Source: a virus. From it: DNA of 64,000 bases. Made by a program: the position numbers and the translations under genes. The stretch covers positions 1 through 64,000 of the IMG/VR virus record IMGVR_UViG_3300034104_003784; one strand, written 5' to 3'. The notes beneath the pieces were generated by a model. The model saw nothing but the letters and a program-made list of their open reading frames with translations, had not been told where the DNA came from and made no database searches. Of the stretch, positions 1 to 64,000 are shown piece by piece. Each line of letters begins with the position of its first letter. Position 1 is the first letter of the stretch.

Positions 1-2
1 AT

Positions 3-110
3 AAGGAAGAAGAGGTAATTAGTTATGCAGAAGAACAAGCTAACAAAATTGTTGAGAAGTTAGGGTTTAATACTAAGGAAAAACCTAAGAAAGGGTTCTT
101 TAAAAAATGA
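3..110 (+). CDS. C-terminal end of an upstream protein (5' partial)
   Basis: An open frame enters from the left edge and ends at TGA 108-110. The visible tail is 35 residues, beginning KEEEVISYAEEQANKIVEKL and ending in the lysine-rich KPKKGFFKK. It looks like a charged helix with a basic end. The stop overlaps the next start (ATGA), so the two genes are translationally coupled in one operon. Nothing identifies its function, because the body lies outside the window. Confidence 0.6.
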   Translation, partial: KEEEVISYAEEQANKIVEKLGFNTKEKPKKGFFKK

Positions 111-781
111 AAGTATTCTTTGATCATATCTTAGGCTTTGGTAAAGTTAGTGATCTAGAGGTTATAGTTAATGGAGCCTATGGTATACTTGATCCTGATG
201 AATCTACCACAGATGCATTACACCAAGGATGGATACCATGGGAGGGTAAGTGGTATAATGAACGGAGCACCAGATTAAACCTAAGTATTTATAGGCCCAC
301 TAAGACTACAAAGAAATTATCTAAAAAAGTTACTGTTGCCATAGGAGATGTATTAGCACATCAAGAAACTTATACTGAGCTCTATGAAAAGTATTGTAAT
401 CACCATGGGTTTAAAAGAGATATTAAACTAGAGTCTTTTAAAGATTGCCAAGTTATAGAATACTGGACAGATCATCTGGTAGGTATTAGTTTGTATAGAC
501 AGTTTGAAACACAGTTTGTGGCATACCAGTTTATATGGGATTATCAGGATCCAAAACTTTCTCTGGGTACAGTTGCTCAATACTATGAATGTGAAACTGC
601 CAAGATCTTAGGTTGCGAGTATGTATATTTATTAGGAGGCTATGAGTTATGCTGTCTCTATAAAGGAAGCTATTTGGGGTTTGAGTTTTGGACCGGTAAA
701 GAATGGTCTACAGATATAGAGTTGTATAAAACACTGGTTGAAAGAGATGAGAAAATTAAAATTATAGGATATGATATATGA
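107..781 (+). CDS. Arginyl-tRNA-protein transferase-like (ATE1 C-terminal/GNAT-like) protein
   Basis: 224 residues. The second half (about residues 115-210) reads like the catalytic half of arginyl/leucyl-tRNA-protein transferases: a W-x-D-x-L-V-G-I-S strand, then DYQDPKLSLGT, then an E-x-A-K-x-LG helix, then YVYLLGGYELC, YKG and a G-F-E-F-W-T-G-x-E-W ending. In that family the SLGT and YVYLGYY-type segments belong to a GNAT fold that moves an amino acid from charged tRNA to a protein N-terminus. The N-terminal zinc/cysteine cluster of true ATE1 is not evident, so this would be a shortened or divergent version. It starts at ATG 107, overlapping the previous stop. A generic GNAT acetyltransferase or FemAB-like enzyme is the main alternative. 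Confidence 0.5.
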   Translation: MKVFFDHILGFGKVSDLEVIVNGAYGILDPDESTTDALHQGWIPWEGKWYNERSTRLNLSIYRPTKTTKKLSKKVTVAIGDVLAHQETYTELYEKYCNHHGFKRDIKLESFKDCQVIEYWTDHLVGISLYRQFETQFVAYQFIWDYQDPKLSLGTVAQYYECETAKILGCEYVYLLGGYELCCLYKGSYLGFEFWTGKEWSTDIELYKTLVERDEKIKIIGYDI

Positions 782-794
782 ACCAACCAACAGA

Positions 795-995
795 ATGGAA
801 GTTAACACACCAAAAGGACCCGGGGTTATCTGGCTAGTTACTGACTACGGGTATGAAACTGATACTATCTACACAGTTATTATCACAGCTACTGGAGAAT
901 TCTGGCAGTTTACCCATAAGGATATCAGGGCAAAGAATAATATTACTTTTGGTAGAGAAATAAAAAAAGGAATAGATCCAACTATTGGAAAATAA
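795..995 (+). CDS. Small hypothetical protein, probably beta-rich
   Basis: The frame can open at ATG 771, overlapping the previous gene, or at ATG 795. I prefer 795 (66 residues) because it lies directly behind an ACCAACCAACA element like those before several other starts in this phage. The sequence MEVNTPKGPGVIWLVTDYGY continues with short alternating hydrophobic strands and reads like a small barrel (KOW/Tudor-like size), but no family is recognised. It is the last gene of its operon; a TATATTTG box and an intrinsic terminator follow. Confidence 0.55.
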   Translation: MEVNTPKGPGVIWLVTDYGYETDTIYTVIITATGEFWQFTHKDIRAKNNITFGREIKKGIDPTIGK

Positions 996-999
996 TTAT

Positions 1000-1007
1000 T
1001 ATATTTG
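1000..1007 (+). promoter_or_regulatory. Candidate Bacteroidota -7 box (TATATTTG)
   Basis: TATATTTG matches the Bacteroidota -7 consensus TAnnTTTG. It begins five bases after the stop at 995. No well-spaced -33 TTTG was seen. Transcription from here would meet the terminator at 1057-1085 after roughly 70 nt, which is why a small RNA is considered in the findings. Confidence 0.3.
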
Positions 1008-1056
1008 TCCTGTTTTCGATTAATTACTTTCATTTACTTGTTTAAAATTAGCTAAG

Positions 1057-1085
1057 AGCCCTGGAAAAATTTTCCGGGGTTTTTA
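1057..1085 (+). terminator. Rho-independent terminator
   Basis: AGCCCTGGAAAA pairs with TTTTCCGGGG (one T-G wobble) around a very short A/T turn, followed by a T-run. It closes the operon ending at 995. Confidence 0.75.
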
Positions 1086-1105
1086 GTTTAAACAAAAAAA
1101 GTTTT

Positions 1106-1113
1106 TATATTTG
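1106..1113 (+). promoter_or_regulatory. Candidate Bacteroidota -7 box (TATATTTG)
   Basis: TATATTTG lies 21 bases after the terminator's T-run and about 47 bases before the start at 1160. It is followed by GTCCAACCAACAACA, an ACCAACA-containing leader. The position between a terminator and the first gene of a new run fits a promoter for the 1160-2305 operon. The upstream -33 element is weak. Confidence 0.5.
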
Positions 1114-1159
1114 TCCAACCAACAACACTGTATGATTTTTTCAATTCCCTTTAGATGAC

Positions 1160-1462
1160 ATGACACCACAGCAAAAACAGTTGTGGGAAAAAATAACTAA
1201 TCAGGCTAGAGAATCTGGGATGGATAACCTGCATGCGCGGAAGTTGTATGATGAACTAAGTAAATTAATTAATATGTCAGATAAAGTTTTATTGTCAATC
1301 ACAGAACAAGGTGAAGGATTAGAAGTAAGAATAGCAGATGCCGCTTATGGTAATCTAGCTGTAGTAGGTTTATTAGAAAAAATTAAACTGAATATCCTTG
1401 AAGGATTACCTGAAGAAAAAGAAGAAGTATTAACCAACACAAATCAAAAATATGATGCCTAA
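1160..1462 (+). CDS. Hypothetical protein
   Basis: 100 residues, first gene of a new operon. The N-terminal 40 residues look helical and charged (MTPQQKQLWEKITNQARES). Residues about 43-85 could form beta-alpha elements (DKVLLSITEQGEGLEVRIAD, then YGNLAVVGLLEKIKLNIL). The end is acidic. I do not recognise a family. The nearby ATG 1155 meets a stop at once, so 1160 is the start. It overlaps the co-chaperonin-like gene by 11 bases, so the two are probably co-expressed. Confidence 0.6.
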   Translation: MTPQQKQLWEKITNQARESGMDNLHARKLYDELSKLINMSDKVLLSITEQGEGLEVRIADAAYGNLAVVGLLEKIKLNILEGLPEEKEEVLTNTNQKYDA

Positions 1463-1742
1463 TATTAAAGCACTAAGAGGAAAAAGAGTATTGATCACAA
1501 TACCAGAACTTAAAAAAACAGCAGTAGAATTATCTGCAAAAGATGAGGATGCAAGAATGATGGAAGCTATGAAACAATGGCAGAAGTTAGAAGTGTATGC
1601 TATTGGAGATGAGATCACTGGTATTATGGAAGGAGATCATGTATATGTTCAAACATATGCTCTAGAATCAGGAGAGAAAATTGAAGTAGATGGTAAAATG
1701 AGAATCTTGGTTCCGGATACAGCAATAGCAATAGTATGGTAA
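1452..1742 (+). CDS. GroES-like co-chaperonin (gp31-like)
   Basis: 96 residues, the size of a 10-kDa co-chaperonin. The order of elements follows GroES: GKRVLITIPE as the first strand, a flexible charged stretch at residues 21-45 (ELSAKDEDARMMEAMKQW) where the GroEL-binding mobile loop sits, then LEVYAIGDEITGIMEGDHVYV (like VVAVG...V..GD.V), then a Y-A-L-E-S-G-E-K-I strand and a closing ILVPDTAIAIVW like the ILAVI terminus. The mobile loop lacks a clear I-V-L triplet. Co-chaperonins of this kind (T4 gp31) replace host GroES to fold the major capsid protein; a similar role is inferred here. The start may be ATG 1452 or 1455. Confidence 0.55.
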   Translation: MMPNIKALRGKRVLITIPELKKTAVELSAKDEDARMMEAMKQWQKLEVYAIGDEITGIMEGDHVYVQTYALESGEKIEVDGKMRILVPDTAIAIVW

Positions 1743-1745
1743 GTT

Positions 1746-2111
1746 ATGGAAAATAATTTATATAAAGCATGCACCCGTAGTGATAAACAATCTCCATATA
1801 AAGATATGGTAGATGGAGTTTATGGAAAGGACACCAACCTTTATAAACCAACTTGCCCTACAGCAGTAGAAGTAGACTGGCAGAAAAGAGTTGTAAACTT
1901 AGATAAAGGACCCCGGCCAGATTATTATGGCGGTAAAGATAATCCATATGAAGTATTCAACGTATTAGAAGCCTGGGACCTTGATGATGATTTCTACCTA
2001 GGTAACGTAATTAAGTATGTAGCAAGAGCCGGTAAGAAAAATATTTCTACAAAAAAAGAGGATTTACAAAAAGCTTTAGTATATTTACAAAGAAGAATTG
2101 ATTCACTATGA
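1746..2111 (+). CDS. DUF3310 (SaV-like) phage protein
   Basis: 121 residues. The C-terminal half is typical of DUF3310: RPDYYGGKDNPYEVFNVLEA, then DDDFYLGNVIKYVARAGKK, then a helix EDLQKALVYLQRRI. Members are common in phages and sometimes labelled nucleotide kinases, without firm biochemical proof. The N-terminal 50 residues are variable and carry no motif. It starts three bases after the GroES-like gene, and its TGA overlaps the next ATG (ATGA), so it is coupled to the membrane protein that follows. Confidence 0.8.
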   Translation: MENNLYKACTRSDKQSPYKDMVDGVYGKDTNLYKPTCPTAVEVDWQKRVVNLDKGPRPDYYGGKDNPYEVFNVLEAWDLDDDFYLGNVIKYVARAGKKNISTKKEDLQKALVYLQRRIDSL

Positions 2112-2305
2112 TGTTAAAAGGAATACTTTTTATTATTGGTCTTACCACTCTAGGCTTTTTATTTTTAATAAATAATGCTATGAGCAAACCTTTATATAAT
2201 AAAATGCATAACGTGTGGGAAGAAGACCCTGAAGGAAAAAAATATGCTAACATGACATTAGTTGTAATGTTGTTTATTGCATTCTTTATGGGACTCATGT
2301 TTTGA
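2108..2305 (+). CDS. Small two-span membrane protein
   Basis: 65 residues with two hydrophobic spans, about residues 4-22 (GILFIIGLTTLGFLFLINNA) and 49-65 (TLVVMLFIAFFMGLMF). They are separated by a hydrophilic loop, NKMHNVWEEDPEGKKYANM. It is translationally coupled to the DUF3310 gene and is the last gene before a terminator. The topology would suit a small phage inner-membrane protein, such as an accessory holin or superinfection-exclusion protein, but nothing specific identifies it. Confidence 0.55.
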   Translation: MMLKGILFIIGLTTLGFLFLINNAMSKPLYNKMHNVWEEDPEGKKYANMTLVVMLFIAFFMGLMF

Positions 2306-2330
2306 TACTTTTCTCTAATCAAACAAAAAG

Positions 2331-2360
2331 ATCCTCAGAAATTTTTCTGGGGATTTTTTT
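2331..2360 (+). terminator. Rho-independent terminator
   Basis: ATCCTCAGAAA pairs with TTTCTGGGGAT, with one T-G pair, and is followed by a T-run. It ends the 1160-2305 operon and is followed at once by the promoter-like motif at 2373. Confidence 0.8.
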
Positions 2361-2372
2361 TATTCAAAAATT

Positions 2373-2388
2373 TTTTGTATATTATAGT
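2373..2388 (+). promoter_or_regulatory. Candidate phage promoter motif, copy 1
   Basis: TTTTGTATATTATAGT lies 12 bases beyond a terminator and 20 bases before the start at 2408. The 11-base core TATATTATAGT is identical to that in copy 3 at 25352. Close relatives occur at five other operon starts in this window. Confidence 0.55.
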
Positions 2389-2407
2389 GTAATTAAAATT
2401 TTATATC

Positions 2408-2659
2408 ATGGGAGCTTTACCAGAATTTGAAAATGTAGATAATGCTAGATCTACGATGCCTGAGTATAAATCTAAACTTACTCAGATGTACCAGTACCTT
2501 AACAGGTCGGTAAATAAGTTTTTCTTTGATTGGGGATACAAACTTGCACAGACAAGAGTTTACTCTAGTAATGCCAATGCGATCCTTGGTGGTTTGAAAC
2601 GTGGAGATTGGTATGTAACTGATACAGGTACAGAATATATAGTTAAGATTGTTAAATAA
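2408..2659 (+). CDS. Hypothetical protein, first gene of the fibre/lysis operon
   Basis: 83 residues, probably helical at the N-terminus (ENVDNARSTMPEYKSKLTQM), with a short beta-like end GDWYVTDTGTEYIVKIVK. No signal peptide or membrane span. It directly follows a terminator plus promoter motif and is followed by another small gene and a large fibre-like gene. A small structural or assembly role is plausible but only from position. I do not recognise a family. Confidence 0.55.
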   Translation: MGALPEFENVDNARSTMPEYKSKLTQMYQYLNRSVNKFFFDWGYKLAQTRVYSSNANAILGGLKRGDWYVTDTGTEYIVKIVK

Positions 2660-2675
2660 TTAAAATCTAGAAACT

Positions 2676-2924
2676 ATGGCAACTTTTGAAAATGCTTTAC
2701 ATTTAAATAATGTAAGCTCAAGTGTTTATAACACTAGTAAAGTAAAAGCAGTTGATGCTTCAGTAAAAGCACGAGAATTAAGTGTACTTGTTCAGAAGCT
2801 TTTAAGTGCAGGAATCTATGAGTCAATAGATGATGCAGTAAAACAAGGAGTTCCTGCTGGAACATTTGTAATCATTGATGATCCCAAGACTCCTGACCTT
2901 GACTTTGATGTTAAGGTAGTATAA
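2676..2924 (+). CDS. Hypothetical protein
   Basis: 82 residues starting MATFENALHLNNVSSSVYNT, with an alpha-rich centre (ASVKARELSVLVQKLLSAGI) and a final strand GTFVIIDDPKTPDLDFDVKV. It lies 17 bases after the previous gene and ends just before a terminator, so it may form a two-gene transcript with 2408. No catalytic motif or membrane segment is visible. Confidence 0.55.
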   Translation: MATFENALHLNNVSSSVYNTSKVKAVDASVKARELSVLVQKLLSAGIYESIDDAVKQGVPAGTFVIIDDPKTPDLDFDVKVV

Positions 2925-2934
2925 TACTAACATT

Positions 2935-2961
2935 ACAGCCTCTATACCAGGGGCTGTTTTT
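2935..2961 (+). terminator. Rho-independent terminator (possibly partial read-through)
   Basis: ACAGCCTC pairs with GGGGCTGT (one T-G pair), followed by TTTTT. It lies between the two small genes and the fibre-like gene at 2975. No separate promoter motif was seen in the 14 bases that follow, so expression of the fibre genes may rely on read-through. Confidence 0.65.
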
Positions 2962-2974
2962 AAATTTTGAAACC

Positions 2975-4369
2975 ATGTCAAATAGTATAGGAGACTTAAA
3001 AAATAGTGGACTACAAGGAAATAATTGGCCTTGGCAGTACAAAGTATTACTAGGTTTAGATAAGATAGCTTCATTACTAGGTACAAGTACTGAGTACGAA
3101 GCACAACTAGTAACAGAAACTTGTACAGGTCCCCCGGCAACTTCTAGAATATTACTAGAAGTTAGAGTATGGAATACAGATACAGGAACTTGGGGTCCAA
3201 CAACTTACTATCTACCAGGTAGTTCAACTCCAGTAACAATAGGTGCTGGATGTACTGTAGCTTATGTAGATTCGTCTGCAATATTAGCACAGATTCTTAA
3301 TGTATTACAAGATATTGAGAATGGTGTACCTGAAGCATTAGGTCAAACAGATAGTAATAACTCAATGCCTGTTGTTATAGCCAATGATCAATCAGCTATC
3401 CCAGTTACATTAGATTGTGATACAAGCGCAACAAAAATATGTTTTGATGATGGTACTGGACCTGTTAATGTAAATACAACAAATCCATTACCAGTTAATG
3501 CAACTGTAACAATACCTAATCCACTTCCTGTTAGTCAAAGCACATCTCCATGGGTAGTATCAGGATCAGTAGGAGTAACAGGTGAAGTAGAAATCATAAA
3601 TGCTGTAGGTAGTCCAATACCTGTTACAGTTGTTGCTCCTGTACCTGTTATCCAAGTTAATCTTGATGCAGTTGATGACCAAGTTGGTGTCTATGGTTAT
3701 GTAAATGGTGTTTCAACGACACCAGTACCATTAAATGTAAATGCTTTAGGTGCAGTTGCAATTCAAGATGATGGTGGTAGTATTACAGTTGACGGTGCTG
3801 TTACAGTTTCAGCAACTGCTTTAGATATAAGACCATTAGATTGTACTACAGATTCAATTGCAATATGTGATGGTACCCCTGGTGGATCTAATTTAGTAAT
3901 TAATAATCCAGGAAGTCCTGCAGATGGTAGTATTAATACAGTACTTGTAGATCTTACTACAGGTTCTTCTGCAGTAATTAATTCAGATGGAACTCAGAAT
4001 AATGCAGTTTATGGATATGATTATTCAACATTACAAAATGAACAAATTACTTCTACAGATATTAGTCCAACAGTACAAGCATTAGATGTTAATGTGGCAG
4101 GATTCTCAAGAACACCAAATATTTTAATTTCATCTGGTGATGCACCTGTAACAATTACAGTTCCTGTTTATTCAATAACATTCTTTAATAATGGTTCTGT
4201 AGATGTTAATATATCAATGGACGGTGGAACAACTAATGCATTAATTCCTGCAGGTGTAACTATTACAATGGATGCAGGTGGTATTCAAAATACATATCCT
4301 GCAAATACATTTATTGTAGGTAGCACAATTGCAGTAGGAGCATCAATGATAGTAACATATAACTCTTAA
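2975..4369 (+). CDS. Fibre-like structural protein
   Basis: 464 residues. An N-terminal segment (about 1-115, with PWQYKVLLGLDKIASLLG and a TTYYLPGSSTPVTIGAGC strand pair) leads to EALGQTDSNNSMPVVIANDQ. That D-S-N-x-M-P-V-V-x-A-x-D-Q-x-x-I-P-V phrase recurs in many phage fibre and virion proteins. The remainder is a low-complexity beta-repeat region (P-V-x-V, I-T-V-D-G-A-V-T-V), as in extended fibres, ending in a compact beta domain (FFNNGSVDVNISMDGGTTNA) that looks like a trimer-tip or adhesin cap. Two bases separate it from the next fibre gene. The receptor role is inferred from position and composition. Confidence 0.65.
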   Translation: MSNSIGDLKNSGLQGNNWPWQYKVLLGLDKIASLLGTSTEYEAQLVTETCTGPPATSRILLEVRVWNTDTGTWGPTTYYLPGSSTPVTIGAGCTVAYVDSSAILAQILNVLQDIENGVPEALGQTDSNNSMPVVIANDQSAIPVTLDCDTSATKICFDDGTGPVNVNTTNPLPVNATVTIPNPLPVSQSTSPWVVSGSVGVTGEVEIINAVGSPIPVTVVAPVPVIQVNLDAVDDQVGVYGYVNGVSTTPVPLNVNALGAVAIQDDGGSITVDGAVTVSATALDIRPLDCTTDSIAICDGTPGGSNLVINNPGSPADGSINTVLVDLTTGSSAVINSDGTQNNAVYGYDYSTLQNEQITSTDISPTVQALDVNVAGFSRTPNILISSGDAPVTITVPVYSITFFNNGSVDVNISMDGGTTNALIPAGVTITMDAGGIQNTYPANTFIVGSTIAVGASMIVTYNS

Positions 4370-4371
4370 TT

Positions 4372-7300
4372 ATGGGAACTTATATAAAAAGAGACTTACC
4401 AAATGATGAATATCAAGCAGCCGTAGGTGCCAATAATCCTTCAAGTGCAAATGTATTTGCTACAATAAGTGACTTATTAACCTTAGGGGGGATATTGCAT
4501 GGAGTAGCTTCAGGTACTAATGCTTATACTGTTACTATCCCAAGTGTTACAAGTTATGCAGATGGAGATACATATGTTGTAAGATTTACAAATGGTAATG
4601 ATGATGACTCAACTATTGATATAAATGGTCTTGGTGTTAAAACATTAGTAAAACAACCAAATGTACAAGTAACCGGAGGAGATATTTTATCTGGTCAAGA
4701 AATCATAATAGTATATAATGGTACAAACTTTCAATGTATTGAAGTAGCACCTAATCAATTATTTGCATTTGTAACTAATGATGATTCTGTAACAATTAAC
4801 AAAGGAGAGCCTGTATATACTTTTGGTGCTACAGGTAACAGAATGAGTGTTAAGTTAGCATTCAATACATCTGATGCTACATCAGCTAGAACAATTGGTG
4901 TTGTTTATAGTACAAGTATTGCACCTAACCAAACAGGTTTTATTATTATAAATGGAGTTGTATCAGGACTTAATACATCTATGTATGCTCCCGGAGATCA
5001 ATTATATTTAGGAGCTACTGCAGGTACTTTGACAAATGTTAAACCATATGCACCTAATCACTTGGTATATGTTGGTCTAGTAGAAAGAGCAAATGCCGGA
5101 AATGGTCAGATATATGTTAAAGTTCAAAATGGTTATGAACTTGATGAGTTACATGATGTAGATTTAATATCAAATCCACCAATTGATGGTCAAGTATTAA
5201 CATATAATGCAATTACTAACTTATGGGTTCCAACAAGTATTCCAGGAGCTACTCCAAGTGGTACTCAGTTATTAAGCGGTGGAGCTTCTTGGTCAGGTAC
5301 TGGAATGATATTTAATGTATCAGCTCTTACATACACAATTGATGGTAACTATTATTCTTCTGTTGCACAAAATGTTACATTAGCTGCAGGAGATCCTAGT
5401 AATCCAAGATTTGATGCAATTGTGGTTGATGCAGCTGGAACTGTATCTGTAATTACAGGAACACCTTCAGCTAACCCAATTGTTCCAAGTATTCCAGGAA
5501 CACAAGTATTAGTACAATATGTATTAGTTGCAGCTGGGGCTGTCACACCTTCAATAACAAATGAGTTTGTTTATACAGATGGTTCAACTCCAAACTGGAT
5601 ACCTGGTTCAAATTTACTAACTGTTTTTAATCCTTTAAGTACAACACCAACACCTTTTCAAGGAACTGAATGTACCTACATAACAGCAGTATCTGCTAAC
5701 ACTTCTAGATTTTTAAAATATACAAAACCATCAGGAAGCATATTAAGATCTAGTTTTCCTTTCTTATCATTTAGAATACAAGTATTACCAGGAAGTTCTG
5801 GTAGAGGTATGAATGTAAGATTGTATAATGGACTTACTTATATAAATGCTGTTAGTGCTGCAAGTTGGGGATATAGTTCAACAGCAGTTGGAGTATGGCA
5901 ATTAGTAGTAATTCCATTGTCAGCATTTGGAAACAATGCTATTACAACGGTTACTGAAATAAGATTTTTACCACAAGGAACAGTTGGTGTGGCAACACCA
6001 TTTGCATTTGATGATATTAAATTTCAATCTGGATATGGTCCTCAAACAAATACAGCTACTATTGATATACTTGATAATGGAACTGTAATAGGCTCAACTG
6101 CAAAACTTAATTTTATTGATGGTACAAATACAACAGCTGTTGTAACACAAGATGTTCCTAATAATAAAATTGATGTAAAATTTGATACACCAAATATTAC
6201 ATTAAGTTCTGCAGCAGGTACTAGTTTAGTAAATGATGGTACAGGACCTGCATTGGCATTAAAAGGATTATTAGGAGGTTCTGGAATTACACTTTCAACA
6301 AATTTAGCTAATACACTTGTTACTATTACTAATGTTGCGCCTGATCAAATTGTAGCTTTGACATCTGGTACAGGAATTAATGTAACAGGAACATATCCTA
6401 ACTTTACTATTGATAACACTGTTTCTGATACAAATATTTATAACTCAGATGGTACTGTATCAGGACTTAGAATAATTGACTTAAACACTAATGGAATTAT
6501 ATTTCAAGATACAACAGCTTTAGGGCAATTTCAAATTAATCTAGATGATGGTACAACTAAAATAGGGTATTTTACTCTTAATGGTTTAACAGCAAATATG
6601 GGTATAGGTGACAATGCTGGAAATAATGGAGAACTTTATGTAGATAAAGATCAAGCATCTTTACAAGTATTTGCTGGAGCAATAACTAGAAAGCTTGAAG
6701 TTACCCCTACAGGAGTAGCTATTAATGGAATTTATACATTACCTAATACAGACGGTTCTGCATTTCAAGCTTTGACAACTGATGGTGCAGGAAATCTATA
6801 TTGGTCAGAAGCAATTACTCCAAGTTCTGCTTTTATTCCTCCTATTGAACAATCAGAAATTAGAAGAGGTGTTATAGCTATATCAGGAAGTACTGCTCAA
6901 GGAACTTTGGGAGGTATTACAACTACAAATACAGGAAGTGTTGTTGCTATAAGTTTTGGAGGAACTGTTCCATTACCTAAATTTAGATTACTTACAACAC
7001 TAGCTGCTACAAACTCAACTGTTGGTATAAATTATACTGCATTGGGTATTGTAAATAGATTAGGTAAAGGATTTAGATTTATTGGAAGTTATATCTATTC
7101 AGATCGATCATCCGGAGGAACGGAATGGTTTGTACCAGGAGCAAGACAATTTTGTGGTATGGCAACTGGTTTAGTATTATTACCTATTTCAAGCACTAAT
7201 ACTGTTGAAACAAGACAGAATATTATCGGTATGGGTTCTGATTCAACAGATACAAATCTGCAAATTTTTCATAATGGTACTTCTGCAACAGCAACAAAAA

Positions 7301-7572
7301 TTGATTTAGGTCCCAATTTTCCAGCAAATAAAACTGGAGCAGTAACAAATGGAGAGGCATATCAATTAGAACTTTATAATGTATTTGGTACTACAAGTGT
7401 TAAATATAGAGTAAGAAGATTATCTGATGGACTAGAAGTTACAGGTACTATATCTACTAATCTACCATCTGGAGCTTTAGATTTAGCACCTCAAGTTGTT
7501 AGAACTTCTGGTACTACTTCTCAAAACGTATCAATAGATGTAATTCAATTAACTGCTTATACAAGAGAATAA
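4372..7572 (+). CDS. Large tail/head fibre or receptor-binding protein
   Basis: 1,066 residues, overwhelmingly beta-prone and rich in T, N, G and V. Early repeats resemble phage fibre shafts. At about residues 260-290, LHDVDLISNPPIDGQVLTYN is the common fibre phrase ending 'DGQVLTYD...W'. Residues 609-632 carry GTSLVNDGTGPALALKG, shared with the structural protein at 32971. A possible carbohydrate-binding-like jelly roll lies near 425-550 (SFPFLSFRIQVLPGSSGRGM through FAFDDIKFQSG). The last 220 residues form a separate globular domain. Placed just before the lysis genes, it is a candidate receptor-binding protein; no enzyme motif was seen. Confidence 0.7.
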   Translation: MGTYIKRDLPNDEYQAAVGANNPSSANVFATISDLLTLGGILHGVASGTNAYTVTIPSVTSYADGDTYVVRFTNGNDDDSTIDINGLGVKTLVKQPNVQVTGGDILSGQEIIIVYNGTNFQCIEVAPNQLFAFVTNDDSVTINKGEPVYTFGATGNRMSVKLAFNTSDATSARTIGVVYSTSIAPNQTGFIIINGVVSGLNTSMYAPGDQLYLGATAGTLTNVKPYAPNHLVYVGLVERANAGNGQIYVKVQNGYELDELHDVDLISNPPIDGQVLTYNAITNLWVPTSIPGATPSGTQLLSGGASWSGTGMIFNVSALTYTIDGNYYSSVAQNVTLAAGDPSNPRFDAIVVDAAGTVSVITGTPSANPIVPSIPGTQVLVQYVLVAAGAVTPSITNEFVYTDGSTPNWIPGSNLLTVFNPLSTTPTPFQGTECTYITAVSANTSRFLKYTKPSGSILRSSFPFLSFRIQVLPGSSGRGMNVRLYNGLTYINAVSAASWGYSSTAVGVWQLVVIPLSAFGNNAITTVTEIRFLPQGTVGVATPFAFDDIKFQSGYGPQTNTATIDILDNGTVIGSTAKLNFIDGTNTTAVVTQDVPNNKIDVKFDTPNITLSSAAGTSLVNDGTGPALALKGLLGGSGITLSTNLANTLVTITNVAPDQIVALTSGTGINVTGTYPNFTIDNTVSDTNIYNSDGTVSGLRIIDLNTNGIIFQDTTALGQFQINLDDGTTKIGYFTLNGLTANMGIGDNAGNNGELYVDKDQASLQVFAGAITRKLEVTPTGVAINGIYTLPNTDGSAFQALTTDGAGNLYWSEAITPSSAFIPPIEQSEIRRGVIAISGSTAQGTLGGITTTNTGSVVAISFGGTVPLPKFRLLTTLAATNSTVGINYTALGIVNRLGKGFRFIGSYIYSDRSSGGTEWFVPGARQFCGMATGLVLLPISSTNTVETRQNIIGMGSDSTDTNLQIFHNGTSATATKIDLGPNFPANKTGAVTNGEAYQLELYNVFGTTSVKYRVRRLSDGLEVTGTISTNLPSGALDLAPQVVRTSGTTSQNVSIDVIQLTAYTRE

Positions 7573-7799
7573 TGAAAAAGTTTACAATAAAATTAACCAC
7601 TAGTAGAAGAATCTATGATGGAAATTACTATGTAGAATACATACCAGATAATGAGTATGATGATGAAGTAAAAAAATGTGATATTGTTCCTTATGATCAA
7701 ATAGAAGATTTGGTATACTTAGAACAAGTAACTGTAGAGTTATATGGCATACTTGAAGATAAGTTTGGTAGTGAATTTACTAATAAATATGAATTATAA
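7572..7799 (+). CDS. Hypothetical acidic protein
   Basis: 75 residues. The start ATG overlaps the fibre stop (TAATG), so it is coupled to the fibre gene. It begins with a strand-like MKKFTIKLTTSRRIYDGNYY and is rich in D, E and Y (PDNEYDDEVKKCDIVPYDQI). Size and position after a fibre gene would suit a fibre chaperone or small tail component, but this is only a positional guess. Confidence 0.5.
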   Translation: MKKFTIKLTTSRRIYDGNYYVEYIPDNEYDDEVKKCDIVPYDQIEDLVYLEQVTVELYGILEDKFGSEFTNKYEL

Positions 7800-7802
7800 A
7801 AA

Positions 7803-8138
7803 ATGGAAACTTGGGTTTTAACAATTGCAATATTTACAGCAAGTACAATTCTTGCAATAATTGGATTCTTTCTAAGAAGTGCTTATAGTACAATCAATAA
7901 ACAAATAGAAGTATTAACTTTGGAAAATCAAAAAAGAATTGAAGATCAAGGAAAGTTAAAAGGTAAGTTTGAATTATTAGAACAAGAGAATAGATTAAAA
8001 CTCTCACACATTGAGGAAAATACTCAACATGAAATCAGAGTAATGGCTACCAAAATAGGTGATTTATCTGATACGGTAGGAGAGTTAGTAAGAATTCAAA
8101 TGAATGGAACAACTAGAAGAAGAAACAATAATAATTAA
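7803..8138 (+). CDS. Membrane-anchored coiled-coil protein (possible spanin or holin partner)
   Basis: 111 residues. One N-terminal transmembrane span (residues about 4-25, VLTIAIFTASTILAIIGFFL) is followed by a long heptad-rich helix (about 30-100: INKQIEVLTLENQKRIEDQG, then KLKGKFELLEQENRLKLSHI) and a basic RRRNNNN end. This single-span plus coiled-coil layout is shared by inner-membrane spanins and some holin partners. Neighbours are the holin-like gene at 8143 and the endolysin at 8687, which supports a lysis role. No lipobox partner for an outer-membrane spanin was identified. Confidence 0.55.
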   Translation: METWVLTIAIFTASTILAIIGFFLRSAYSTINKQIEVLTLENQKRIEDQGKLKGKFELLEQENRLKLSHIEENTQHEIRVMATKIGDLSDTVGELVRIQMNGTTRRRNNNN

Positions 8139-8142
8139 GAAT

Positions 8143-8376
8143 ATGTCAATAAAGAAAAGATGGAATGCACCCACTCCAAAGTTTTGGAAGAAAGTGCAAC
8201 AGATTGCAATAGCAGCAGGAGCAGTAGCAGGTGTTATTATAACAGCTCCTATTACATTACCAGCAGTAGTAGTAACTGCAGCAACTTATGTTGTAACAGC
8301 TGGTACAGTAGCAGCAACATTAGCTCAACTTACAGTTGATGATAAAAAAGTTGAAGAAATAGAAACCCCTAAATAA
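8143..8376 (+). CDS. Holin-like protein
   Basis: The frame extends upstream to 8104 inside the previous gene, but the likely start is ATG 8143, five bases after the preceding stop, giving 77 residues: a basic amphipathic MSIKKRWNAPTPKFWKKVQQ, then two hydrophobic helices (about 20-36 and 40-62, GAVAGVIITAPITLPAVVVT and TYVVTAGTVAATLAQL) and an acidic end. The W-N-A-P-T-P-K-F-W-K-K lead-in followed by two Gly/Ala/Val spans resembles small proteins annotated as holins beside Bacteroidota phage endolysins. Its place two genes before the amidase supports the call. Confidence 0.6.
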   Translation: MSIKKRWNAPTPKFWKKVQQIAIAAGAVAGVIITAPITLPAVVVTAATYVVTAGTVAATLAQLTVDDKKVEEIETPK

Positions 8377-8382
8377 ATAAAA

Positions 8383-8685
8383 ATGGCAAAGAAAGCAGCA
8401 AAAGTAAAAGACCTTGAGGTTGAAGTAAAAACCAAAAAGGTCAAAGCTAAAGTAGTTAAAAAAGACAAGAAGGTTGATGTAACTATTGACACTCCTAAAG
8501 TAGATGTAGCAATCCATAAAGGAGATGCAAAAAAAGAATTTATTCTAGATAGTGAAAAACTTGATGTTCAAGTAACCAAAACTGAAGAAGGTACAGAAGT
8601 TAAAGTAGATGCTAAATCTTCTGGACTTAAAAGAGTAGGTGAATGGTTAGCTAAATTTTATGTGAAAAAATTTAACAAGAAGTAG
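8383..8685 (+). CDS. Lysine-rich repeat protein within the lysis cassette
   Basis: 100 residues with an unusual composition: alternating Val/Lys/Asp strands (LEVEVKTKKVKAKVVKK, VDVTIDTPKVDVAIH, LDVQVTKTEEGTEVKVD) followed by a cationic amphipathic C-terminal helix, LKRVGEWLAKFYVKKFNKK. The alternation suggests a repeat-built beta sheet; the end resembles a membrane-active cationic helix. It lies between the holin-like gene and the endolysin, separated by six bases from the former and one from the latter. A lysis-accessory role is inferred; a DNA- or capsid-associated basic protein is the alternative. No known family recognised. Confidence 0.5.
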   Translation: MAKKAAKVKDLEVEVKTKKVKAKVVKKDKKVDVTIDTPKVDVAIHKGDAKKEFILDSEKLDVQVTKTEEGTEVKVDAKSSGLKRVGEWLAKFYVKKFNKK

Positions 8686-8686
8686 T

Positions 8687-9565
8687 ATGCAAGTATTAAA
8701 GAAAGGAAGTAAGGGTGAATCAGTGAAAACCTTACAAGAATTCTTAAAGATTACAGTAGATGGAGATTTTGGGCCAAAGACAGAGAGTGCTGTAAAATCT
8801 TATCAAAAGAAAAATGGACTAGCAGTAGATGGTGTAGTTGGTCCTAAAACATGGGCTCATATGGGTATTCTTACAACTGATAATGCTGAGAACATTGAAG
8901 TAGCAAAAGCATTAGAAATTAAGAAACATTACATGCCTGTAGGAACATACTTTCCGGGACCAGTTCCTAAAGATTGGATCTTCCTACATCATACTGCCGG
9001 AGGACCTAATCCTTATCAAGTAGCAGATATGTGGGCTAGAGATGACAGAGGTAATGTAGCCACTGAATATATCCTAGGTGGACAATCAGTAGATGGTAAA
9101 TCTAAAACATATGATGGAGAAATGGTACAGTGTTTTCCTGACGGAGGTTATGGATGGCATACTGGTACCGGTAACTCACTAATGCACAGAAATTCTGTAG
9201 CTATAGAAGTATGTTGCATGGGACAGATAGTAAATGGTAAGACTTATGTAAATACTACAGCTGATCCTAGTCAAGTAATTAAACTAGCTAAACCATTTAG
9301 AGGATTCCAATACTGGCATAACTATTCTGAAGCACAGTTAAAAGCTCTTGAAAGCTGGATTAAATTTATTGCTGAAAAGTATTCTATTGATCCTAGAGTA
9401 GGTTTAGTAGAGTATGTTAAAGCAAAAGGTGCTGATGGATTTGATGTACTAGATCTTGATAGAGCAAACAAAACTCCAGGTATGTATTCTCATACTAATG
9501 TAATAAGAGGTAAAGTGGATATGTATCCACATCCTGATTTGATTGATATGTTATTATCGTTGTAG
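8687..9565 (+). CDS. Endolysin: N-acetylmuramoyl-L-alanine amidase with peptidoglycan-binding domain
   Basis: 292 residues. Residues about 1-60 form a PG_binding_1 domain (LKKGSKGESVKTLQEFLKIT, VDGDFGPKTESAVKSYQ, GVVGPKTW). An Amidase_2-type domain follows, with candidate zinc histidines at H101/H102 (FLHHTAGG), H158 (GYGWHTGTG) and H269 (MYSHTNVIRG). The family cuts the amide bond between muramic acid and L-alanine in the cell wall. There is no signal peptide, so release through the holin-like protein at 8143 is expected. The binding domain is N-terminal here. The start follows the previous stop directly. Confidence 0.88.
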   Translation: MQVLKKGSKGESVKTLQEFLKITVDGDFGPKTESAVKSYQKKNGLAVDGVVGPKTWAHMGILTTDNAENIEVAKALEIKKHYMPVGTYFPGPVPKDWIFLHHTAGGPNPYQVADMWARDDRGNVATEYILGGQSVDGKSKTYDGEMVQCFPDGGYGWHTGTGNSLMHRNSVAIEVCCMGQIVNGKTYVNTTADPSQVIKLAKPFRGFQYWHNYSEAQLKALESWIKFIAEKYSIDPRVGLVEYVKAKGADGFDVLDLDRANKTPGMYSHTNVIRGKVDMYPHPDLIDMLLSL

Positions 9566-9566
9566 T

Positions 9567-9725
9567 ATGAAGTTTAGAAACAACTGGAAAAGTCACAAAC
9601 CTAATTGGAAGACAATTACCATTAGAGCTAGAGTATCTATGCTTGATCTGTTCTCTATAGAGATAGACCCAAATAGAAACTTCTACTCTTTTACCATATT
9701 AAACTTAACATTTAAAAATAGATAA
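9567..9725 (+). CDS. Small basic hypothetical protein
   Basis: 52 residues from ATG 9567, one base after the endolysin stop. A longer reading from a TTG at 9543 would run into the endolysin gene and is less likely. The sequence starts MKFRNNWKSHKPNWKTITIR and ends FYSFTILNLTFKNR. It is basic, with short hydrophobic strands, and no membrane span or motif is clear. It sits at the end of the lysis cassette. Confidence 0.45.
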   Translation: MKFRNNWKSHKPNWKTITIRARVSMLDLFSIEIDPNRNFYSFTILNLTFKNR

Positions 9726-9727
9726 CT

Positions 9728-9985
9728 ATGAAAAACGGATTAAAAGGAGTTACAGATGCTACAGTATTTTGTAAGTCAATGAAAAAAGGTGGACCTGCAC
9801 CAATGATAAGATCAATGAAAAGCTATGAAGTTGGTGGTATAACAGATATGTCATCATCTGCAGATAGTGATTGTACTTATGAGATGGTAGGATATCCACC
9901 AAAAAAAGTAAAAAAATGTCCTGGTAATAAAATGTCAAGAAGAAAATATAATAGAAGTAGAAGAGTTCCAGGAATGAGAAACTAA
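9728..9985 (+). CDS. Small basic protein with K-x-G-G motifs
   Basis: 85 residues, rich in K, R, M and S. It carries MKKGGPAPM (about residues 18-26) and SYEVGGITD (about 32-40), the double-glycine signature also seen in the small basic cluster at 21850-24104 and in the giant cargo proteins. The C-terminus, KMSRRKYNRSRRVPGMRN, is strongly cationic and could bind DNA. No hydrophobic segment. It is the last gene before a strong terminator. A virion-internal nucleic-acid-binding role is inferred from composition only. Confidence 0.5.
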   Translation: MKNGLKGVTDATVFCKSMKKGGPAPMIRSMKSYEVGGITDMSSSADSDCTYEMVGYPPKKVKKCPGNKMSRRKYNRSRRVPGMRN

Positions 9986-10008
9986 AATAAAATTATACTA
10001 CATATAGT

Positions 10009-10040
10009 AATCCAGGTATGTTCCATGCCTGGATTTTTTT
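10009..10040 (+). terminator. Strong rho-independent terminator
   Basis: A 12-bp hairpin: AATCCAGGTATG pairs with CATGCCTGGATT (one T-G pair) around the loop TTC, followed by a T-run. It separates the lysis block from the packaging block. Confidence 0.9.
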
Positions 10041-10049
10041 GTTTAAATA

Positions 10050-10079
10050 TTTGTAGTTTAAACTTTTTTAATATATTTG
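10050..10079 (+). promoter_or_regulatory. Bacteroidota-type promoter (TTTG -33, TATATTTG -7)
   Basis: TTTG at 10050-10053 and TATATTTG at 10072-10079 are separated by 18 bases, close to the Bacteroidota primary-sigma consensus TTTG-N19-TAnnTTTG. It lies just after the terminator at 10009 and 22 bases before the start at 10102. This is the best host-type promoter in the window and should drive the packaging genes. Confidence 0.7.
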
Positions 10080-10101
10080 TCTAAACTTTAAAAATATAAA
10101 A

Positions 10102-10413
10102 ATGGAAAATCAAGAAAACCAAAAGGGTTTTACACCTGAGGAAATGGAAGCAAAAAGAAAAGAAATGCTTAAATTTTACAAAGACTCACTACCTTATTTA
10201 GAAGCACAACTTCAATATGAAGAGATGCTTTTTAAAATTGATGAGGTTAGATTTAAAAGAACAGGTATTCAAGTGCAGTATGGTATGATGATGAATCAAG
10301 TTCAAAATGAAGAGAATAATGGTTTAATGGAAGATGATGAAAGAGAAGAAAATATTGAGCAATCAATTCCTGAACCAAGAACTACTGAAAGAAAATTAAA
10401 AAGAGAAGTGTAA
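10102..10413 (+). CDS. Hypothetical acidic helical protein
   Basis: 103 residues, nearly all helix-prone and charged (GFTPEEMEAKRKEMLKFYKD, PYLEAQLQYEEMLFKIDEVR), with an acidic EENNGLMEDDEREEN segment and a basic KLKREV end. It is the first gene after a strong promoter and shares a TAATG junction with the next gene. Its size and position would be compatible with an assembly chaperone or small terminase partner. No recognisable family. Confidence 0.55.
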   Translation: MENQENQKGFTPEEMEAKRKEMLKFYKDSLPYLEAQLQYEEMLFKIDEVRFKRTGIQVQYGMMMNQVQNEENNGLMEDDEREENIEQSIPEPRTTERKLKREV

Positions 10414-10772
10414 TGGCTTTAGTAAATCAAGTACAAAAAAGAGTAGTAATGTCTGTAAAAGACATTATTAAATATCAGATATTAACTCATTGCTATATTA
10501 ACCGTATAGTAATGAGTGAGTCTGACTTACAATGCTTGACTTTGCTTAGTGAACTTGGACCTATTGAATTAACTGGATTTTGTTATGAAGCTTCAGAAGA
10601 ACATTCTATTTTTAAATCAGAACAAACAGTAAGAAACTGTATAAATAAATGTGAGAAGAATGGATTAGTTTTAAAAGATTCAAAAAACAAAAAAATAATA
10701 ATGATTAATCCAGTTTTAAAAATTCAAACAGAGGGTAGTATTTTGTTAGATTATAAATTTCTTGGTAAATGA
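10413..10772 (+). CDS. Hypothetical protein with possible winged-helix fold
   Basis: 119 residues. Helices MSVKDIIKYQILTHCYINRI and ESDLQCLTLLSELG are followed by SEQTVRNCINKCEKNGLVLK and the hairpin-like DSKNKKIIMINPVLKIQ. That order (helix-turn-helix, then a basic beta wing) resembles a winged-helix DNA-binding domain. It is coupled to its neighbours by TAATG and ATGA junctions and precedes the HU/IHF-like gene. It could be a transcription factor or the DNA-recognition part of a small terminase. Moderate doubt. Confidence 0.5.
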   Translation: MALVNQVQKRVVMSVKDIIKYQILTHCYINRIVMSESDLQCLTLLSELGPIELTGFCYEASEEHSIFKSEQTVRNCINKCEKNGLVLKDSKNKKIIMINPVLKIQTEGSILLDYKFLGK

Positions 10773-11173
10773 TACCAAAAAAGTCAAACTTACTCTATAG
10801 AGAATTAGCAGAGGAAATGAACATTCCTGTTGAACTTGTAGAAGATTTAATTCAAACTTTTTATAAAGAGATAAGAAGTAGTCTAACTAATTTAAAACAT
10901 CCTCGGATAAATGTTGAAGGATTAGGTTTATTTGAAGCAAGACCAAGCATGGTTAAAAAATCTATTGATCGGTATAAAAAAGGATTAGTGTCACATGACA
11001 CATCAACATTCAAAGCTTATTATAATAAGAAAATGCTTGAAGATAAAGTTGAAGCTCTTGAAAAGCTAAGTCAAAAAATAGATGAAGATGCTTTAGAAAA
11101 AGAAATTTTTAAAAAGAAAAAAGATGAAAAATACATTAAAACTAATTTGGCAGAACCGGAATCAGATAATTGA
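10769..11173 (+). CDS. HU/IHF-like DNA-binding protein
   Basis: 134 residues. The first 80 match the HU/IHF layout: LYRELAEEMNIPVELVEDLI, a helix TFYKEIRSSLTNL, then RINVEGLGLFEARPSMVKKS, where the G-L-G-x-F strand leads to the DNA-gripping arm. The remaining 50 residues are a charged helical extension (EDKVEALEKLSQKIDEDALE, KEIFKKKKDEK) longer than in cellular HU. HU/IHF family members bend DNA, and crAss-like phages commonly encode them near the packaging genes. It is coupled by ATGA to the previous gene and overlaps the next by about 50 bases. Confidence 0.75.
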   Translation: MIPKKSNLLYRELAEEMNIPVELVEDLIQTFYKEIRSSLTNLKHPRINVEGLGLFEARPSMVKKSIDRYKKGLVSHDTSTFKAYYNKKMLEDKVEALEKLSQKIDEDALEKEIFKKKKDEKYIKTNLAEPESDN

Positions 11174-11423
11174 GGGTATAACAAATTCTGTTATTCGGGA
11201 TGAAACTGTAGAAGAAATAGCAAGATTGAGATATTCTATCTGTGAAGAATGTCCAAGCAAAGGTAGAAAATGTGCTATAAAAGGTACTGCTCCTTGTTGC
11301 AATGAATGTGGATGCTCACTTAATTTTAAAACCAGATCACTATCATCATCATGTCCATTAGATAAATGGGATGCTATTGCTACTGAAGAGGAAGAAGATG
11401 CATTAGAAAAACTTAAAGATTAA
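11124..11423 (+). CDS. Zinc-ribbon-like small protein
   Basis: 99 residues if started at ATG 11124, which overlaps the HU-like gene. The core CEECPSKGRKC, then CCNECGCSLNFKTR, then CPLDKW has the paired cysteines of a zinc-binding ribbon (CxxC, CxxCxC, single C). The N-terminal helix (IIEGITNSVIRDETVEEIAR) and acidic C-terminus (ATEEEEDALEKLKD) flank it. Similar small cysteine-knuckle proteins occur near phage packaging genes, where their role is unknown. A later start is possible, because the first 15 residues overlap the upstream reading frame. Confidence 0.6.
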   Translation: MKNTLKLIWQNRNQIIEGITNSVIRDETVEEIARLRYSICEECPSKGRKCAIKGTAPCCNECGCSLNFKTRSLSSSCPLDKWDAIATEEEEDALEKLKD

Positions 11424-11427
11424 TAAT

Positions 11428-12258
11428 ATGATTGTATTTAATGCAGATAATCATAGTTATACCAGTATTGATGGAGAAGCTATTGATTGGATAAGTGTAA
11501 CCACACTTGTTTCACATTTTAAGAAACCTTTTGATGCAAAGAAAGTTGCTGAAAGAGTTAGTAAAAGTAAAAGATCAAAATGGTATGGTATTGATCCAGT
11601 AATTATCCAACAAATCTGGACAAATGAAGCTGACAGATCTACTACACTAGGGACATGGTATCATAACCAAAGAGAAGATGATATCTGTTCTTTAGCATCA
11701 ATGGAAAGAGAAGGTGTTACAGTACCTGTATTTAAACCAACTGAACTTAAAGAAGGTGACAAAATTGCACCATCACAAAAACTAGAACCAGGCGTGTATC
11801 CAGAACATATGGTTTATCTCAGATCAATAGGTATCTGTGGACAATCAGATTTAGTTGAAGTAGTCAATGGTAAAGTAAATATCATTGACTACAAGACTAA
11901 TAAAAAAATTGATACAGAATCATATGTAGATTGGGAAGGTAAATCAGAAATGATGTTACCACCAGTAGATAATCTTGAAGATTGTAATTTTTATCATTAT
12001 GCTTTACAATTGAGTGTTTATATGTACATTATATTGAAGCATAATCCTAAACTAAAACCGGGAAAAATATTTATTCATCATATAATCTTTGAAGTAGAAA
12101 GAGAAGATAACTGGGGCTATCCAATAACGAAGTTAGATGAAAATGGGGAACCTGTTGTAAAAGAAGTCATACCAATTGCAATACCATATTTAATAGATGA
12201 AGTACAAGCAATAATTCATTATCTTTATGATAACAAATCTAAAATTAAAAAGAAATAA
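11428..12258 (+). CDS. PD-(D/E)XK family nuclease (RecB/exonuclease-like)
   Basis: 276 residues. The N-terminus, HSYTSIDGEAIDWISVTTLV, matches the H-x-Y-x-x-x-G-x-x-I-x-S-V-T opening of phage PD-(D/E)XK exonucleases. Catalytic-type residues are D141 (GQSDLVE), D154 and K156 (IIDYKTNKK). A Q-L-S-x-Y helix follows (Q194-Y198). Enzymes of this kind degrade or trim DNA using divalent metal. Genes of this family sit next to the terminase in crAss-like phages, suggesting a role in packaging or genome processing. The start follows the zinc-ribbon gene by four bases, and the stop overlaps the next start. Confidence 0.82.
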   Translation: MIVFNADNHSYTSIDGEAIDWISVTTLVSHFKKPFDAKKVAERVSKSKRSKWYGIDPVIIQQIWTNEADRSTTLGTWYHNQREDDICSLASMEREGVTVPVFKPTELKEGDKIAPSQKLEPGVYPEHMVYLRSIGICGQSDLVEVVNGKVNIIDYKTNKKIDTESYVDWEGKSEMMLPPVDNLEDCNFYHYALQLSVYMYIILKHNPKLKPGKIFIHHIIFEVEREDNWGYPITKLDENGEPVVKEVIPIAIPYLIDEVQAIIHYLYDNKSKIKKK

Positions 12259-12773
12259 TGTTTACAAAACTATTTGATGTTCAGAATGGAGTGGTAATAC
12301 CTACTGAACATTGTTATACATTAAAAGCTTTAAAAGATGTTATGGATGAATATCCAGAAGATTATTTAAAGATTTATCTTTATTTATTTTACATGGCATG
12401 TCCTAATCCGGACCTTAATCCTTTTTTCTTTACACCGGATGTAGACAAAGAACATATAATACTAGAACAGATTGATGCAGATTTTTCTACCGAGGATGAA
12501 ACAATCTTTATAGCCTTACAGTTTTGTCAAAGAATGTATGAAACTCCTACATCAAGAGCATATAAAGGTATTGCTTCCATGTTAGATAGATTAGGAAGAT
12601 ATATGGAACATACACCAATTACCCATGGTAGGGATGGTAACTTTAATTCACTTATTGCTGCAGCTAAAAACTATGAGGCAATAAGACAATCATTTAAAGG
12701 TGCTTATAAGGATCTTCAAGAAGAACAATCAAGTAGAGTAAGAGGTGGCCAAGGATTAGCATATGACATGTAA
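12258..12773 (+). CDS. Conserved-type protein upstream of terminase (candidate small-terminase role)
   Basis: 171 residues, mostly helical (TLKALKDVMDEYPEDYLKIY, TIFIALQFCQRMY, SLIAAAKNYEAIRQSFKGAY). It includes a conserved-looking PNPDLNPFFFTPDVDKEHII segment. The TAATG junctions on both sides show tight coupling with the nuclease and TerL. Phage small terminase subunits often sit immediately upstream of the large subunit, so that role is possible by position, but no DNA-binding motif is evident. An alternative is a structural or assembly protein. Confidence 0.5.
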   Translation: MFTKLFDVQNGVVIPTEHCYTLKALKDVMDEYPEDYLKIYLYLFYMACPNPDLNPFFFTPDVDKEHIILEQIDADFSTEDETIFIALQFCQRMYETPTSRAYKGIASMLDRLGRYMEHTPITHGRDGNFNSLIAAAKNYEAIRQSFKGAYKDLQEEQSSRVRGGQGLAYDM

Positions 12774-14977
12774 TGAGTGAAATTTATCAAGACATACCAA
12801 CCTATGACAACGGAAACTGGACAACCACAAGTTTTAAATCCAGAGATGACTTCAGTGTATTCATCAGAGATTTATTTAAAGAACCTGGAAAATATAATTT
12901 TAATGAAACAACCAATAAAATATTTATTTCAGAGTCAGAAAAATTTAAAAAAGATGGAGTATATTGTACAGCTCCCTTTAAATCCAAAGACTTTATAAAT
13001 TATTGGGATGAGCAAAAGATTAAATGCCGCAAAGGCATCATAGTTAAAGATGGTGATGATACATGGTTTCTTGCAAGAGAATACTATATGTGGTTAAACT
13101 TCCTACCTATCTTTGATAAGGAAGAACAAAAATTTGGTTTTGCTAAAATCAGAGATGCTCAGTATCACTTAGCTCTTTATGAACTTCTTGCAGAGCTAAA
13201 CTATAAACATGCAGCCATTTTAAAGAAACGGCAGATAGCTTCTTCTTATTATCATATGGGTAAGTTTATAAATCAGCAATGGTTTGAGGCAGGGGTTACT
13301 TTAAAGATGGGAGCTAGTCTTAAAGATTATATTAATGAGAAAGGATCCTGGAAATTCTTACAAGAATATGCTGCATTCTTAAATGAGCATACAGCATGGT
13401 ATAGACCTATGTCACCAGACAAAGTAATGATGTGGCAACAAAAGATCCAAGTAAGACGAGGAGATAGAAATACAGAAGTTGGTCTCAAAGGTACAATACA
13501 AGGTATGTCATTTGAGAAAGATCCAACAAATGGTGTAGGGGGTCCGGTTAAATACTTCTTTCATGAGGAGGCAGGAATTGCTCCTAAGATGGATCAGACA
13601 TATGAGTACATGCGCCCGGCCATGAGATCTGGTATGATCACAACAGGTATGTTTATAGCTGCAGGATCTGTAGGTGATTTATCACAATGTCTTCCTCTTA
13701 AGGATATGATCATGAATCCTACAGCTAAAGATATCTATGCAGTGGAAACTGATCTTATAGATGATAAAGGTACTACAGGTTTATCAGGTTTATTTATTCC
13801 TGAACAATGGTCTATGCCACCTTATATAGATGATTATGGTAATTCACTTGTAGAAGATGCATTAGAAGCATTAGAAAAACAATTTAAACAGTGGAAAGAA
13901 GAGTTAGCTCCAGAAGAGTATCAGCTCAGAATATCACAGCATCCAAGAAATATTAAAGAAGCATTTGCACATAGAACAGTATCTGTATTTCCTCCACATC
14001 TTCTTACTGCTCAAGAAAGAAGAATAGAAGATAAGGAGTATGGTTATGAATATTTAGATATATCTACTGATGCTGAAGGAAAACCAAGTTTTATTAAAAG
14101 TAATAAAAGGCCAATAATGGAATTTCCAATAAACAAAAAAACCGAAGATAAAACCGGTTGTATTGTTGTTTGGGAAAGACCAATAGATAATCCAGAATTT
14201 GGATATTATTATGCTTCTATTGACCCGGTAGGTGAAGGTAAAACTACAACTTCAGAATCTCTATGTTCTATCTACATAATGAAAGCACCTACTGAAGTTA
14301 CTAAAGTTACAGGAACAGAAACAGAAACCTATGTAGAGCAAGGTAAAATAGTAGCTGCTTGGTGTGGTAGATATGATGATATAAATCAAACACATAAACA
14401 ACTAGAGTTCCTTATTGAAATTTATAATGCATGGACACTAGTAGAAAATAATATTTCTTTGTTTATCCAATATATGATCCAAAGAAGAAAACAAAAATAT
14501 TTAGTACCCAAAAGTCAAATCATGTTCTTAAAAGATCTTGGATCTAATGCTAATGTATTTCAGGAATATGGTTGGAAAAATACAGGTACACTATTTAAAG
14601 CACATCTTCTTAGTTATGCTATAGAGTTTACTAAAGAAGAATTAGATCAAGAGTTAAAAACAGATGGTACAGTTGTAAGAACAACATATGGTATAGAAAG
14701 AATTCCAGATCCAATGTTGATCAAAGAAATGAGAGAATATTCACCAGGAGTCAATGTGGATAGATTAGTTTCTTTTGCTGCACTTGTAGCTTTTATGAAA
14801 ATTCAACAGTCTAATAGAGGTTATAATAAAAGAACAATATTAGATGATGTAGCTAAAAACTTGCAAAAGTCAGAAAATTTGTTTAAATTAAATAAGAGTC
14901 TTTTCCGTAACATGGGTAAGGGTGCATCTTTTAATAATCAAAATTTTAAAAGATCACCTTTCAAAAATATTAAATAA
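12773..14977 (+). CDS. terL: Terminase large subunit
   Basis: 734 residues, normal for crAss-like TerL. The ATPase half contains a candidate Walker A-like segment, LKKRQIASSYY (residues 150-160), and a clear Walker B, YFFHEEAG (261-268, catalytic glutamates E265/E266). The nuclease half contains YYASIDPVGEG with acidic D484, then FLKDLGS with D588, typical of the RNase H-like two-metal site. TerL is the motor that packages DNA into the prohead and cuts it. Its neighbours, a nuclease upstream and the portal downstream, fit. The start is coupled to the previous gene by TAATG. Confidence 0.92.
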   Translation: MSEIYQDIPTYDNGNWTTTSFKSRDDFSVFIRDLFKEPGKYNFNETTNKIFISESEKFKKDGVYCTAPFKSKDFINYWDEQKIKCRKGIIVKDGDDTWFLAREYYMWLNFLPIFDKEEQKFGFAKIRDAQYHLALYELLAELNYKHAAILKKRQIASSYYHMGKFINQQWFEAGVTLKMGASLKDYINEKGSWKFLQEYAAFLNEHTAWYRPMSPDKVMMWQQKIQVRRGDRNTEVGLKGTIQGMSFEKDPTNGVGGPVKYFFHEEAGIAPKMDQTYEYMRPAMRSGMITTGMFIAAGSVGDLSQCLPLKDMIMNPTAKDIYAVETDLIDDKGTTGLSGLFIPEQWSMPPYIDDYGNSLVEDALEALEKQFKQWKEELAPEEYQLRISQHPRNIKEAFAHRTVSVFPPHLLTAQERRIEDKEYGYEYLDISTDAEGKPSFIKSNKRPIMEFPINKKTEDKTGCIVVWERPIDNPEFGYYYASIDPVGEGKTTTSESLCSIYIMKAPTEVTKVTGTETETYVEQGKIVAAWCGRYDDINQTHKQLEFLIEIYNAWTLVENNISLFIQYMIQRRKQKYLVPKSQIMFLKDLGSNANVFQEYGWKNTGTLFKAHLLSYAIEFTKEELDQELKTDGTVVRTTYGIERIPDPMLIKEMREYSPGVNVDRLVSFAALVAFMKIQQSNRGYNKRTILDDVAKNLQKSENLFKLNKSLFRNMGKGASFNNQNFKRSPFKNIK

Positions 14978-14982
14978 AAGTT

Positions 14983-17733
14983 ATGCAGGTATATAATGCA
15001 ATGCAAATAAAAAAAGGGGCCAAAGTAGATCATAACCGTCTAGGTAGTGTGACACAGCCTCTACAGTTCATACCTAAAAAAGATAAGGATGATCAATGGG
15101 CAGCTTGGAATCTTGATTGGTTAGAATGGCAAGGATTAAAACAAATCCGTAGAAATGCTAGAAGACTAATGAAAAATTATAAACTAGCTAAAGGTATAAT
15201 TGATAGAACAGATTATATAGTTGAAGAAGATAATGAGTATAGAGATATAATTGAACTTCTTACTAAAGAAGATTCTTCTGCCTTAGAATTAAAGTTTTAT
15301 CCAATCATTCCAAATGTTATTAATGTTCTGGTAGCTGAATTTGCTAAAAGATCAACTAAATTAAGTTATAGAGCTGTTGATGATATTTCTTATAATGAAA
15401 TGCTTGAACAAAAAAGAGCAATGATTGAAGAAACATTAATGTCAGATGCACAAACAAAAATTATATCCGCATTAATTCAACAAGGTTTAGATCCAAATTC
15501 ACCAGAAGCACAAGAACAAATTGCTCCTGATAAAGTTAAATCATTACCTGAGATTGAAAAGTTTTTTCAAAAAGACTATAGATCAATAATTGAACAATGG
15601 GCTAGTCATCAACATAAAGTTGATGTTGAAAGATTTAAAATGGATGAACTTGAGGAAAGAGCATTTAGAGATATGCTTATTACTGATAGAGAGTTCTGGC
15701 ATTTTAGAATGATGGAAGATGATTATGAAGTAGAACTTTGGAATCCTGTTCTTACATTTTATCATAAGTCACCAGATATAAGATATGTATCACAAGCTAA
15801 CTGGGTAGGTAAAACTGAAATGTTTACTCCTTCAGATGTAATTGATAGATTTGGTTATTTAATGAGTGAAGATGAATTAGCCGCATTAGAAGCTATATAT
15901 CCAATTAGATCTGCAGTTTATAATATAGGAGGTCTACAAAATGATGGTGCTTTCTATGATGGTACCAAACCTCATGACTGGAATACTAATATGCCATCAC
16001 TTGCATATAGACAGTATACATCTTTTATGGCGGGTAATGTTCTTGATGGTTCTGATATTATTACTCAAATAATGTCTGAGGGAGAAGACTATTATGACCA
16101 GGGTACTGCTTATCTACTTAGAGTAACTCAAGCTTATTGGAAGTCACAGAAAAAAGTAGGTCATCTAACTAAAGTAACAGAAACAGGTGAAGTGTTAACT
16201 GAAATTATTAGTGAAGATTATACAGTTACAGATAAACCAATATATGATACTAGACTCTTTAAAAACAAGAGTAGAGATAATCTAATTTATGGAGAACATA
16301 TAGATTGGATTTGGATTAATGAAACCTGGGGTGGAATTAAAATTGGACCTAATATTCCTTCATTCTGGGGTATGAATAATCCGGGTGGTTTTACACCTAT
16401 TTATATTGGAGTGAATAGACATAATATAGGACCTGTTAAATTTCAGTTTAAAGGTGACAATAGTTTATATGGTTGTAAACTTCCAGTAGAAGGATCTGTT
16501 TTCTCAGATAGAAATACTAAGTCTACTGCACTTATTGACTTAATGAAACCATACCAGATTGGTTATAACATAGTTAATAATCAAATAGCAGATATCTTAG
16601 TAGATGAATTAGGTACTATCATCATGCTTGACCAGAATACTTTACCAAGACACTCATTAGGAGAAGATTGGGGTAAAGGTAATTTGGCTAAAGCTTATGT
16701 AGCAATGAAGAACTTCCAGATGCTTCCTCTAGATACATCTATCACAAATACAGAGAATGCATTAAACTTCCAACATTTCCAAAAACTAGATCTATCTCAG
16801 ACAGAGAGATTAATGTCAAGGATACAGTTAGCTAACCACTTTAAGCAACAAGCTTATGAAGTAATAGGTGTTAGTCCCCAAAGAATGGGACAGCAGATAG
16901 CTCAAATGACTGCAACTGGAGTAGAACAAGCTACTGCAGCTTCATATGCACAAACAGAAACTTACTTCATGCAGCACTGTGATTACTTAATGCCAAGAGT
17001 TCACCAAATGAGAACTGACTTAGCACAGTATTATCATAGTACAAAACCATCAACAAGACTTACATATATTACTGAAGCTGATGAAAAAGTAACATTCCAA
17101 GTAGATGGCACTGATCTTTTAATGAGAGACTTAAATATATTCTGTAGTACAACTGCAAACCATAGAGCTGTTCTTGAACAACTTAAACAAATGGCTATGC
17201 AAAATAATACTACAGGTGCCTCTGTTTATGATCTTGGTAAAATTGTACAATCAGAATCAATTTCTGAACTTAATACAGTTCTTAAAATGTCTGAGAAAAG
17301 ATTACAAGATCAGAAACAACAAGAAATGCAACAACAACAGCAAATGCAACAAGAACAGTTGGCTTCTCAAGAGAAACAAAAACAAATGGAAATTGATGCA
17401 GCTGCTGCTAGAGATGATAAGATGATTCAGAAAGATATTACTGTAGCTGAAATTAGAGCTGCTGGATATGGATCTATGGCTGATGTTAATCAAAATCAAG
17501 AATCTGACTTTAAAGATGCTATGAAAGAAATTAGAGAAACTGAACAGTATAGAGATCAAACTAATATCCAGAGACAAAAGCAAAGTGACAATATGGTAAT
17601 GCATTCACAAAAAATGAGTATTGAACAACAAAAATTACAAGCACAACAAGATATTGCAAATAAACAGTTAGAAATAGCAAGAGTTAATAAAAATAAGTAT
17701 GATTCTAAATCTTCTGATAAAAAGAAAAAATAG
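14983..17733 (+). CDS. Portal protein
   Basis: 916 residues, directly after TerL. The N-terminal half has the helical, aromatic-rich build of crAss-like portals (WAAWNLDWLEWQGLKQIRRN, NVINVLVAEFAKRSTKLSYR). The middle includes a long HFKQQAYEVIGVSPQRMGQQ helix and an ATGVEQATAASYAQTETYF stem-like segment. The C-terminus is a glutamine-rich coiled coil (about 775-900, QQEMQQQQQMQQEQLASQ) ending in lysines, as expected for a barrel or internal extension. The portal forms the dodecameric DNA entry vertex and docks TerL and the connector ring. Confidence 0.85.
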   Translation: MQVYNAMQIKKGAKVDHNRLGSVTQPLQFIPKKDKDDQWAAWNLDWLEWQGLKQIRRNARRLMKNYKLAKGIIDRTDYIVEEDNEYRDIIELLTKEDSSALELKFYPIIPNVINVLVAEFAKRSTKLSYRAVDDISYNEMLEQKRAMIEETLMSDAQTKIISALIQQGLDPNSPEAQEQIAPDKVKSLPEIEKFFQKDYRSIIEQWASHQHKVDVERFKMDELEERAFRDMLITDREFWHFRMMEDDYEVELWNPVLTFYHKSPDIRYVSQANWVGKTEMFTPSDVIDRFGYLMSEDELAALEAIYPIRSAVYNIGGLQNDGAFYDGTKPHDWNTNMPSLAYRQYTSFMAGNVLDGSDIITQIMSEGEDYYDQGTAYLLRVTQAYWKSQKKVGHLTKVTETGEVLTEIISEDYTVTDKPIYDTRLFKNKSRDNLIYGEHIDWIWINETWGGIKIGPNIPSFWGMNNPGGFTPIYIGVNRHNIGPVKFQFKGDNSLYGCKLPVEGSVFSDRNTKSTALIDLMKPYQIGYNIVNNQIADILVDELGTIIMLDQNTLPRHSLGEDWGKGNLAKAYVAMKNFQMLPLDTSITNTENALNFQHFQKLDLSQTERLMSRIQLANHFKQQAYEVIGVSPQRMGQQIAQMTATGVEQATAASYAQTETYFMQHCDYLMPRVHQMRTDLAQYYHSTKPSTRLTYITEADEKVTFQVDGTDLLMRDLNIFCSTTANHRAVLEQLKQMAMQNNTTGASVYDLGKIVQSESISELNTVLKMSEKRLQDQKQQEMQQQQQMQQEQLASQEKQKQMEIDAAAARDDKMIQKDITVAEIRAAGYGSMADVNQNQESDFKDAMKEIRETEQYRDQTNIQRQKQSDNMVMHSQKMSIEQQKLQAQQDIANKQLEIARVNKNKYDSKSSDKKKK

Positions 17734-17788
17734 GTTTAGCTATATAGTGCAAAAAATTTTTTTTTAGCTTTTAAATTTTCCAAGTTTA

Positions 17789-17804
17789 TTTTGTATATTA
17801 AAGT
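17789..17804 (+). promoter_or_regulatory. Candidate phage promoter motif, copy 2
   Basis: TTTTGTATATTAAAGT lies 20 bases before the scaffold-like gene and matches copy 1 (2373) at 15 of 16 positions. It is followed by AACATAAAACCAACAAC and the ATG at 17824. It would give the scaffold and major capsid genes their own transcript, fitting their high copy number in the virion. Confidence 0.6.
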
Positions 17805-17823
17805 ATAACATAAAACCAACAAC

Positions 17824-19083
17824 ATGGAAACAACCAACAACAAACCTGATGATCAGGTGCAAGATTCTACAACGGTAGAACAAGTAGATGTAGATATTGA
17901 TTCTCTTTTTGGTGTACCTGGTGCTGAAAACATCATGTTACCAGATGATCAAAAAGAACCAGAAAAAAAATCTGTTTTTACTGCGGAGAAAACAGATATG
18001 ACGTTCTTTGATAATCCTGCAACAACTGCTGAAGAAAAACAGGAAGCTGCAGAAAAGAAGATTGAAGTAGAAGAGACCATTAATGAACTTAATGAACTTA
18101 TCTCTCAAGAAGAAGAAGCTGGTAATAAAGGAAGACCAAAGGTTGATAAATCTGGTCTTGCTGAACTTGCAAGTAAAATGATTGAGGAAGGAACTCTAAT
18201 GCCTTTTGATGATGAGAAACCTTTAGAAGAATATACTACTAAAGATTTCAGAGAGTTATTTGAAGCTAACTTCCAAGATAGAGAAGCAAGAATTAGAGAG
18301 AATACTCCAAGAGAATTTTTCCAATCACTTCCTGAAGAACTACAATATGCTGCAAAATATGTAGCTGATGGAGGACAAGACCTTAAAGGTCTATTTAGAA
18401 CTCTTGCACAGGTAGAAGAGATGAGAGAATTAGATCCCTCTAATGAGTATGATCAAGCTGAAATAGCAAGACAGTATTTATACGCAACTAACTTTGGAAC
18501 TCCAGAAGAAATTGAAGAAGAAATTGAAGACTGGAACCAACTAGGTAGACTACAACAAAAGGCTCAACAGTTTAAACCAAAGTTAGATAAAATGCAAGAG
18601 AGTATAGTGAATAGACAACTTGCAGAACAAGAGTATAAAAAACAACAACAAGCTGAACAAGCTAGAGCTTATCAAGATAATGTTTATAATACACTTTCAG
18701 TTGGTGAATTAGGTGGTGTTAGACTAGATAGAAAAGTTCAAAGTGCATTATACTCTGGATTAGTGCAACCTAATTATCCTTCTATTTCAGGTAGACCTAC
18801 AAACTTACTTGGACACTTGTTAGAGAAGTATCAGTTTGTAGAGCCAAGACATGATCTTATTGCTGAAGCTCTTTGGTTACTTTCTGATCCAGATGGATAC
18901 AGATCTAAAATCAAAGATCAAGGTAGTAGACAAGCTGTAGAAAAAACAGTAAGGCAATTAAAAACTGAAGAAAGTAGAAAAAATACTTCTTCAAATGGTG
19001 TTGAACAAGAAGAAAGGCCAAAGCCTTATTCTAAAGCAACAAGAACAATCAGCCGTCAAAACAATATGTTTAAACGGTTTTAA
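17824..19083 (+). CDS. Scaffold-like protein upstream of the major capsid gene
   Basis: 419 residues. The first 90 are acidic and disordered-looking (VDVDIDSLFGVPGAENIMLP, EEKQEAAEKKIEVEETINEL). The middle is a charged helical region (LDPSNEYDQAEIARQYLYAT, EEIEEEIEDWNQLGRLQQKA) with a long coiled coil (about 235-285). The C-terminal part is more compact, ending basic (TISRQNNMFKRF). An acidic coiled-coil protein encoded just before the major capsid protein is typical of phage scaffolds. The start sits behind an ACCAACAAC leader. A minor capsid or internal protein is the alternative. Confidence 0.55.
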   Translation: METTNNKPDDQVQDSTTVEQVDVDIDSLFGVPGAENIMLPDDQKEPEKKSVFTAEKTDMTFFDNPATTAEEKQEAAEKKIEVEETINELNELISQEEEAGNKGRPKVDKSGLAELASKMIEEGTLMPFDDEKPLEEYTTKDFRELFEANFQDREARIRENTPREFFQSLPEELQYAAKYVADGGQDLKGLFRTLAQVEEMRELDPSNEYDQAEIARQYLYATNFGTPEEIEEEIEDWNQLGRLQQKAQQFKPKLDKMQESIVNRQLAEQEYKKQQQAEQARAYQDNVYNTLSVGELGGVRLDRKVQSALYSGLVQPNYPSISGRPTNLLGHLLEKYQFVEPRHDLIAEALWLLSDPDGYRSKIKDQGSRQAVEKTVRQLKTEESRKNTSSNGVEQEERPKPYSKATRTISRQNNMFKRF

Positions 19084-19111
19084 TTAGTAACAATTTAAAA
19101 ACAAATAAAAA

Positions 19112-20731
19112 ATGGCAACTCCAGTTTTAAACAATGGGATATTCCTCCGGGATACCGCTTATCAAGCAAGTTCTCATGTGGATTCTTACCACTTGGTGAA
19201 CATGCTGAAGGATGCTGAGCCTATGGATTTAGGTCCAGTAGACCTTTGGGCTATGGCTCAAAAAGTAGAAATGCCTCTTTACCAAATGTCAAGCTTTGGT
19301 GGCAAAAATGTAATTCAAGTAGATAATGCTCGTGGAGAGTATAGATGGCAGACTCCTGTCTCTATTGATCTTCCTTACATTGTTGAAGACATTGAGCCAA
19401 ACACTGCATTCAAAGGTACTGATGGTTCTACATTTAGAATTAAACTTAACAGACGTGAATTTGGACATGGTGATATCATCACTTATGACAAATACAACGG
19501 AGTTGAGATGTACATTACAGATGAAGATATTCTTCCATTAGGTGATGGTTATGTTTACACAGTTCAATTGGTAAACAATGATAACTTCAAATATTTGGAT
19601 AACAAGTACTTAACTAATGGTACTAAAGTTTTCCGTAAAGGTTCTGCTAGAGGAGAATATGGTGAAAGATTTTCTGACATCACAACAAGAACTTCATTCC
19701 GTGAGTTCTACAACTTTGTTGGTGGTGCTGAAGCTCATGTTCACTATTCTATCTCATCTCGTGCTGACTTGATGATTAAAGGTGGAATGAATGCAGATGG
19801 TACAGTTCCTGTAACTGAGATCTGGAGAACATTTGACAAGTCTATTCAAGATCCTTCTGTAGCTTCATTAGAAGATATGATTAAGGTAATGGGTAAAGAC
19901 AAAGTTAAAAGAGCATTTGATAATGGTGATTTATCAAGAACTTTCTTAACTCAAATGGAAGCAGCTCACCTTTCTAAAATTGCAACTGACATTGAGACTT
20001 ATTTAATGTGGGGACAAGGAGGTAGAGTACGTCAAGATGGTCCAGATGATATTAGATTATCTGTGGGTCTTTGGAGACAGTTAGATAACTCATTCAAAAG
20101 AGTATACAACAAAAATAACTTTACATTGGATTTATTCCGTGGAGAGATCTACAACTTCTTCAATGGTAAAGTTGAATTCCAAGGTCCAGATCCAAAACGT
20201 AGTTTAGTTGTACAAACAGGTATGGGTGGAATGAGAATGGTAAATGAAGCTATCAAAAGAGAAGCTGTTGCTTCTGGTCTATTGATTCAGGCTGCTGATA
20301 TCGGTGCAATCACTGGTAAAGGTATGGACTTGAACTTTGGATTTGCTTACACTTCATATGTAATTCCTTTCTTGGCAAATGTTAAGTTTGTATTGAACCC
20401 TGCATTTGACAACATCCATACAAATGATATTGAGAACCCAATCATTGATGGTTTCCCATTATCTTCTTACTCATTCATTATCTTTGATATCACTGATAAT
20501 ACTAATGACAATATCTTCTTATTGAAATTGTCTTGGGATAATCAATTGAAATGGTGGTATCAAAATGGTACTATGGACTACATGGGACGTACACAAGGAT
20601 TCCAGTCTTCTGGACAATTCAATGGGTACCGAGTTATGATGTCTCAAACCATGCCAGCTATCTGGGTTAAGGATCCAACTAAAGTCCTTAAGATTGTTAT
20701 GAGAAACCCTGTTACAGGAGGATCATTCTAA
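19112..20731 (+). CDS. Major capsid protein
   Basis: 539 residues. The sequence follows the crAss-like major capsid pattern: MATPVLNNGIFLRDTAYQAS, DLGPVDLWAMAQKVEMPLYQ, NARGEYRWQTPVSIDLPYIV, a GSARGEYGERFSDI segment, and a C-terminus dense in beta strands (GYRVMMSQTMPAIWVKDPTK). An HK97 fold is inferred from family knowledge. The gene uses more C-ending and CGT codons than its neighbours, which fits high expression. It lies between the scaffold-like gene and a strong terminator. About 28 bases, ending AAATAAAAA, precede the ATG. Confidence 0.9.
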   Translation: MATPVLNNGIFLRDTAYQASSHVDSYHLVNMLKDAEPMDLGPVDLWAMAQKVEMPLYQMSSFGGKNVIQVDNARGEYRWQTPVSIDLPYIVEDIEPNTAFKGTDGSTFRIKLNRREFGHGDIITYDKYNGVEMYITDEDILPLGDGYVYTVQLVNNDNFKYLDNKYLTNGTKVFRKGSARGEYGERFSDITTRTSFREFYNFVGGAEAHVHYSISSRADLMIKGGMNADGTVPVTEIWRTFDKSIQDPSVASLEDMIKVMGKDKVKRAFDNGDLSRTFLTQMEAAHLSKIATDIETYLMWGQGGRVRQDGPDDIRLSVGLWRQLDNSFKRVYNKNNFTLDLFRGEIYNFFNGKVEFQGPDPKRSLVVQTGMGGMRMVNEAIKREAVASGLLIQAADIGAITGKGMDLNFGFAYTSYVIPFLANVKFVLNPAFDNIHTNDIENPIIDGFPLSSYSFIIFDITDNTNDNIFLLKLSWDNQLKWWYQNGTMDYMGRTQGFQSSGQFNGYRVMMSQTMPAIWVKDPTKVLKIVMRNPVTGGSF

Positions 20732-20751
20732 TCTACTCTATATAAAAAACA

Positions 20752-20776
20752 GGGAGGGGGTAACTCCTCCCTTTTT
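20752..20776 (+). terminator. Rho-independent terminator after the major capsid gene
   Basis: GGGAGG pairs with CCTCCC around GGGTAACT, followed by TTTTT. It is G/C-rich and stands out in this A/T-rich genome. Confidence 0.85.
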
Positions 20777-20814
20777 ACTTAAGATTTAATAACCAACAAA
20801 TAAAAACCAACAAA

Positions 20815-21837
20815 ATGGAAACAACAGATTTTACAATGGTTGAAGTAGGAGTAGGCAGCATCAAAAAAACATCAATTGCTGTTAGACCTTACTTTGACAA
20901 ACAAGCTACTAACATGGGGTTAGAAGAATATGGTATGAGTCTTTTTGACGGAGTAACTCATAATGAGCAACTTGCTTGTTTAGAGAATAATGGTGTCATA
21001 AGATATATCACAGGATTAAATGAATTTGCTCCTGAAATTAAACTTTTAGATCCAGAACTTAAAGAAGCAAGAATAAGAGAAATTAGAACTTCAATTGCTG
21101 AATTAGAAAAAGAGTTAGCTGCAAATATTATTGATGTTGATGATAAAGATTTTTGGAACAAAGTAAAATTACTTAAACCTGACAATTCAGAATTTTGGAA
21201 TAAAATAGAAATGTCATGTGGTAATGAACCAGTATATCTTGATCCTCTTAAACCATTTGATAGAATTAAACTTCATGCTATTGAAGCAGGAGGATTTGCA
21301 ATGATATCAAAAAGTTATGATGATGCAAGATCTAAAGCTGTTCCACCTAAATTTTATTTAGATAAAGAAGAAGAAACTGTAATGGTAAGAACTGAATACA
21401 AAAAAATCAGAAACAAAGCTTACTCAGAATTACAAAAATTATATGATAAAAACAGTACTAAATTATTTTACATTGCTAAAGTAGTTGATGCAAACTCTAC
21501 ACAGTATAGAAAATCAACACCATTGGATGTTATCTATGAAAATATGGATAGATATATTTCAGGAGATGGTGCTGAATCTAACAAAGAAAGAGCAGCAAAA
21601 ACATTTATTGATGCAGTTAATTTAGATATGGAAACACTAAAAATTAAATCAATTGTACGTGATTCCAGTTTTTTTAAGTATATTATTAATAAGCCTGATG
21701 GATATATCTACCATGCTAAGTCAAATAGCTTACTAGGTAGAAATGTATCTGATGTTATTGAACACTTAAAAAATCCTTTACATGAGGATCTTTTAAAGGA
21801 TCTTAACCAAGCTTGTGAGAAATATTGGAACACTTAA
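20815..21837 (+). CDS. Hypothetical protein downstream of the major capsid gene
   Basis: 340 residues, soluble and mixed alpha/beta. The first 70 residues may form a beta domain (TMVEVGVGSIKKTSIAVRPY). Residues 83-110 are a charged coiled-coil helix (KEARIREIRTSIAELEKELA). The C-terminal half holds KIKSIVRDSSFFKYIINKPD and GYIYHAKSNSLLGRNVSDVI. Two ACCAACA copies (20792 and 20806) precede the start. Position suggests an auxiliary capsid or assembly protein; sequence gives no function. Confidence 0.5.
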   Translation: METTDFTMVEVGVGSIKKTSIAVRPYFDKQATNMGLEEYGMSLFDGVTHNEQLACLENNGVIRYITGLNEFAPEIKLLDPELKEARIREIRTSIAELEKELAANIIDVDDKDFWNKVKLLKPDNSEFWNKIEMSCGNEPVYLDPLKPFDRIKLHAIEAGGFAMISKSYDDARSKAVPPKFYLDKEEETVMVRTEYKKIRNKAYSELQKLYDKNSTKLFYIAKVVDANSTQYRKSTPLDVIYENMDRYISGDGAESNKERAAKTFIDAVNLDMETLKIKSIVRDSSFFKYIINKPDGYIYHAKSNSLLGRNVSDVIEHLKNPLHEDLLKDLNQACEKYWNT

Positions 21838-21849
21838 ATTAAAAATAAA

Positions 21850-22161
21850 ATGGCAACAGAACCTAAATGTCCAATGGGAATGTCTTGGGATCCTTCATCA
21901 AAAAAATGTGTGAAACCTGGAACTCCTGATACACCATTAGACAAATTAAAAAAAGAAAAAGAAAGAATGCTTAAAACTAAATTCAAAACTGGTGGTATGG
22001 TAAATGCTAATGCTAACCTAAAAGCAACAGCAACTGCTGGATCTAAAGGTGTTAAAGCTGGAGTTAATCCTAAAGCTGCTGCATCTACTACAGCTAAGAA
22101 ACCTTCTAAGCCAAGAAGTAAAGCTCCTAAGAAAGCTAAACCAGTAAAAACTAATGGCTAA
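21850..22161 (+). CDS. Small lysine/alanine-rich protein with a K-T-G-G motif
   Basis: 103 residues. The N-terminus, CPMGMSWDPSSKKCVKPGTP, has two cysteines spaced like a small metal or disulfide loop. It is followed by a lysine-rich helix with FKTGGMVNANANLKATATAG and a very basic tail (KKPSKPRSKAPKKAKPVKTNG). The tail resembles histone-like or condensing peptides. It is the first member of a run of small basic genes up to 24104. Its stop overlaps the next short gene. Confidence 0.5.
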   Translation: MATEPKCPMGMSWDPSSKKCVKPGTPDTPLDKLKKEKERMLKTKFKTGGMVNANANLKATATAGSKGVKAGVNPKAAASTTAKKPSKPRSKAPKKAKPVKTNG

Positions 22162-22309
22162 AGAATTGATAAAAAGAAAAGACGGTAGTTATTCCCAGAG
22201 AGGTCTCTGGGATAACATCCGTGCTGCTAAGGGTTCTGGTAAGAAACCTACTAAGGAAATGCTTAAGCAGGAAAAGAAAATTAAAGCAACTACTAAAAAG
22301 AAAAAGTAA
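22154..22309 (+). CDS. Very small basic protein with RGLWDNIRA motif
   Basis: 51 residues, starting at ATG 22154 (overlapping the previous stop by 8 bases) and ending at TAA 22307-22309, which overlaps the next ATG. The sequence is MAKELIKRKDGSYSQRGLWD followed by NIRAAKGSGKKPTKEMLKQ and a poly-lysine end. The R-G-L-W-D-N-I-R-A phrase followed by K-x-P-T/A is a recurring motif in tiny phage proteins from many environments. Its role is unknown. The frame fills the gap between two packed genes exactly, which supports that it is real. Confidence 0.65.
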   Translation: MAKELIKRKDGSYSQRGLWDNIRAAKGSGKKPTKEMLKQEKKIKATTKKKK

Positions 22310-22536
22310 TGGCAATTAAAAAAACAACAACTAGAAAAGCACCTGCAAAGAAATCATCTTCACTTGGTATTTCTATTTCAGGACCTGCAAAGGCAGAAAT
22401 GAGAAAATGGGAAATTGAATCTGACTTGAATGCATTAAAAAGAGCAGAGGAAATTAGAAAGGATGCTAAAAGAATGAGAGATGTGCAAAATCTTGCTAAA
22501 GAACAAATGAATGTTTTAAAAAACTTCAGTAAGTAA
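22309..22536 (+). CDS. Small basic coiled-coil protein
   Basis: 75 residues: a lysine/threonine-rich head (IKKTTTRKAPAKKSSSLGIS) and a long charged helix (AKAEMRKWEIESDLNALKRA, EEIRKDAKRMRDVQNLAKEQ). It is coupled to both neighbours by overlap or two-base spacing. No known domain. The composition suits an internal capsid or DNA-associated protein, inferred only from its neighbourhood. Confidence 0.5.
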   Translation: MAIKKTTTRKAPAKKSSSLGISISGPAKAEMRKWEIESDLNALKRAEEIRKDAKRMRDVQNLAKEQMNVLKNFSK

Positions 22537-22538
22537 TT

Positions 22539-22820
22539 ATGGCAAAGTCTCCAGCATGGCAAAGAAAAGAAGGTAAGAATTCAGAAGGAGGTCTTAATGC
22601 TAAAGGAGTGGCTTCTTATAGAGCGGCTAATCCTGGTAGTAAACTTAAGACAGCTGTAACTACAAAACCTTCTAAACTTGATCCAGATAGTAAGTCTGCT
22701 AAAAGAAGAAAATCTTTTTGTGCTAGGATGAGTGGGATGAAGAAAAAACTAACAAGCTCAAAGACAGCTAATGATCCTGATTCAAGGATTAATAAGTCTT
22801 TAAGAAAATGGAACTGTTAA
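22539..22820 (+). CDS. DUF6321-type small basic phage protein
   Basis: 93 residues. The order PAWQRKEGKNSEGGLNAKGV, ASYRAANPGSKLKTAV, RRKSFCARMSGMKKKLT and the ending INKSLRKWNC is the signature of a widespread small phage protein family (DUF6321 type), also known from marine phages. Its function has not been described as far as I know. The conserved cysteines (in SFCARM and the final C) and many lysines suggest nucleic-acid contact. It lies in the small basic gene run. Confidence 0.75.
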   Translation: MAKSPAWQRKEGKNSEGGLNAKGVASYRAANPGSKLKTAVTTKPSKLDPDSKSAKRRKSFCARMSGMKKKLTSSKTANDPDSRINKSLRKWNC

Positions 22821-22830
22821 TTTATATATT

Positions 22831-23175
22831 ATGAAATCAATGATTAAAAAAACTGTTAAACCAGTTAAAAAAATGAAAGAAGGTGGTGCAAAAAAATGTC
22901 CACCTGGATATTGTCCTGCTGGTGGGGCAGGTGCAGGTGGTGGTTGTGTATATTGTGGTGGTGCAAAGTGGGCTGGAAGAATTCTTAGTGCTGGTTTTAC
23001 TGCTTTAGGTAATAAAGTATTTAAGGATGCTTCAAAAAAATCTGCAGAAAAAGCTGCTGCTAAAAAAGCAGAAGAAGCTGCTCAGAATACACCTGCCGCA
23101 AAATTTACAAAAGGTCTTGAGAATAAATTAAAAACTCAAAAAAGAGGTGGTGTTGTTAAATCTAAAAAGAAATAA
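22831..23175 (+). CDS. Small basic protein with K-E-G-G and K-R-G-G motifs and a Cys/Gly cluster
   Basis: 114 residues. KKMKEGGAKKCPPGYCPAGG (about 14-33) continues into a Gly-rich stretch and CVYCGGAKW, giving four closely spaced cysteines that could bind a metal. A helical middle, SKKSAEKAAAKKAEEAAQN, follows, then TQKRGGVVKSKKK at the end. K-x-G-G therefore occurs at both ends, as in other proteins here. No enzyme motif. It is spaced three bases from the next gene. Confidence 0.5.
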   Translation: MKSMIKKTVKPVKKMKEGGAKKCPPGYCPAGGAGAGGGCVYCGGAKWAGRILSAGFTALGNKVFKDASKKSAEKAAAKKAEEAAQNTPAAKFTKGLENKLKTQKRGGVVKSKKK

Positions 23176-23177
23176 TC

Positions 23178-23402
23178 ATGAAAAAGTTAGGTTGCGCTAA
23201 ATGTGGTGGTGCCATGAAAAAAATGAAAAATGGTGGACAAACTATTGTTGGTATGCCTGGCTATAATGCTACTATTAGACCAATGCAAATGAAAAGTGGT
23301 GGTGTTACAAAAAATGCTAAGTTAGCTGCAGTAGCTAAACCTAAAAATAAAATTACAAGAGCTGATGTTCTTACAAGAATACTTAAGAAGAAAAAAGGTT
23401 AG
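23178..23402 (+). CDS. Small basic protein with K-N-G-G and K-S-G-G motifs
   Basis: 74 residues. It begins MKKLGCAKCGGAMKKMKNGG with a C-x-x-C-G-G pair, then has MPGYNATIRPMQMKSGGV and a basic C-terminal helix (ITRADVLTRILKKKKG). It combines a C-x-x-C pair with two double-glycine tags. It looks like a shortened relative of the preceding protein (shared K-K-M-K-x-G-G and C-x-x-C-G-G), perhaps an ancient duplication. Function unknown. Confidence 0.5.
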   Translation: MKKLGCAKCGGAMKKMKNGGQTIVGMPGYNATIRPMQMKSGGVTKNAKLAAVAKPKNKITRADVLTRILKKKKG

Positions 23403-23404
23403 TT

Positions 23405-23809
23405 ATGGGTTTAAAAGATTCTGATAAGCCTAAGAAGAAGAAAATATACAAACAAGTATTTATTTCTCCTGACCGTAACTATAAAAGAAAATATGTTGGT
23501 TATGATGATGGCTCAGAAAAATCTAAAGAAACTAGAACTGTTAGAGGTATGATTAAAGGGGTTCCAAAAAAGAATCCCTTATCAAGACCTCAGATGGATC
23601 CTGATAAACTTGAGCAATTGTTAACACCAGTACAACCAAGTAATGAGTTGACTATGAAGAAAAAAGGTGGAGCAGTAGATAAGAAGTGGATACAGAAAGC
23701 AGTTAACCCTAAACATAAAGGTTACTGTACTCCAATGTCAAAACCTACATGCACACCCAAAAGAAAAGCTCTTGCTAGAACATTTAAAAAAATGGCTAAA
23801 AATAAATAA
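23405..23809 (+). CDS. Small basic protein with 'WIQKAVNPKHKGYCTPM' domain
   Basis: 134 residues. The C-terminal domain, KKWIQKAVNPKHKGYCTPM then KPTCTPKRKALARTFKKMAK, is a small basic motif seen in many phages: a W-I-Q-K-A start, then G-x-C/L-x-x, then K-R-K-A-L-A-x-T-F-K-K. It is preceded by the tag MKKKGGAVD. The N-terminal half is charged (KKKKIYKQVFISPDRNYKRK). The two cysteines and the high lysine content could support metal or DNA binding. Its role in the virion is unknown. Confidence 0.6.
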   Translation: MGLKDSDKPKKKKIYKQVFISPDRNYKRKYVGYDDGSEKSKETRTVRGMIKGVPKKNPLSRPQMDPDKLEQLLTPVQPSNELTMKKKGGAVDKKWIQKAVNPKHKGYCTPMSKPTCTPKRKALARTFKKMAKNK

Positions 23810-23810
23810 T

Positions 23811-24104
23811 ATGAAAAAGACTAATAAAGAAAATCCATTAACTTTTTTTAGAAAAGCTAATGAAGCTAGAGCAAAATTGGTTAAGAAATATATGGGAGGA
23901 CCAGGCAATGAAGTTGATCCTTATAGTGCATATAGTGAATCTGGTCCTAAAGAAGAAAAAGCTCAAGCAGATTATGATCTTGATAACAAAAGTAAAACAA
24001 AAGGTTATTCTAATGTTGCAGCTAGAAAACAATGGGATACTGGAACAGTTGCACCATATGCACCTATTAAGAAAAAAGGTGGTACTGTAAAAAGAAAAAA
24101 ATAA
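23811..24104 (+). CDS. Small protein with C-terminal K-K-G-G tag
   Basis: The likely start is ATG 23811, two bases after the previous stop, giving 97 residues; the frame itself extends back into the previous gene. The sequence has a helical, basic front (NPLTFFRKANEARAKLVKKY), MGGPGNEVDPYSAYSESGPK, and a C-terminus YAPIKKKGGTVKRKK that closely matches the end of the protein at 22831 (KRGGVVKSKKK). It is the last of the run of small basic genes before the ring-type protein. Confidence 0.5.
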   Translation: MKKTNKENPLTFFRKANEARAKLVKKYMGGPGNEVDPYSAYSESGPKEEKAQADYDLDNKSKTKGYSNVAARKQWDTGTVAPYAPIKKKGGTVKRKK

Positions 24105-24107
24105 ATC

Positions 24108-24806
24108 ATGCTTAATAGTACTATTACCATAAAGATAAAACAAAGACTTAATAAGCTTGACAGTCAAGATTATGATAATATAACTTGCTGGCAAATTGTT
24201 GAGGCTTTTAATAAAGCTCAGGTTGAATGGACCCGTAGACAACTTCATGGTATTAATATTACTAAAGAAGGTGATGAGGGTTCAACAAGAAGAAAGGATG
24301 ATTTACAAATTTTACTTCAGACATTTGATTTAACTATAGCGGATAAAGAATATTATTATACAAGTTCTCTTCCTAATGACTATTTGCAATGGAAAAGAGT
24401 TGATGTTCTAACTAGAAAGGGTTGTTGTGATAAAAGACCTATGATGGTATATCTTGCTGAAGAAGGCAACTTAAGAGAACTTCTTAGAGATAAAGCAAAA
24501 CAACCAAGTTTTGAATGGGCGGAAACTTTTGCAACATTAAAAGGAGGTCAAGTGAATATCTACACAAACGGAGAATTTAACATTGATGAAGCTGACCTTA
24601 TCTACTATAGACAGCCCATTAAGATACAAATAGATGGTTGTGTAGATCCTTATACCAATCTTGCTTCAACAGCAAATATAGAATGTGAATTTAAAGATGA
24701 TATAATAGAATTATTAATAGATGAAGCAGCTAGTATAATTGCTGGAGATATTGAATCAGGTAATCAATTTTCTAGAGGTACAGAAGGTGCAGAAAGAAAT
24801 AACTAA
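24108..24806 (+). CDS. Candidate head-tail connector or ring protein
   Basis: 232 residues. Helical start (IKQRLNKLDSQDYDNITCWQ, IVEAFNKAQVEWTRRQLHG), then beta segments (YYYTSSLPNDYLQWKRVDVL, GGQVNIYTNGEFNIDEADLI) and YYRQPIKIQI, ending with an acidic helix, DDIIELLIDEAASIIAGDIE. The alpha-beta-alpha order and the final D-E-A-A-x-x-I-A-G-D helix resemble connector/adaptor proteins that stack below the portal. Crassvirales have several such rings. The assignment is by pattern and location. Confidence 0.55.
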   Translation: MLNSTITIKIKQRLNKLDSQDYDNITCWQIVEAFNKAQVEWTRRQLHGINITKEGDEGSTRRKDDLQILLQTFDLTIADKEYYYTSSLPNDYLQWKRVDVLTRKGCCDKRPMMVYLAEEGNLRELLRDKAKQPSFEWAETFATLKGGQVNIYTNGEFNIDEADLIYYRQPIKIQIDGCVDPYTNLASTANIECEFKDDIIELLIDEAASIIAGDIESGNQFSRGTEGAERNN

Positions 24807-24808
24807 TT

Positions 24809-25327
24809 ATGGAAACAAAATCAAGACTTTTAAAAAGAAACCCTGAGCCTGCTAGAACAATAAGCAGACCACAGGTTATAGTAACTCAACCAAAAGAAGA
24901 ACCAGCTAAACCACAACCTACTCCAGATACAGGAGTTGGTGGTAGTTCATTAGATAACATGACAGCTGCACTTTCTACAGAGATGATGAATGCTGCTATT
25001 AGTTTTCATAGACTTCACTTAAAAATTAAAGGTGATGGATCTTATGCAGCACATATAGCACTTGGTGATTTCTACGGAGGTTTACATGATCAAGCTGATA
25101 CTCTAGTAGAAGGATATCAAGGAGTAACTGAAAAACTTTTATCATATAAGGACAGCCCTATCCGTACACTAGATACTGTGGCAGATGGTGTAGGATATTT
25201 AAGAGATTTGTACAATATGGTAAATAAATTACAGGGAATGATGCCTTATTCTGAAATAGTAAATAACTTAGATTTAGTAAAGGATGGAATTAATTCTGCT
25301 AAATATAAATTACTTTTCTTAAAATAA
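24809..25327 (+). CDS. Ferritin/Dps-like protein (DUF5856-like)
   Basis: 172 residues. A proline-rich 45-residue linker precedes a four-helix-like domain. The helix AISFHRLHLKIKGDGSYAAH is followed by IALGDFYGGLHDQADTLVEG and YQG. In Dps and ferritin-like families, the His in the first helix and the H-x-x-L-x-x-F-Y-x-x-x-x-D-x-x-D-x-x-x-E pattern form or echo the iron site. Homologues are scattered through phages with unknown roles; DNA protection or virion assembly is possible. The gene ends before a promoter motif. Confidence 0.55.
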   Translation: METKSRLLKRNPEPARTISRPQVIVTQPKEEPAKPQPTPDTGVGGSSLDNMTAALSTEMMNAAISFHRLHLKIKGDGSYAAHIALGDFYGGLHDQADTLVEGYQGVTEKLLSYKDSPIRTLDTVADGVGYLRDLYNMVNKLQGMMPYSEIVNNLDLVKDGINSAKYKLLFLK

Positions 25328-25344
25328 TTTGGATATTTAAAAAC

Positions 25345-25364
25345 TTTTGATTATATTATAGTAT
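25345..25364 (+). promoter_or_regulatory. Candidate phage promoter motif, copy 3
   Basis: TTTTGATTATATTATAGTAT contains the 11-base core TATATTATAGT identical to copy 1, here with two extra bases after TTTTG. TTTG at 25328 lies about 20 bases upstream. The ATG at 25389 follows by 25 bases. Confidence 0.6.
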
Positions 25365-25388
25365 ATTTATTAACTAAAACAAAAAACA

Positions 25389-26771
25389 ATGGCTTATTTT
25401 AATCATGCGTTTAAAAAGACATTTCTTGGTACCGGTACTGTAGGTACTAATGCAAATGGATTTTCAACACTACCAAATGGTACTGTGTTGGGTACATCAA
25501 CAAGTAATGTACTTGCTCCCGGAGCACTAACTTATATTAATCCAAACAACTGGCAAATTAGCAATACACCTCCAACAGCATGTTGTGAGTTTATTCTTGC
25601 TTCTGGTGCAATGATGGATAATGACAAAATTGGTCCTTTTCATGGAGGATACAAAGAGTCAAATAAATCAAAAACAGTTAAGGGTAAATATATTAGTAAA
25701 GTGTGGGCTTCTCCAGCCCAATTACCTACTAACTATGTATTACATGTTGGTACAACTCCTTACACTGCTGTAACTCCTCCAGTATCTGGTGATCCAGGTG
25801 AAACTGCAGGAACATGTTGTAAAAAATTCTTGTGTGGTGAAACTTACTACTTACGTGTAGATGTTAAAGGTTCTCCTGCATTAAGATTTTTAAATCACAA
25901 TGCTTACTTGACTCTTGAAGCATACACAGGATGTTGTGCAGATGATGATATTGCACCAACTCCAGTTGATCCAGGTATGGTATATATCCAATGGGCAAAA
26001 CAATTGGTTGAGAGTCCAATCATGAAAAACTTGGTTTATCCAGTGGTTCTTACATCTTTAAACGGTACTACTAACTTTACAGCTTATTATCCAGATAACA
26101 CTGTTACATTACCAGCTCCTTCTGGAAATATCACAACTGTAGCTCGTTATAGAGATTATGTAAATAATGGTTATACAGCTAATGAGTGTGCTGGTATGGT
26201 GCTTGTAGGTGCTTATGCAGATACAAGATTTGAAAACTGTACATTCCAACTTACTGATTTCTATGAATTAGAGCCATTAAGAGTATATGCTTCTGAAGTA
26301 GATTTAACCGGTTCACCATGTGAGTTTGATACACTTTGTGTTGGAGTTGAATGTTATGGAAGACAAGCAAATGGAGTTGGAGAAACTGTAGTGAGAGATG
26401 TAATTCTTTCTGAAGCTTACAGACAAAACTTCTTCCATTCAGATCTACGTATCAGAGAGATCACTCAAGGAAATGACTTGTTAAATGGTGCCGGTTTAAA
26501 TAGAACAAGTTTTTATGACCGAATATTTATTCAACATAATATTCCACGTTTATATAACCCAACTGGTACATTTGATAATGATCAGTACTTGTTAGAAGTT
26601 GTATTTAACAATGCAACACCAAACGGTAACTTATCTACAGCAGCAAGTAACTTCTTAACGGGATTAACTTCATTTATCACTTCTTGTGGAAATAATGACT
26701 GTACGTATGATAATATTGATACTACAGGAGCTAACTGTACTTCATTAGTACCGATTCCTGCAATAGTATAA
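25389..26771 (+). CDS. Abundant-type structural protein (auxiliary capsid or fibre-base candidate)
   Basis: 460 residues in a single-gene unit with its own promoter motif and a strong terminator, as expected for an abundant virion protein. It is beta-rich, with several cysteine pairs (ACCEFILASG, GTCCKKFLCGE, GCCADDD, SCGNNDC). Conserved-looking segments include WAKQLVESPIMKNLVYPVVL, GMVLVGAYADTRFENCTFQL and YGRQANGVGETVVRDVILSE. Codon choice includes more C-ending codons than the flanking genes, as in the capsid gene. I do not recognise the family; an outer capsid or tube-like protein is inferred. Confidence 0.6.
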   Translation: MAYFNHAFKKTFLGTGTVGTNANGFSTLPNGTVLGTSTSNVLAPGALTYINPNNWQISNTPPTACCEFILASGAMMDNDKIGPFHGGYKESNKSKTVKGKYISKVWASPAQLPTNYVLHVGTTPYTAVTPPVSGDPGETAGTCCKKFLCGETYYLRVDVKGSPALRFLNHNAYLTLEAYTGCCADDDIAPTPVDPGMVYIQWAKQLVESPIMKNLVYPVVLTSLNGTTNFTAYYPDNTVTLPAPSGNITTVARYRDYVNNGYTANECAGMVLVGAYADTRFENCTFQLTDFYELEPLRVYASEVDLTGSPCEFDTLCVGVECYGRQANGVGETVVRDVILSEAYRQNFFHSDLRIREITQGNDLLNGAGLNRTSFYDRIFIQHNIPRLYNPTGTFDNDQYLLEVVFNNATPNGNLSTAASNFLTGLTSFITSCGNNDCTYDNIDTTGANCTSLVPIPAIV

Positions 26772-26793
26772 TAGTACTAACTATAAACTCAGA

Positions 26794-26830
26794 AGGAGAG
26801 TGAGAGTACAATCTCTCCTCTCCTTTTTTA
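26794..26830 (+). terminator. Rho-independent terminator
   Basis: AGGAGAGTGAGAG pairs with CTCTCCTCTCCT with one bulged T, followed by T6. It closes the single-gene unit at 25389-26771. Confidence 0.88.
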
Positions 26831-26840
26831 TTATAACATT

Positions 26841-27383
26841 ATGGCAAATCACGTATTAAGTTTAGAAATTCCTACTGTATCAAATCCTTGTGTAATGAAG
26901 ATATTTGATACAAGTGTATATTCTCCATTAGTAGGTATAGTGAATCCAAAGTTATACATAGTAGCTCCTGGATTTAACTTTACTGCTGAGTTAGCATTTG
27001 TACCAGATTCTAGTCCTACACTTACAGCATGTGATCTAGGACTTCAAACTGAAAACTGTGGTTCATCTTATGTTAATTTACCAGATGGAATTTATAATAT
27101 TAAGTATGCTATTGATCCTGAGTGTAAAGTGTATGTAGAATACAATCACTTAAGAATGACCTGTGCACTTAATCATTATGAAAAAATTCTTTGTAATATT
27201 AGTATTTCAGATTGTGATCCACCAGCTAAAGTAAAAGAAAAGCTAAAGCAATTACATCTGATAAAAATGTATTTAGAAGCGGCAGAAGCTAAAGTAGAAA
27301 CATGCCATGAGAATCAAGAAGGTATGACTCTCTTTAACTATGCAGTTAAACTTTTAAATAAATTAGATTGTAAAAATTGTTAA
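26841..27383 (+). CDS. Hypothetical structural protein
   Basis: 180 residues. The N-terminal 100 form a beta domain (HVLSLEIPTVSNPCVMKIFD, LYIVAPGFNFTAELAFV, NLPDGIYNIKYAIDPECKVY). The C-terminal part is helical (PPAKVKEKLKQLHLIKMYLE, AAEAKVETCHENQEGMTLFN), ending LNKLDCKNC. Eight or so cysteines are spread across it. A beta head plus helical stalk would suit a minor capsid or tail-fibre adaptor protein. Its neighbours are structural. Function otherwise unknown. Confidence 0.5.
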   Translation: MANHVLSLEIPTVSNPCVMKIFDTSVYSPLVGIVNPKLYIVAPGFNFTAELAFVPDSSPTLTACDLGLQTENCGSSYVNLPDGIYNIKYAIDPECKVYVEYNHLRMTCALNHYEKILCNISISDCDPPAKVKEKLKQLHLIKMYLEAAEAKVETCHENQEGMTLFNYAVKLLNKLDCKNC

Positions 27384-27404
27384 ACACTTAAAAACCAACA
27401 AGTT

Positions 27405-27605
27405 ATGGCAACATGTTCAAATTGCGGAAGAACATTATCCTGTGGATGTCAAAGAAAAACTGCATCAGATGGAAGATCAGTATGTGGTAATTGTATAAGT
27501 CAATATGAAACATCAATAAAACCAACACCAAAAATAAACAATGTAACTTCAACTCAAACTTGGGGAAGAGATAGGTATAATAACTTGAATAAATTTATCA
27601 AATAA
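27405..27605 (+). CDS. Small zinc-ribbon-like protein
   Basis: 66 residues. CSNCGRTLSCGCQ and, further on, SVCGNCISQ give two C-x-x-C pairs plus a C-x-C, as in a zinc ribbon. The C-terminal YNNLNKFIK echoes the [SN]-L-N-K-F head of the giant cargo proteins. The start lies behind an ACCAACA element at 27394. The next gene follows by one base. It may be a virion assembly factor; no enzyme role is seen. Confidence 0.55.
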   Translation: MATCSNCGRTLSCGCQRKTASDGRSVCGNCISQYETSIKPTPKINNVTSTQTWGRDRYNNLNKFIK

Positions 27606-27606
27606 A

Positions 27607-30357
27607 ATGGCTGCTACAGAACTTCAATTTAGAAAAATTACATTTACAAGTTGTTGTAATGAAAATGATATATTGGAGTTCAAATATACAAGTAGTAATT
27701 ACGGCCCTTTAGTTTATCCTAATCCTGCATATTTTGCAGCTTTATCAGCAATTGGTTTTAAAAATACATGTTACACTGTACAAACATCTTTTACAGATCT
27801 TAATGATTGGACTTCTTTACCAAGTATTACTTCATATCCACCAAGTTTTTTTAATAAAGTTACTGCAAAAGAAGCTAAATGTTCAGATTATATTTTTCCA
27901 AATTTTTGTCCAGAATGTAATCCACAGTGTTATACTTTATATAACTGTGATGGTCTATCATTTAATTCTACTAACAATTTAGCAGTATATGCTACTTCTG
28001 GGCAACCCATTACAATATATAATGAAGCTGGTGTGATACCAGGAACATGGTATGTGTTTGAAGCAACTACTGGATGTTCCAATATAAATAATGAGTTTGA
28101 AGTAGAATATGTAGCTCCTTCTGAATGTGAGTGCAGATGTTTTGAAACATTTTTAACTTCATCAAAGGGTTCTATTACTGCAGTAACATATATAGATTGT
28201 GATGGTCAGTTAATTACTAATTCAACAGCCACTAAATTTTGTTCAAAAATATATCCAATAGTTACTGGTAAAGGTTTTGAAATTATTGAAGGAGATCTTT
28301 GTTTTGATGGATTATGTCCAGAGAAATGTTTTAAACTTACTAACTGTGACACAAAGGAAGTAATATATTCTACTCTACAGAGTTTATCTCAATATGTAAA
28401 TACATCTTCTGTAGTTACATTATTAGGTTATGAAGGATGCTGGGAAGTTGAAGAAAGTACTGCAATAAATTGTGATTGTATAACTGTAACTATAGAAGAT
28501 AGATCAGGAGTAACAGAATATACAGCAACCAATATAGGTACATATAATGGTTGGGGTGTTTGGCAATTTACAGTTGATACAGATATATTTTATATTTGGA
28601 ATGGCAATAATAATCCATCTACTAATTGGATAATTTCACTAAATAGTTATGGGGCATCTCCTGGTACAATATATACTCAAAGTAAATTTAATGGTGATTG
28701 TCCAGAAACAATTAGTGATGGTACATTAACTGGTTGGCTAATTCAAGATGCAAGTCCTTGGATAAATGTTCAAACAGAAGTATGTCCTGGTCCTTGTGAA
28801 TGTCCAGTAGATGTTACTGTATTGCAAGAATTTGATACATGTGGTGATTGTGAACCTACAATAGCTTATAAACTTCAAAACTGTGAAAAAATATATGAAG
28901 TACAATATACTACTCAAGATCTTTCTGAATATATTGATAGTGTTATAGAAACAGATTGTGGATGTTGGACAGTTATACCAATTAATTATACACCACCTTC
29001 AGAAACATTAATAGTTATTGATAATGTTTTTAAAACATGTAATAACTGTTTATCTAAATTTTATGTACTTATTGATTGTGCGGGTGAGGCTGATAACATA
29101 GTTACTACAACAGATTTATCTGACTATATTGGTACTTTTGTAAAAATTGAAAATTGTGATACTTGTTGGGAAGTTAAAGAAACAAGAGAGTTTACTGAAC
29201 TATCAAATGTTGTAGTTGTTCAAAATTTTGAAACATGTGAAGACTGTGGAGTACCAAGTATATGTGAATGTACTAAGATTACTAATTTAAATGAAGTCCA
29301 GAAAACATATACTTACTATGATTGTGATAATGTTTTACAAAGTATAACTCTTCAACCTGGAGAAAGTAGTGATAAAGTATGTGTTCTTTATTGGGTAACG
29401 GAACCTTTATTTTGTTCTTGTATTAAGTTTGAAATTAAAGGTCAATCTTATTATGCATTCATAGTTCCTGGGGAATTATTTAATGGTAAACCTTTTTATA
29501 CTCTATGTGAAATTGATGATATCACAACTTGTGGTTATGTTTATTGGGATGGTTCTAACTGGGTTATATCAGATAGTGATGATAATCTTACATGGATATT
29601 ACCAACATCAACTTCAGAGTCTTGTCCTTATGGTGATTGGGAAGAATATAATCAAGAAGTTGGACCAAATCCAATAGGAGAAAAAACAAAAGCAGCTGCA
29701 GTAAGTGATCTTACTAGTCAACCATGTGATTTAGATATATGTACATGTATAACATTTACAACAAATCTTGGAGACACTACTACATTGTATGTAATAGCAA
29801 TTGATGGAAATGGCTATCCTATATATTCAGATGGTGTATTTACTATTCAGTTTTCATTGAAATCATTTTGTTGGGTATACGGGTTAAATGAGTTTAGAGA
29901 TCCTTACTTATTATGTGATGGAGATGCAGATTGTCCTATTGGAAATTGGGAAAGAGAAAGTGGACAAGTTATATCAGCTGTTTCAATTGAATGTCCTCCA
30001 GTATCTGTTGACTTTACTTACCTTGATCACTTTGAAACATTTGGAGAATGTAAGTTTGGTAATTGTCCACAACCCGTATTTAAGAATAACAGAACTGTAA
30101 AACCTGGATACAATACACCAATATGTTCCCCAGAAAAGTATGACAAGATTACATGTAAGTTTGCAGATATAATGTATAAACTAGCTCTTGAGAAAAGATA
30201 TGGTATAACTAATTGTTGTCCTGAAGAAGATGATAAGTGGTTAATACAAAAAGAACTAATAGATCTACAAGCTCTTAAAGATCCAAATTATAAATGTCAA
30301 GAATGTGGCTGTGGTTGTAACAATAATAGTTGTCAAACTTGCAATTGTAAAAATTAA
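27607..30357 (+). CDS. Cysteine-rich repeat structural protein
   Basis: 916 residues with unusually many cysteines. Four related units start near 27928, 28327, 28864 and 29059 with the pattern [CF/AF]-Y/F-x-L-x-[ND]-C, then a D-L/S-x-Y stretch and a C-W-x-V end (for example CFKLTNCDTKEVIYST, then CWEVEES; AYKLQNCEKIYEVQY, then CWTVIP). Short beta domains with C-I-x-F separate later units. The end is a cysteine/asparagine-rich tail, ECGCGCNNNSCQTCNCKN. Repeats of this kind suit an extended appendage stabilised by disulfides or metal. Its position between structural genes supports a head or tail fibre role. Confidence 0.6.
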   Translation: MAATELQFRKITFTSCCNENDILEFKYTSSNYGPLVYPNPAYFAALSAIGFKNTCYTVQTSFTDLNDWTSLPSITSYPPSFFNKVTAKEAKCSDYIFPNFCPECNPQCYTLYNCDGLSFNSTNNLAVYATSGQPITIYNEAGVIPGTWYVFEATTGCSNINNEFEVEYVAPSECECRCFETFLTSSKGSITAVTYIDCDGQLITNSTATKFCSKIYPIVTGKGFEIIEGDLCFDGLCPEKCFKLTNCDTKEVIYSTLQSLSQYVNTSSVVTLLGYEGCWEVEESTAINCDCITVTIEDRSGVTEYTATNIGTYNGWGVWQFTVDTDIFYIWNGNNNPSTNWIISLNSYGASPGTIYTQSKFNGDCPETISDGTLTGWLIQDASPWINVQTEVCPGPCECPVDVTVLQEFDTCGDCEPTIAYKLQNCEKIYEVQYTTQDLSEYIDSVIETDCGCWTVIPINYTPPSETLIVIDNVFKTCNNCLSKFYVLIDCAGEADNIVTTTDLSDYIGTFVKIENCDTCWEVKETREFTELSNVVVVQNFETCEDCGVPSICECTKITNLNEVQKTYTYYDCDNVLQSITLQPGESSDKVCVLYWVTEPLFCSCIKFEIKGQSYYAFIVPGELFNGKPFYTLCEIDDITTCGYVYWDGSNWVISDSDDNLTWILPTSTSESCPYGDWEEYNQEVGPNPIGEKTKAAAVSDLTSQPCDLDICTCITFTTNLGDTTTLYVIAIDGNGYPIYSDGVFTIQFSLKSFCWVYGLNEFRDPYLLCDGDADCPIGNWERESGQVISAVSIECPPVSVDFTYLDHFETFGECKFGNCPQPVFKNNRTVKPGYNTPICSPEKYDKITCKFADIMYKLALEKRYGITNCCPEEDDKWLIQKELIDLQALKDPNYKCQECGCGCNNNSCQTCNCKN
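27928..29215 (+). repeat. Four cysteine-containing repeat units inside the 27607 protein
   Basis: The units begin at nt 27928 (CYTLYNCDG), 28327 (CFKLTNCDT), 28864 (AYKLQNCEK) and 29059 (FYVLIDCAG). Each is followed 25-45 residues later by a W-x-V strand (WYVFEA, CWEVEES, CWTVIP, CWEVKET). They differ too much at the DNA level to be recent copies. Confidence 0.6.
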
Positions 30358-30373
30358 TTTGTATATTATAAAT
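30357..30373 (+). promoter_or_regulatory. Candidate phage promoter motif, copy 4
   Basis: ATTTGTATATTATAAAT overlaps the end of the 27607 gene (its stop is at 30355-30357) and lies 10 bases before the start at 30384. The core TATATTATA is exact; the AGT end is changed to AAT. Confidence 0.5.
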
Positions 30374-30383
30374 AGAATAAAAT

Positions 30384-32906
30384 ATGAAGCCTTTAAATTT
30401 AGATAACAGACCTTGTTCACCAGTATCATCAAATTGTGTGGTATGGCAAGGACCAACATTAGATTGTATTGATCTATGTACAGGAGATACTATATCTGAT
30501 GTAGTAGCTAAAATGGCTGAAGAGTTATGTACTCTATTAGATCAAACTAATGTAACCAACTATGATTTATCTTGCCTTGGTATAACAGCTTGTGGTCCAA
30601 AAGATTTTCAAGCTTTAATTCAATTGCTTATTGAAAAGATTTGTGAACTTGAAGGTATACCTACTGATACAACTAGATTTGACTCAGGATGCCCTGATTG
30701 TGTAGTTACAGTTAAACCTTGTTTTGTTCAGAACAATCAAACAACAATGCAGTTAGTTGACTATGTTCAAATGATTGCACAAAAAGTTTGTGACTTAATA
30801 GATCAAATAGGAGACTTACAAAGTCAAATTAATAATTTAGATATACGAGTTACAGTATTAGAAAATACTCCTGCTCCGGAGAATGTTATACCATCTTTTA
30901 CTCTAACTAGTTGTCCTATTGGTTCCTTACCAACAGGTTCAACTCAATTTATAAATACAATATTACAAGAATTTATAAATAATGTTTGGTGTCCATTCTA
31001 TACAGCAACAGGTACCACATCTGAATTAATAAATGCAGTAAATGCAAAATGTATTGATGATACAGATTTACAATTAACAACAGGTACTCCTTTTAGTTTT
31101 AATCCAAATTGGATACAAAATGCTTCTTATAGTACAGTAGCTGATGCAATCAATAATATTTGGATTGCATTATGTGATATATATAACTTTGTATCTACTT
31201 TAAATCCTGGAGATACTTTAACAATTGAAGAACCATGTCCATGTGGTGAAGCTATAACAAATAATGCTGACATATATGTTCATATTGATGTTTCTTCAGG
31301 TCCTTATGCTGAAGGAGGAGATTGTAGTGCAACTTATCTTACAAACAAACAAACTTTATGTACAGCCGTTACTGACTGGTATACAAATTACCAAACAGCA
31401 AATCCAAGTTATACTGGTAATTTATATATTTTTGAAGTTTCAACTCCTGAAACATATTTAAAATTTCCAAGAATAATTAAAAATGGTAATTTTACAGGTA
31501 TATCACCTGCACCTACTTTGTTTAATTGGTTAAATCCTTCAACAGCAACTCCTGTTGGAGCTACAATCCCACCTAACTGGAATACTCCAAGTTGGATAGC
31601 ACCTACAGGTTTATTATATATAGCATTTGTAAATGAAGCAAATAATAATAGTGAGATTTCTCAAAGTTATCATGGAAATAATAGTACACCTTCATTAACT
31701 GTAAATCAATTGCAACCAACATCTGGATGGACAAATGATCATGCTGAGTTTGTACTTGATTATAATAATCATTGGAACTTTTTTAGAGGTGTAGTATATC
31801 CTGCAAATACATTTGATGTTACATCAAGAAATTTTTTATTGCAGGTATATGCCGCAACAACTAATGGTCCAATAACTTCAACTGGTTTATCTTCAGCATT
31901 AGGTCCAAATTTTGATGCTACTTTTAGTGGATTAACATATCCAATTACTAATTTATATGTAACAGCAAATAAAGGAATATGGGATTATAATTGGACTCCT
32001 GTACTTAATAAAACAACAACCGGTGGAGGTTGTGTTATTAACTTTACGGCACAAGAATTTGAAGATGATTTAAATAATATATTAGGAACTGGTTCTTGTG
32101 ATTGTGTATCATTAATAGATTCATGGGATCCTGTTACACAAACTTTAGCTTTAAGATCTTTAACTTCTTGTACATTAGATATATCAGTAGGAGATACAGG
32201 ATGTATTGCAATTGAAGCACCAGTTGTAAATAATGGTTTAGATTATTTTTATGCTCAAGTAACTATTGGAGGATCAAACGATTGTAACACTGCTCCTGCA
32301 ACAATACCAAATGTAGTAAATGCACCAGGAAAAACGGTTGGTAAAGGTGGTAATAATTATGATCCTCCAACTGATCCTGTTTTAGGTCCTTTTTTTAGAG
32401 TACAAGATGTACTTCAATATAATTACATGGATTCTAATGGGACTGTTGTAAATGTTACTATCCCCCCTTATGGAGGAACTAATTACATTGGTGCAACATT
32501 TCCAGTAACTGCTCCTCCAACTTCTACATTCTTAACAGTTGATAATACTACGGGTATATTTGAAATAACACAAAAAGGTGAGTATCTTTTAACAATGTCT
32601 ACTTATTTAAAAGCTAATGGAGACAATACTGCATATTGGAAAACAACAGGTTCTGATGGACGATTTGATATAGGTATATGTAGTGGAGGAACAAATTCTG
32701 GAGATATATTTACAGGAGCTTCAAAAAGTATAGTTGCAAATATGGATAGTAACATAATTCTTACTGCTCAATGCGTAGTAACACTAAATGAGGGAAGTGA
32801 AGTAATTTTCAGAATGTTAAATTTAACAGGAGAAGATTATGCTGGTGGTGCATATAATGGAAGTGATGCAATAAGAATTGGGTTTGTTAAACTTAGAAAT
32901 TTATAA
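30384..32906 (+). CDS. Fibre protein with shared N-terminal anchor and C1q-like tip
   Basis: 840 residues. Residues about 12-50 (SPVSSNCVVWQGPTLDCIDL, then CTGDTISDVVAKMAEELC) match in pattern the N-terminus of the protein at 32971, suggesting a common docking domain. Helical coiled-coil segments follow (CDLIDQIGDLQSQINNLDIR). The middle is beta-rich, with a compact alpha/beta stretch near 292-350 (DIYVHIDVSSGPYAEGG...). The last 150 residues look like a C1q/TNF-type jelly roll (TGIFEITQKGEYLLTMSTYL, ending AIRIGFVKLRNL), a common receptor-binding tip. Probably a head or tail fibre. Confidence 0.65.
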   Translation: MKPLNLDNRPCSPVSSNCVVWQGPTLDCIDLCTGDTISDVVAKMAEELCTLLDQTNVTNYDLSCLGITACGPKDFQALIQLLIEKICELEGIPTDTTRFDSGCPDCVVTVKPCFVQNNQTTMQLVDYVQMIAQKVCDLIDQIGDLQSQINNLDIRVTVLENTPAPENVIPSFTLTSCPIGSLPTGSTQFINTILQEFINNVWCPFYTATGTTSELINAVNAKCIDDTDLQLTTGTPFSFNPNWIQNASYSTVADAINNIWIALCDIYNFVSTLNPGDTLTIEEPCPCGEAITNNADIYVHIDVSSGPYAEGGDCSATYLTNKQTLCTAVTDWYTNYQTANPSYTGNLYIFEVSTPETYLKFPRIIKNGNFTGISPAPTLFNWLNPSTATPVGATIPPNWNTPSWIAPTGLLYIAFVNEANNNSEISQSYHGNNSTPSLTVNQLQPTSGWTNDHAEFVLDYNNHWNFFRGVVYPANTFDVTSRNFLLQVYAATTNGPITSTGLSSALGPNFDATFSGLTYPITNLYVTANKGIWDYNWTPVLNKTTTGGGCVINFTAQEFEDDLNNILGTGSCDCVSLIDSWDPVTQTLALRSLTSCTLDISVGDTGCIAIEAPVVNNGLDYFYAQVTIGGSNDCNTAPATIPNVVNAPGKTVGKGGNNYDPPTDPVLGPFFRVQDVLQYNYMDSNGTVVNVTIPPYGGTNYIGATFPVTAPPTSTFLTVDNTTGIFEITQKGEYLLTMSTYLKANGDNTAYWKTTGSDGRFDIGICSGGTNSGDIFTGASKSIVANMDSNIILTAQCVVTLNEGSEVIFRMLNLTGEDYAGGAYNGSDAIRIGFVKLRNL

Positions 32907-32970
32907 AACCAATAAATGAATTAATTTTAATTCAAGAATATGTATATACGTTTAATTTAAAATAAAAAAA

Positions 32971-34662
32971 ATGGCAACTCACACATGTAATCAAAACTGC
33001 GGATGTAACAATACCTATACGGTTACTCCTCCGTGTCCTCCGGCATGTCCAGAGGTATTTAATTCACAATGTATTGTGTACACTGGTACTGATATTCTTT
33101 GTGGTCAAGATACTGTTATTAAAAGATATGACTATCTAGATACAGTAATCACTAAACTTGTTAACTATGCATGCGGTATTAAAAACAACATGCCTGTTAC
33201 TATAATTGAATCTGATTCAGAATTTTTAACTGTTACTTCTACTACTGTTGGTACTACAACTACATGGGTATTAGATTTAGTTAATCTTCCTGGACAACAA
33301 ACATATGTTGTAGAAGCAGGTGGAACTAATGTAACTGTAAATGAAAATACAGTAGGTAGTACTACTACATTTACTGTAATTGCACAAGGTACAGATGTTC
33401 AATCCGGAGATGACTATATTGATGTTACTACTACACAAGTAGGTGATGATGACATAGTTACTATTACATTAGATATTAATGAAGTAGCTCAAGATTTAGG
33501 AGAAGTATCTGTAGCACAAGGAACAAGTAACAATGTTATTGTAACTACTGTAAATAACTTTCCTACCCCAAATGATACTCAGTATAGATTAGATGTTGTA
33601 TCTACAGATGTACAATCTGGAGATCCAAGATTAACTGTAGTTGCAACAGGTGGTGTTGCACCAGCATATGATCAGTTATTTACACTTGACATAAATGATG
33701 TTGCTTTAATGGAATCTATAATGGATCAACTTGTATCAACGGGCCCTACTGATTTAGGTCTTGTTGAAGGAGCTGGTATCCAAATTACATATGATCCTGT
33801 ATTACATCAAGCTGTTATTGCAAGTACATTTACTGATCCTGAAAGATGGTTTAGATTAATTGATTTTACAGGAACATTTATTGATCCAAGTGTAGCTAAT
33901 GCTTCTTTGACAATTACTGCTAATCCTGTTACAAGTGGTGTTAGTGCTATCTTAAGTGGAACAGGAAGTGCTGCTGTATATACATTAGCAAATACAGACA
34001 AAGGATCATCTCAAAATATATTTAAAACAATAAATATTCCTGATGATGCAAGTACTATTATTGCTGCAAGTAATAATGATTCATTTACAATTGCCGGTGG
34101 ATCTGATATTGATGTAACATCAACAGGTAATACAATTACTATTGATTGTACAATTGATAATATCTATTCAAATATTGTTGGTGATGATGCTGTATCATTA
34201 CAAGCACCTACTACAACTTCTACTTTAGAAATTTTAGGTGGAACAGGTATCTCTACAGCAGGAGTTGTAGGACCTAATAATACACTTACAATTACTAATG
34301 ATTCTCCAGCTTCTTCAGTAACTCTAACATCAGCTGGTGGAACATCTTTAGTAAATGATGGTACTGGACCAGCATTAGCTGTTAAAGGTATTTCTGCAGG
34401 TAATGGTATTTCTGTAATCTCTAGTGCTACAATAGTAACAGTAAATGCTGATGTTGAAAGAGATGATGTAGTAGTTTCTTATACAGCAGGTGCAGCAGCA
34501 GTTGTTGTTACTCATATTATTGCACAACAATATGTTCAAGTTAGAGCATTTAATGGAAATGTTGATGTAACTAGTACAAGTGTAATTACATGTACGACTA
34601 CTTCACAATTTTCAATAAGTAATCCTTCAAATAATATTACTAGAGTATTAGTAATAGGATAA
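32971..34662 (+). CDS. Fibre-like structural protein
   Basis: 563 residues. The N-terminus is cysteine/proline-rich (CNQNCGCNNTYTVTPPCPPA), then SQCIVYTGTDILCGQDTVIK matches the anchor pattern of the 30384 protein. Extended beta repeats follow (TDVQSGDDYIDVTTTQVGDD; TDVQSGDPRLTVVATGG). Residues 450-473 carry GTSLVNDGTGPALAVKG, shared with the fibre at 4372. It ends in a small beta cap. A terminator follows directly. The role is fibre or appendage, by composition and shared modules. Confidence 0.62.
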   Translation: MATHTCNQNCGCNNTYTVTPPCPPACPEVFNSQCIVYTGTDILCGQDTVIKRYDYLDTVITKLVNYACGIKNNMPVTIIESDSEFLTVTSTTVGTTTTWVLDLVNLPGQQTYVVEAGGTNVTVNENTVGSTTTFTVIAQGTDVQSGDDYIDVTTTQVGDDDIVTITLDINEVAQDLGEVSVAQGTSNNVIVTTVNNFPTPNDTQYRLDVVSTDVQSGDPRLTVVATGGVAPAYDQLFTLDINDVALMESIMDQLVSTGPTDLGLVEGAGIQITYDPVLHQAVIASTFTDPERWFRLIDFTGTFIDPSVANASLTITANPVTSGVSAILSGTGSAAVYTLANTDKGSSQNIFKTINIPDDASTIIAASNNDSFTIAGGSDIDVTSTGNTITIDCTIDNIYSNIVGDDAVSLQAPTTTSTLEILGGTGISTAGVVGPNNTLTITNDSPASSVTLTSAGGTSLVNDGTGPALAVKGISAGNGISVISSATIVTVNADVERDDVVVSYTAGAAAVVVTHIIAQQYVQVRAFNGNVDVTSTSVITCTTTSQFSISNPSNNITRVLVIG

Positions 34663-34702
34663 AAATGTTACAGGTTGTTGGTTTCTGTGACAACAAGGCA
34701 AG

Positions 34703-34730
34703 CCCTCGCACTAGTGAGGGTTTTGTTTTT
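34703..34730 (+). terminator. Rho-independent terminator
   Basis: CCCTC pairs with GAGGG around a CACTAGT loop, followed by TTTTGTTTTTT. It closes the fibre block at 34662. Confidence 0.75.
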
Positions 34731-34734
34731 TATG

Positions 34735-34742
34735 TATATTTG
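34735..34742 (+). promoter_or_regulatory. Candidate Bacteroidota -7 box (TATATTTG)
   Basis: TATATTTG occurs right after the terminator and 29 bases before the ATG at 34772. It is one of two promoter-like elements in this gap and is better spaced for a start at 34772 than the motif at 34757. No good -33 element. Confidence 0.4.
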
Positions 34743-34756
34743 CTAATATCATTTAT

Positions 34757-34772
34757 TTTTAGTATATTAATA
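34757..34772 (+). promoter_or_regulatory. Candidate phage promoter motif, copy 5 (abuts the start codon)
   Basis: TTTTAGTATATTAATA directly meets the ATG at 34772. If this is a promoter with a -10-like role, the transcript would begin within or just after the annotated start codon. The true start could then be elsewhere, or the TATATTTG box upstream may drive this gene. Confidence 0.4.
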
Positions 34773-35353
34773 TGAAGGAGTTTAACAAACCAAATTTAAA
34801 AGCACCAAGATATAGATCTGAAGTGTATAGTGTATTGAACAAAAAGTTCTTTGATAGTTTTAAAAAGAAACATAGTAAGTATAAAAACTATGATAATTAT
34901 TATTTAAGAACCGTTATTAAAGCTTTTAATAAATTATTGTTTAATACAGTAATTGAAAAAAGAGATGGAGTTCAGTTACCTGAAACAATTGGATGGTTAT
35001 TTATTGGGACATGTCAATCAAGTAAGAAAAGTAATATTGATTATGCAAAGTCTAATAAGTATGGTTTAAAAGTAACAAATAATAATTTTAATACAGATGG
35101 TAAGTTAGCTAAAATCTTTTTTACAAGTCATGCTCCTAAACATAAAATGAGAAATAGAGAGTTTTGGAGTTTTGTTGCATGCAGAGAATTTAAAAGAAGT
35201 GTTTCTAAAAACTATTCAGAAAATTGGAATATGTATGTTGTAGTTAATGCTACAACTAAACTTAGGAAAATATATGATAAAGCAATACATAAAAGTATTG
35301 CGCTTAATAAAGAAAAAAAAGCTTTAAAAAGCTATAATGAATTTGACATATGA
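34772..35353 (+). CDS. Basic structural or assembly protein at the start of the tail block
   Basis: 193 residues, basic and helical (FFDSFKKKHSKYKNYDNYYL, RTVIKAFNKLLFNTVIEKRD), with a small beta part (GVQLPETIGWLFIGTC) and a conserved-looking KMRNREFWSFVACREFKRSV. It opens the operon of ring and stabilisation proteins, and its end overlaps the next gene by four bases (ATGA). Genes in this position of crAss-like phages encode tail or connector components; the exact role cannot be told from sequence. Confidence 0.5.
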   Translation: MKEFNKPNLKAPRYRSEVYSVLNKKFFDSFKKKHSKYKNYDNYYLRTVIKAFNKLLFNTVIEKRDGVQLPETIGWLFIGTCQSSKKSNIDYAKSNKYGLKVTNNNFNTDGKLAKIFFTSHAPKHKMRNREFWSFVACREFKRSVSKNYSENWNMYVVVNATTKLRKIYDKAIHKSIALNKEKKALKSYNEFDI

Positions 35354-36012
35354 CAAATATTGGAGAAGCAATATCAAGAGTAAGAAATGCTTTAAAAGCT
35401 GTAAAGGAGGATTCTTTTCTTACTGATAGACAGATATATTTTGTTCTTACAAAGTATGCTAAAACTCTTATAAAAAGAGAAGACAATCAATTTAGATTAA
35501 TGAAGATGAGTCAGATCTTTAAAGTTCTTCCCTATGTAGAGTTAATTGATGTTGATAAAGTGGAGGCTGGTTGTGTAGGAGTTTATTCTGGATGTTATTT
35601 TAAAAGATCTAAAGATAAGTTACCTACAATTCTTGATGGTATGTTTGGTCCTATTATACGTACTATATCTTCTATAGATGGCGGTATAGAAATGTTTAGA
35701 ACTGATCCAGGTACTTGGGTTTCTATAACTAAATCTACAACATTTAAATATAATAAGAGACCATACTTCTGGTACCTTAATGGTTACATATACTGTCCTA
35801 ATATAGATTGGGATGCAATTAGAATAGAAGCTATATTTGAAAATAATGTTCCTACATGTGATTCAGATAACTGTGAACTTATACAAGATCAACCACTTAA
35901 TATTCCAGAATATTTATTTTCTGAAATAGAACAATTTGCTTTAAAAGAATTAACCATGATTGCTCAAATACCAGTTGATCCAACTGATGACAGTCAAAAT
36001 ATCTTAAGATAA
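35350..36012 (+). CDS. Candidate tail ring or connector protein
   Basis: 220 residues. N-terminal helices (MTNIGEAISRVRNALKAVKE, LTDRQIYFVLTKYAKTLIKR) lead into beta structure (PYFWYLNGYIYCPNIDWDAI), ending with a helix LFSEIEQFALKELTMIAQIP and a DDSQN tail. This helix-beta-helix order with the final E-x-x-x-L-x-x-I helix is typical of gp6/ring-like connector proteins. It is coupled on both sides by short overlaps. It probably stacks beneath the portal with the proteins at 24108 and 36012. Confidence 0.55.
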   Translation: MTNIGEAISRVRNALKAVKEDSFLTDRQIYFVLTKYAKTLIKREDNQFRLMKMSQIFKVLPYVELIDVDKVEAGCVGVYSGCYFKRSKDKLPTILDGMFGPIIRTISSIDGGIEMFRTDPGTWVSITKSTTFKYNKRPYFWYLNGYIYCPNIDWDAIRIEAIFENNVPTCDSDNCELIQDQPLNIPEYLFSEIEQFALKELTMIAQIPVDPTDDSQNILR

Positions 36013-37025
36013 TGGATTTTAATTATACTCTGAAATATAGAACCTTTGATCAACTTCTAGAAGATGTTACAATTGATTTGTACACATTTGCTTTAGAAAA
36101 TATGATTGAGCCTCAACAGTTAATCAAACTAGTTAGAAAAATTAATTATGATTTAGGGTTGAGAATAAATCAACAAAAGGAAATTATACTTGATGTTACC
36201 CATAATAAAGTTAAACTGCCTGATAATTTTTATGCATTTAATTATGCATTAATTTGCGGGGACTTCCAAAATAATGTGGGTTATGTTGGTTATGATGGTT
36301 TTGCCGGAGGAACTAATATTCAAGAAGTACCATACAGAGAATTTCCAAGTGAAACTTATTTGAATTCTTGTGAAGCTCCAGTAAATCAACCTTGTTGTTA
36401 TAATGGACAAGAAGGTATATGTGTAACTCATTCTCTTGGCCAACCATATGGTGATACTGCTATAAAACCAAGAGTATTTTTAAATTGTAAAGGTGAAGCA
36501 TATGAACTAATACAAATCATAAATCCTTCTACAACAAGAGTTTATAGAAATCTTTATCCACTTAGGATGAAGACAAGTCAAGAAATTGAATGTGATTGTC
36601 CAAATCTTTATTATAATACTGTAAATGAAGGATGGATAAAACATGGTTTTTTAAATACAACTTTTAAAGAAGGTAAAGTATATCTTAATTATCAATCTAC
36701 TTTAGAAGATGATAATGGTAATTTACTTGTTCCTGATCATGAACTTCTTAATGAATACTATGAGTATGCATTAAAAGAAAGAATACTTGAAAATTTATTA
36801 ATGAACGGAGAAGATGTTGGTCAGAAACTTCAGTATATTGCTTCTAAATTAAAAGCAGCTAGAAACCAAGCTTTAAGTTTAGTTAATACTCCTAACTTCA
36901 AGGAACTTGAAAAACTTTGGATGGCTAATAGAAAAGCTCAATATGGTAAGTATTATGATATGTTTAAAAGTTATTCACCAAATAATGTTTACTATAGAAA
37001 CCGTAATAATATAAGAGTATTGTAA
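36012..37025 (+). CDS. Candidate tail ring or tubular protein
   Basis: 337 residues. Helical N-terminus (FDQLLEDVTIDLYTFALENM, IEPQQLIKLVRKINYDLGLR), a beta core (KEIILDVTHNKVKLPDNFYA) and a cysteine-rich insertion (SCEAPVNQPCCYNGQEGICV). The C-terminal region has helices for packing (YYEYALKERILENLLMNGED, LQYIASKLKAARNQALSLVN). The size and fold pattern fit a larger ring or tail-tube-like protein linking the connector to the stabilisation protein. Junctions are TAATG at both ends. Confidence 0.55.
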   Translation: MDFNYTLKYRTFDQLLEDVTIDLYTFALENMIEPQQLIKLVRKINYDLGLRINQQKEIILDVTHNKVKLPDNFYAFNYALICGDFQNNVGYVGYDGFAGGTNIQEVPYREFPSETYLNSCEAPVNQPCCYNGQEGICVTHSLGQPYGDTAIKPRVFLNCKGEAYELIQIINPSTTRVYRNLYPLRMKTSQEIECDCPNLYYNTVNEGWIKHGFLNTTFKEGKVYLNYQSTLEDDNGNLLVPDHELLNEYYEYALKERILENLLMNGEDVGQKLQYIASKLKAARNQALSLVNTPNFKELEKLWMANRKAQYGKYYDMFKSYSPNNVYYRNRNNIRVL

Positions 37026-40000
37026 TGGCAAAGAGAAATCAACAGGATACTTCCCAACAGAATACAAACTCCTTTATTAAGGGTTTAAATAAAGACTCTG
37101 ATCCTTTATTTGTACAAGAAGGAATGTGGACACATGCCCGGAATGCTGTAAACAACACAGCAGAGGGAGACTTAGGCACACTCTCTAACGAGGAATCTAA
37201 TGCTTTATGTGGACTTGCTGGACAAACAATGAATGCTTTCAAAAAGTATATAATAGGTGCTATACATTTATTTAGTGATAAATGGATCATATATACAGTT
37301 GGTTATGATATACAAGATACAAAACCTTTAATGTCTGAGATAGGTTTATTTGAAGGTGATATCTGTAACTATAGACCAATTGTACAAGATAGGTGTCTTA
37401 ACTTTAATAAACTTCATTTAATAACAGGAGCTTCTAAATTATTAAATGATTGTACTTGGCAAGTCTATTGGGCAGATAATTTAAATCCTGATAGATATAT
37501 GAATATTGGTGATCCAAAAACATGGCCAGAAGATAATTATGTTTGGATAGGTGGATCATCAACAACTAATGGTAATTTATATTCAAATGAATCGGGTGTT
37601 ACAATTCTTTGGCCGAATATTCCATGGGAAGAAAAATGTGAAGTTGATGGATCTGGACCAACAGTTTGTAAAATATGTACTCCAGTTAAACCTGGTTTTT
37701 TAGATTGTAATAGAATCAGATTAGCTACTCTAGTTAAAACACCATGTTTAGATATTAACTTATCTAATCAACCTGGTACTATAGATAATGGTTCATATGC
37801 TGTTGCTATTGCTTATACAAAAGATAGATATAGAGTAACTGATTATTTCTCTAGTACATATACACAACCAATATCAAATGCAATAAACTTTAAGGGCTCT
37901 CTTGAAATAACTGTTGAAGCAGATGAAGAAAACTTTGATGAATTTGAGTTAGCTGTAATAAGATTTATTGATCAAAATTTTAGTGCCCGTATAGTAGGTT
38001 ATTATTCTACAAGAATAAAAACCATTATACTAGATCAGATAAGTGAATCAACTCCTGCTATAAGTACTAAAGAACTTTTATTAAGAAGCCCGGTTGTAGA
38101 AAAGTCAAGACAAATGACAGAAGTAATGGATTATCTATTAAGAGTAGGGCCTACTTCTAAATTTGATTTTAACTATCAACCATTAGCAAACTTAATAAGA
38201 ACTCAATGGGTTGAAATAGAATATCCAGAAACTTATTATGTTGATGGAGGAAAAAACACATCTTATTTAAGAGATGAAGTATATTCATTTTTTATCAGAT
38301 GGGTTTATGATACTGGAGACAAATCTGCATCATATCATATTCCAGGAAGACCACCTAGAAATTATACATATAATGGTACAGTTTATAATGAAATTGATCC
38401 TTTCTCAAATATAGCCGGTATTACTTTACCGGGTAATACAAAGTTATTTGAAAGTATAAATACAGCAAGTGTTACCGCAGGTTCAATAAATGGACTTGAA
38501 ACATTACCTGATGGTGGTGTTGTTATTGCAAGAGGTGATATGGGTTACTGGCAGTCTTCTGAAAAATATCCAGATTTTCAATCTGATGTTTGGAACTCAA
38601 GTTCTCAATGCTGGACATTAACTACTAATCCAGATTATGATTTATGTGGTAAACCAATTAGACATCATAAGTTTCCTGATCAAAATACAAGTTATCTTAC
38701 AAATCACTTTATAAGAAAATCTTCTGGTTATTATATAAGATTAATGGGAGTTGAATTTTCAAATATTATATTGCCAAAAGATAATGACGGAAATGATATA
38801 CCAGGTATTGTAGGTTATGAAATACTAAGAGGTTCAAGACATGGTAATAAAACTATTCTTGCTAAAGGTATTATAAATAATTTTAGAGATTACAATCTTA
38901 GAGGAAGTGCTGCCGAAAATGATGTAATTGGTTTATATGCAAATTATCCTTACAACTGTATTGTACCAGAATTAAATAATCTTACAAATGCAACAGGTTT
39001 AGGTAGTTTTGACTATTTGTATAATGATCCTTATATTACTAAAAGAAATAATAATAATCAAAAAGAAAATCAGAATATACCTCAAGATATTATTTCATTT
39101 CATTCTCCAGATACTAGTTTTGTTAATCCTTATTTGAATACAACAGAATTAAAAATATATGGTGTACTTAGAGGAGAAGCAGAACAATTCTTTATTGAAC
39201 CAAGTAAACATCCTAGATTTAAATTCTTAACAAATAAAATTATTTTATTTGCTTTAGCAAATGGTATTATTGATGCTTTGTTAAATGCATTAGGAGAAAT
39301 AAAAATAAATTATCCAGCTGGTAATTTTACACAACCTTATGGTTTAGCATGGACCTGGAACCCTGCTGTCGGAAATTCAACTACTGGACAAGCTATGAAC
39401 AACTTAGGTGTTATTGCAGCTAATTCTGCAGCTAATGGTTTAGATGCAGCATTAGCTACATACTCACCAATAGCTGATTTATTTACACCAGGTGATACAC
39501 TTGCAGGTTTTTTTCAAACAGCACAATCAACACTTTCTGGGGGTTCTGATACTTTTACATTACCAACTTATGAAAAAACATATACGGGTAAGCAAATGCT
39601 TGGTCCTATCATAAATGGTTTTTTAAATACTTTAGTTGTAGGAGGAGATCTTTGGTATTACTTTATTAAAGGTACACAAACTGCTGTTGATGTAATGTAT
39701 GCAATTGCTAAGAAAAGACAGTATGCTTTAGAACAAGTTGGTTATGGTGAATACTATTTATTTGATCCACATGATGCTACTAAACCTAAAAGATTTGTCA
39801 TGGCTTCTGGTCAATATGTAGATGATCAAGTTCAAATATTACCTGAGTATATTAATAATGCAACAGGTCTTCCGGTAAAATATAGAATAAATAATATTAA
39901 AAGACCTAAGTTAGTTGTATTAAGAACTACTAAATGGGATGGTTCAGGTGATATTGAAGGACCACATTTTATACTTGAGTCTACTGGTTATAGTACTGAT

Positions 40001-42436
40001 CAATCTCTTATGACATTAGGTTATGCTATTAGAACGCATAATCCAGCAGCAATGAATAGTACTTTTACAGGAAATGGAAAAGTTAGTTGGACTGAAAAAG
40101 GAAAAGGAAGAAACTTTATAAATAAAATTGCAAGTCACTATGTTGCAATTAAATATAGAAAAGAAAATCAATATGGTCAACTAGAACAAATACAACAAGT
40201 TGTAGCTACACCATGTGAACAAAAATTAGATTTTATTTCGCTAACTGGACCAAATACTATTGCCACATCAAATTATGGTACTCTATGTGGAGTAAATGAT
40301 TTTACACAGAAATCTACATCATCACCTGTATTTTTTGGAGGAGATACTTATGTAAATAGATTTACAGAAAAGAATATAATGAACTTCTTTTTTGATTGGC
40401 TTTACAATGTTCCGGATGAAACAGAATGGAATTATTTTATAAATCAAATGATTCCTGAACCTAAGTTTCAAGTAAATAGTCAACCATGGGATATAAGTGA
40501 TTTTACCTTAAATAATTTACTAACTTGGTTTTCTAATAACCCTGATTATGGAGATGGTTTAGTACCATCTAGTTATTATGATATGGATAATAGAAATTAT
40601 GCATATAATGTTAATACGTGGTTTCCAGGTTATCCAGGATTTTTAGCTGTTAAAAATTCATACTTTTATACTTCAGCAAATGGTATTAGAGATTTCTTTG
40701 TTGAGTCTGAAGTAATTACAGATTTTAGAGATGTTGGTACATTTACTTGGCAAAGACCTTATAGTAAATATAAGTATACAGATCTACCATCATTATTTGA
40801 TTCAAATCCTGATATACTAGCTAGAGGTAATTTTTATGCTTATGATTATTCATTAAGTGCATCAAGATTTATATTCAATCAATACTTTACACAAGGTTAT
40901 TTACAAGGTACAACATATAATCCAAATGTTGCAGAGTTATGTTATACATCATATCCAAATAGAATTATATATTCATTAAAACAACAAGAGAATCAGATTA
41001 TAGACGGATGGCTAACATACCTTCCTCTAAATAGAGTAGACTTTAAAAGTACTCTAAGCTCAGTTAAAAACTTTGCTAAGACAGGTATGTTTATAACATT
41101 TGAAAATGATAGTCCTCTTGTTTTTCAAGGTACTGATACTTTACAATTAGATACAAGTGGTACTGCAGTTACCGTAGGTGATCAAAACTTATTTTCAAGA
41201 CCTCCTCAAAATGTTGTTGTTGCTGAAAAACCATATGAGTATGGTTCATCACAAAATAAATATGGTGTAGTATCAACTCCGGCTGGACTTTTTTATATCT
41301 CACAGAACCAAGGTAAAATATTTTCATATGCTGAAGGTTTAAAAGAAATATCTCAAACAGGAATGAAATGGTGGTTTAGTGAATTTTTACCATTCAAACT
41401 TCTTGAAGATTTTCCAAAATACCCACATACAGATAATCCTGTAGCTGGTATTGGTTGTTCAGCAAGTTATGATAATGATAATAGTATTTTATACTTTTCT
41501 AAAAAAGATTATAAATTAAAAGATGAATATAAAGGATTAGTAACTTATGATAATGTAAATGATAACTTTTTAATTAAAACTCAGAATGGTGGTGTATCAA
41601 CAATTCTTAAAGCTAAGATTGGTGATAAAAGATATTTTGAAGATGCTTCATGGACAGTTAGTTATGATCCAAAAATGCAGTACTGGTTATCATTTCATGA
41701 TTGGCATCCTAACTTTTATGTGCCAAGTAAAGGATCATTCTTTACTATAAAAGATAATAGTATTTGGAAACATAGTGTTAATTGTAATGATTACTGTAAT
41801 TTCTATGGGGTGCAATATCCTTTTGAAGTTGAGTTACCGGTGGTAACTGCTCAAGTAGTAAATACTATTAAAAGTTTAGAATACTATTTAGAGGCATATA
41901 GAAGGGACCGTAACATATGTGTGGATCAGTATCATGTACTAGATTATAATTTTGATCAAGCTATAGTATTTAATTCTGAACAAGCATCCGGATACCTTAA
42001 CTTAAATCTTTATCCTAAAAATGACATACCATTATCATTACAGTTTCCAAGATTAAATACTAATCAAGCAAGTTATGACATCCTTTACTCTAAAGAGGAA
42101 AACAAATACAGAATAAATCAATTCTGGGATATAACAAAAGATAGAGGTGAGTTTCCAATTGGATCAGGATATCCTCCTGGACAAGGTCCTTATTTACCAG
42201 CTCCAGAATCTACAGTGTTATTAGGAAACTATTCAGATGAAAATATATGGGTCACATCAGTTAATGGTTATGTAAAAATATTAAATCCTTTGAATTTAGA
42301 TTATACAAAACCTTTATTAGAAAGAAAGAAATTTAGACATTATATTAATTTCATCAAGCTTATAAAAAATGATTCAAGAGATACAAATATGATCTTGAAA
42401 ATTGTTAATACTAAAACTCAAATGTCCCCAAGGTAA
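37025..42436 (+). CDS. Giant tail stabilisation ('muzzle') type protein
   Basis: 1,803 residues. The start, NSFIKGLNKDSDPLFVQEGM then WTHARNAVNNTAEGDLGTLS then NEESN, is the hallmark opening of stabilisation proteins in crAss-like phages, related in role to P22 gp10. The rest is aromatic- and asparagine-rich, with propeller-like beta segments (YAVAIAYTKDRYRVTDYFSS; KYGVVSTPAGLFYISQNQGK). One stretch, about 740-870, is hydrophobic (LALANGIIDALLNALG...), possibly an inserted helical domain. The protein would form the distal tail opening through which cargo and DNA leave. Among the longest genes in the window; the stop overlaps the next start. Confidence 0.75.
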   Translation: MAKRNQQDTSQQNTNSFIKGLNKDSDPLFVQEGMWTHARNAVNNTAEGDLGTLSNEESNALCGLAGQTMNAFKKYIIGAIHLFSDKWIIYTVGYDIQDTKPLMSEIGLFEGDICNYRPIVQDRCLNFNKLHLITGASKLLNDCTWQVYWADNLNPDRYMNIGDPKTWPEDNYVWIGGSSTTNGNLYSNESGVTILWPNIPWEEKCEVDGSGPTVCKICTPVKPGFLDCNRIRLATLVKTPCLDINLSNQPGTIDNGSYAVAIAYTKDRYRVTDYFSSTYTQPISNAINFKGSLEITVEADEENFDEFELAVIRFIDQNFSARIVGYYSTRIKTIILDQISESTPAISTKELLLRSPVVEKSRQMTEVMDYLLRVGPTSKFDFNYQPLANLIRTQWVEIEYPETYYVDGGKNTSYLRDEVYSFFIRWVYDTGDKSASYHIPGRPPRNYTYNGTVYNEIDPFSNIAGITLPGNTKLFESINTASVTAGSINGLETLPDGGVVIARGDMGYWQSSEKYPDFQSDVWNSSSQCWTLTTNPDYDLCGKPIRHHKFPDQNTSYLTNHFIRKSSGYYIRLMGVEFSNIILPKDNDGNDIPGIVGYEILRGSRHGNKTILAKGIINNFRDYNLRGSAAENDVIGLYANYPYNCIVPELNNLTNATGLGSFDYLYNDPYITKRNNNNQKENQNIPQDIISFHSPDTSFVNPYLNTTELKIYGVLRGEAEQFFIEPSKHPRFKFLTNKIILFALANGIIDALLNALGEIKINYPAGNFTQPYGLAWTWNPAVGNSTTGQAMNNLGVIAANSAANGLDAALATYSPIADLFTPGDTLAGFFQTAQSTLSGGSDTFTLPTYEKTYTGKQMLGPIINGFLNTLVVGGDLWYYFIKGTQTAVDVMYAIAKKRQYALEQVGYGEYYLFDPHDATKPKRFVMASGQYVDDQVQILPEYINNATGLPVKYRINNIKRPKLVVLRTTKWDGSGDIEGPHFILESTGYSTDQSLMTLGYAIRTHNPAAMNSTFTGNGKVSWTEKGKGRNFINKIASHYVAIKYRKENQYGQLEQIQQVVATPCEQKLDFISLTGPNTIATSNYGTLCGVNDFTQKSTSSPVFFGGDTYVNRFTEKNIMNFFFDWLYNVPDETEWNYFINQMIPEPKFQVNSQPWDISDFTLNNLLTWFSNNPDYGDGLVPSSYYDMDNRNYAYNVNTWFPGYPGFLAVKNSYFYTSANGIRDFFVESEVITDFRDVGTFTWQRPYSKYKYTDLPSLFDSNPDILARGNFYAYDYSLSASRFIFNQYFTQGYLQGTTYNPNVAELCYTSYPNRIIYSLKQQENQIIDGWLTYLPLNRVDFKSTLSSVKNFAKTGMFITFENDSPLVFQGTDTLQLDTSGTAVTVGDQNLFSRPPQNVVVAEKPYEYGSSQNKYGVVSTPAGLFYISQNQGKIFSYAEGLKEISQTGMKWWFSEFLPFKLLEDFPKYPHTDNPVAGIGCSASYDNDNSILYFSKKDYKLKDEYKGLVTYDNVNDNFLIKTQNGGVSTILKAKIGDKRYFEDASWTVSYDPKMQYWLSFHDWHPNFYVPSKGSFFTIKDNSIWKHSVNCNDYCNFYGVQYPFEVELPVVTAQVVNTIKSLEYYLEAYRRDRNICVDQYHVLDYNFDQAIVFNSEQASGYLNLNLYPKNDIPLSLQFPRLNTNQASYDILYSKEENKYRINQFWDITKDRGEFPIGSGYPPGQGPYLPAPESTVLLGNYSDENIWVTSVNGYVKILNPLNLDYTKPLLERKKFRHYINFIKLIKNDSRDTNMILKIVNTKTQMSPR

Positions 42437-45400
42437 TGTATAATAAAAAATTTTTTCTTCAAGCACTTAATGATTTAGGCAAGAAGGAACCAGAAGCTAA
42501 AAAAAAAGATTCAGACTTAGATAAGCCTCAGATGAAAAAAGGAGGTAGTAAAAAGTTTTCTAGTAATCTTCAAGCTACAAATAGATTGTTTGCAAAAAAT
42601 CCTTTGCTTAAAAAAAAGAATTACAAGAAGAAAATATATGATCCAACATCCATGTACTTTGATAATGGTGGTGAAAAGGATGGTATGACTGGTATGATGA
42701 AAGCTAGACTAGCTTATGCTAATGAGTTTGGAAATCCTGCTGCAAAAAGAATGATTAACCTACCTGATAATCCATATCAATTTGAAAATGGAAATACAGG
42801 TACACACTATATGGCAAGTATAGATAACTATGCTGTTCCTCAAATTCAAGATGAAAATGGTCAGTTAATGTTAGGTGACTATGGTCCAGAATCTAATGAA
42901 GCCATGAGATTTGATTCAGATGAAGATGCTGCTTATTTTGCAGAACATTATAAAGATGTTTCTCCAGGTTTTATAGAAGCAGAACTTACTAAAGATCAAA
43001 TAAGAAAATATGTTGAAGGTGGTTATATAGTTGAAGAGATAGATGATCCTTCTATACCTTCTTTAAATAGATTTATAGACGGTGGTTCAAAAGATAAAAA
43101 ATCTAAAAAATTAAGAAGAAATAAAAATGAAAAACCAGTAACTCAAAATGAATCTATTGAAATTTTAAATCCTTCAGAAGAACCTTTTGATTTACCAAAA
43201 ACTGAAACAGGAGAACTTTATTATGAACCTATAACAACTAAAGATCTTACAGATCAAGAAATAGATGATATATATGCATATAATGAAGAACAAGATAAAC
43301 TAATAAAAGAACAAGAAAGATTACAAGCAATTGAAACGGCTAAGGTAAATGAGCCTAAATATTATCAAGAAGGTTTAGAGTTTGTTGAAGGTTGGCATAA
43401 TTCACCTATGTATAATCAAATGGTATTGAATAGTTTTCGTGGTAATCAAAAAAATGCAGACTATTTAACTAGTGTAAGAAAAAAGAATTTAGCAGATTTA
43501 CCAGGTTTAAATATACAAGAAAAAGATACAGAAAGTGATACAACTGGTGGATCAGGTACTGCCGGATGGTCTTTTAATTCTACAGGTTTAGTTGAAGTAT
43601 TTCCAGGAGGATATGAATATGGTCCATCATTATATGTACATGAATTAACACACTCAGGTGATAGACCTAGAGAGTTATATAAATCTAGTCACCCCGCATA
43701 TAATACTGGTGTACAACTTTCTAATGCATCACCTGAATTAATAAATATGGCAGCTGGTACACAAGGTAGTTGGAATGTTAATTCTGATGGTACAATACAA
43801 AACTATCCAGATTGGATGTTATACAAAGATCCAAGATTTCCACAAGATTCCCAAGTATGGCATGATAGAGTAATACCATCATCTGATTCAATGTATATTA
43901 CTACACATAGAGGTTCTAATTGGAAAGATAATGAAGATTATAAAATAGCTCAAAAAGAAGGAAGGTATTTACCAAAAGGTGAAGAGCATTGGAAAAATCA
44001 AATGATTGAGTGGGGTGACAATCCTGAAGATCCTGAATTTAATACAAAATTAAAAGAATGGGTAGATTGGGATACTGAACTGGCAAAAAATAGAAAGAAA
44101 AAAGCACCAGAAAGTTGGAAATCTTTTGCCCATGATTATGTATCATCACCTCATGAAGTTAGAGCAAGACTTGCTGAAATTAGACACAGTGCAAAAAAAG
44201 AAGGTGTATATGATCCATTTACTGAACAGATAACTCCTGAAATATTTCAAAATTATATAAACAAAGAAAGAGATTCTGAAAATTGGCAACCAATGAAACC
44301 AATTGAAGAGTTAAGAAGAGATTTCAATGATGAAGAGATTCTTTGGATGCTACAAAATATTTCTAAAAATAAACCTCAACAAGAAGGTGATGAGAATATA
44401 CCACAGTATTCTAAAGTAGGTGGTGCTATATCTACATTGAATAAATTTGTAGGAGGTGGTACAATTTCTGAACAATGGGAAAACATTACAGGTACTCCAT
44501 GGTCTCAAGCTAAAAAGAAAGGATTAACAGATGGTAGTTATACTAAAAACATTGAACTACATAAAAGATTATTAGCTGGTGAATTTGGTGAACCAAAAAC
44601 TTCTGTTGCTAAAGATGAGAATGATGATAAGAGATATAATAAAATGGTTGGTGATCTAGTTGATAAAGGTTACAGTTTAGACCAACTAGTTAGAGAAAGG
44701 ATAGGTACCAGAGAAGGTTTGATTTATAGATTTCCAGAACTATTTGCAAATAAGAAAAGTCAAAGCAAACCTAGTCAACCTACTAAAAGATTATCTGCAA
44801 AATATGCAGCCGGTCCTGAAAAACCTAGTTCATCTTCTAATTTAATGACAGGAGCTATTTGGAATACAAAAACATATGAAAGACCAAAGCCTCAAAAAAC
44901 AACTCCTAAAAAAGAAACACCAAAAAAACAAAAACCAAAAGAAACAACTTTTGGTTTAAAAAATCCTATAACAGGAGAATTAATGTCATTTGATCCAAAA
45001 GCATATAATGTTGCTGCACCAGTAGTACAAACTAGTAATGCACCTAAAGCAAATAAAAGTGATCTTAATCCTATGCTAGTTAATATGATGAAAGGTAACA
45101 TTTATGAACAGTCTAATATACCTGCACCATCAATAACTAGAAAACCATCTTCTCAACCTATATCAAATAATGCAGCAAGTACATTTGCACAAGGTCAGAA
45201 TATTAAAAAAGTTCAAGCTCAAAATAGAATGAACAGTTCTGGAAATTTAAATCTACCTATAGTAGAACCTAAATCAAATGTAAGATTAAAAGATTGGAAA
45301 GATACTGATTTAGGTCAATCATTAAATTACTTTACTAAAGGTTCAGATAATCCTCCTGTATATAACTTAGTTAATCCTGAATCACTAAATGAAAATCCTT

Positions 45401-46188
45401 ATAAAAATATTCAAGGGCAGGGTGTTAATGATAAAGATGTTCTAAATAGACAGCTCAATGATTATACAAGATATAGACTATTCCCGGAGAGAGGTCAGGA
45501 TATAATGAATAGAACAGATGTTAAAAGAAACAGAGACTCTGAATTATTCTTTGCAGATCATGCAGGAGCTAACTCTGTAATTATTGATATTGGTTCAGGT
45601 TTAGGAAACTCTAATCCTGCTTTAGCTGGTGTATCTACATATGAACTTGCAAGTAATCCAAATATTAAAAAGAAAAATATTAAAGTAATTGCTACAGATA
45701 TACCATCAGAAATTAAAACATTCAAGAAACATGGGAAATCAGCATTACCATTAGATGTAGAATCTATACCAATGTCATTTGATTATGATATAGCAAATAT
45801 GCTTAACAAAAGAAAATTAGGTGATGTAAATACAGTATATTTAAGATCTGCAAATAGTATAGACTTATTAATGAGTCCTGCTGAAATGCAAACTCATTTT
45901 AAAAAGGTATCACAAAACTTATATGATAAAGAAGTTTTTTATGTCTTTAATAATGCTATACTAAAAAAACCACCATATAATACTGAATGGTTTAAAATAG
46001 GAAATATAAATAATGCTGCTTATAATCATCAAACACCTGAATGGGAAGAAAATCCAGATAGAGATCCATATGAACTATTATCTGATTATAAAAAGGGCGG
46101 TGTAGTAAATTATGAATTAGGTGATCAAGTAGATGAAGCTACTAAAAACTATTTAGAAAGTTTAGGTTATACATTTGAAGAAATTTAA
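42436..46188 (+). CDS. Multi-unit cargo protein with zincin motif and SAM-methyltransferase-like domain
   Basis: 1,250 residues. Residues 1-204 form a first unit ending in LTKDQIRKYVEGGYIVEEID. It is followed by the head IPSLNRFIDGG (207-217), opening a second unit that contains the zinc-protease motif HELTH (402-406; context YVHELTHSGDRPRE). A further head, ISTLNKFVGGG (665-675), opens a third unit. Lysine/proline-rich linkers (about 770-850) lead to a methyltransferase-like domain with VIIDIGSGLGNS (SAM motif I, from 1048) and IKVIATDIP (about 1082). The end is YKKGGVVNYEL, then NYLESLGYTFEEI. The layout suits packaged, possibly processed, virion cargo (a 'polyvalent protein'). Catalytic activity is not shown; a third zinc ligand was not identified. 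Confidence 0.6.
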   Translation: MYNKKFFLQALNDLGKKEPEAKKKDSDLDKPQMKKGGSKKFSSNLQATNRLFAKNPLLKKKNYKKKIYDPTSMYFDNGGEKDGMTGMMKARLAYANEFGNPAAKRMINLPDNPYQFENGNTGTHYMASIDNYAVPQIQDENGQLMLGDYGPESNEAMRFDSDEDAAYFAEHYKDVSPGFIEAELTKDQIRKYVEGGYIVEEIDDPSIPSLNRFIDGGSKDKKSKKLRRNKNEKPVTQNESIEILNPSEEPFDLPKTETGELYYEPITTKDLTDQEIDDIYAYNEEQDKLIKEQERLQAIETAKVNEPKYYQEGLEFVEGWHNSPMYNQMVLNSFRGNQKNADYLTSVRKKNLADLPGLNIQEKDTESDTTGGSGTAGWSFNSTGLVEVFPGGYEYGPSLYVHELTHSGDRPRELYKSSHPAYNTGVQLSNASPELINMAAGTQGSWNVNSDGTIQNYPDWMLYKDPRFPQDSQVWHDRVIPSSDSMYITTHRGSNWKDNEDYKIAQKEGRYLPKGEEHWKNQMIEWGDNPEDPEFNTKLKEWVDWDTELAKNRKKKAPESWKSFAHDYVSSPHEVRARLAEIRHSAKKEGVYDPFTEQITPEIFQNYINKERDSENWQPMKPIEELRRDFNDEEILWMLQNISKNKPQQEGDENIPQYSKVGGAISTLNKFVGGGTISEQWENITGTPWSQAKKKGLTDGSYTKNIELHKRLLAGEFGEPKTSVAKDENDDKRYNKMVGDLVDKGYSLDQLVRERIGTREGLIYRFPELFANKKSQSKPSQPTKRLSAKYAAGPEKPSSSSNLMTGAIWNTKTYERPKPQKTTPKKETPKKQKPKETTFGLKNPITGELMSFDPKAYNVAAPVVQTSNAPKANKSDLNPMLVNMMKGNIYEQSNIPAPSITRKPSSQPISNNAASTFAQGQNIKKVQAQNRMNSSGNLNLPIVEPKSNVRLKDWKDTDLGQSLNYFTKGSDNPPVYNLVNPESLNENPYKNIQGQGVNDKDVLNRQLNDYTRYRLFPERGQDIMNRTDVKRNRDSELFFADHAGANSVIIDIGSGLGNSNPALAGVSTYELASNPNIKKKNIKVIATDIPSEIKTFKKHGKSALPLDVESIPMSFDYDIANMLNKRKLGDVNTVYLRSANSIDLLMSPAEMQTHFKKVSQNLYDKEVFYVFNNAILKKPPYNTEWFKIGNINNAAYNHQTPEWEENPDRDPYELLSDYKKGGVVNYELGDQVDEATKNYLESLGYTFEEI
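43054..43086 (+). repeat. Head peptide copy (IPSLNRFIDGG)
   Basis: Residues 207-217 of the 42436 protein, three residues after the tail-type peptide. Compare IPSLNKFAKGG at the N-terminus of the 46191 protein and ISTLNKFVGGG at 44428-44460. Confidence 0.6.
44428..44460 (+). repeat. Head peptide copy (ISTLNKFVGGG)
   Basis: Residues 665-675 of the 42436 protein, directly after KVGG. It marks the inferred start of the third unit. Confidence 0.6.
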
Positions 46189-46190
46189 TT

Positions 46191-48809
46191 ATGAAAAAGT
46201 ATAGAATAACAAGTATACCATCATTAAATAAATTTGCAAAAGGGGGTGATAAAAAAAGTTGTCCTACTGGAACTTATTGGAACGGAACTAAATGTACTAA
46301 GTTATATACATTAAAAAATGATAAAAAATATATTGATGGTGTAGCTGCTTGGGACATGCATGTTACAAATAATGAAGTACGTAATTTAATAACTCCAGAA
46401 TACAATGATCAAATAAAAGATAGATTATATAGTGGTAAATGGGGATTTGATCCAGAATCAGGAGCTTTAATTAGACTAGATAAAATTCAACCACAATCAG
46501 TAACCAAACTAGATGATAAAACTAAAGCATCAAGAGAAAAAGAAAAAAAACAACAGGAAGCACTGAGAAATAAATGGGAGTCTGAAGATACATATAGACA
46601 ATCAATTATAGATGCAGGATTTGATCCAGCAACTTTTGGTAAAGCTAAAGGTACTAATGTAATTACAGGTGAACCTATATATGCATCTAGCAAAGAAGAG
46701 GCTGATAGAATAAATCAAGAGGCAATCAATCAAGCTGCTATAGAAGGAAATGCTGCAGTAGTTAATAATCCAGTATTTAAAGCTGCTGCTTACATGACTC
46801 CGGTTGGAATGGCAATAGGAGCTATGGAAGGTGCAGCAAGATTAGCTCCTGATGTATATGATTTTGCTAAAGATCCATCTTGGAGTGGTGCAGGACAAAT
46901 AGGAATGGATGTTTTACAAACAGCACCATTTGCAGGAGCAGCTATAAAAAATGCTTATAAAATAAATCCGTGGGCATTTAAAGAAGATCCAAACAAATTT
47001 TATAGACAGATTGGTAATAAAGGTTTAGAAGATGCATTAAATACAGGAGTTATTAAAAGTGCTGACCAAGCAACATATCCAAGACCTTATTTTGTTGAAG
47101 GTAAAGATATATCAATGTTAGAACAAACTGGTTCTGGTGCACATGGTAGACCAACTGTTATGTTTGAAACATCAGGTGTAAATAAAGAAGGTATGCCATT
47201 TGTATCACCAGCTAATGCATCTGGTGAATATACACCATGGATAGCAGACATGGCTGAAGTACCTGTATCTGAAGGAAGATTATTAAAACAACATTGGTTA
47301 AAAGGATATAAAGAAGTACCAACTGAATTACCAGGTTCTCCTAATACATCTATAACTAATAGATTAAAGCAATTTTTTGATAGACCTCCTGGACCACTCA
47401 TGTTAGGTATGCCTACTGGTAGTAGTGGTAATATGGTTAAGAAAAACATGAATTACTATAAGCAACTATTAGATAGTTATGATGGTAAAAAAATGTCTAT
47501 TAGTGATAGAAAGTTTTATAACAGTTTAATTGAGACAGGTAAAAAACAAGATGGTATGGTTACTGAAGCTCAATTTAATGAACTTAAAAGACTTGAGACA
47601 GGTAATTTTGATTTTGGTAAAAGAGGTTATAATAAAGAATCACTTATTCAAGTTCCTAATACGGGTGTTGTACCACCACCTAAACAAGCAGGTTTTATTA
47701 ATTTTAAAGGAGCTTTTCAAAAATATCCAAAAGGTCCTTTAACAGAAGAAGAAATTATTGCATATAAAAATTCACCACAGTATAAAGAATGGACCAAACA
47801 ACATGAAGAGTTAGTAAATAAATATGGAGATAGTTGGACATCACCTAACTTTATGGAAGAAAATTTACAAAAAGCTATTGCTACAGGTGACAGAACTCAA
47901 GTAAATCCAATAATTCATGGAGGAAGAAACTGGAATGCTACTGATTATACTATTGCCGGTTTAGCAGGATTAGCTTATCCTGGAGCTGCTGCAGTTTTTG
48001 GAACAGCCTTTTCACCACCACCAGTTAAAAGTAAAGTTTTAAAAACTGCTGGAATTACTGGTGTGCCTGGAGGTTTAAGTTCTAAAGATACAATTATTGA
48101 TATAACTAATGCTCCTATGGATTTTGCTAAAGTTAATCAGACAAAAGATGGTAAAATTATTATTGGAGGTGAATTTATAGAAAATGCTAATAATAGTGTT
48201 AGAACAGCTAAGGATTGGTTAAATGCTAATGATACTTATTCTGATAAAAAATACCCATCTAAAAGTATTCAATCTTTTTATGGTGTAGAGAATGGTAAAT
48301 TTAAAGTAGGTAAGGCAAGTGATTTTGATCCAAATACTGAAATAGTACCAAGAAGATTTGGAGCTAAGAATATAAGTAAAGCTGTAATGAATGATGGAGA
48401 AATGAGAATTATTGATAAGAATGGAGATCCTATTTATCAGAATACTCCTAACACTGGTAAGTTTATATTGTATTCACCATCTACTAAAAAAGCTCAGTTT
48501 ACTTATATAAACTCTGGTAAAAGTGGTGTGGCTAAAGTCAATGACTTTTTAAAGAAAAATAAAGATGCTCAGTATATTCATTTAGATAATGGTAGGTATG
48601 AGTATTATGGGTTAAATCCAGAAGGTCTTACTAAACAAGACTTTGAAAGTTATTATCATCAAGATTTAGGAAGAGAAGGAACTCCTGGATATAATTTAAT
48701 AATTAAAAAAGAAGGTGGAGCTACTAATAACTATATAGAACTTGACATACCTAAAAGTAAAATAAAAGAATATATAGATCAAGGTTACATAGTAGAAGAA
48801 TTAGATTAA
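46191..48809 (+). CDS. Cargo protein with shared head and tail peptides and possible ADP-ribosyltransferase-like domain
   Basis: 872 residues. The N-terminus ITSIPSLNKFAKGGDKKSC is the head peptide. A C-x(n)-C loop follows (CPTGTYWNGTKC). Residues about 194-258 hold two Gly/Ala-rich hydrophobic helices (YMTPVGMAIGAMEGAARLAP; GMDVLQTAPFAGAAIKNAYK), as in toxin or ejection proteins. Residues about 270-390 (FYRQIGNKGLEDALNTGVIK, then YPRPYFVEG, then PVSEGRLLKQHWLKGYKEVP) loosely resemble ADP-ribosyltransferase toxin folds, but catalytic residues cannot be assigned. The C-terminus, IKKEGG then IPKSKIKEYIDQGYIVEELD, is the tail peptide. Probably a packaged effector or ejection protein. Confidence 0.55.
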   Translation: MKKYRITSIPSLNKFAKGGDKKSCPTGTYWNGTKCTKLYTLKNDKKYIDGVAAWDMHVTNNEVRNLITPEYNDQIKDRLYSGKWGFDPESGALIRLDKIQPQSVTKLDDKTKASREKEKKQQEALRNKWESEDTYRQSIIDAGFDPATFGKAKGTNVITGEPIYASSKEEADRINQEAINQAAIEGNAAVVNNPVFKAAAYMTPVGMAIGAMEGAARLAPDVYDFAKDPSWSGAGQIGMDVLQTAPFAGAAIKNAYKINPWAFKEDPNKFYRQIGNKGLEDALNTGVIKSADQATYPRPYFVEGKDISMLEQTGSGAHGRPTVMFETSGVNKEGMPFVSPANASGEYTPWIADMAEVPVSEGRLLKQHWLKGYKEVPTELPGSPNTSITNRLKQFFDRPPGPLMLGMPTGSSGNMVKKNMNYYKQLLDSYDGKKMSISDRKFYNSLIETGKKQDGMVTEAQFNELKRLETGNFDFGKRGYNKESLIQVPNTGVVPPPKQAGFINFKGAFQKYPKGPLTEEEIIAYKNSPQYKEWTKQHEELVNKYGDSWTSPNFMEENLQKAIATGDRTQVNPIIHGGRNWNATDYTIAGLAGLAYPGAAAVFGTAFSPPPVKSKVLKTAGITGVPGGLSSKDTIIDITNAPMDFAKVNQTKDGKIIIGGEFIENANNSVRTAKDWLNANDTYSDKKYPSKSIQSFYGVENGKFKVGKASDFDPNTEIVPRRFGAKNISKAVMNDGEMRIIDKNGDPIYQNTPNTGKFILYSPSTKKAQFTYINSGKSGVAKVNDFLKKNKDAQYIHLDNGRYEYYGLNPEGLTKQDFESYYHQDLGREGTPGYNLIIKKEGGATNNYIELDIPKSKIKEYIDQGYIVEELD

Positions 48810-48837
48810 ACTTAGTAAGTTTATCAATTAAATTAAA

Positions 48838-48855
48838 ATTTAGTATATTAGTATA
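48838..48855 (+). promoter_or_regulatory. Candidate phage promoter motif, copy 6
   Basis: ATTTAGTATATTAGTATA lies 29 bases after the stop at 48809 and 12 bases before the ATG at 48868. It matches the TTTdGTATATTA core of the other copies. It would give the last cargo genes an extra transcript. Confidence 0.5.
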
Positions 48856-48867
48856 TAATGCATTATT

Positions 48868-51800
48868 ATGAAAGTTAGAATTTACAAAGCTGGCGGAAGT
48901 ACTGGTAAGTTTATTAGCAAACTAAACAAGTTTACTGGTTTACCAAAAGCACGGTATGGGATGCAGATGAAAATGAATGAGTATGACATTGAGGAAACTA
49001 TAATGAATGAGCTCGGTGCTAATAAAGACAACTCAGATATTATTGACACTCTACAAAATGAATATGACTTAGATCCATTAGAAGCTTTAGATAAGATTGA
49101 AGAAGTTAGAAGTTTTATCATGGATCAAACTCTTGACACTGGTGAAAATATAATCAATCAAGAAACTGAAGATCAAGAAGTAGAACCTGTAAAAAGAGAA
49201 CCTTTATATAACATAAATGAACCTTGGGTAAGTGAGAATGATCCTTATGCAGATTATGAAGAAGAAGATGAAGATACAGAAGCTGAAGATACTGAAGAGG
49301 AAGTAACTGCAGAGGATGAAGAGTTAGATAAAGAAAAAAAAGGAGGAACTGTGAATAAAAGAAAATTTGTAAAAAATATTGTAAAAGGTTTAAGAAAAGC
49401 TAGTGAAGGCCTTGAACAAGATCAATCAAATCAATCCTCTACTCTAGATAGCACAATAGATGGTAGACAAGCATTTGTTAATGCATTTAGAAGAGGTGTA
49501 AAAGATTTAGGAAATGAGGGTATTGCTAAAAAATTATTTACCACAATGAATAATTTAAAGCAACAATCTGGAATACCTATGGGTCAAGATGGTATGCAAG
49601 TACAAACGGGAGACCCTGAAGCGGGTGAACATCATCTTAAAGCTTATTCTGATACAGTATCAAATATATTTAAACAACCTATGAATCAAATACACGGTGC
49701 TGGTTTTGAAAATATACCAGAAGCAAGAAGAGGTAGAGAAATGAAAAGAGCTCAAAAAGATTTCCAAAATATGTTTGGAGATGTAGCTGCTGGTTATTTC
49801 GGTGTCCCAGGAATGCCTAACTATTTACAAGTTATTAGTCCAAATATTATACAAAATCCTCAAGCATCTGGTCAAGGTACAGGTCAAACAACACAAGGTC
49901 AAACAGGACCTTTGATTGATTTAACATATAAAAAAGGACCATGGTGGACAGGAAAAAGAGAATGGACTGCTAAAGGAGTTCCTATGAGTATGTTTGGAAG
50001 TCCTTCTTATGGTTATATGCCGGGAAGTTATCCGGGTGGTTATAGTTCATCTTGGAGTACATCAAGAAGTTATCCTGGTGAAATCATAAGAACTAAATCT
50101 AGAGTAATAAATAATGCAGCAGATCCTGCAAAAAATAATAATGTTACTCTTAATAATAATGCTAATAGTACTAAATCATATCCTGGTTATATGGAATTAA
50201 ATCCTGCTCCTGCTGGAACAGAAATGGTTTATGATGCACAAGGTAATGAAGTAGAAGCTATCTCACCAGATGAAGCTGCAAGAAGAAAAGCTGAAACTTC
50301 TCAGTATCCATGGATGAAAGGTTCTGTAATTAACCCTGGAGAATTTAATGCAACTGCGGATCCAAATGCTGGAGTAATTAGAGAATTTCCTGAAGAACAA
50401 GTAGATTATTTAACAGGTCTATGGACACCTCAAGATGCACAAGTTGATGCTTTAGATCCTAATGCTGCTTCTCCTGATAATACTGATCCTAATCTTTATG
50501 ATTCTGAATTTAAATCTAGATTTCCTAATCCAGATGAAGAAGTATTATATGAACTTATAAAAAATAATCCAGCTATAATGGATGCTCCTGGTATTGAAGA
50601 AGAATATTTAAAACTAGGATACTCATTAGATAGTTGGAATAAAGCTAAACAAAGATTTATTTCAGGTAAAGAATTTGGGGGACCTGTGGCTAATCCTCAG
50701 ATGGATCCTTATGGTAATCTTCAGAAGTTTGTCTATGGAGGTAATGAAATGCCGATATCTCCAATTGTTGCATATGACAATGCATATGCTGATGACTCTA
50801 AAAATGTAATGGATCCTTATTTTAGGAATGGTGGTTTATATAGATTTGCTGGTCCTAATGATAGTCAAGTAAATACAGCAAATACTAATCCTGGAGCAAC
50901 TACTTGGAAAGATCTTACAGAAGATGAGTATAAAAAAAGACTTGAAACAGAAAAGAAAACTTGGGAAGCTGACTGGCTTAAAAAACAAAATGAAATAAAT
51001 AACCAAAATAAAACTACTACTCAAACACAAAATACTACACAAGGTGGAGGATCATATGCATATCCAACTGCTCCATCTGTTGGACAACAGTTATTAGATA
51101 TGTTTAACCCAATAAAAAAAGATTTTAGATGGGCAAGACAAATTGATTTTCCTAGAGATGCTAAAGGAAATATAGTTAAAGTTCCTGGAGGATATATCCC
51201 AGGACAATCAGGTCAACCACAACCGGGACAACCAAGACAAGGTTCAACAGCGTCTGGTCCTGCACCAGGTTATATGCCTAGTGAATGGAAATATGAAAAA
51301 GGTCCATGGTGGTCTGGTAAAAAAACATTAACAGTTAAAAATAGTTGGTTTGATCCTAACAATCCTAATGCAACTGTAACAACGCAACCAAATGCTAATG
51401 CAACAACAACTACTAATACTGCAAATACAAATACAGCAAATACTAATACTAATACAAGTAATTGGCATGCACCAATGGTATTACCAGGTGATGAAAATAA
51501 AGGAGCTACTAATACCGCAACAACCGCATCTGATGCAAGTGCAACTAGTTCTACAGCACCAGAACAACCAAGAAAAACACAAGCAGAAAGATACGGATTT
51601 GATCAAGAAACATGGGAGAACATGAGTTGGAGAGATCAGACTGATGCAATGAATGCAATTGAAGATCAAACTCCAGCTCCTACAAGACCAATAACAGTAG
51701 GTGCTGGTAATAATGCTTTACAAGGTACAACAGGAAATAAAGGTGCTGTTAATGCTAATCCAGCAACTGGAACATCTAATTCAGAAACTAATTTACAACC

Positions 51801-53208
51801 TTCTCAGTTTTGGCAGAATTCGCAATCTTTTTCTAATACTCCTGATTTATCAAATGCAAATCCGTCACAAAATAAAATGACATTTGCTGAAGCTGAAAAT
51901 TTATTAGCAGGTATTCCTGGTATGCCAGGGTATAGATCTCCACAAGCAATTGCAAAAGAAAATGCAAACTTAATAGAGCAAGGTCAAATTGCACCTAGAC
52001 CAGGGGCATCACCTGATGCTGCAATGAATCAAAATGTTGGAAATGAATTCAATCAGGCTACAGGTAATAATAGTATTTATCCTAATCAAACTGACTTAAA
52101 AAGATTTACAGAAGGTTTGTATGAAAATCCTGGTAGTTTACCTGCAAGAGGTATGCAAGAGATTCCTACTCAGCAACCAGAAATGGCAAGAAATTTTCAA
52201 GAATATTATGATCCTTGGGAAGGTGCAGCTACCAATGATGATATGAATTTGATGGGTACTATGGATGGTATGTCAGAAGGTTCTTATAGAGATAAACAAG
52301 TAGCTGACAAAAAAGCTTATGATATTCAACAAGCTAAAATTGCAGAACAACAAAGAATGGCTGAAGCTCAAAGACAACAACAATTACAGCAACAAAGAAA
52401 CAGTAATGGTTTTGGTATGAGTGGTGCAGGTGTACAAGAAATTGCAGGTAGAGTACAAAATACAAAGGATCTTGGAAATAGAGAACTTGTAGCTGCAGGT
52501 AATGTATATAAAATGTGGGAAAATGAACCTAACAAAAAACAATATGGGTCATTTGATAACTGGGCAAAACAAAAAGGCTATAGTAATCTTGTACAAAAAG
52601 AAGGTGGTTATGTACCAGCCTATATGGCTTATGGAGGTTATATGCCTTCATTTGATCCAGGTGGGCAATTTAGCGGGTCAGGACCTTTTGATCCTAATGC
52701 AGGTGGTGTTACAAATATTGGTGCTGGTCCGTGTACAGAAGAACAAGTGCTAAATGCAAGACCGGGTGATATATGTTATAATGAAAATTATACTAAACAA
52801 GTTCAAGGAACACCACAAGATTTTACTACAAAGTATGAAATTGAAACTGCAAGAACACTTAGACCAAAAGCAATTGGTAATCTTAAACAATTAGGATCAG
52901 GACTTTTAATTGGTGGAGGAAATAGAAGAAAAAATCAATATGCTCAAAATTGGATGGGTGATTTAACTACTTCTGATGATAGAGTAAATCCTACACAAAC
53001 AGATGTAGGTGGCGGATATGAAGAACAAGGTAAAGAAGGTTCAAAAGGAGCTGGTGAAGGTTCAACTGCTTTTATTGGTAATGTAGGTGAGTCAGCATTT
53101 TTTAGAAGAGGTGGGCAATCTCAATATAGGAAAGGTGGAGTATATGATCTTACTCAAGAAGAGATAGGAAAAATACTTGCTGCTGGTGGTCAAATAAAAT
53201 TTATATAA
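48868..53208 (+). CDS. Giant low-complexity virion protein with head and tail peptides
   Basis: 1,446 residues. The start, MKVRIYKAGG then KFISKLNKFTGLPKARYG, holds the S-x-L-N-K-F head. An acidic stretch follows (about 100-155, EEEDEDTEAEDTEEE). A conserved-looking helical segment lies near 245-320 (AYSDTVSNIFKQPMNQIHGA, RRGREMKRAQKDFQNMFGDV). A large part is low complexity (N/T/Q/P-rich) with an internal duplication, YKKGPWWTGK (354-363) and YEKGPWWSGK (809-818). Many GG tags occur (EFGGPV, YGGNEMP, RNGGLYRF, KEGGYVP, YGGYMP, RRGGQ, RKGGVY). The end, LTQEEIGKILAAGGQIKFI, resembles the tails of the two upstream proteins. A packaged structural or carrier role is inferred. Confidence 0.55.
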   Translation: MKVRIYKAGGSTGKFISKLNKFTGLPKARYGMQMKMNEYDIEETIMNELGANKDNSDIIDTLQNEYDLDPLEALDKIEEVRSFIMDQTLDTGENIINQETEDQEVEPVKREPLYNINEPWVSENDPYADYEEEDEDTEAEDTEEEVTAEDEELDKEKKGGTVNKRKFVKNIVKGLRKASEGLEQDQSNQSSTLDSTIDGRQAFVNAFRRGVKDLGNEGIAKKLFTTMNNLKQQSGIPMGQDGMQVQTGDPEAGEHHLKAYSDTVSNIFKQPMNQIHGAGFENIPEARRGREMKRAQKDFQNMFGDVAAGYFGVPGMPNYLQVISPNIIQNPQASGQGTGQTTQGQTGPLIDLTYKKGPWWTGKREWTAKGVPMSMFGSPSYGYMPGSYPGGYSSSWSTSRSYPGEIIRTKSRVINNAADPAKNNNVTLNNNANSTKSYPGYMELNPAPAGTEMVYDAQGNEVEAISPDEAARRKAETSQYPWMKGSVINPGEFNATADPNAGVIREFPEEQVDYLTGLWTPQDAQVDALDPNAASPDNTDPNLYDSEFKSRFPNPDEEVLYELIKNNPAIMDAPGIEEEYLKLGYSLDSWNKAKQRFISGKEFGGPVANPQMDPYGNLQKFVYGGNEMPISPIVAYDNAYADDSKNVMDPYFRNGGLYRFAGPNDSQVNTANTNPGATTWKDLTEDEYKKRLETEKKTWEADWLKKQNEINNQNKTTTQTQNTTQGGGSYAYPTAPSVGQQLLDMFNPIKKDFRWARQIDFPRDAKGNIVKVPGGYIPGQSGQPQPGQPRQGSTASGPAPGYMPSEWKYEKGPWWSGKKTLTVKNSWFDPNNPNATVTTQPNANATTTTNTANTNTANTNTNTSNWHAPMVLPGDENKGATNTATTASDASATSSTAPEQPRKTQAERYGFDQETWENMSWRDQTDAMNAIEDQTPAPTRPITVGAGNNALQGTTGNKGAVNANPATGTSNSETNLQPSQFWQNSQSFSNTPDLSNANPSQNKMTFAEAENLLAGIPGMPGYRSPQAIAKENANLIEQGQIAPRPGASPDAAMNQNVGNEFNQATGNNSIYPNQTDLKRFTEGLYENPGSLPARGMQEIPTQQPEMARNFQEYYDPWEGAATNDDMNLMGTMDGMSEGSYRDKQVADKKAYDIQQAKIAEQQRMAEAQRQQQLQQQRNSNGFGMSGAGVQEIAGRVQNTKDLGNRELVAAGNVYKMWENEPNKKQYGSFDNWAKQKGYSNLVQKEGGYVPAYMAYGGYMPSFDPGGQFSGSGPFDPNAGGVTNIGAGPCTEEQVLNARPGDICYNENYTKQVQGTPQDFTTKYEIETARTLRPKAIGNLKQLGSGLLIGGGNRRKNQYAQNWMGDLTTSDDRVNPTQTDVGGGYEEQGKEGSKGAGEGSTAFIGNVGESAFFRRGGQSQYRKGGVYDLTQEEIGKILAAGGQIKFI
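49927..49974 (+). repeat. Internal repeat 1 of the 48868 protein (YKKGPWWTGK)
   Basis: It encodes YKKGPWWTGKREWTAK. The second copy, at 51292-51339, encodes YEKGPWWSGKKTLTVK; 10 of 16 residues are identical. Confidence 0.65.
51292..51339 (+). repeat. Internal repeat 2 of the 48868 protein (YEKGPWWSGK)
   Basis: Partner of 49927-49974. It lies in the second half of the protein, before the Asn/Thr-rich tract. Confidence 0.65.
51366..51462 (+). repeat. Asn/Thr/Ala low-complexity tract
   Basis: The DNA has many near-repeats of aatact and gcaaat, encoding N-A-T, T-N-T-A-N-T type residues. It probably forms a disordered linker and is prone to slippage. Confidence 0.6.
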
Positions 53209-53212
53209 ACAC

Positions 53213-55669
53213 ATGAGAGTTCAAATAACAAAATTACCTTTAGATAAGGCTGCTTACGGAAAGCAGGTTGATGGTTCATTGTCTTTAAAACCAGGTGCCT
53301 TCGGTGGAGCTGATTATAGAAAATTAGATGGTAGATCTTATGAAGGAGTTAAAGATACACTAAGTGCTGTACCAAGAGATAAAGCAAATCTAGAAGCTGA
53401 AGGTGGGGAAACTGCATTTGGTCCTATAAGTGGTCAATCAATTCCTGATCATTTAAAGATTGTTGGTAAAAGACATCATGAAGGAGGCGTTCCTTTAAAT
53501 CTTCCTGATGATACTTTTATCTTTAGTGACACAGCTTCATTAAAAATAAATGATGCAAATGTTCTTGCTATGTTTAATAAAACACCTAAGAAAGGTGGTT
53601 ATACTCCAGCAGAACTTGCAAAGCCTTATAACATAAATAAATATAAGTCTATATTATTAGATCCTGATAGTGGTAAACTAGAAAGAGATACTGCTACTAT
53701 AATGATCAAAAACTTTATCATGAAGTTAGGTGCTTTAGCTTTAGTTCAAGAATCAATGAAAGGTTTTCCTCAAGGTATTCCAGCTATGTCTAAACCTTAT
53801 ATGGAAGTTAATGGAATTTCTGAACAAGATTTAATGCCTGAGTTAAAAGAACAAGCTGATCAATTAGCCCAATCAATGAATCAAGGTGTTAATCCTGAAA
53901 TGCCGCAAGAACAAAATCCAATGTTAGCAGAAGAAATGCAACAAGCTAATCCTATGCAAGCTATGGAAGCAGATCAAGCAATGATGAATCAAGGAGCACA
54001 ACAAGCTCCGGCTGCACCACAACAAATGCCTAGTGGAGCTCCAGTAGCTTCACCAGAATCAATGGCTCAAATGCAAGGTGGTATGCCTCCTCCAGAAATG
54101 ATGCAACAACCTGGTATGATGGCTTATGGAGGAATACCATATGCGGCTTATGGAATGCAAATGGGAGGTTATGACTTTCCTTATCATCCTGAACAAATGG
54201 CTTACGGTGGTATGCCTAAGTTTGGTGGTCCCGGAGATAGTCAAGTTACTGTAAATAACATTGGTTCAAAACAAGTTAGTTCACTTTCTTCTGGTTCAGA
54301 TTGGATTCCTTCTACATCTTCAATAGGAACAAAAGGTCAATACAAAATTGTTAAAGGTCAAGCAGTTACTTGGCATGGTGGTGGTGGTGGAGGATCTGCA
54401 GATCCAGTAGCTACTGCAAAGGGTGTTTGTAAAAAAATACAAGCATCATTAGATATTGATGATATGTTAGTAAGTGTTTTTCCAGGTCATTTAAATGGTC
54501 AAAGACCATTTTTAGATACACCTGCAAATACAAAACCAAATCCTAACTGGGAAGAAGCAAAACAAAAAGCAATAAACGCAATAATTAGTGATCCTGCTGC
54601 TGGTGGTATATATAAAGATTGTATTGAAGGTGTAAAAGGTAAATCACAAATTGCTGAACATATAGTTAATGAACCTAATGATGAACCATGTTACTGTAAA
54701 GATAAAAATGGAAATACAATAAACAATGAAGATGGTACACCAAAAGTTGCAAAAAAAGATGAAAATGGAAACTGTATAACTGATGATCCATCATGTGGTG
54801 GAGAAACAGAATCTCTTATTTGTAGATGTACTGATCCTGTGACAGGAGAAGTAAAAGAATTTCCTATTGAAAATGAAGAGCAATGTGTTTGTCAAGATGG
54901 AAGTCAAGGACAAGTTGCTGATAAACCACGTTGGAGTGTTAATGCAAAACTTAATGTTTTAACTAATGCTTTAGCTAATACAGGTGTAGCACGTACAAAT
55001 GTTGTTCTTCCTCCTGATGCAAAAACATCTGGTGCTTATGAATCATTTGATGCAAAATTACATGCTGCAAATTCAGCAGCTAATAATATGAAAAATGCAA
55101 TCATGTATTCACAAGCAGGTTCTACAGCTGATAAACAAAAACAAATGGGTGACTTACTAGATAAAGCATTAAATGCTGGAGTAGGTGCAGTAGCTGATGT
55201 ACAAGCAAGAAATGTAAATACTCAAAATTCAGTCAATGCAAGAAAGGGACAAATGGATATGGCTGTAAATGAAGCTAGAACTAACATATTGAATCAAGGA
55301 TTAGCAAATCAAGCTAGAGACCAAAATTTAAGTAGTGCTCTTAAAACTAAAAGAAACTTTAATACAACAAGAGCTGTAATGGAGGCTAATGATCAAATGG
55401 CTAACGTGTATAATAGAAATCAAGTTACTCCACAGTTTAATACAGAATATGATTATGGAATGATGTATCATACTGGAGTTGAAAAACCATTGACTGGAGC
55501 AACTGGTCCTACCAAAGAAGATATAGTTAGAGAACATATGAGAAATGGTATGACTTATGAGAAGGCAAATTACTTAGCACTTAAAGAATTAAAAGGTAAG
55601 TTTGGAGGCCAGCTTTATGCAAATGGAGGTTATGTTTATGTAGATTCATGGAATCCTTTTATCATGTAA
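53213..55669 (+). CDS. Cargo/internal virion protein with conserved N-terminal domain
   Basis: 818 residues. Residues 1-205 form a compact domain typical of internal proteins in crAss-like and related phages: MRVQITKLPLDKAAYG, DHLKIVGKRHHEGGVPLNLP, DDTFIFSDTASLKINDANVL, KKGGYTPAELAKPYNINKYK, LERDTATIMIKNFIMKLGAL. Then comes a Q/M/P-rich region with YGG and FGGPGDSQV tags (about 300-345), a cysteine-rich loop region (about 490-570: CYCKDKNGN, CRCTDPVTG, CVCQDG) and a helical C-terminal region (N/A-rich). It ends NGGYVYVDSWNPFIM. The start is four bases after the previous stop. The family's function is not established; packaging in the virion is inferred. Confidence 0.6.
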   Translation: MRVQITKLPLDKAAYGKQVDGSLSLKPGAFGGADYRKLDGRSYEGVKDTLSAVPRDKANLEAEGGETAFGPISGQSIPDHLKIVGKRHHEGGVPLNLPDDTFIFSDTASLKINDANVLAMFNKTPKKGGYTPAELAKPYNINKYKSILLDPDSGKLERDTATIMIKNFIMKLGALALVQESMKGFPQGIPAMSKPYMEVNGISEQDLMPELKEQADQLAQSMNQGVNPEMPQEQNPMLAEEMQQANPMQAMEADQAMMNQGAQQAPAAPQQMPSGAPVASPESMAQMQGGMPPPEMMQQPGMMAYGGIPYAAYGMQMGGYDFPYHPEQMAYGGMPKFGGPGDSQVTVNNIGSKQVSSLSSGSDWIPSTSSIGTKGQYKIVKGQAVTWHGGGGGGSADPVATAKGVCKKIQASLDIDDMLVSVFPGHLNGQRPFLDTPANTKPNPNWEEAKQKAINAIISDPAAGGIYKDCIEGVKGKSQIAEHIVNEPNDEPCYCKDKNGNTINNEDGTPKVAKKDENGNCITDDPSCGGETESLICRCTDPVTGEVKEFPIENEEQCVCQDGSQGQVADKPRWSVNAKLNVLTNALANTGVARTNVVLPPDAKTSGAYESFDAKLHAANSAANNMKNAIMYSQAGSTADKQKQMGDLLDKALNAGVGAVADVQARNVNTQNSVNARKGQMDMAVNEARTNILNQGLANQARDQNLSSALKTKRNFNTTRAVMEANDQMANVYNRNQVTPQFNTEYDYGMMYHTGVEKPLTGATGPTKEDIVREHMRNGMTYEKANYLALKELKGKFGGQLYANGGYVYVDSWNPFIM

Positions 55670-55724
55670 ACTTTCTATGTTTAGTAAACTTAAAAAATTT
55701 TAATAGTTTTATAATTAAAAAATT

Positions 55725-58700
55725 ATGGCACAGTATCCACTAGGAGTAACAGATTTTATACCGGATTATCAACCTTACCAACCTGATTTTAATTTTACTA
55801 CAAATGTTTTACAATTAAAACAAAGTCAGTATGATCAAAATTGGAGTAAGCTTAATAACATGTATGGTCAGATTTTAAATGCTCCATTGACACATGATGA
55901 AAGTGTAAAAAAAAGAGACAATACATTTAAGAAAATTGATTTTAATTTAAAAAGAGTTACAGGTTTGGATCTCTCATTAGATCAAAATGTTCAACAAGCA
56001 ACTCAGCTTTTTAGACCTTTTTATGAAGATGCTAATCTTATGAAAGATATGGCATGGACAAAAAATACTTCAAATGAAAAAGCTATAGGTGAGGGTAAAA
56101 GATATTCAACTGATGAAAAAACAAATGATGAATATTGGGGAGATGGATTAAGATTAATTGATTATAAAATTCAAGAATTTAAGAATACTCCATATGAGCA
56201 ATTAACAAGTTTTGGTGATGTAAAGTATACACCATATGTTAATATGGATAAAAAAGCTGCAGAGTTAGCAAAACAATTAAACTATAAAATTAAAAAGACT
56301 ACACCTCAAGGAGACTGGATTATAACTGAACAAAACGGGGAGCAAATCATTCCCCCTCTACAGAGTTTGTTTTATTCTATCCTAGGTAAAGATCCTAAGA
56401 TACAAGAAGTATATGCAGCAAAAGCATATCTAAAAAGAAAAGATGAAGCAATGGCTAATAAAGATAGGCCAGAGTTTGGTGGTAATGCTGATCTTGCTGA
56501 AAAAGCATATCTTAATGAAGCTTTGAATGTATTAAAAAAACAAACTGAGTTAACTAAAAGTGATTTAATAAATCAAAAGAAAGTTAATGATAATATGATA
56601 TCTTCAATTGAGCAATCTATTAAAAATGGTACTGCTCATTATACAGCTGAAAGTGCATTAGAAAAATATAAAGATGCCAATGAAAAAATTGGTGAGATGC
56701 TAAGTCAAACTGAAAGTGATGAGAAACTTATAACTGATAATGTAAATAAGACATTATTAACTGAAGGTGGAGATAAACTATCATTTGATGATTTAAATCA
56801 AATGAGAGGTAGAGTTGATGCTGTTATGGCTTCATCATTATTACAGACTGATTTAGATGCTGCTATTAGATCCCATGCATTTAATAACTATGAATTAAGT
56901 TATGATCCAAATCCATTTGCTGTACAAAGACAAAAGTATCAGTATGATTCTGCCTTGATTTCACAAAGACATGCTGGTCAAATGGAATTAGCAGGATACA
57001 AGCATCAGTTAGCAATGGAAAAAATTCAGTATCAAGCTGCATTAAAATCCGGATTATATACAACTGATGGTAAAGGAAACTTAGTAGAGAAAAAAGAACT
57101 TACTGAAGTTTTTAATTTAGGTGACTTAGATGGTTTTACAAATATGGAAGAAAAGGATAGAGTAAAAATAGATCCTGAAGTTGTAAGAAAAAGTATTGAT
57201 GATATGTATGCTCAAGAAGGTTCTAATGCTAAAAATCTTGCTGTTAACCTTTTAAGAGATCTCTATAATGAAAAAACTATAAGTGATGATGATATAAATT
57301 ATATTATTGATTCTGGTACAATTCCTAATGTAGGTAATGCTGATATCTTTAAAACTAATAAAGCAGAACTTATTAAATTTATAAAAGGTAATCCTAGAAC
57401 ACAACTTGGAAAAGGTACTAATAATGCACTAGAACATAGTGATGGTACACCATTAAATGATCAAGAAATCGGAGCTTTATTAAATCAAGGTCAATATGAA
57501 ACTTCTCTTGAAAAAGAAGATAAAGCTTATTGGAATGAAGGTACTTATTCAAAGACTGCAAAAGATGGACAAAATAAAATTCAATCTAAAACAGTTTTTA
57601 CAGACCCTATTACTAAAAAACCATATAGAGCTACTTTTAATATACCTACAGCAGAAGAAAAACTTTCTGGTTATAGCAGTACAATAGAACCTGGAAAAAC
57701 AGATCCTTCTAAAATTACTGACATGACAAAAAGAATGATGTTAGTTATGGAAAAAAGAAGAGATAATCCTTATGTATATTATAGCAAAAGTTTTGAACAA
57801 TTAAGAAATTATAGTAAAACTTTAGATGATTATGCTGGTGCACAAGCCGCTATAATTGCAAATAAAAAACAAGCTGCTGAAGAAACTATTCAGAAATTAA
57901 AAGCACAAGGTTATAACTATGCAGAATATATGTATGATCATAATTATAATCCAATTCAAGATGCTGATCAATTTTATAAAAATATTGCAAGAAAAAATCC
58001 TGATGCCTTAATACGTGATGATGGTTTTAGTTTTACACAATTAGCAAGTGAAGCATTATTAGGTTTTGGAACAGGAGCAGCCGTAGGTGCTCCTACAGGA
58101 CCAGGTGCTGCATTTACAGGTGGTGTAGGTGCATTATTAGCTGGAGGAACATACTTAGCAGCTTCAGGAATAGAAGGTATTTATAATATGTTTAGTAGTA
58201 ATCCTGTTGAAACTATGCGTCTTGTTAATGCTCAAACAGGTACATTTGGTGAAGAAATGGATCTTGGAGATGAGTTTAATGCAATGAAAGATTCTAAAGT
58301 TAAACTTATTGAAAGTTTACAAACTCCTGTTACAGGCGCATTTGGAGGAGCTGGTGGTGGTTTAATGAATAAAGGTGCGGCTGCTGTTCAAATTGAACCT
58401 GGTGTATATTCACCATCATATGAACATTTTTTACAAGTAAAAGGTGCTTTAAATAATTTATCATTTAAAGATACTGAAAACAATAGGGTATCATTTTCAG
58501 GTGTAAATACTCCTTGGTCAGATCTTAAGGATGGTGCAGAGGAAAATAACAGAGCATTTGCAGCAATATATTCTGATTTAATGATGAAAGCTGGAGGTAA
58601 AATAGATGAGAATTTAAAATCTTTCATTACAGCTGTTGGATCAGTTGGTGGTGGTAGATCTGATAAAGCATCTGTTACATTTAAATTACCAGCAGAATAT

Positions 58701-59165
58701 TTAAAAAAATGGGAACCTACAAGTGATGATAATAAAATTTGGAAAGACAAGGATGATTATAATAATGTATTAAAGAATGGTATTACTTTAATTACGGATG
58801 CTAAAAATTTATTGAATGTTGAGTTATATAAAAACTCATTTAAAACCGTAGAACAAATTAGAATTGAAGCTGCTGGTGATAAAGGTGTAGAATATAAAGA
58901 TCCATTATTTCCTAATTTTAGTCTTAAGTATACAAGAAATAAAATGGATCCTTCAACAATGACTGTTCAAGCGCAATGGCCAGAATATGTAGGTCCTGGT
59001 AAAGAACCTGAAATGATGACATTAACAAAATCACTTTCTAATCAAGGAACAAATATTAGAAAATTTAGAGATGAGTTTTTTAGTACAGAGGTTGCAGATG
59101 GAAAACTTACAGCCGGTAGTATCATGGTTCAAAATACACAATTAATGAAACAATATGGAAAATAA
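55725..59165 (+). CDS. Giant cargo/ejection-type protein with glycine-zipper segment
   Basis: 1,146 residues. N-terminal MAQYPLGVTDFIPDYQPYQP leads into a helical region with NVLQLKQSQYDQNWSKLNNM, which looks like the common N-terminal segment of giant crAss-like internal proteins. Long helices occupy about 270-470. Residues about 768-825 are a Gly/Ala-rich hydrophobic hairpin (ALLGFGTGAAVGAPTGPGAA, FTGGVGALLAGGTYLAASGI), as found in membrane-inserting ejection proteins. The C-terminal 300 residues are mixed alpha/beta. No RNA-polymerase catalytic motif was seen. It overlaps the next gene by 11 bases. Placement after the muzzle and cargo genes fits a virion-internal protein. Confidence 0.55.
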   Translation: MAQYPLGVTDFIPDYQPYQPDFNFTTNVLQLKQSQYDQNWSKLNNMYGQILNAPLTHDESVKKRDNTFKKIDFNLKRVTGLDLSLDQNVQQATQLFRPFYEDANLMKDMAWTKNTSNEKAIGEGKRYSTDEKTNDEYWGDGLRLIDYKIQEFKNTPYEQLTSFGDVKYTPYVNMDKKAAELAKQLNYKIKKTTPQGDWIITEQNGEQIIPPLQSLFYSILGKDPKIQEVYAAKAYLKRKDEAMANKDRPEFGGNADLAEKAYLNEALNVLKKQTELTKSDLINQKKVNDNMISSIEQSIKNGTAHYTAESALEKYKDANEKIGEMLSQTESDEKLITDNVNKTLLTEGGDKLSFDDLNQMRGRVDAVMASSLLQTDLDAAIRSHAFNNYELSYDPNPFAVQRQKYQYDSALISQRHAGQMELAGYKHQLAMEKIQYQAALKSGLYTTDGKGNLVEKKELTEVFNLGDLDGFTNMEEKDRVKIDPEVVRKSIDDMYAQEGSNAKNLAVNLLRDLYNEKTISDDDINYIIDSGTIPNVGNADIFKTNKAELIKFIKGNPRTQLGKGTNNALEHSDGTPLNDQEIGALLNQGQYETSLEKEDKAYWNEGTYSKTAKDGQNKIQSKTVFTDPITKKPYRATFNIPTAEEKLSGYSSTIEPGKTDPSKITDMTKRMMLVMEKRRDNPYVYYSKSFEQLRNYSKTLDDYAGAQAAIIANKKQAAEETIQKLKAQGYNYAEYMYDHNYNPIQDADQFYKNIARKNPDALIRDDGFSFTQLASEALLGFGTGAAVGAPTGPGAAFTGGVGALLAGGTYLAASGIEGIYNMFSSNPVETMRLVNAQTGTFGEEMDLGDEFNAMKDSKVKLIESLQTPVTGAFGGAGGGLMNKGAAAVQIEPGVYSPSYEHFLQVKGALNNLSFKDTENNRVSFSGVNTPWSDLKDGAEENNRAFAAIYSDLMMKAGGKIDENLKSFITAVGSVGGGRSDKASVTFKLPAEYLKKWEPTSDDNKIWKDKDDYNNVLKNGITLITDAKNLLNVELYKNSFKTVEQIRIEAAGDKGVEYKDPLFPNFSLKYTRNKMDPSTMTVQAQWPEYVGPGKEPEMMTLTKSLSNQGTNIRKFRDEFFSTEVADGKLTAGSIMVQNTQLMKQYGK

Positions 59166-62100
59166 CTCTAACAGTTTAGAAAAAAGTGTTGATGATTTAT
59201 ATTCAGGAAAAACATCATTATATGAACCAACTCAATCATCTATAACAGGCAAGTTACCTAATCCTTATCAAGTTAAGGAAAGAATAACAGGTTCTTTTCC
59301 TGGACCACTACCTTCACAAAGACCCCCTGGTCCACCTAATACGTTTGATCCACAAGCTAGAAAACAAGCTTTACAGGATATGTGGGATAGTCAGGTAATG
59401 GCTAATGAAGATAAAAACCAATGGGCAAAAGTTTATCAGTATGATGATGGACCAAAAGGAACTTTTGCTGAAAGATATCATGACTTTAATCAGTGGGGTA
59501 AGTCTGAATTTCATCCTAGATATCTTAATAATGAAAATAAGTTAAATGATAATACTTCATTTTTAGGTGATCTATATAGAACAACTACAGGTGCCGTACT
59601 TCCATTAGCATGGAATGGTATTAAAAGTGTATATGCAAGTCAAACTAAACTTATATCAGATTGGGATTTTTTTAGTGAAGACCAACGTACAGCAGAAGAG
59701 TATGATAGAATAACAGCAAGATATCATTCTAGTAAAGATAATATAGGTTCATTTATAAATAATTTAACCATGAACCTAGGTTATACAGCAGGTATTATTT
59801 CTACAGCTATGTTTGAAAATATTGCTGGTGCTGCATTAGGAGGACTCATGGGTGCTAAAACAATTGCACCTAGATCTGCTAAAGAATTATGGAATGCCTA
59901 TAAAGCAGGTGAAGCAGTTGATGGTATAAACACATATAGTCAATTACTTGATAAATTAGGAAATATAGATGAAGTAAGAAAAGTATGGGAAAAAACTAAT
60001 GGTATAGGAACAATGCAAAAAGTTCTTACATCAAAAGCAGGACAAGTTTTAAATCCTTTCAGTAATATGACTGAAGCTTGGTATTCTACTTTAAATAACG
60101 CTGATGATTTTACAGGATTTTTTAAAACTGGAAATAAAATTGCAAGAACAGCAGGTGCTGCTTATAGAGATTTAAGAAATATAAACTTAGCAGTTTCAGA
60201 AGGAAGATTAGAAGCTGGTATGGTTTATAATAATTTATTTAATGAGTTATATTCAGAGCATTTCACAAGAACAGGTGCACCACCAAGTGAAGAAGAATTA
60301 AAAAATATTATTGCACAAGCTAAACAAGCTGGTTATGAAACAGCAGCAATGAACTCAGGTTTAATATTTCTTACAAATAAAGTAAGTTTTGATAATATTC
60401 TTAATCCACGAATTGGAGCTAAAGGATTTTTACAACAAAGAATATTAGATTGGAAATCAGTAGGAGGCGGAAGATTTGGAGAACTTGGTAATGTAGTATT
60501 TGATGTTGCCGCAAATGAATGGAAGTTTGCTGAGAAAGGATTTAAGACTTGGTGGAATGGTTGGAAAACTGATCCTTTCCATAAGTCTGCTTGGGGAACA
60601 ATTGGTTATTTTAAAAGAAATCTTTTAGAAGGTGCTCAGGAAGTTTCACAGGAAGCTATTGCATATGCTAATGAAAAATATTATAAAGATACTTTCTATA
60701 CTAAACCGGTAAGACAAAATCTTATTTCTAAAGCTGCATTTGGTGAAGGAACAACACCTTGGACTTTTTATAAAAAAGGTTTGGGTCAACAAATGTCAGG
60801 TGAAGGTCTTTCAGTTTTTGCATCTGGTTTATTTATGGGGGCATTAGCTGGTGGTTTAAATAAAACAATGACTTTTCTATATGAGAAAGCCAATCAGATA
60901 TTTGATCCAACAAATTATGAATCATACAAAACTAAAAAAAGTAAAATAGTTGATGATCTTGTAACTGAAATGAATGCATTTGGTGTAGAAGAAATGGTTA
61001 ACAGTAGACTATTTAATGCAGGTGCTCAAGATATTTTAAATAGAGTACAGGAGACAGGGAATAAAAAAGAAAATATGGATGCTGAGTCAGAAGCATTAGC
61101 AAATCATATGATGATGCTTAATGAATACGGTGTTCTTGATCCATATCTTAATGCAATTGAAAGTTATACAAAAATGACTGATGCTGAGTTTAAAGAAACA
61201 TTTCCAAAACTAGGTGATAAAGATATTGAAGCTTACAAAAATAGAATAGGAGAGGTAGTTGCTAAATCAAGGGAAATTAAAAAATCAATAGATACATATA
61301 AAAAGATATTTCCAAACCCTATTGATCTATCTAGATATAGTAAAGATGATCCATTTTATGATGATGCATACATTATGCATAAAGCATGGAATGACAATAT
61401 TAAATCTGCAGTTTTCTTTAACCAGACATTTAATAATGTTAGAGAAAGAATGGTTGGTATAATGGATAAACATTATGAAGAAAGACCATTACAAGGAATG
61501 ACCAAAAGACAATCTGATCTTATACTTAGACCAGAAGACATGTATAATGAAATATCATTATTAAAAAATGAAGCTGATAATCTTATAGCTGTAGGTGATC
61601 CTGAATCTAAAAAATTAGCTAAAGCAAAATTAAAAGAAGCTCAGGCTCTTGAAAATTATTATGTTGCTTATAGTGAGTTTGCAGATTATTATTCTAGAGA
61701 CAGATATTTTGCAAGAGCAAAAGATAAATTACAGACTCAGAAGGGTCAAGAAGTTACAGATGAAGAAGTTAATGACTATTTAGATGCAACATTTGGACCT
61801 AAAGATGAAGATACTGAAGCAGAAGTTTTATTAAACTTAGAGAAAGCTTACAATGATGTATTAAAAACTATTTCTGGAAAACCAGATGATTATTTATTTA
61901 CAGATAAAGTTGATGAAGCATTTGAACTTGTTCTTGATTTCTATAAATTAAATGATGAGTCTAGAGGTTTAGTAGATGCAATAAACATGCTCAATGATCC
62001 ACAAGGGTTCATGGATGTTTATAATAGAAATGTAGAGTGGATGACTGATATCTGGAATAAAAGAGGAGAGTATTATAAAGATATTGTACAGCAAGAACTA

Positions 62101-64000
62101 TCTGACATTGAAGATAATGGTTTACTAAACTGGTTGGCCAACCAGGGGATATATATGAGTGTAAATGATTTCCTTCTATGGAGAGATCAAGGTATTCCGC
62201 CAACAGAGTTCTATGATGAAAAAAAGAAAATGGGTATTCCTCAAGGAAGTTTAGCCTATGATACTTACTTAATGAAACTTTTTGAACATAGAAAACTTAA
62301 AGATACCACTAAAGAAACTGATAATGAAGCTATAAAACAAGAAACTGAAACTGCAGTAAATGCTTTATTAAAAAAGAAAGAAAAAGAATTAGCCAACTTA
62401 AAAGCTCAGTTTGAAGAAAACTTAGTTAATGAAACGGGTCAAACCTATGAGGAATGGGAAAAGAAAACTCCAGAAAAACCTGAAGGTAGAACCAAAGAAC
62501 AAATAGCTGAAGAAATTGATTATCTTAAAAAAGAAATCAATGACTTAGAAAGTATTTCAAATGATGAGCTTCTTGGTAAATATGATGCCTATATACAATT
62601 AGATCCACCATTATTTACAGAAGAAGAATATCTTTCTGTTGTAGATGAAATATTAGCTGATCCGGTAGAAGGTAAAAAATTAAAGAAGTATGCTAGAAAA
62701 TTGTTTAATGAAAGTGATACTGATCCAAATGATCTTGAGTCAGTAAGACTAGCACAAAACATTTCTTTAACTACTGCTCAAAATAAATATGCATTACCAA
62801 TATTACTCAATAGAAGGTTATTGCAATTACAAAATGAAACTCCAGCGGCAGACTTTGATCCAACACCACCTGTTCAAAAAACAAAATCTTGGGAAGATTA
62901 TCAAAAACAAATTGAAATCACTGAGAAGAAATATGAAGGATTAATAGAGGCTGTAGAGAATAAAATTAAAGAGCCTAGTAAATCTCCTAGAACACCTAAG
63001 ACAGCTGCTAAAAAACAAACTGAATCTGAAGTAAGTATTGATACACCTTGGGATGAATTACCAAATGATTTAAAAGCTGAGTTACAGGAAGAATTTGATA
63101 TATTTTTAACTGCCCCTGAACCAGAAGGTTTGGGTAAACGAGCTGATCTAAAAGATATTAACTCATTTGAATATGAGAAATTAAGAAATAGTTGGTTTGC
63201 AACAAAAGGTGATAGGATCAAAATGTACAATGAAAGACCTGTAGATTTTGAATCAGCTCTTCCTAATCTTAAATATATTGAGTTAACTAAAGCTATTACT
63301 GAATATAGTTTGACATCATTAAAAATGACAAGAGATCAACTTGAAAAAATGCTTGATGCAAACAAAGACAGTGATGGTAATAAATTAAATAACAGTACTA
63401 GAACTGCAATTAAAAATGATATAGCTGAATTAAATAAATACATTAAATATTTAAGATCTAATTATATTACAGAAAAAAATAATCAAGCTATTACTTTCAC
63501 AATCTTCAATGAAATGGTTGTCAATAGACAAAATGAAGTTGAAAGAATAATGGATGGTAAAAATGTAATAGGTTATAAATTTACTGATAAAGAGGAAAGA
63601 CCAGAAAGAGTTACAAAAATTACATCTAGAATTAAGAGTGATATAAAAAATGAACCTGAATTTCCTGGTTATGATCCTGTTAATGAAGATGAAAAAACAA
63701 GTAAAAAAGGACCTACACTTTTAAATCTATTTGATGAAATCATTAAAAATGATGAGATAAAATCTGAAGAGAAATTGAATTATTTCATGACCTCATTAGA
63801 GAATGAGATTAAAAGAGGTAGTTATGCTCAGTTAAATAGTCAAAGAAAACTTGATATCATTAGAGGAGCTTTATCAAGTAATCTTACAAGAGAGTCTTTG
63901 AAAGAAGCAGTGCAAAAAGTGGCATATGATGAGTCTACAATAGCAGGTAATACTGTTGATGATATGACTAGAGAGTCATTTAGAATTGGTCCTGATGGTA
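59155..64000 (+). CDS. Giant cargo/ejection-type protein (3' partial, runs off the window)
   Basis: The frame opens at ATG 59155, overlapping the previous stop, and stays open to the window end (at least 1,615 residues). It starts MENNSNSLEKSVDDLYSGKT with a proline-rich linker. A hydrophobic Gly/Ala segment lies at about 204-235 (LTMNLGYTAGIISTAMFENI, AGAALGGLMGA) and another at about 549-572 (GEGLSVFASGLFMGALAGG). Both follow phage large-protein patterns (for example LLEGAQEVSQEAIAYANEKY before the second). From about 700 onward it is charged and helical, including coiled coils (ALLKKKEKELANLKAQFEEN). In crAss-like phages such proteins are packaged and one carries the virion RNA polymerase. 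No D-F-D-x-D type motif was spotted in the part visible here. Confidence 0.6.
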   Translation, partial: MENNSNSLEKSVDDLYSGKTSLYEPTQSSITGKLPNPYQVKERITGSFPGPLPSQRPPGPPNTFDPQARKQALQDMWDSQVMANEDKNQWAKVYQYDDGPKGTFAERYHDFNQWGKSEFHPRYLNNENKLNDNTSFLGDLYRTTTGAVLPLAWNGIKSVYASQTKLISDWDFFSEDQRTAEEYDRITARYHSSKDNIGSFINNLTMNLGYTAGIISTAMFENIAGAALGGLMGAKTIAPRSAKELWNAYKAGEAVDGINTYSQLLDKLGNIDEVRKVWEKTNGIGTMQKVLTSKAGQVLNPFSNMTEAWYSTLNNADDFTGFFKTGNKIARTAGAAYRDLRNINLAVSEGRLEAGMVYNNLFNELYSEHFTRTGAPPSEEELKNIIAQAKQAGYETAAMNSGLIFLTNKVSFDNILNPRIGAKGFLQQRILDWKSVGGGRFGELGNVVFDVAANEWKFAEKGFKTWWNGWKTDPFHKSAWGTIGYFKRNLLEGAQEVSQEAIAYANEKYYKDTFYTKPVRQNLISKAAFGEGTTPWTFYKKGLGQQMSGEGLSVFASGLFMGALAGGLNKTMTFLYEKANQIFDPTNYESYKTKKSKIVDDLVTEMNAFGVEEMVNSRLFNAGAQDILNRVQETGNKKENMDAESEALANHMMMLNEYGVLDPYLNAIESYTKMTDAEFKETFPKLGDKDIEAYKNRIGEVVAKSREIKKSIDTYKKIFPNPIDLSRYSKDDPFYDDAYIMHKAWNDNIKSAVFFNQTFNNVRERMVGIMDKHYEERPLQGMTKRQSDLILRPEDMYNEISLLKNEADNLIAVGDPESKKLAKAKLKEAQALENYYVAYSEFADYYSRDRYFARAKDKLQTQKGQEVTDEEVNDYLDATFGPKDEDTEAEVLLNLEKAYNDVLKTISGKPDDYLFTDKVDEAFELVLDFYKLNDESRGLVDAINMLNDPQGFMDVYNRNVEWMTDIWNKRGEYYKDIVQQELSDIEDNGLLNWLANQGIYMSVNDFLLWRDQGIPPTEFYDEKKKMGIPQGSLAYDTYLMKLFEHRKLKDTTKETDNEAIKQETETAVNALLKKKEKELANLKAQFEENLVNETGQTYEEWEKKTPEKPEGRTKEQIAEEIDYLKKEINDLESISNDELLGKYDAYIQLDPPLFTEEEYLSVVDEILADPVEGKKLKKYARKLFNESDTDPNDLESVRLAQNISLTTAQNKYALPILLNRRLLQLQNETPAADFDPTPPVQKTKSWEDYQKQIEITEKKYEGLIEAVENKIKEPSKSPRTPKTAAKKQTESEVSIDTPWDELPNDLKAELQEEFDIFLTAPEPEGLGKRADLKDINSFEYEKLRNSWFATKGDRIKMYNERPVDFESALPNLKYIELTKAITEYSLTSLKMTRDQLEKMLDANKDSDGNKLNNSTRTAIKNDIAELNKYIKYLRSNYITEKNNQAITFTIFNEMVVNRQNEVERIMDGKNVIGYKFTDKEERPERVTKITSRIKSDIKNEPEFPGYDPVNEDEKTSKKGPTLLNLFDEIIKNDEIKSEEKLNYFMTSLENEIKRGSYAQLNSQRKLDIIRGALSSNLTRESLKEAVQKVAYDESTIAGNTVDDMTRESFRIGPDG

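Follow-up and report, generated by a model that had tools for sequence, protein, structure and literature searches.

What could a short glycine-glycine sequence be doing in both the tiny basic proteins of a phage head module and the giant cargo proteins encoded by the same genome? The locus lies in the window, a 64,000-nucleotide stretch of the 107-kb genome of an uncultured, aquatic crAss-like phage, in which genes are named here by their first position. The source phage belongs to Crassvirales, with homologs of the crassvirus TerL, portal and MCP (assigned via PHROG), ring (Pfam CrAss_Ring_1 and _2) and muzzle proteins in crass order, the muzzle resembling those of Lbo-JY46, phi17:2 and csAssE-Sib. 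An earlier note had described a K-x-G-G signature shared by both protein classes, and all of the strings that it quoted are in frame: KTGG in 21850; KEGG and KRGG in 22831; KNGG and KSGG (and also KCGG) in 23178; KKGG in 23405, 23811 and 9728; KKGGVVNYEL in 42436; KEGGAT in 46191; KKGGTV and RKGGVY in 48868; and KKGGYT in 53213. Its count of six motif-bearing small genes in the block comes down to five of eight, as 22539 has SEGG and both 22154 and 22309 lack a GG (Table 1).

Table 1. Features of the window that carry the motif or serve as comparisons
Feature	Position	Strand	Motif or remark
Small basic protein, 103 aa, 22% K	21850..22161	+	KFKTGGMVN at 21982-22002
Two motif-free small basic proteins (22154-22309, 22309-22536)	22154..22536	+	
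DUF6321 protein (PF19846), 93 aa	22539..22820	+	Pfam E 1.4e-20
Small basic protein, 114 aa	22831..23175	+	KMKEGGAKK 22873-22893; C-terminal TQKRGGVVK 23137-23157
Small basic protein, 74 aa	23178..23402	+	CAKCGGAMK 23196-23216; KMKNGGQTI 23223-23243; QMKSGGVTK 23289-23309
Small basic protein, 134 aa	23405..23809	+	MKKKGGAVD at 23657-23677
Small basic protein, 97 aa	23811..24104	+	C-terminal IKKKGGTVK 24069-24089; tail ...KKKGGTVKRKK
Small protein, 85 aa, outside head block	9728..9985	+	SMKKGGPAP at 9779-9799
Cargo-region protein, 1250 aa	42436..46188	+	N-terminal QMKKGGSKK 42532-42552; SKVGG 44410-44430
C-terminal module of 42436 protein	46066-46185	+	DYKKGGVVNYELGD...YTFEEI
Cargo-region protein, 872 aa	46191..48809	+	C-terminal module KKEGGATNNYIELDIPKSKIKEYIDQGYIVEELD 48687-48806
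Cargo-region protein, 1446 aa	48868..53208	+	six [KR]xGG; C-terminal module FFRRGGQSQYRKGGVYDLTQEEIGKILAAGGQIKFI 53074-53205
Cargo-region protein, 818 aa	53213..55669	+	C-terminal KGKFGGQLYANGGYVYVDSWNPF, GG at 55595-55615; KKGGYT 53585-53605
Virion-type neighbour protein, 1146 aa	55725..59165	+	one KxGG; negative comparison, family not enriched
First giant RNAP-type gene, start (continues to 66639)	59155..64000	+	no [KR]xGG; negative comparison

The motif common to small basic and cargo proteins is genuine, and its enrichment is stronger than first claimed. With protein classes picked after the data had been seen, [KR]xGG occurs 21 times in the small block plus cargo proteins 42436-55669, which total 5,127 aa, and 3 times in the 28,153 aa encoded elsewhere in the genome (Fisher p 1e-14), and K/R occupies position -2 in 21/58 GG pairs of the former as against 3/93 of the rest (p 1e-7). 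Composition predicts 1.4 occurrences in the small block, where 8 are found, and 4.5 in the cargo region 42436-59165, where there are 14. The other head and tail proteins contain none in 8,930 aa, which bears out the earlier impression, gained by eye, that TerL, portal, ring and muzzle are not enriched; the giant RNAP contains none in 6,524 aa, the minus-strand module one in 7,323 aa, and the replication genes, proposed earlier as the counter-check, lack the motif almost throughout, so that it withstands this check. One reading of such an excess is that K- and G-rich low-complexity proteins grow by repeat duplication and carry the motif as a functionless by-product, and when the GG runs of the window's small block are kept intact the KxGG excess there is borderline (8 vs. 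4.5, p 0.056); moreover, many motif proteins are tandem repeats. The small proteins of relatives (338 vs. 218, sd 13) settle the enrichment.

The motif itself emerges from 306 distinct small proteins of 44 relatives as K-[MYF]-[KQ]-x-G-G-[SATM]-[VT]-K, Met preceding GG by three residues in 189 cases versus 23 expected, with kinship among the sequences inflating such counts. Constrained positions flank GG on both sides (M/Y/F at -3, K/Q at -2, V/T/I at +2), the sharpest being -3 and not the lysine; K-x-G-G, while enriched, is therefore only part of a wider motif, [MYF]-[KQ]-x-G-G. The +1 residue depends on class, being S/A/T/M in small proteins and Y in cargo. The motif falls within the last 14 residues in 61/306 small proteins (21 expected), in agreement with the placement near a terminus noticed earlier, and is otherwise scattered along the protein with no single N-terminal sequence.

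All 44 of the loci carry the motif, and in each it lies inside a hypervariable gene block. Up to position 21857 the window and relative L001 share 99.7% identity across 10.4 kb, and they diverge through most of the block thereafter (pN/pS of the 22831 protein, 0.45), and the KTGGMVN module of the 21850 protein is found again in many relatives. The block is an addition, for 4 bp separate the gp33-like from the ring gene in csAssE-Sib; it is missing from crAss001, and its DNA shows similarity to known phages in the DUF6321 gene only. PHROG and Pfam searches with the small and cargo proteins gave no match besides DUF6321, nor did the small proteins match the Pfam KGG stress-induced repeat (PF10685), whose likeness is limited to its name and the letters K-G-G.

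Hypervariable small basic proteins in a head gene cluster, with only a short sequence in common, recall the internal proteins IPI–IPIII of phage T4 and their capsid targeting sequence (CTS). The CTS of T4 is a single N-terminal sequence that is cut off by the prohead protease gp21, whereas the motif here is internal or C-terminal, is repeated and extends to giant cargo, and the proteins scanned yielded no such protease. The diverse T4 internal proteins have nothing but the CTS in common, and their lysines touch packaged DNA (PMC3012670). The motif could thus be a DNA contact, in cargo as well, of lysine-rich proteins that coat or condense the packaged genome in the manner of protamines or AT-hooks; the small proteins contain 17–29% K, and repeats with GG spaced at 8–9 or 16 residues would suit such a role. 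However, the strongest constraints, at -3 and +2, do not concern charge, position -2 in cargo is often Q or A, and the equally K-rich neighbours 22154, 22309 and 8383 have no motif (nor do the relatives of the 22154 and 22309 proteins), making DNA compaction a rather unlikely account of the motif.

The same offset recurs in three cargo families whose proteins are not rich in K: across 13 relatives, [MYF]xxGG is enriched in each (79 vs. 18, 44 vs. 11 and 47 vs. 10), as opposed to the 55725-like (8/7), RNAP (3/8) and muzzle (10/6) families, and the pattern shifted by one residue, [MYF]xGG, is not enriched. These proteins of ~1,000 residues hold the motif at several sites, unlike a classical terminal tag. 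Two of the families have GG just ahead of a C-terminal module, and it is invariant across 30 aligned modules, most of them 27–57% identical to the window's copy. In the 46191 module AlphaFold2 predicts a helix at residues 23–31, the last 20 residues having pLDDT values of 87–90. A tblastn search of phages with the 48868 protein gave no match, and one with the C-terminal module alone gave chance matches only, the copy in Lbo-JY46 having been spotted by reading its protein ends; PDB profile searches with profiles A1 (the 53213 family) and A2 gave no credible match. In the 53213 protein the GG at residues 798–799, near the C-terminus, is invariant in 12 relatives, and that of KKGGYT, at residue 128, is kept in about half of them; some KxGG sites, this one included, are incidental. 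An offset-specific pattern in non-K-rich families and in unrelated phages, with GG invariant at such identities, speaks against a by-product of composition and duplication, which is disfavoured and seems hardly credible.

The motif is missing from the giant RNA polymerases, which phiCrAss001 packages; it is therefore no general cargo tag. Cargo protein 1 of phiCrAss001 (gp45; PDB 7qog, 7qoi, 7qoj, 7qol, 8ckb) resembles the window's cargo in being GG-rich, encoded after the muzzle and ending in a C-terminal KAKGGKVRTKKKK tail; it has been observed inside the virion, where it is resolved both at the portal and within the tail barrel (PMC10172136). It has no significant profile similarity to the 53213 family (hhalign of A1 against gp45, probability 0.8%), and homology is not claimed. 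A GG-plus-basic tail terminates 9/10 gp45 homologs of gut crassviruses, in which [MYF]xxGG is enriched (37 vs. 8.6); the motif looks looser there, since the enrichment of the aromatic residue extends to the position one farther out (29 vs. 9). If GG marked flexible joints separating the compact parts of a protein that has to unfold on its way through portal and tail, the position of GG ahead of the cargo C-terminal module would be expected, as would the nearness of gp45 GG 209/263 and 427/562 to the resolved segments 214–245 and 425–552 (PMC10172136). But a linker needs neither M/Y/F exactly at -3 nor V/T at +2, the giant RNAPs are ejected too, and with 20 GG runs in crAss001 gp45 nearness to four boundaries may be chance; we regard a hinge as decidedly unlikely.

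The earlier note had pointed instead to viral proteases that cut at double glycines. Cleavage after GG by a phage or host enzyme during maturation, freeing C-terminal peptides or segments, would accord with the C-terminal bias, with the invariant GG immediately ahead of the cargo module, with the small +1 residues of the small proteins and with the loss of a C-terminal tail in herpesvirus scaffolds. Adenovirus- and ASFV-type Gly-Gly sites likewise occur in basic core proteins with a hydrophobic residue ahead of GG, at P4. Here, however, that residue is one position farther out, at P5, with K/Q in its place, so the adenain/ASFV consensus (hydrophobic P4, GG at P2-P1) does not fit, and no protease of this type was found among the proteins scanned. 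Nor did Pfam reveal any capsid-maturation protease among them or a peptidase match in the scaffold-like acidic gene between portal and MCP. Residues are conserved on either side of GG, +1 differs between the two classes, and the main texts of both phiCrAss001 papers make no mention of cleavage. GG sites 427, 434 and 447 of gp45 lie inside the continuous segment 425–552, modelled as a compact domain (PMC10172136). Proteolysis is accordingly very unlikely, and a binding or packaging tag, judged from these sequence patterns, the more likely function. An early-module DUF2201/VWA putative metallopeptidase was considered as the protease and rejected; it adjoins an AAA_3 (MoxR-type) ATPase and reads as chelatase-like.

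DUF6321 (PF19846) recurs beside the motif. The 22539 protein scores 74.1 bits against a curated Pfam cut-off of 28.5, and its own GG (NSEGGLNAKG) belongs to this domain, which is separate and conserved; the motif lies outside it but in its vicinity, and some proteins are fusions of the two. The domain occurs in 523 phage records and in 43/80 MCP-relative loci; it is predicted to be helical, and fold searches found no solved relative in the PDB and, in a viral library, good scores for DUF6321 proteins only. Beyond crAss-like phages, MKxGG-repeat proteins are present in other aquatic phages, often adjoining DUF6321, and the DUF6321 protein of S-SCSM1, a phage with a measured virion proteome (PMC9602691), is labelled a virion protein. 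A search of 257 Gb of bacterial genomes for triple MKxGG gave 40 matches, mostly secreted Methylobacter-type repeats or chance, and none with DUF6321.

We tentatively favour, at somewhat less than an even chance, a short linear motif for multivalent binding, [M/Y/F]-[K/Q]-x-G-G-x-[V/T/I], that brings cargo and the small basic proteins together within the head. Borne in one to seven copies by lysine-rich, probably disordered head-module proteins and by long cargo proteins, it would bind other motif proteins or one shared component of capsid, portal or core, and so collect and hold both classes in the capsid during assembly, the lysines also contacting packaged DNA. The motif-free small proteins that share the block count against this binding role. 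The idea of packaging and ejection parallels the T4 internal proteins. A further-reaching and more doubtful proposal is that [M/Y/F]-[K/Q]-x-G-G-x-[V/T] is a transferable code for packaging into the capsid interior across unrelated aquatic tailed phages, through which giant cargo and a pool of rapidly evolving injected proteins would all be loaded, DUF6321 serving as a partner or core component. For the question of how several megadaltons of cargo are loaded into the crassvirus capsid and tail, the motif offers a defined sequence that can be mutated or fused to a reporter, as well as a way to pick out virion-packaged proteins from the thousands of small phage genes that lack annotation.

The 107,139-base source record, whose first 64,000 bases form the window, belongs to a crAss-like phage with genes in the order TerL, portal, scaffold-like acidic protein, MCP, gp33-like protein, a block of small genes, ring, tail genes, muzzle, five large proteins and two giant ones. 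By portal comparison, its nearest named relative is Leptolyngbya phage Lbo-JY46 (33% identity), and from the company of its relatives we infer an aquatic lineage. The window also encodes a protein matching the arginine-tRNA-protein transferase C-terminal domain (107-781; PF04377, E 1.4e-6), unusual for a phage, and, between the ring gene and the tail genes, a Dps/starvation-inducible-like protein (24809-25327; phrog_858; PF19174). In the early module of contig L083 (10127-12488, minus strand) an AAA_3 (MoxR-type) ATPase gene adjoins a DUF2201 VWA/putative metallopeptidase gene.

Landmark genes of the phage
Feature	Position	Basis or remark
TerL	12773	PHROG family match
Portal	14983	PHROG family match
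MCP	19112	PHROG family match
Small basic genes (8)	21850-24104	Between gp33-like protein and ring protein
Ring protein	35350	Pfam CrAss_Ring_2 match
Ring protein	36012	Pfam CrAss_Ring_1 match
Muzzle homolog	37025	
Large proteins (5)	42436-59165	After muzzle
Giant proteins (2)	59155-78742	"RNAP" label from size and place after crassvirus cargo genes, without domain match

The earlier note had seen K-x-G-G in both the small proteins and the large (cargo) proteins. All the strings it quoted are found in frame, and [KR]xGG is indeed present in the small block, in five genes rather than the six claimed. It occurs 8 times in the 741 aa of the small block (1.4 expected from composition), 14 times in the 5,532 aa of cargo (4.5 expected), once in the minus-strand module (7,323 aa), and nowhere in the other head and tail proteins (8,930 aa) or the giant RNAP (6,524 aa). 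The small block and cargo 42436-55669 together hold 21 in 5,127 aa versus 3 in 28,153 aa everywhere else, for which the Fisher p of 1e-14 is optimistic because the compared classes follow the earlier note's observation; for the small block of this genome by itself, with GG runs held as units, the excess is borderline (p 0.056).

The eight small genes form a variable insertion. No such block was seen in the gut crassviruses crAss001 or csAssE-Sib, the latter having 4 bp between its gp33-like and ring genes. The window and the related contig L001 are 99.7% identical across 10.4 kb ending at 21857, 7 bases inside the first small gene, and divergent over most of the block beyond, with similarity resuming at 22539-23294 (94.7%) and in the ring gene (98.8%). 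This abrupt divergence of near-identical genomes at 21857 marks a sharp recombination boundary. The pN/pS values of two small genes (0.27 and 0.45, from few changes) fit real genes.

IMG/VR relatives were retrieved by MCP (80), of which 44 had a complete MCP-to-ring span, yielding 306 distinct small proteins. As these sequences are related, motif counts are not independent and shifted controls are the safer evidence. GG occurs 652 times (343 expected) and [KR]xGG 338 times, against an expectation of 90, or of 218 (sd 13) when GG runs stay intact. The strongest positional signal is Met at -3 from GG (189 versus 23), followed by Tyr and Phe at -3, K/Q at -2 and K at -4; C-terminal of GG, S/A/T/M are preferred at +1, V/T at +2 and K at +3. 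The motif, [MYF]-[KQ]-x-G-G, is real, short and wider than the K-x-G-G of the earlier note; no description of it was found in the literature or family libraries searched. At least one [MYF][KQR]xGG protein is present in 44/44 loci (mean 2.7 of 7.8 small genes), the last 14 residues hold the motif in 61 of the 306 proteins (21 expected), and GG-to-GG spacing peaks at 8-9 and 16.

Across 13 additional genomes, [MYF]xxGG is enriched in the cargo families named after window genes 48868 (79 versus 18 expected), 42436/46191 (44 versus 11) and 53213 (47 versus 10), with no enrichment of the offset-shifted [MYF]xGG in these three; nor is [MYF]xxGG enriched in the 55725-like, RNAP or muzzle proteins. 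Since the giant RNAPs are without it, the motif does not tag all cargo. A module of 25-30 residues (rough consensus phi-x-L-[TS]-xx-[EQ]-I-xx-[YF]-[IL]-xx-G-[YG]-x-[IV]-E-[EY]-[LI]) forms the C-terminus of the 42436/46191-like and 48868-like proteins; AlphaFold2 predicts one helix, with pLDDT near 90 over the last 20 residues. The GG directly before the module is invariant in 30 aligned copies, most 27-57% identical to the window's, and an upstream GG is retained in most of 36 copies of the 48868-like form; 53213-like proteins have a different conserved C-terminal tail, also with an invariant GG. Lbo-JY46, a cyanobacterial phage, carries the same 25-30-residue cargo module (L087 4020-6044; ...QQGGYNLGEEIDLSPEEVAKLIELGYDFEVV).

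In the gut crassvirus phiCrAss001, the cargo protein gp45 has been resolved at the portal and tail barrel (PMC10172136). Its homologs have GG with basic residues at the C-terminus in 9/10 phages, DAC15 being the exception (e.g., KKAKGGKVRTKKKKGLTYG and KKSKGGKLKLKL), and contain [MYF]xxGG 37 times (8.6 expected), the spacing one position further away being enriched as well (29 versus 9). The phi17:2 protein gp041, annotated as a virion structural protein, ends in KLKWGGKKR.

A tandem MKxGG DNA pattern matched at least 120 IMG/VR contigs (scrambled control, 42). The first 79 new contigs listed had no match to the window's TerL, portal, MCP, muzzle or other queries except DUF6321 (PF19846; window copy 22539), which 30 of them encode. 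Among the matches listed, DUF6321 is found in 46/119 motif contigs versus 6/42 controls (p 0.004), and in-frame motif/DUF6321 pairs share a strand in 37/37. Conversely, small ORFs of 80 DUF6321-seeded loci, a few from the crAss lineage, contain [MYF][KQR]xGG 111 times (13.5 expected; reordered controls, 22 and 7), in 40/80 loci. Fusions of DUF6321 with the motif, or with a close variant of it, occur in contigs L059, L416, L411 and L408, and in a Prochlorococcus podovirus DUF6321 likewise has MCP on one side and a tail tubular gene on the other; the motif was not found in four annotated DUF6321 phages examined. Small motif proteins on separate contigs (L357 6456, L375 6284, L432 6655) have the segment 'DLxxDGKITxxDILxGRGV' in common, and the latter two also 'NWIxGAIKxPGAFSAKAKAAGMS', which suggests a shared module pool.

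The less favoured reading of these sites is proteolysis at GG: the proteins scanned yielded no capsid protease, the residue at +1 is inconsistent, three gp45 GG sites fall within a continuous modelled segment, and the spacing in adenovirus-type protease sites is unlike that of the GG motif here. Residues on both sides of GG are constrained, the motif is multivalent and confined to the small proteins of the head region and to some of the cargo, and one cargo protein known from inside the virion has a GG-basic tail. Together these features point instead to a putative binding motif that would serve assembly inside the capsid, from which we infer a packaging role.
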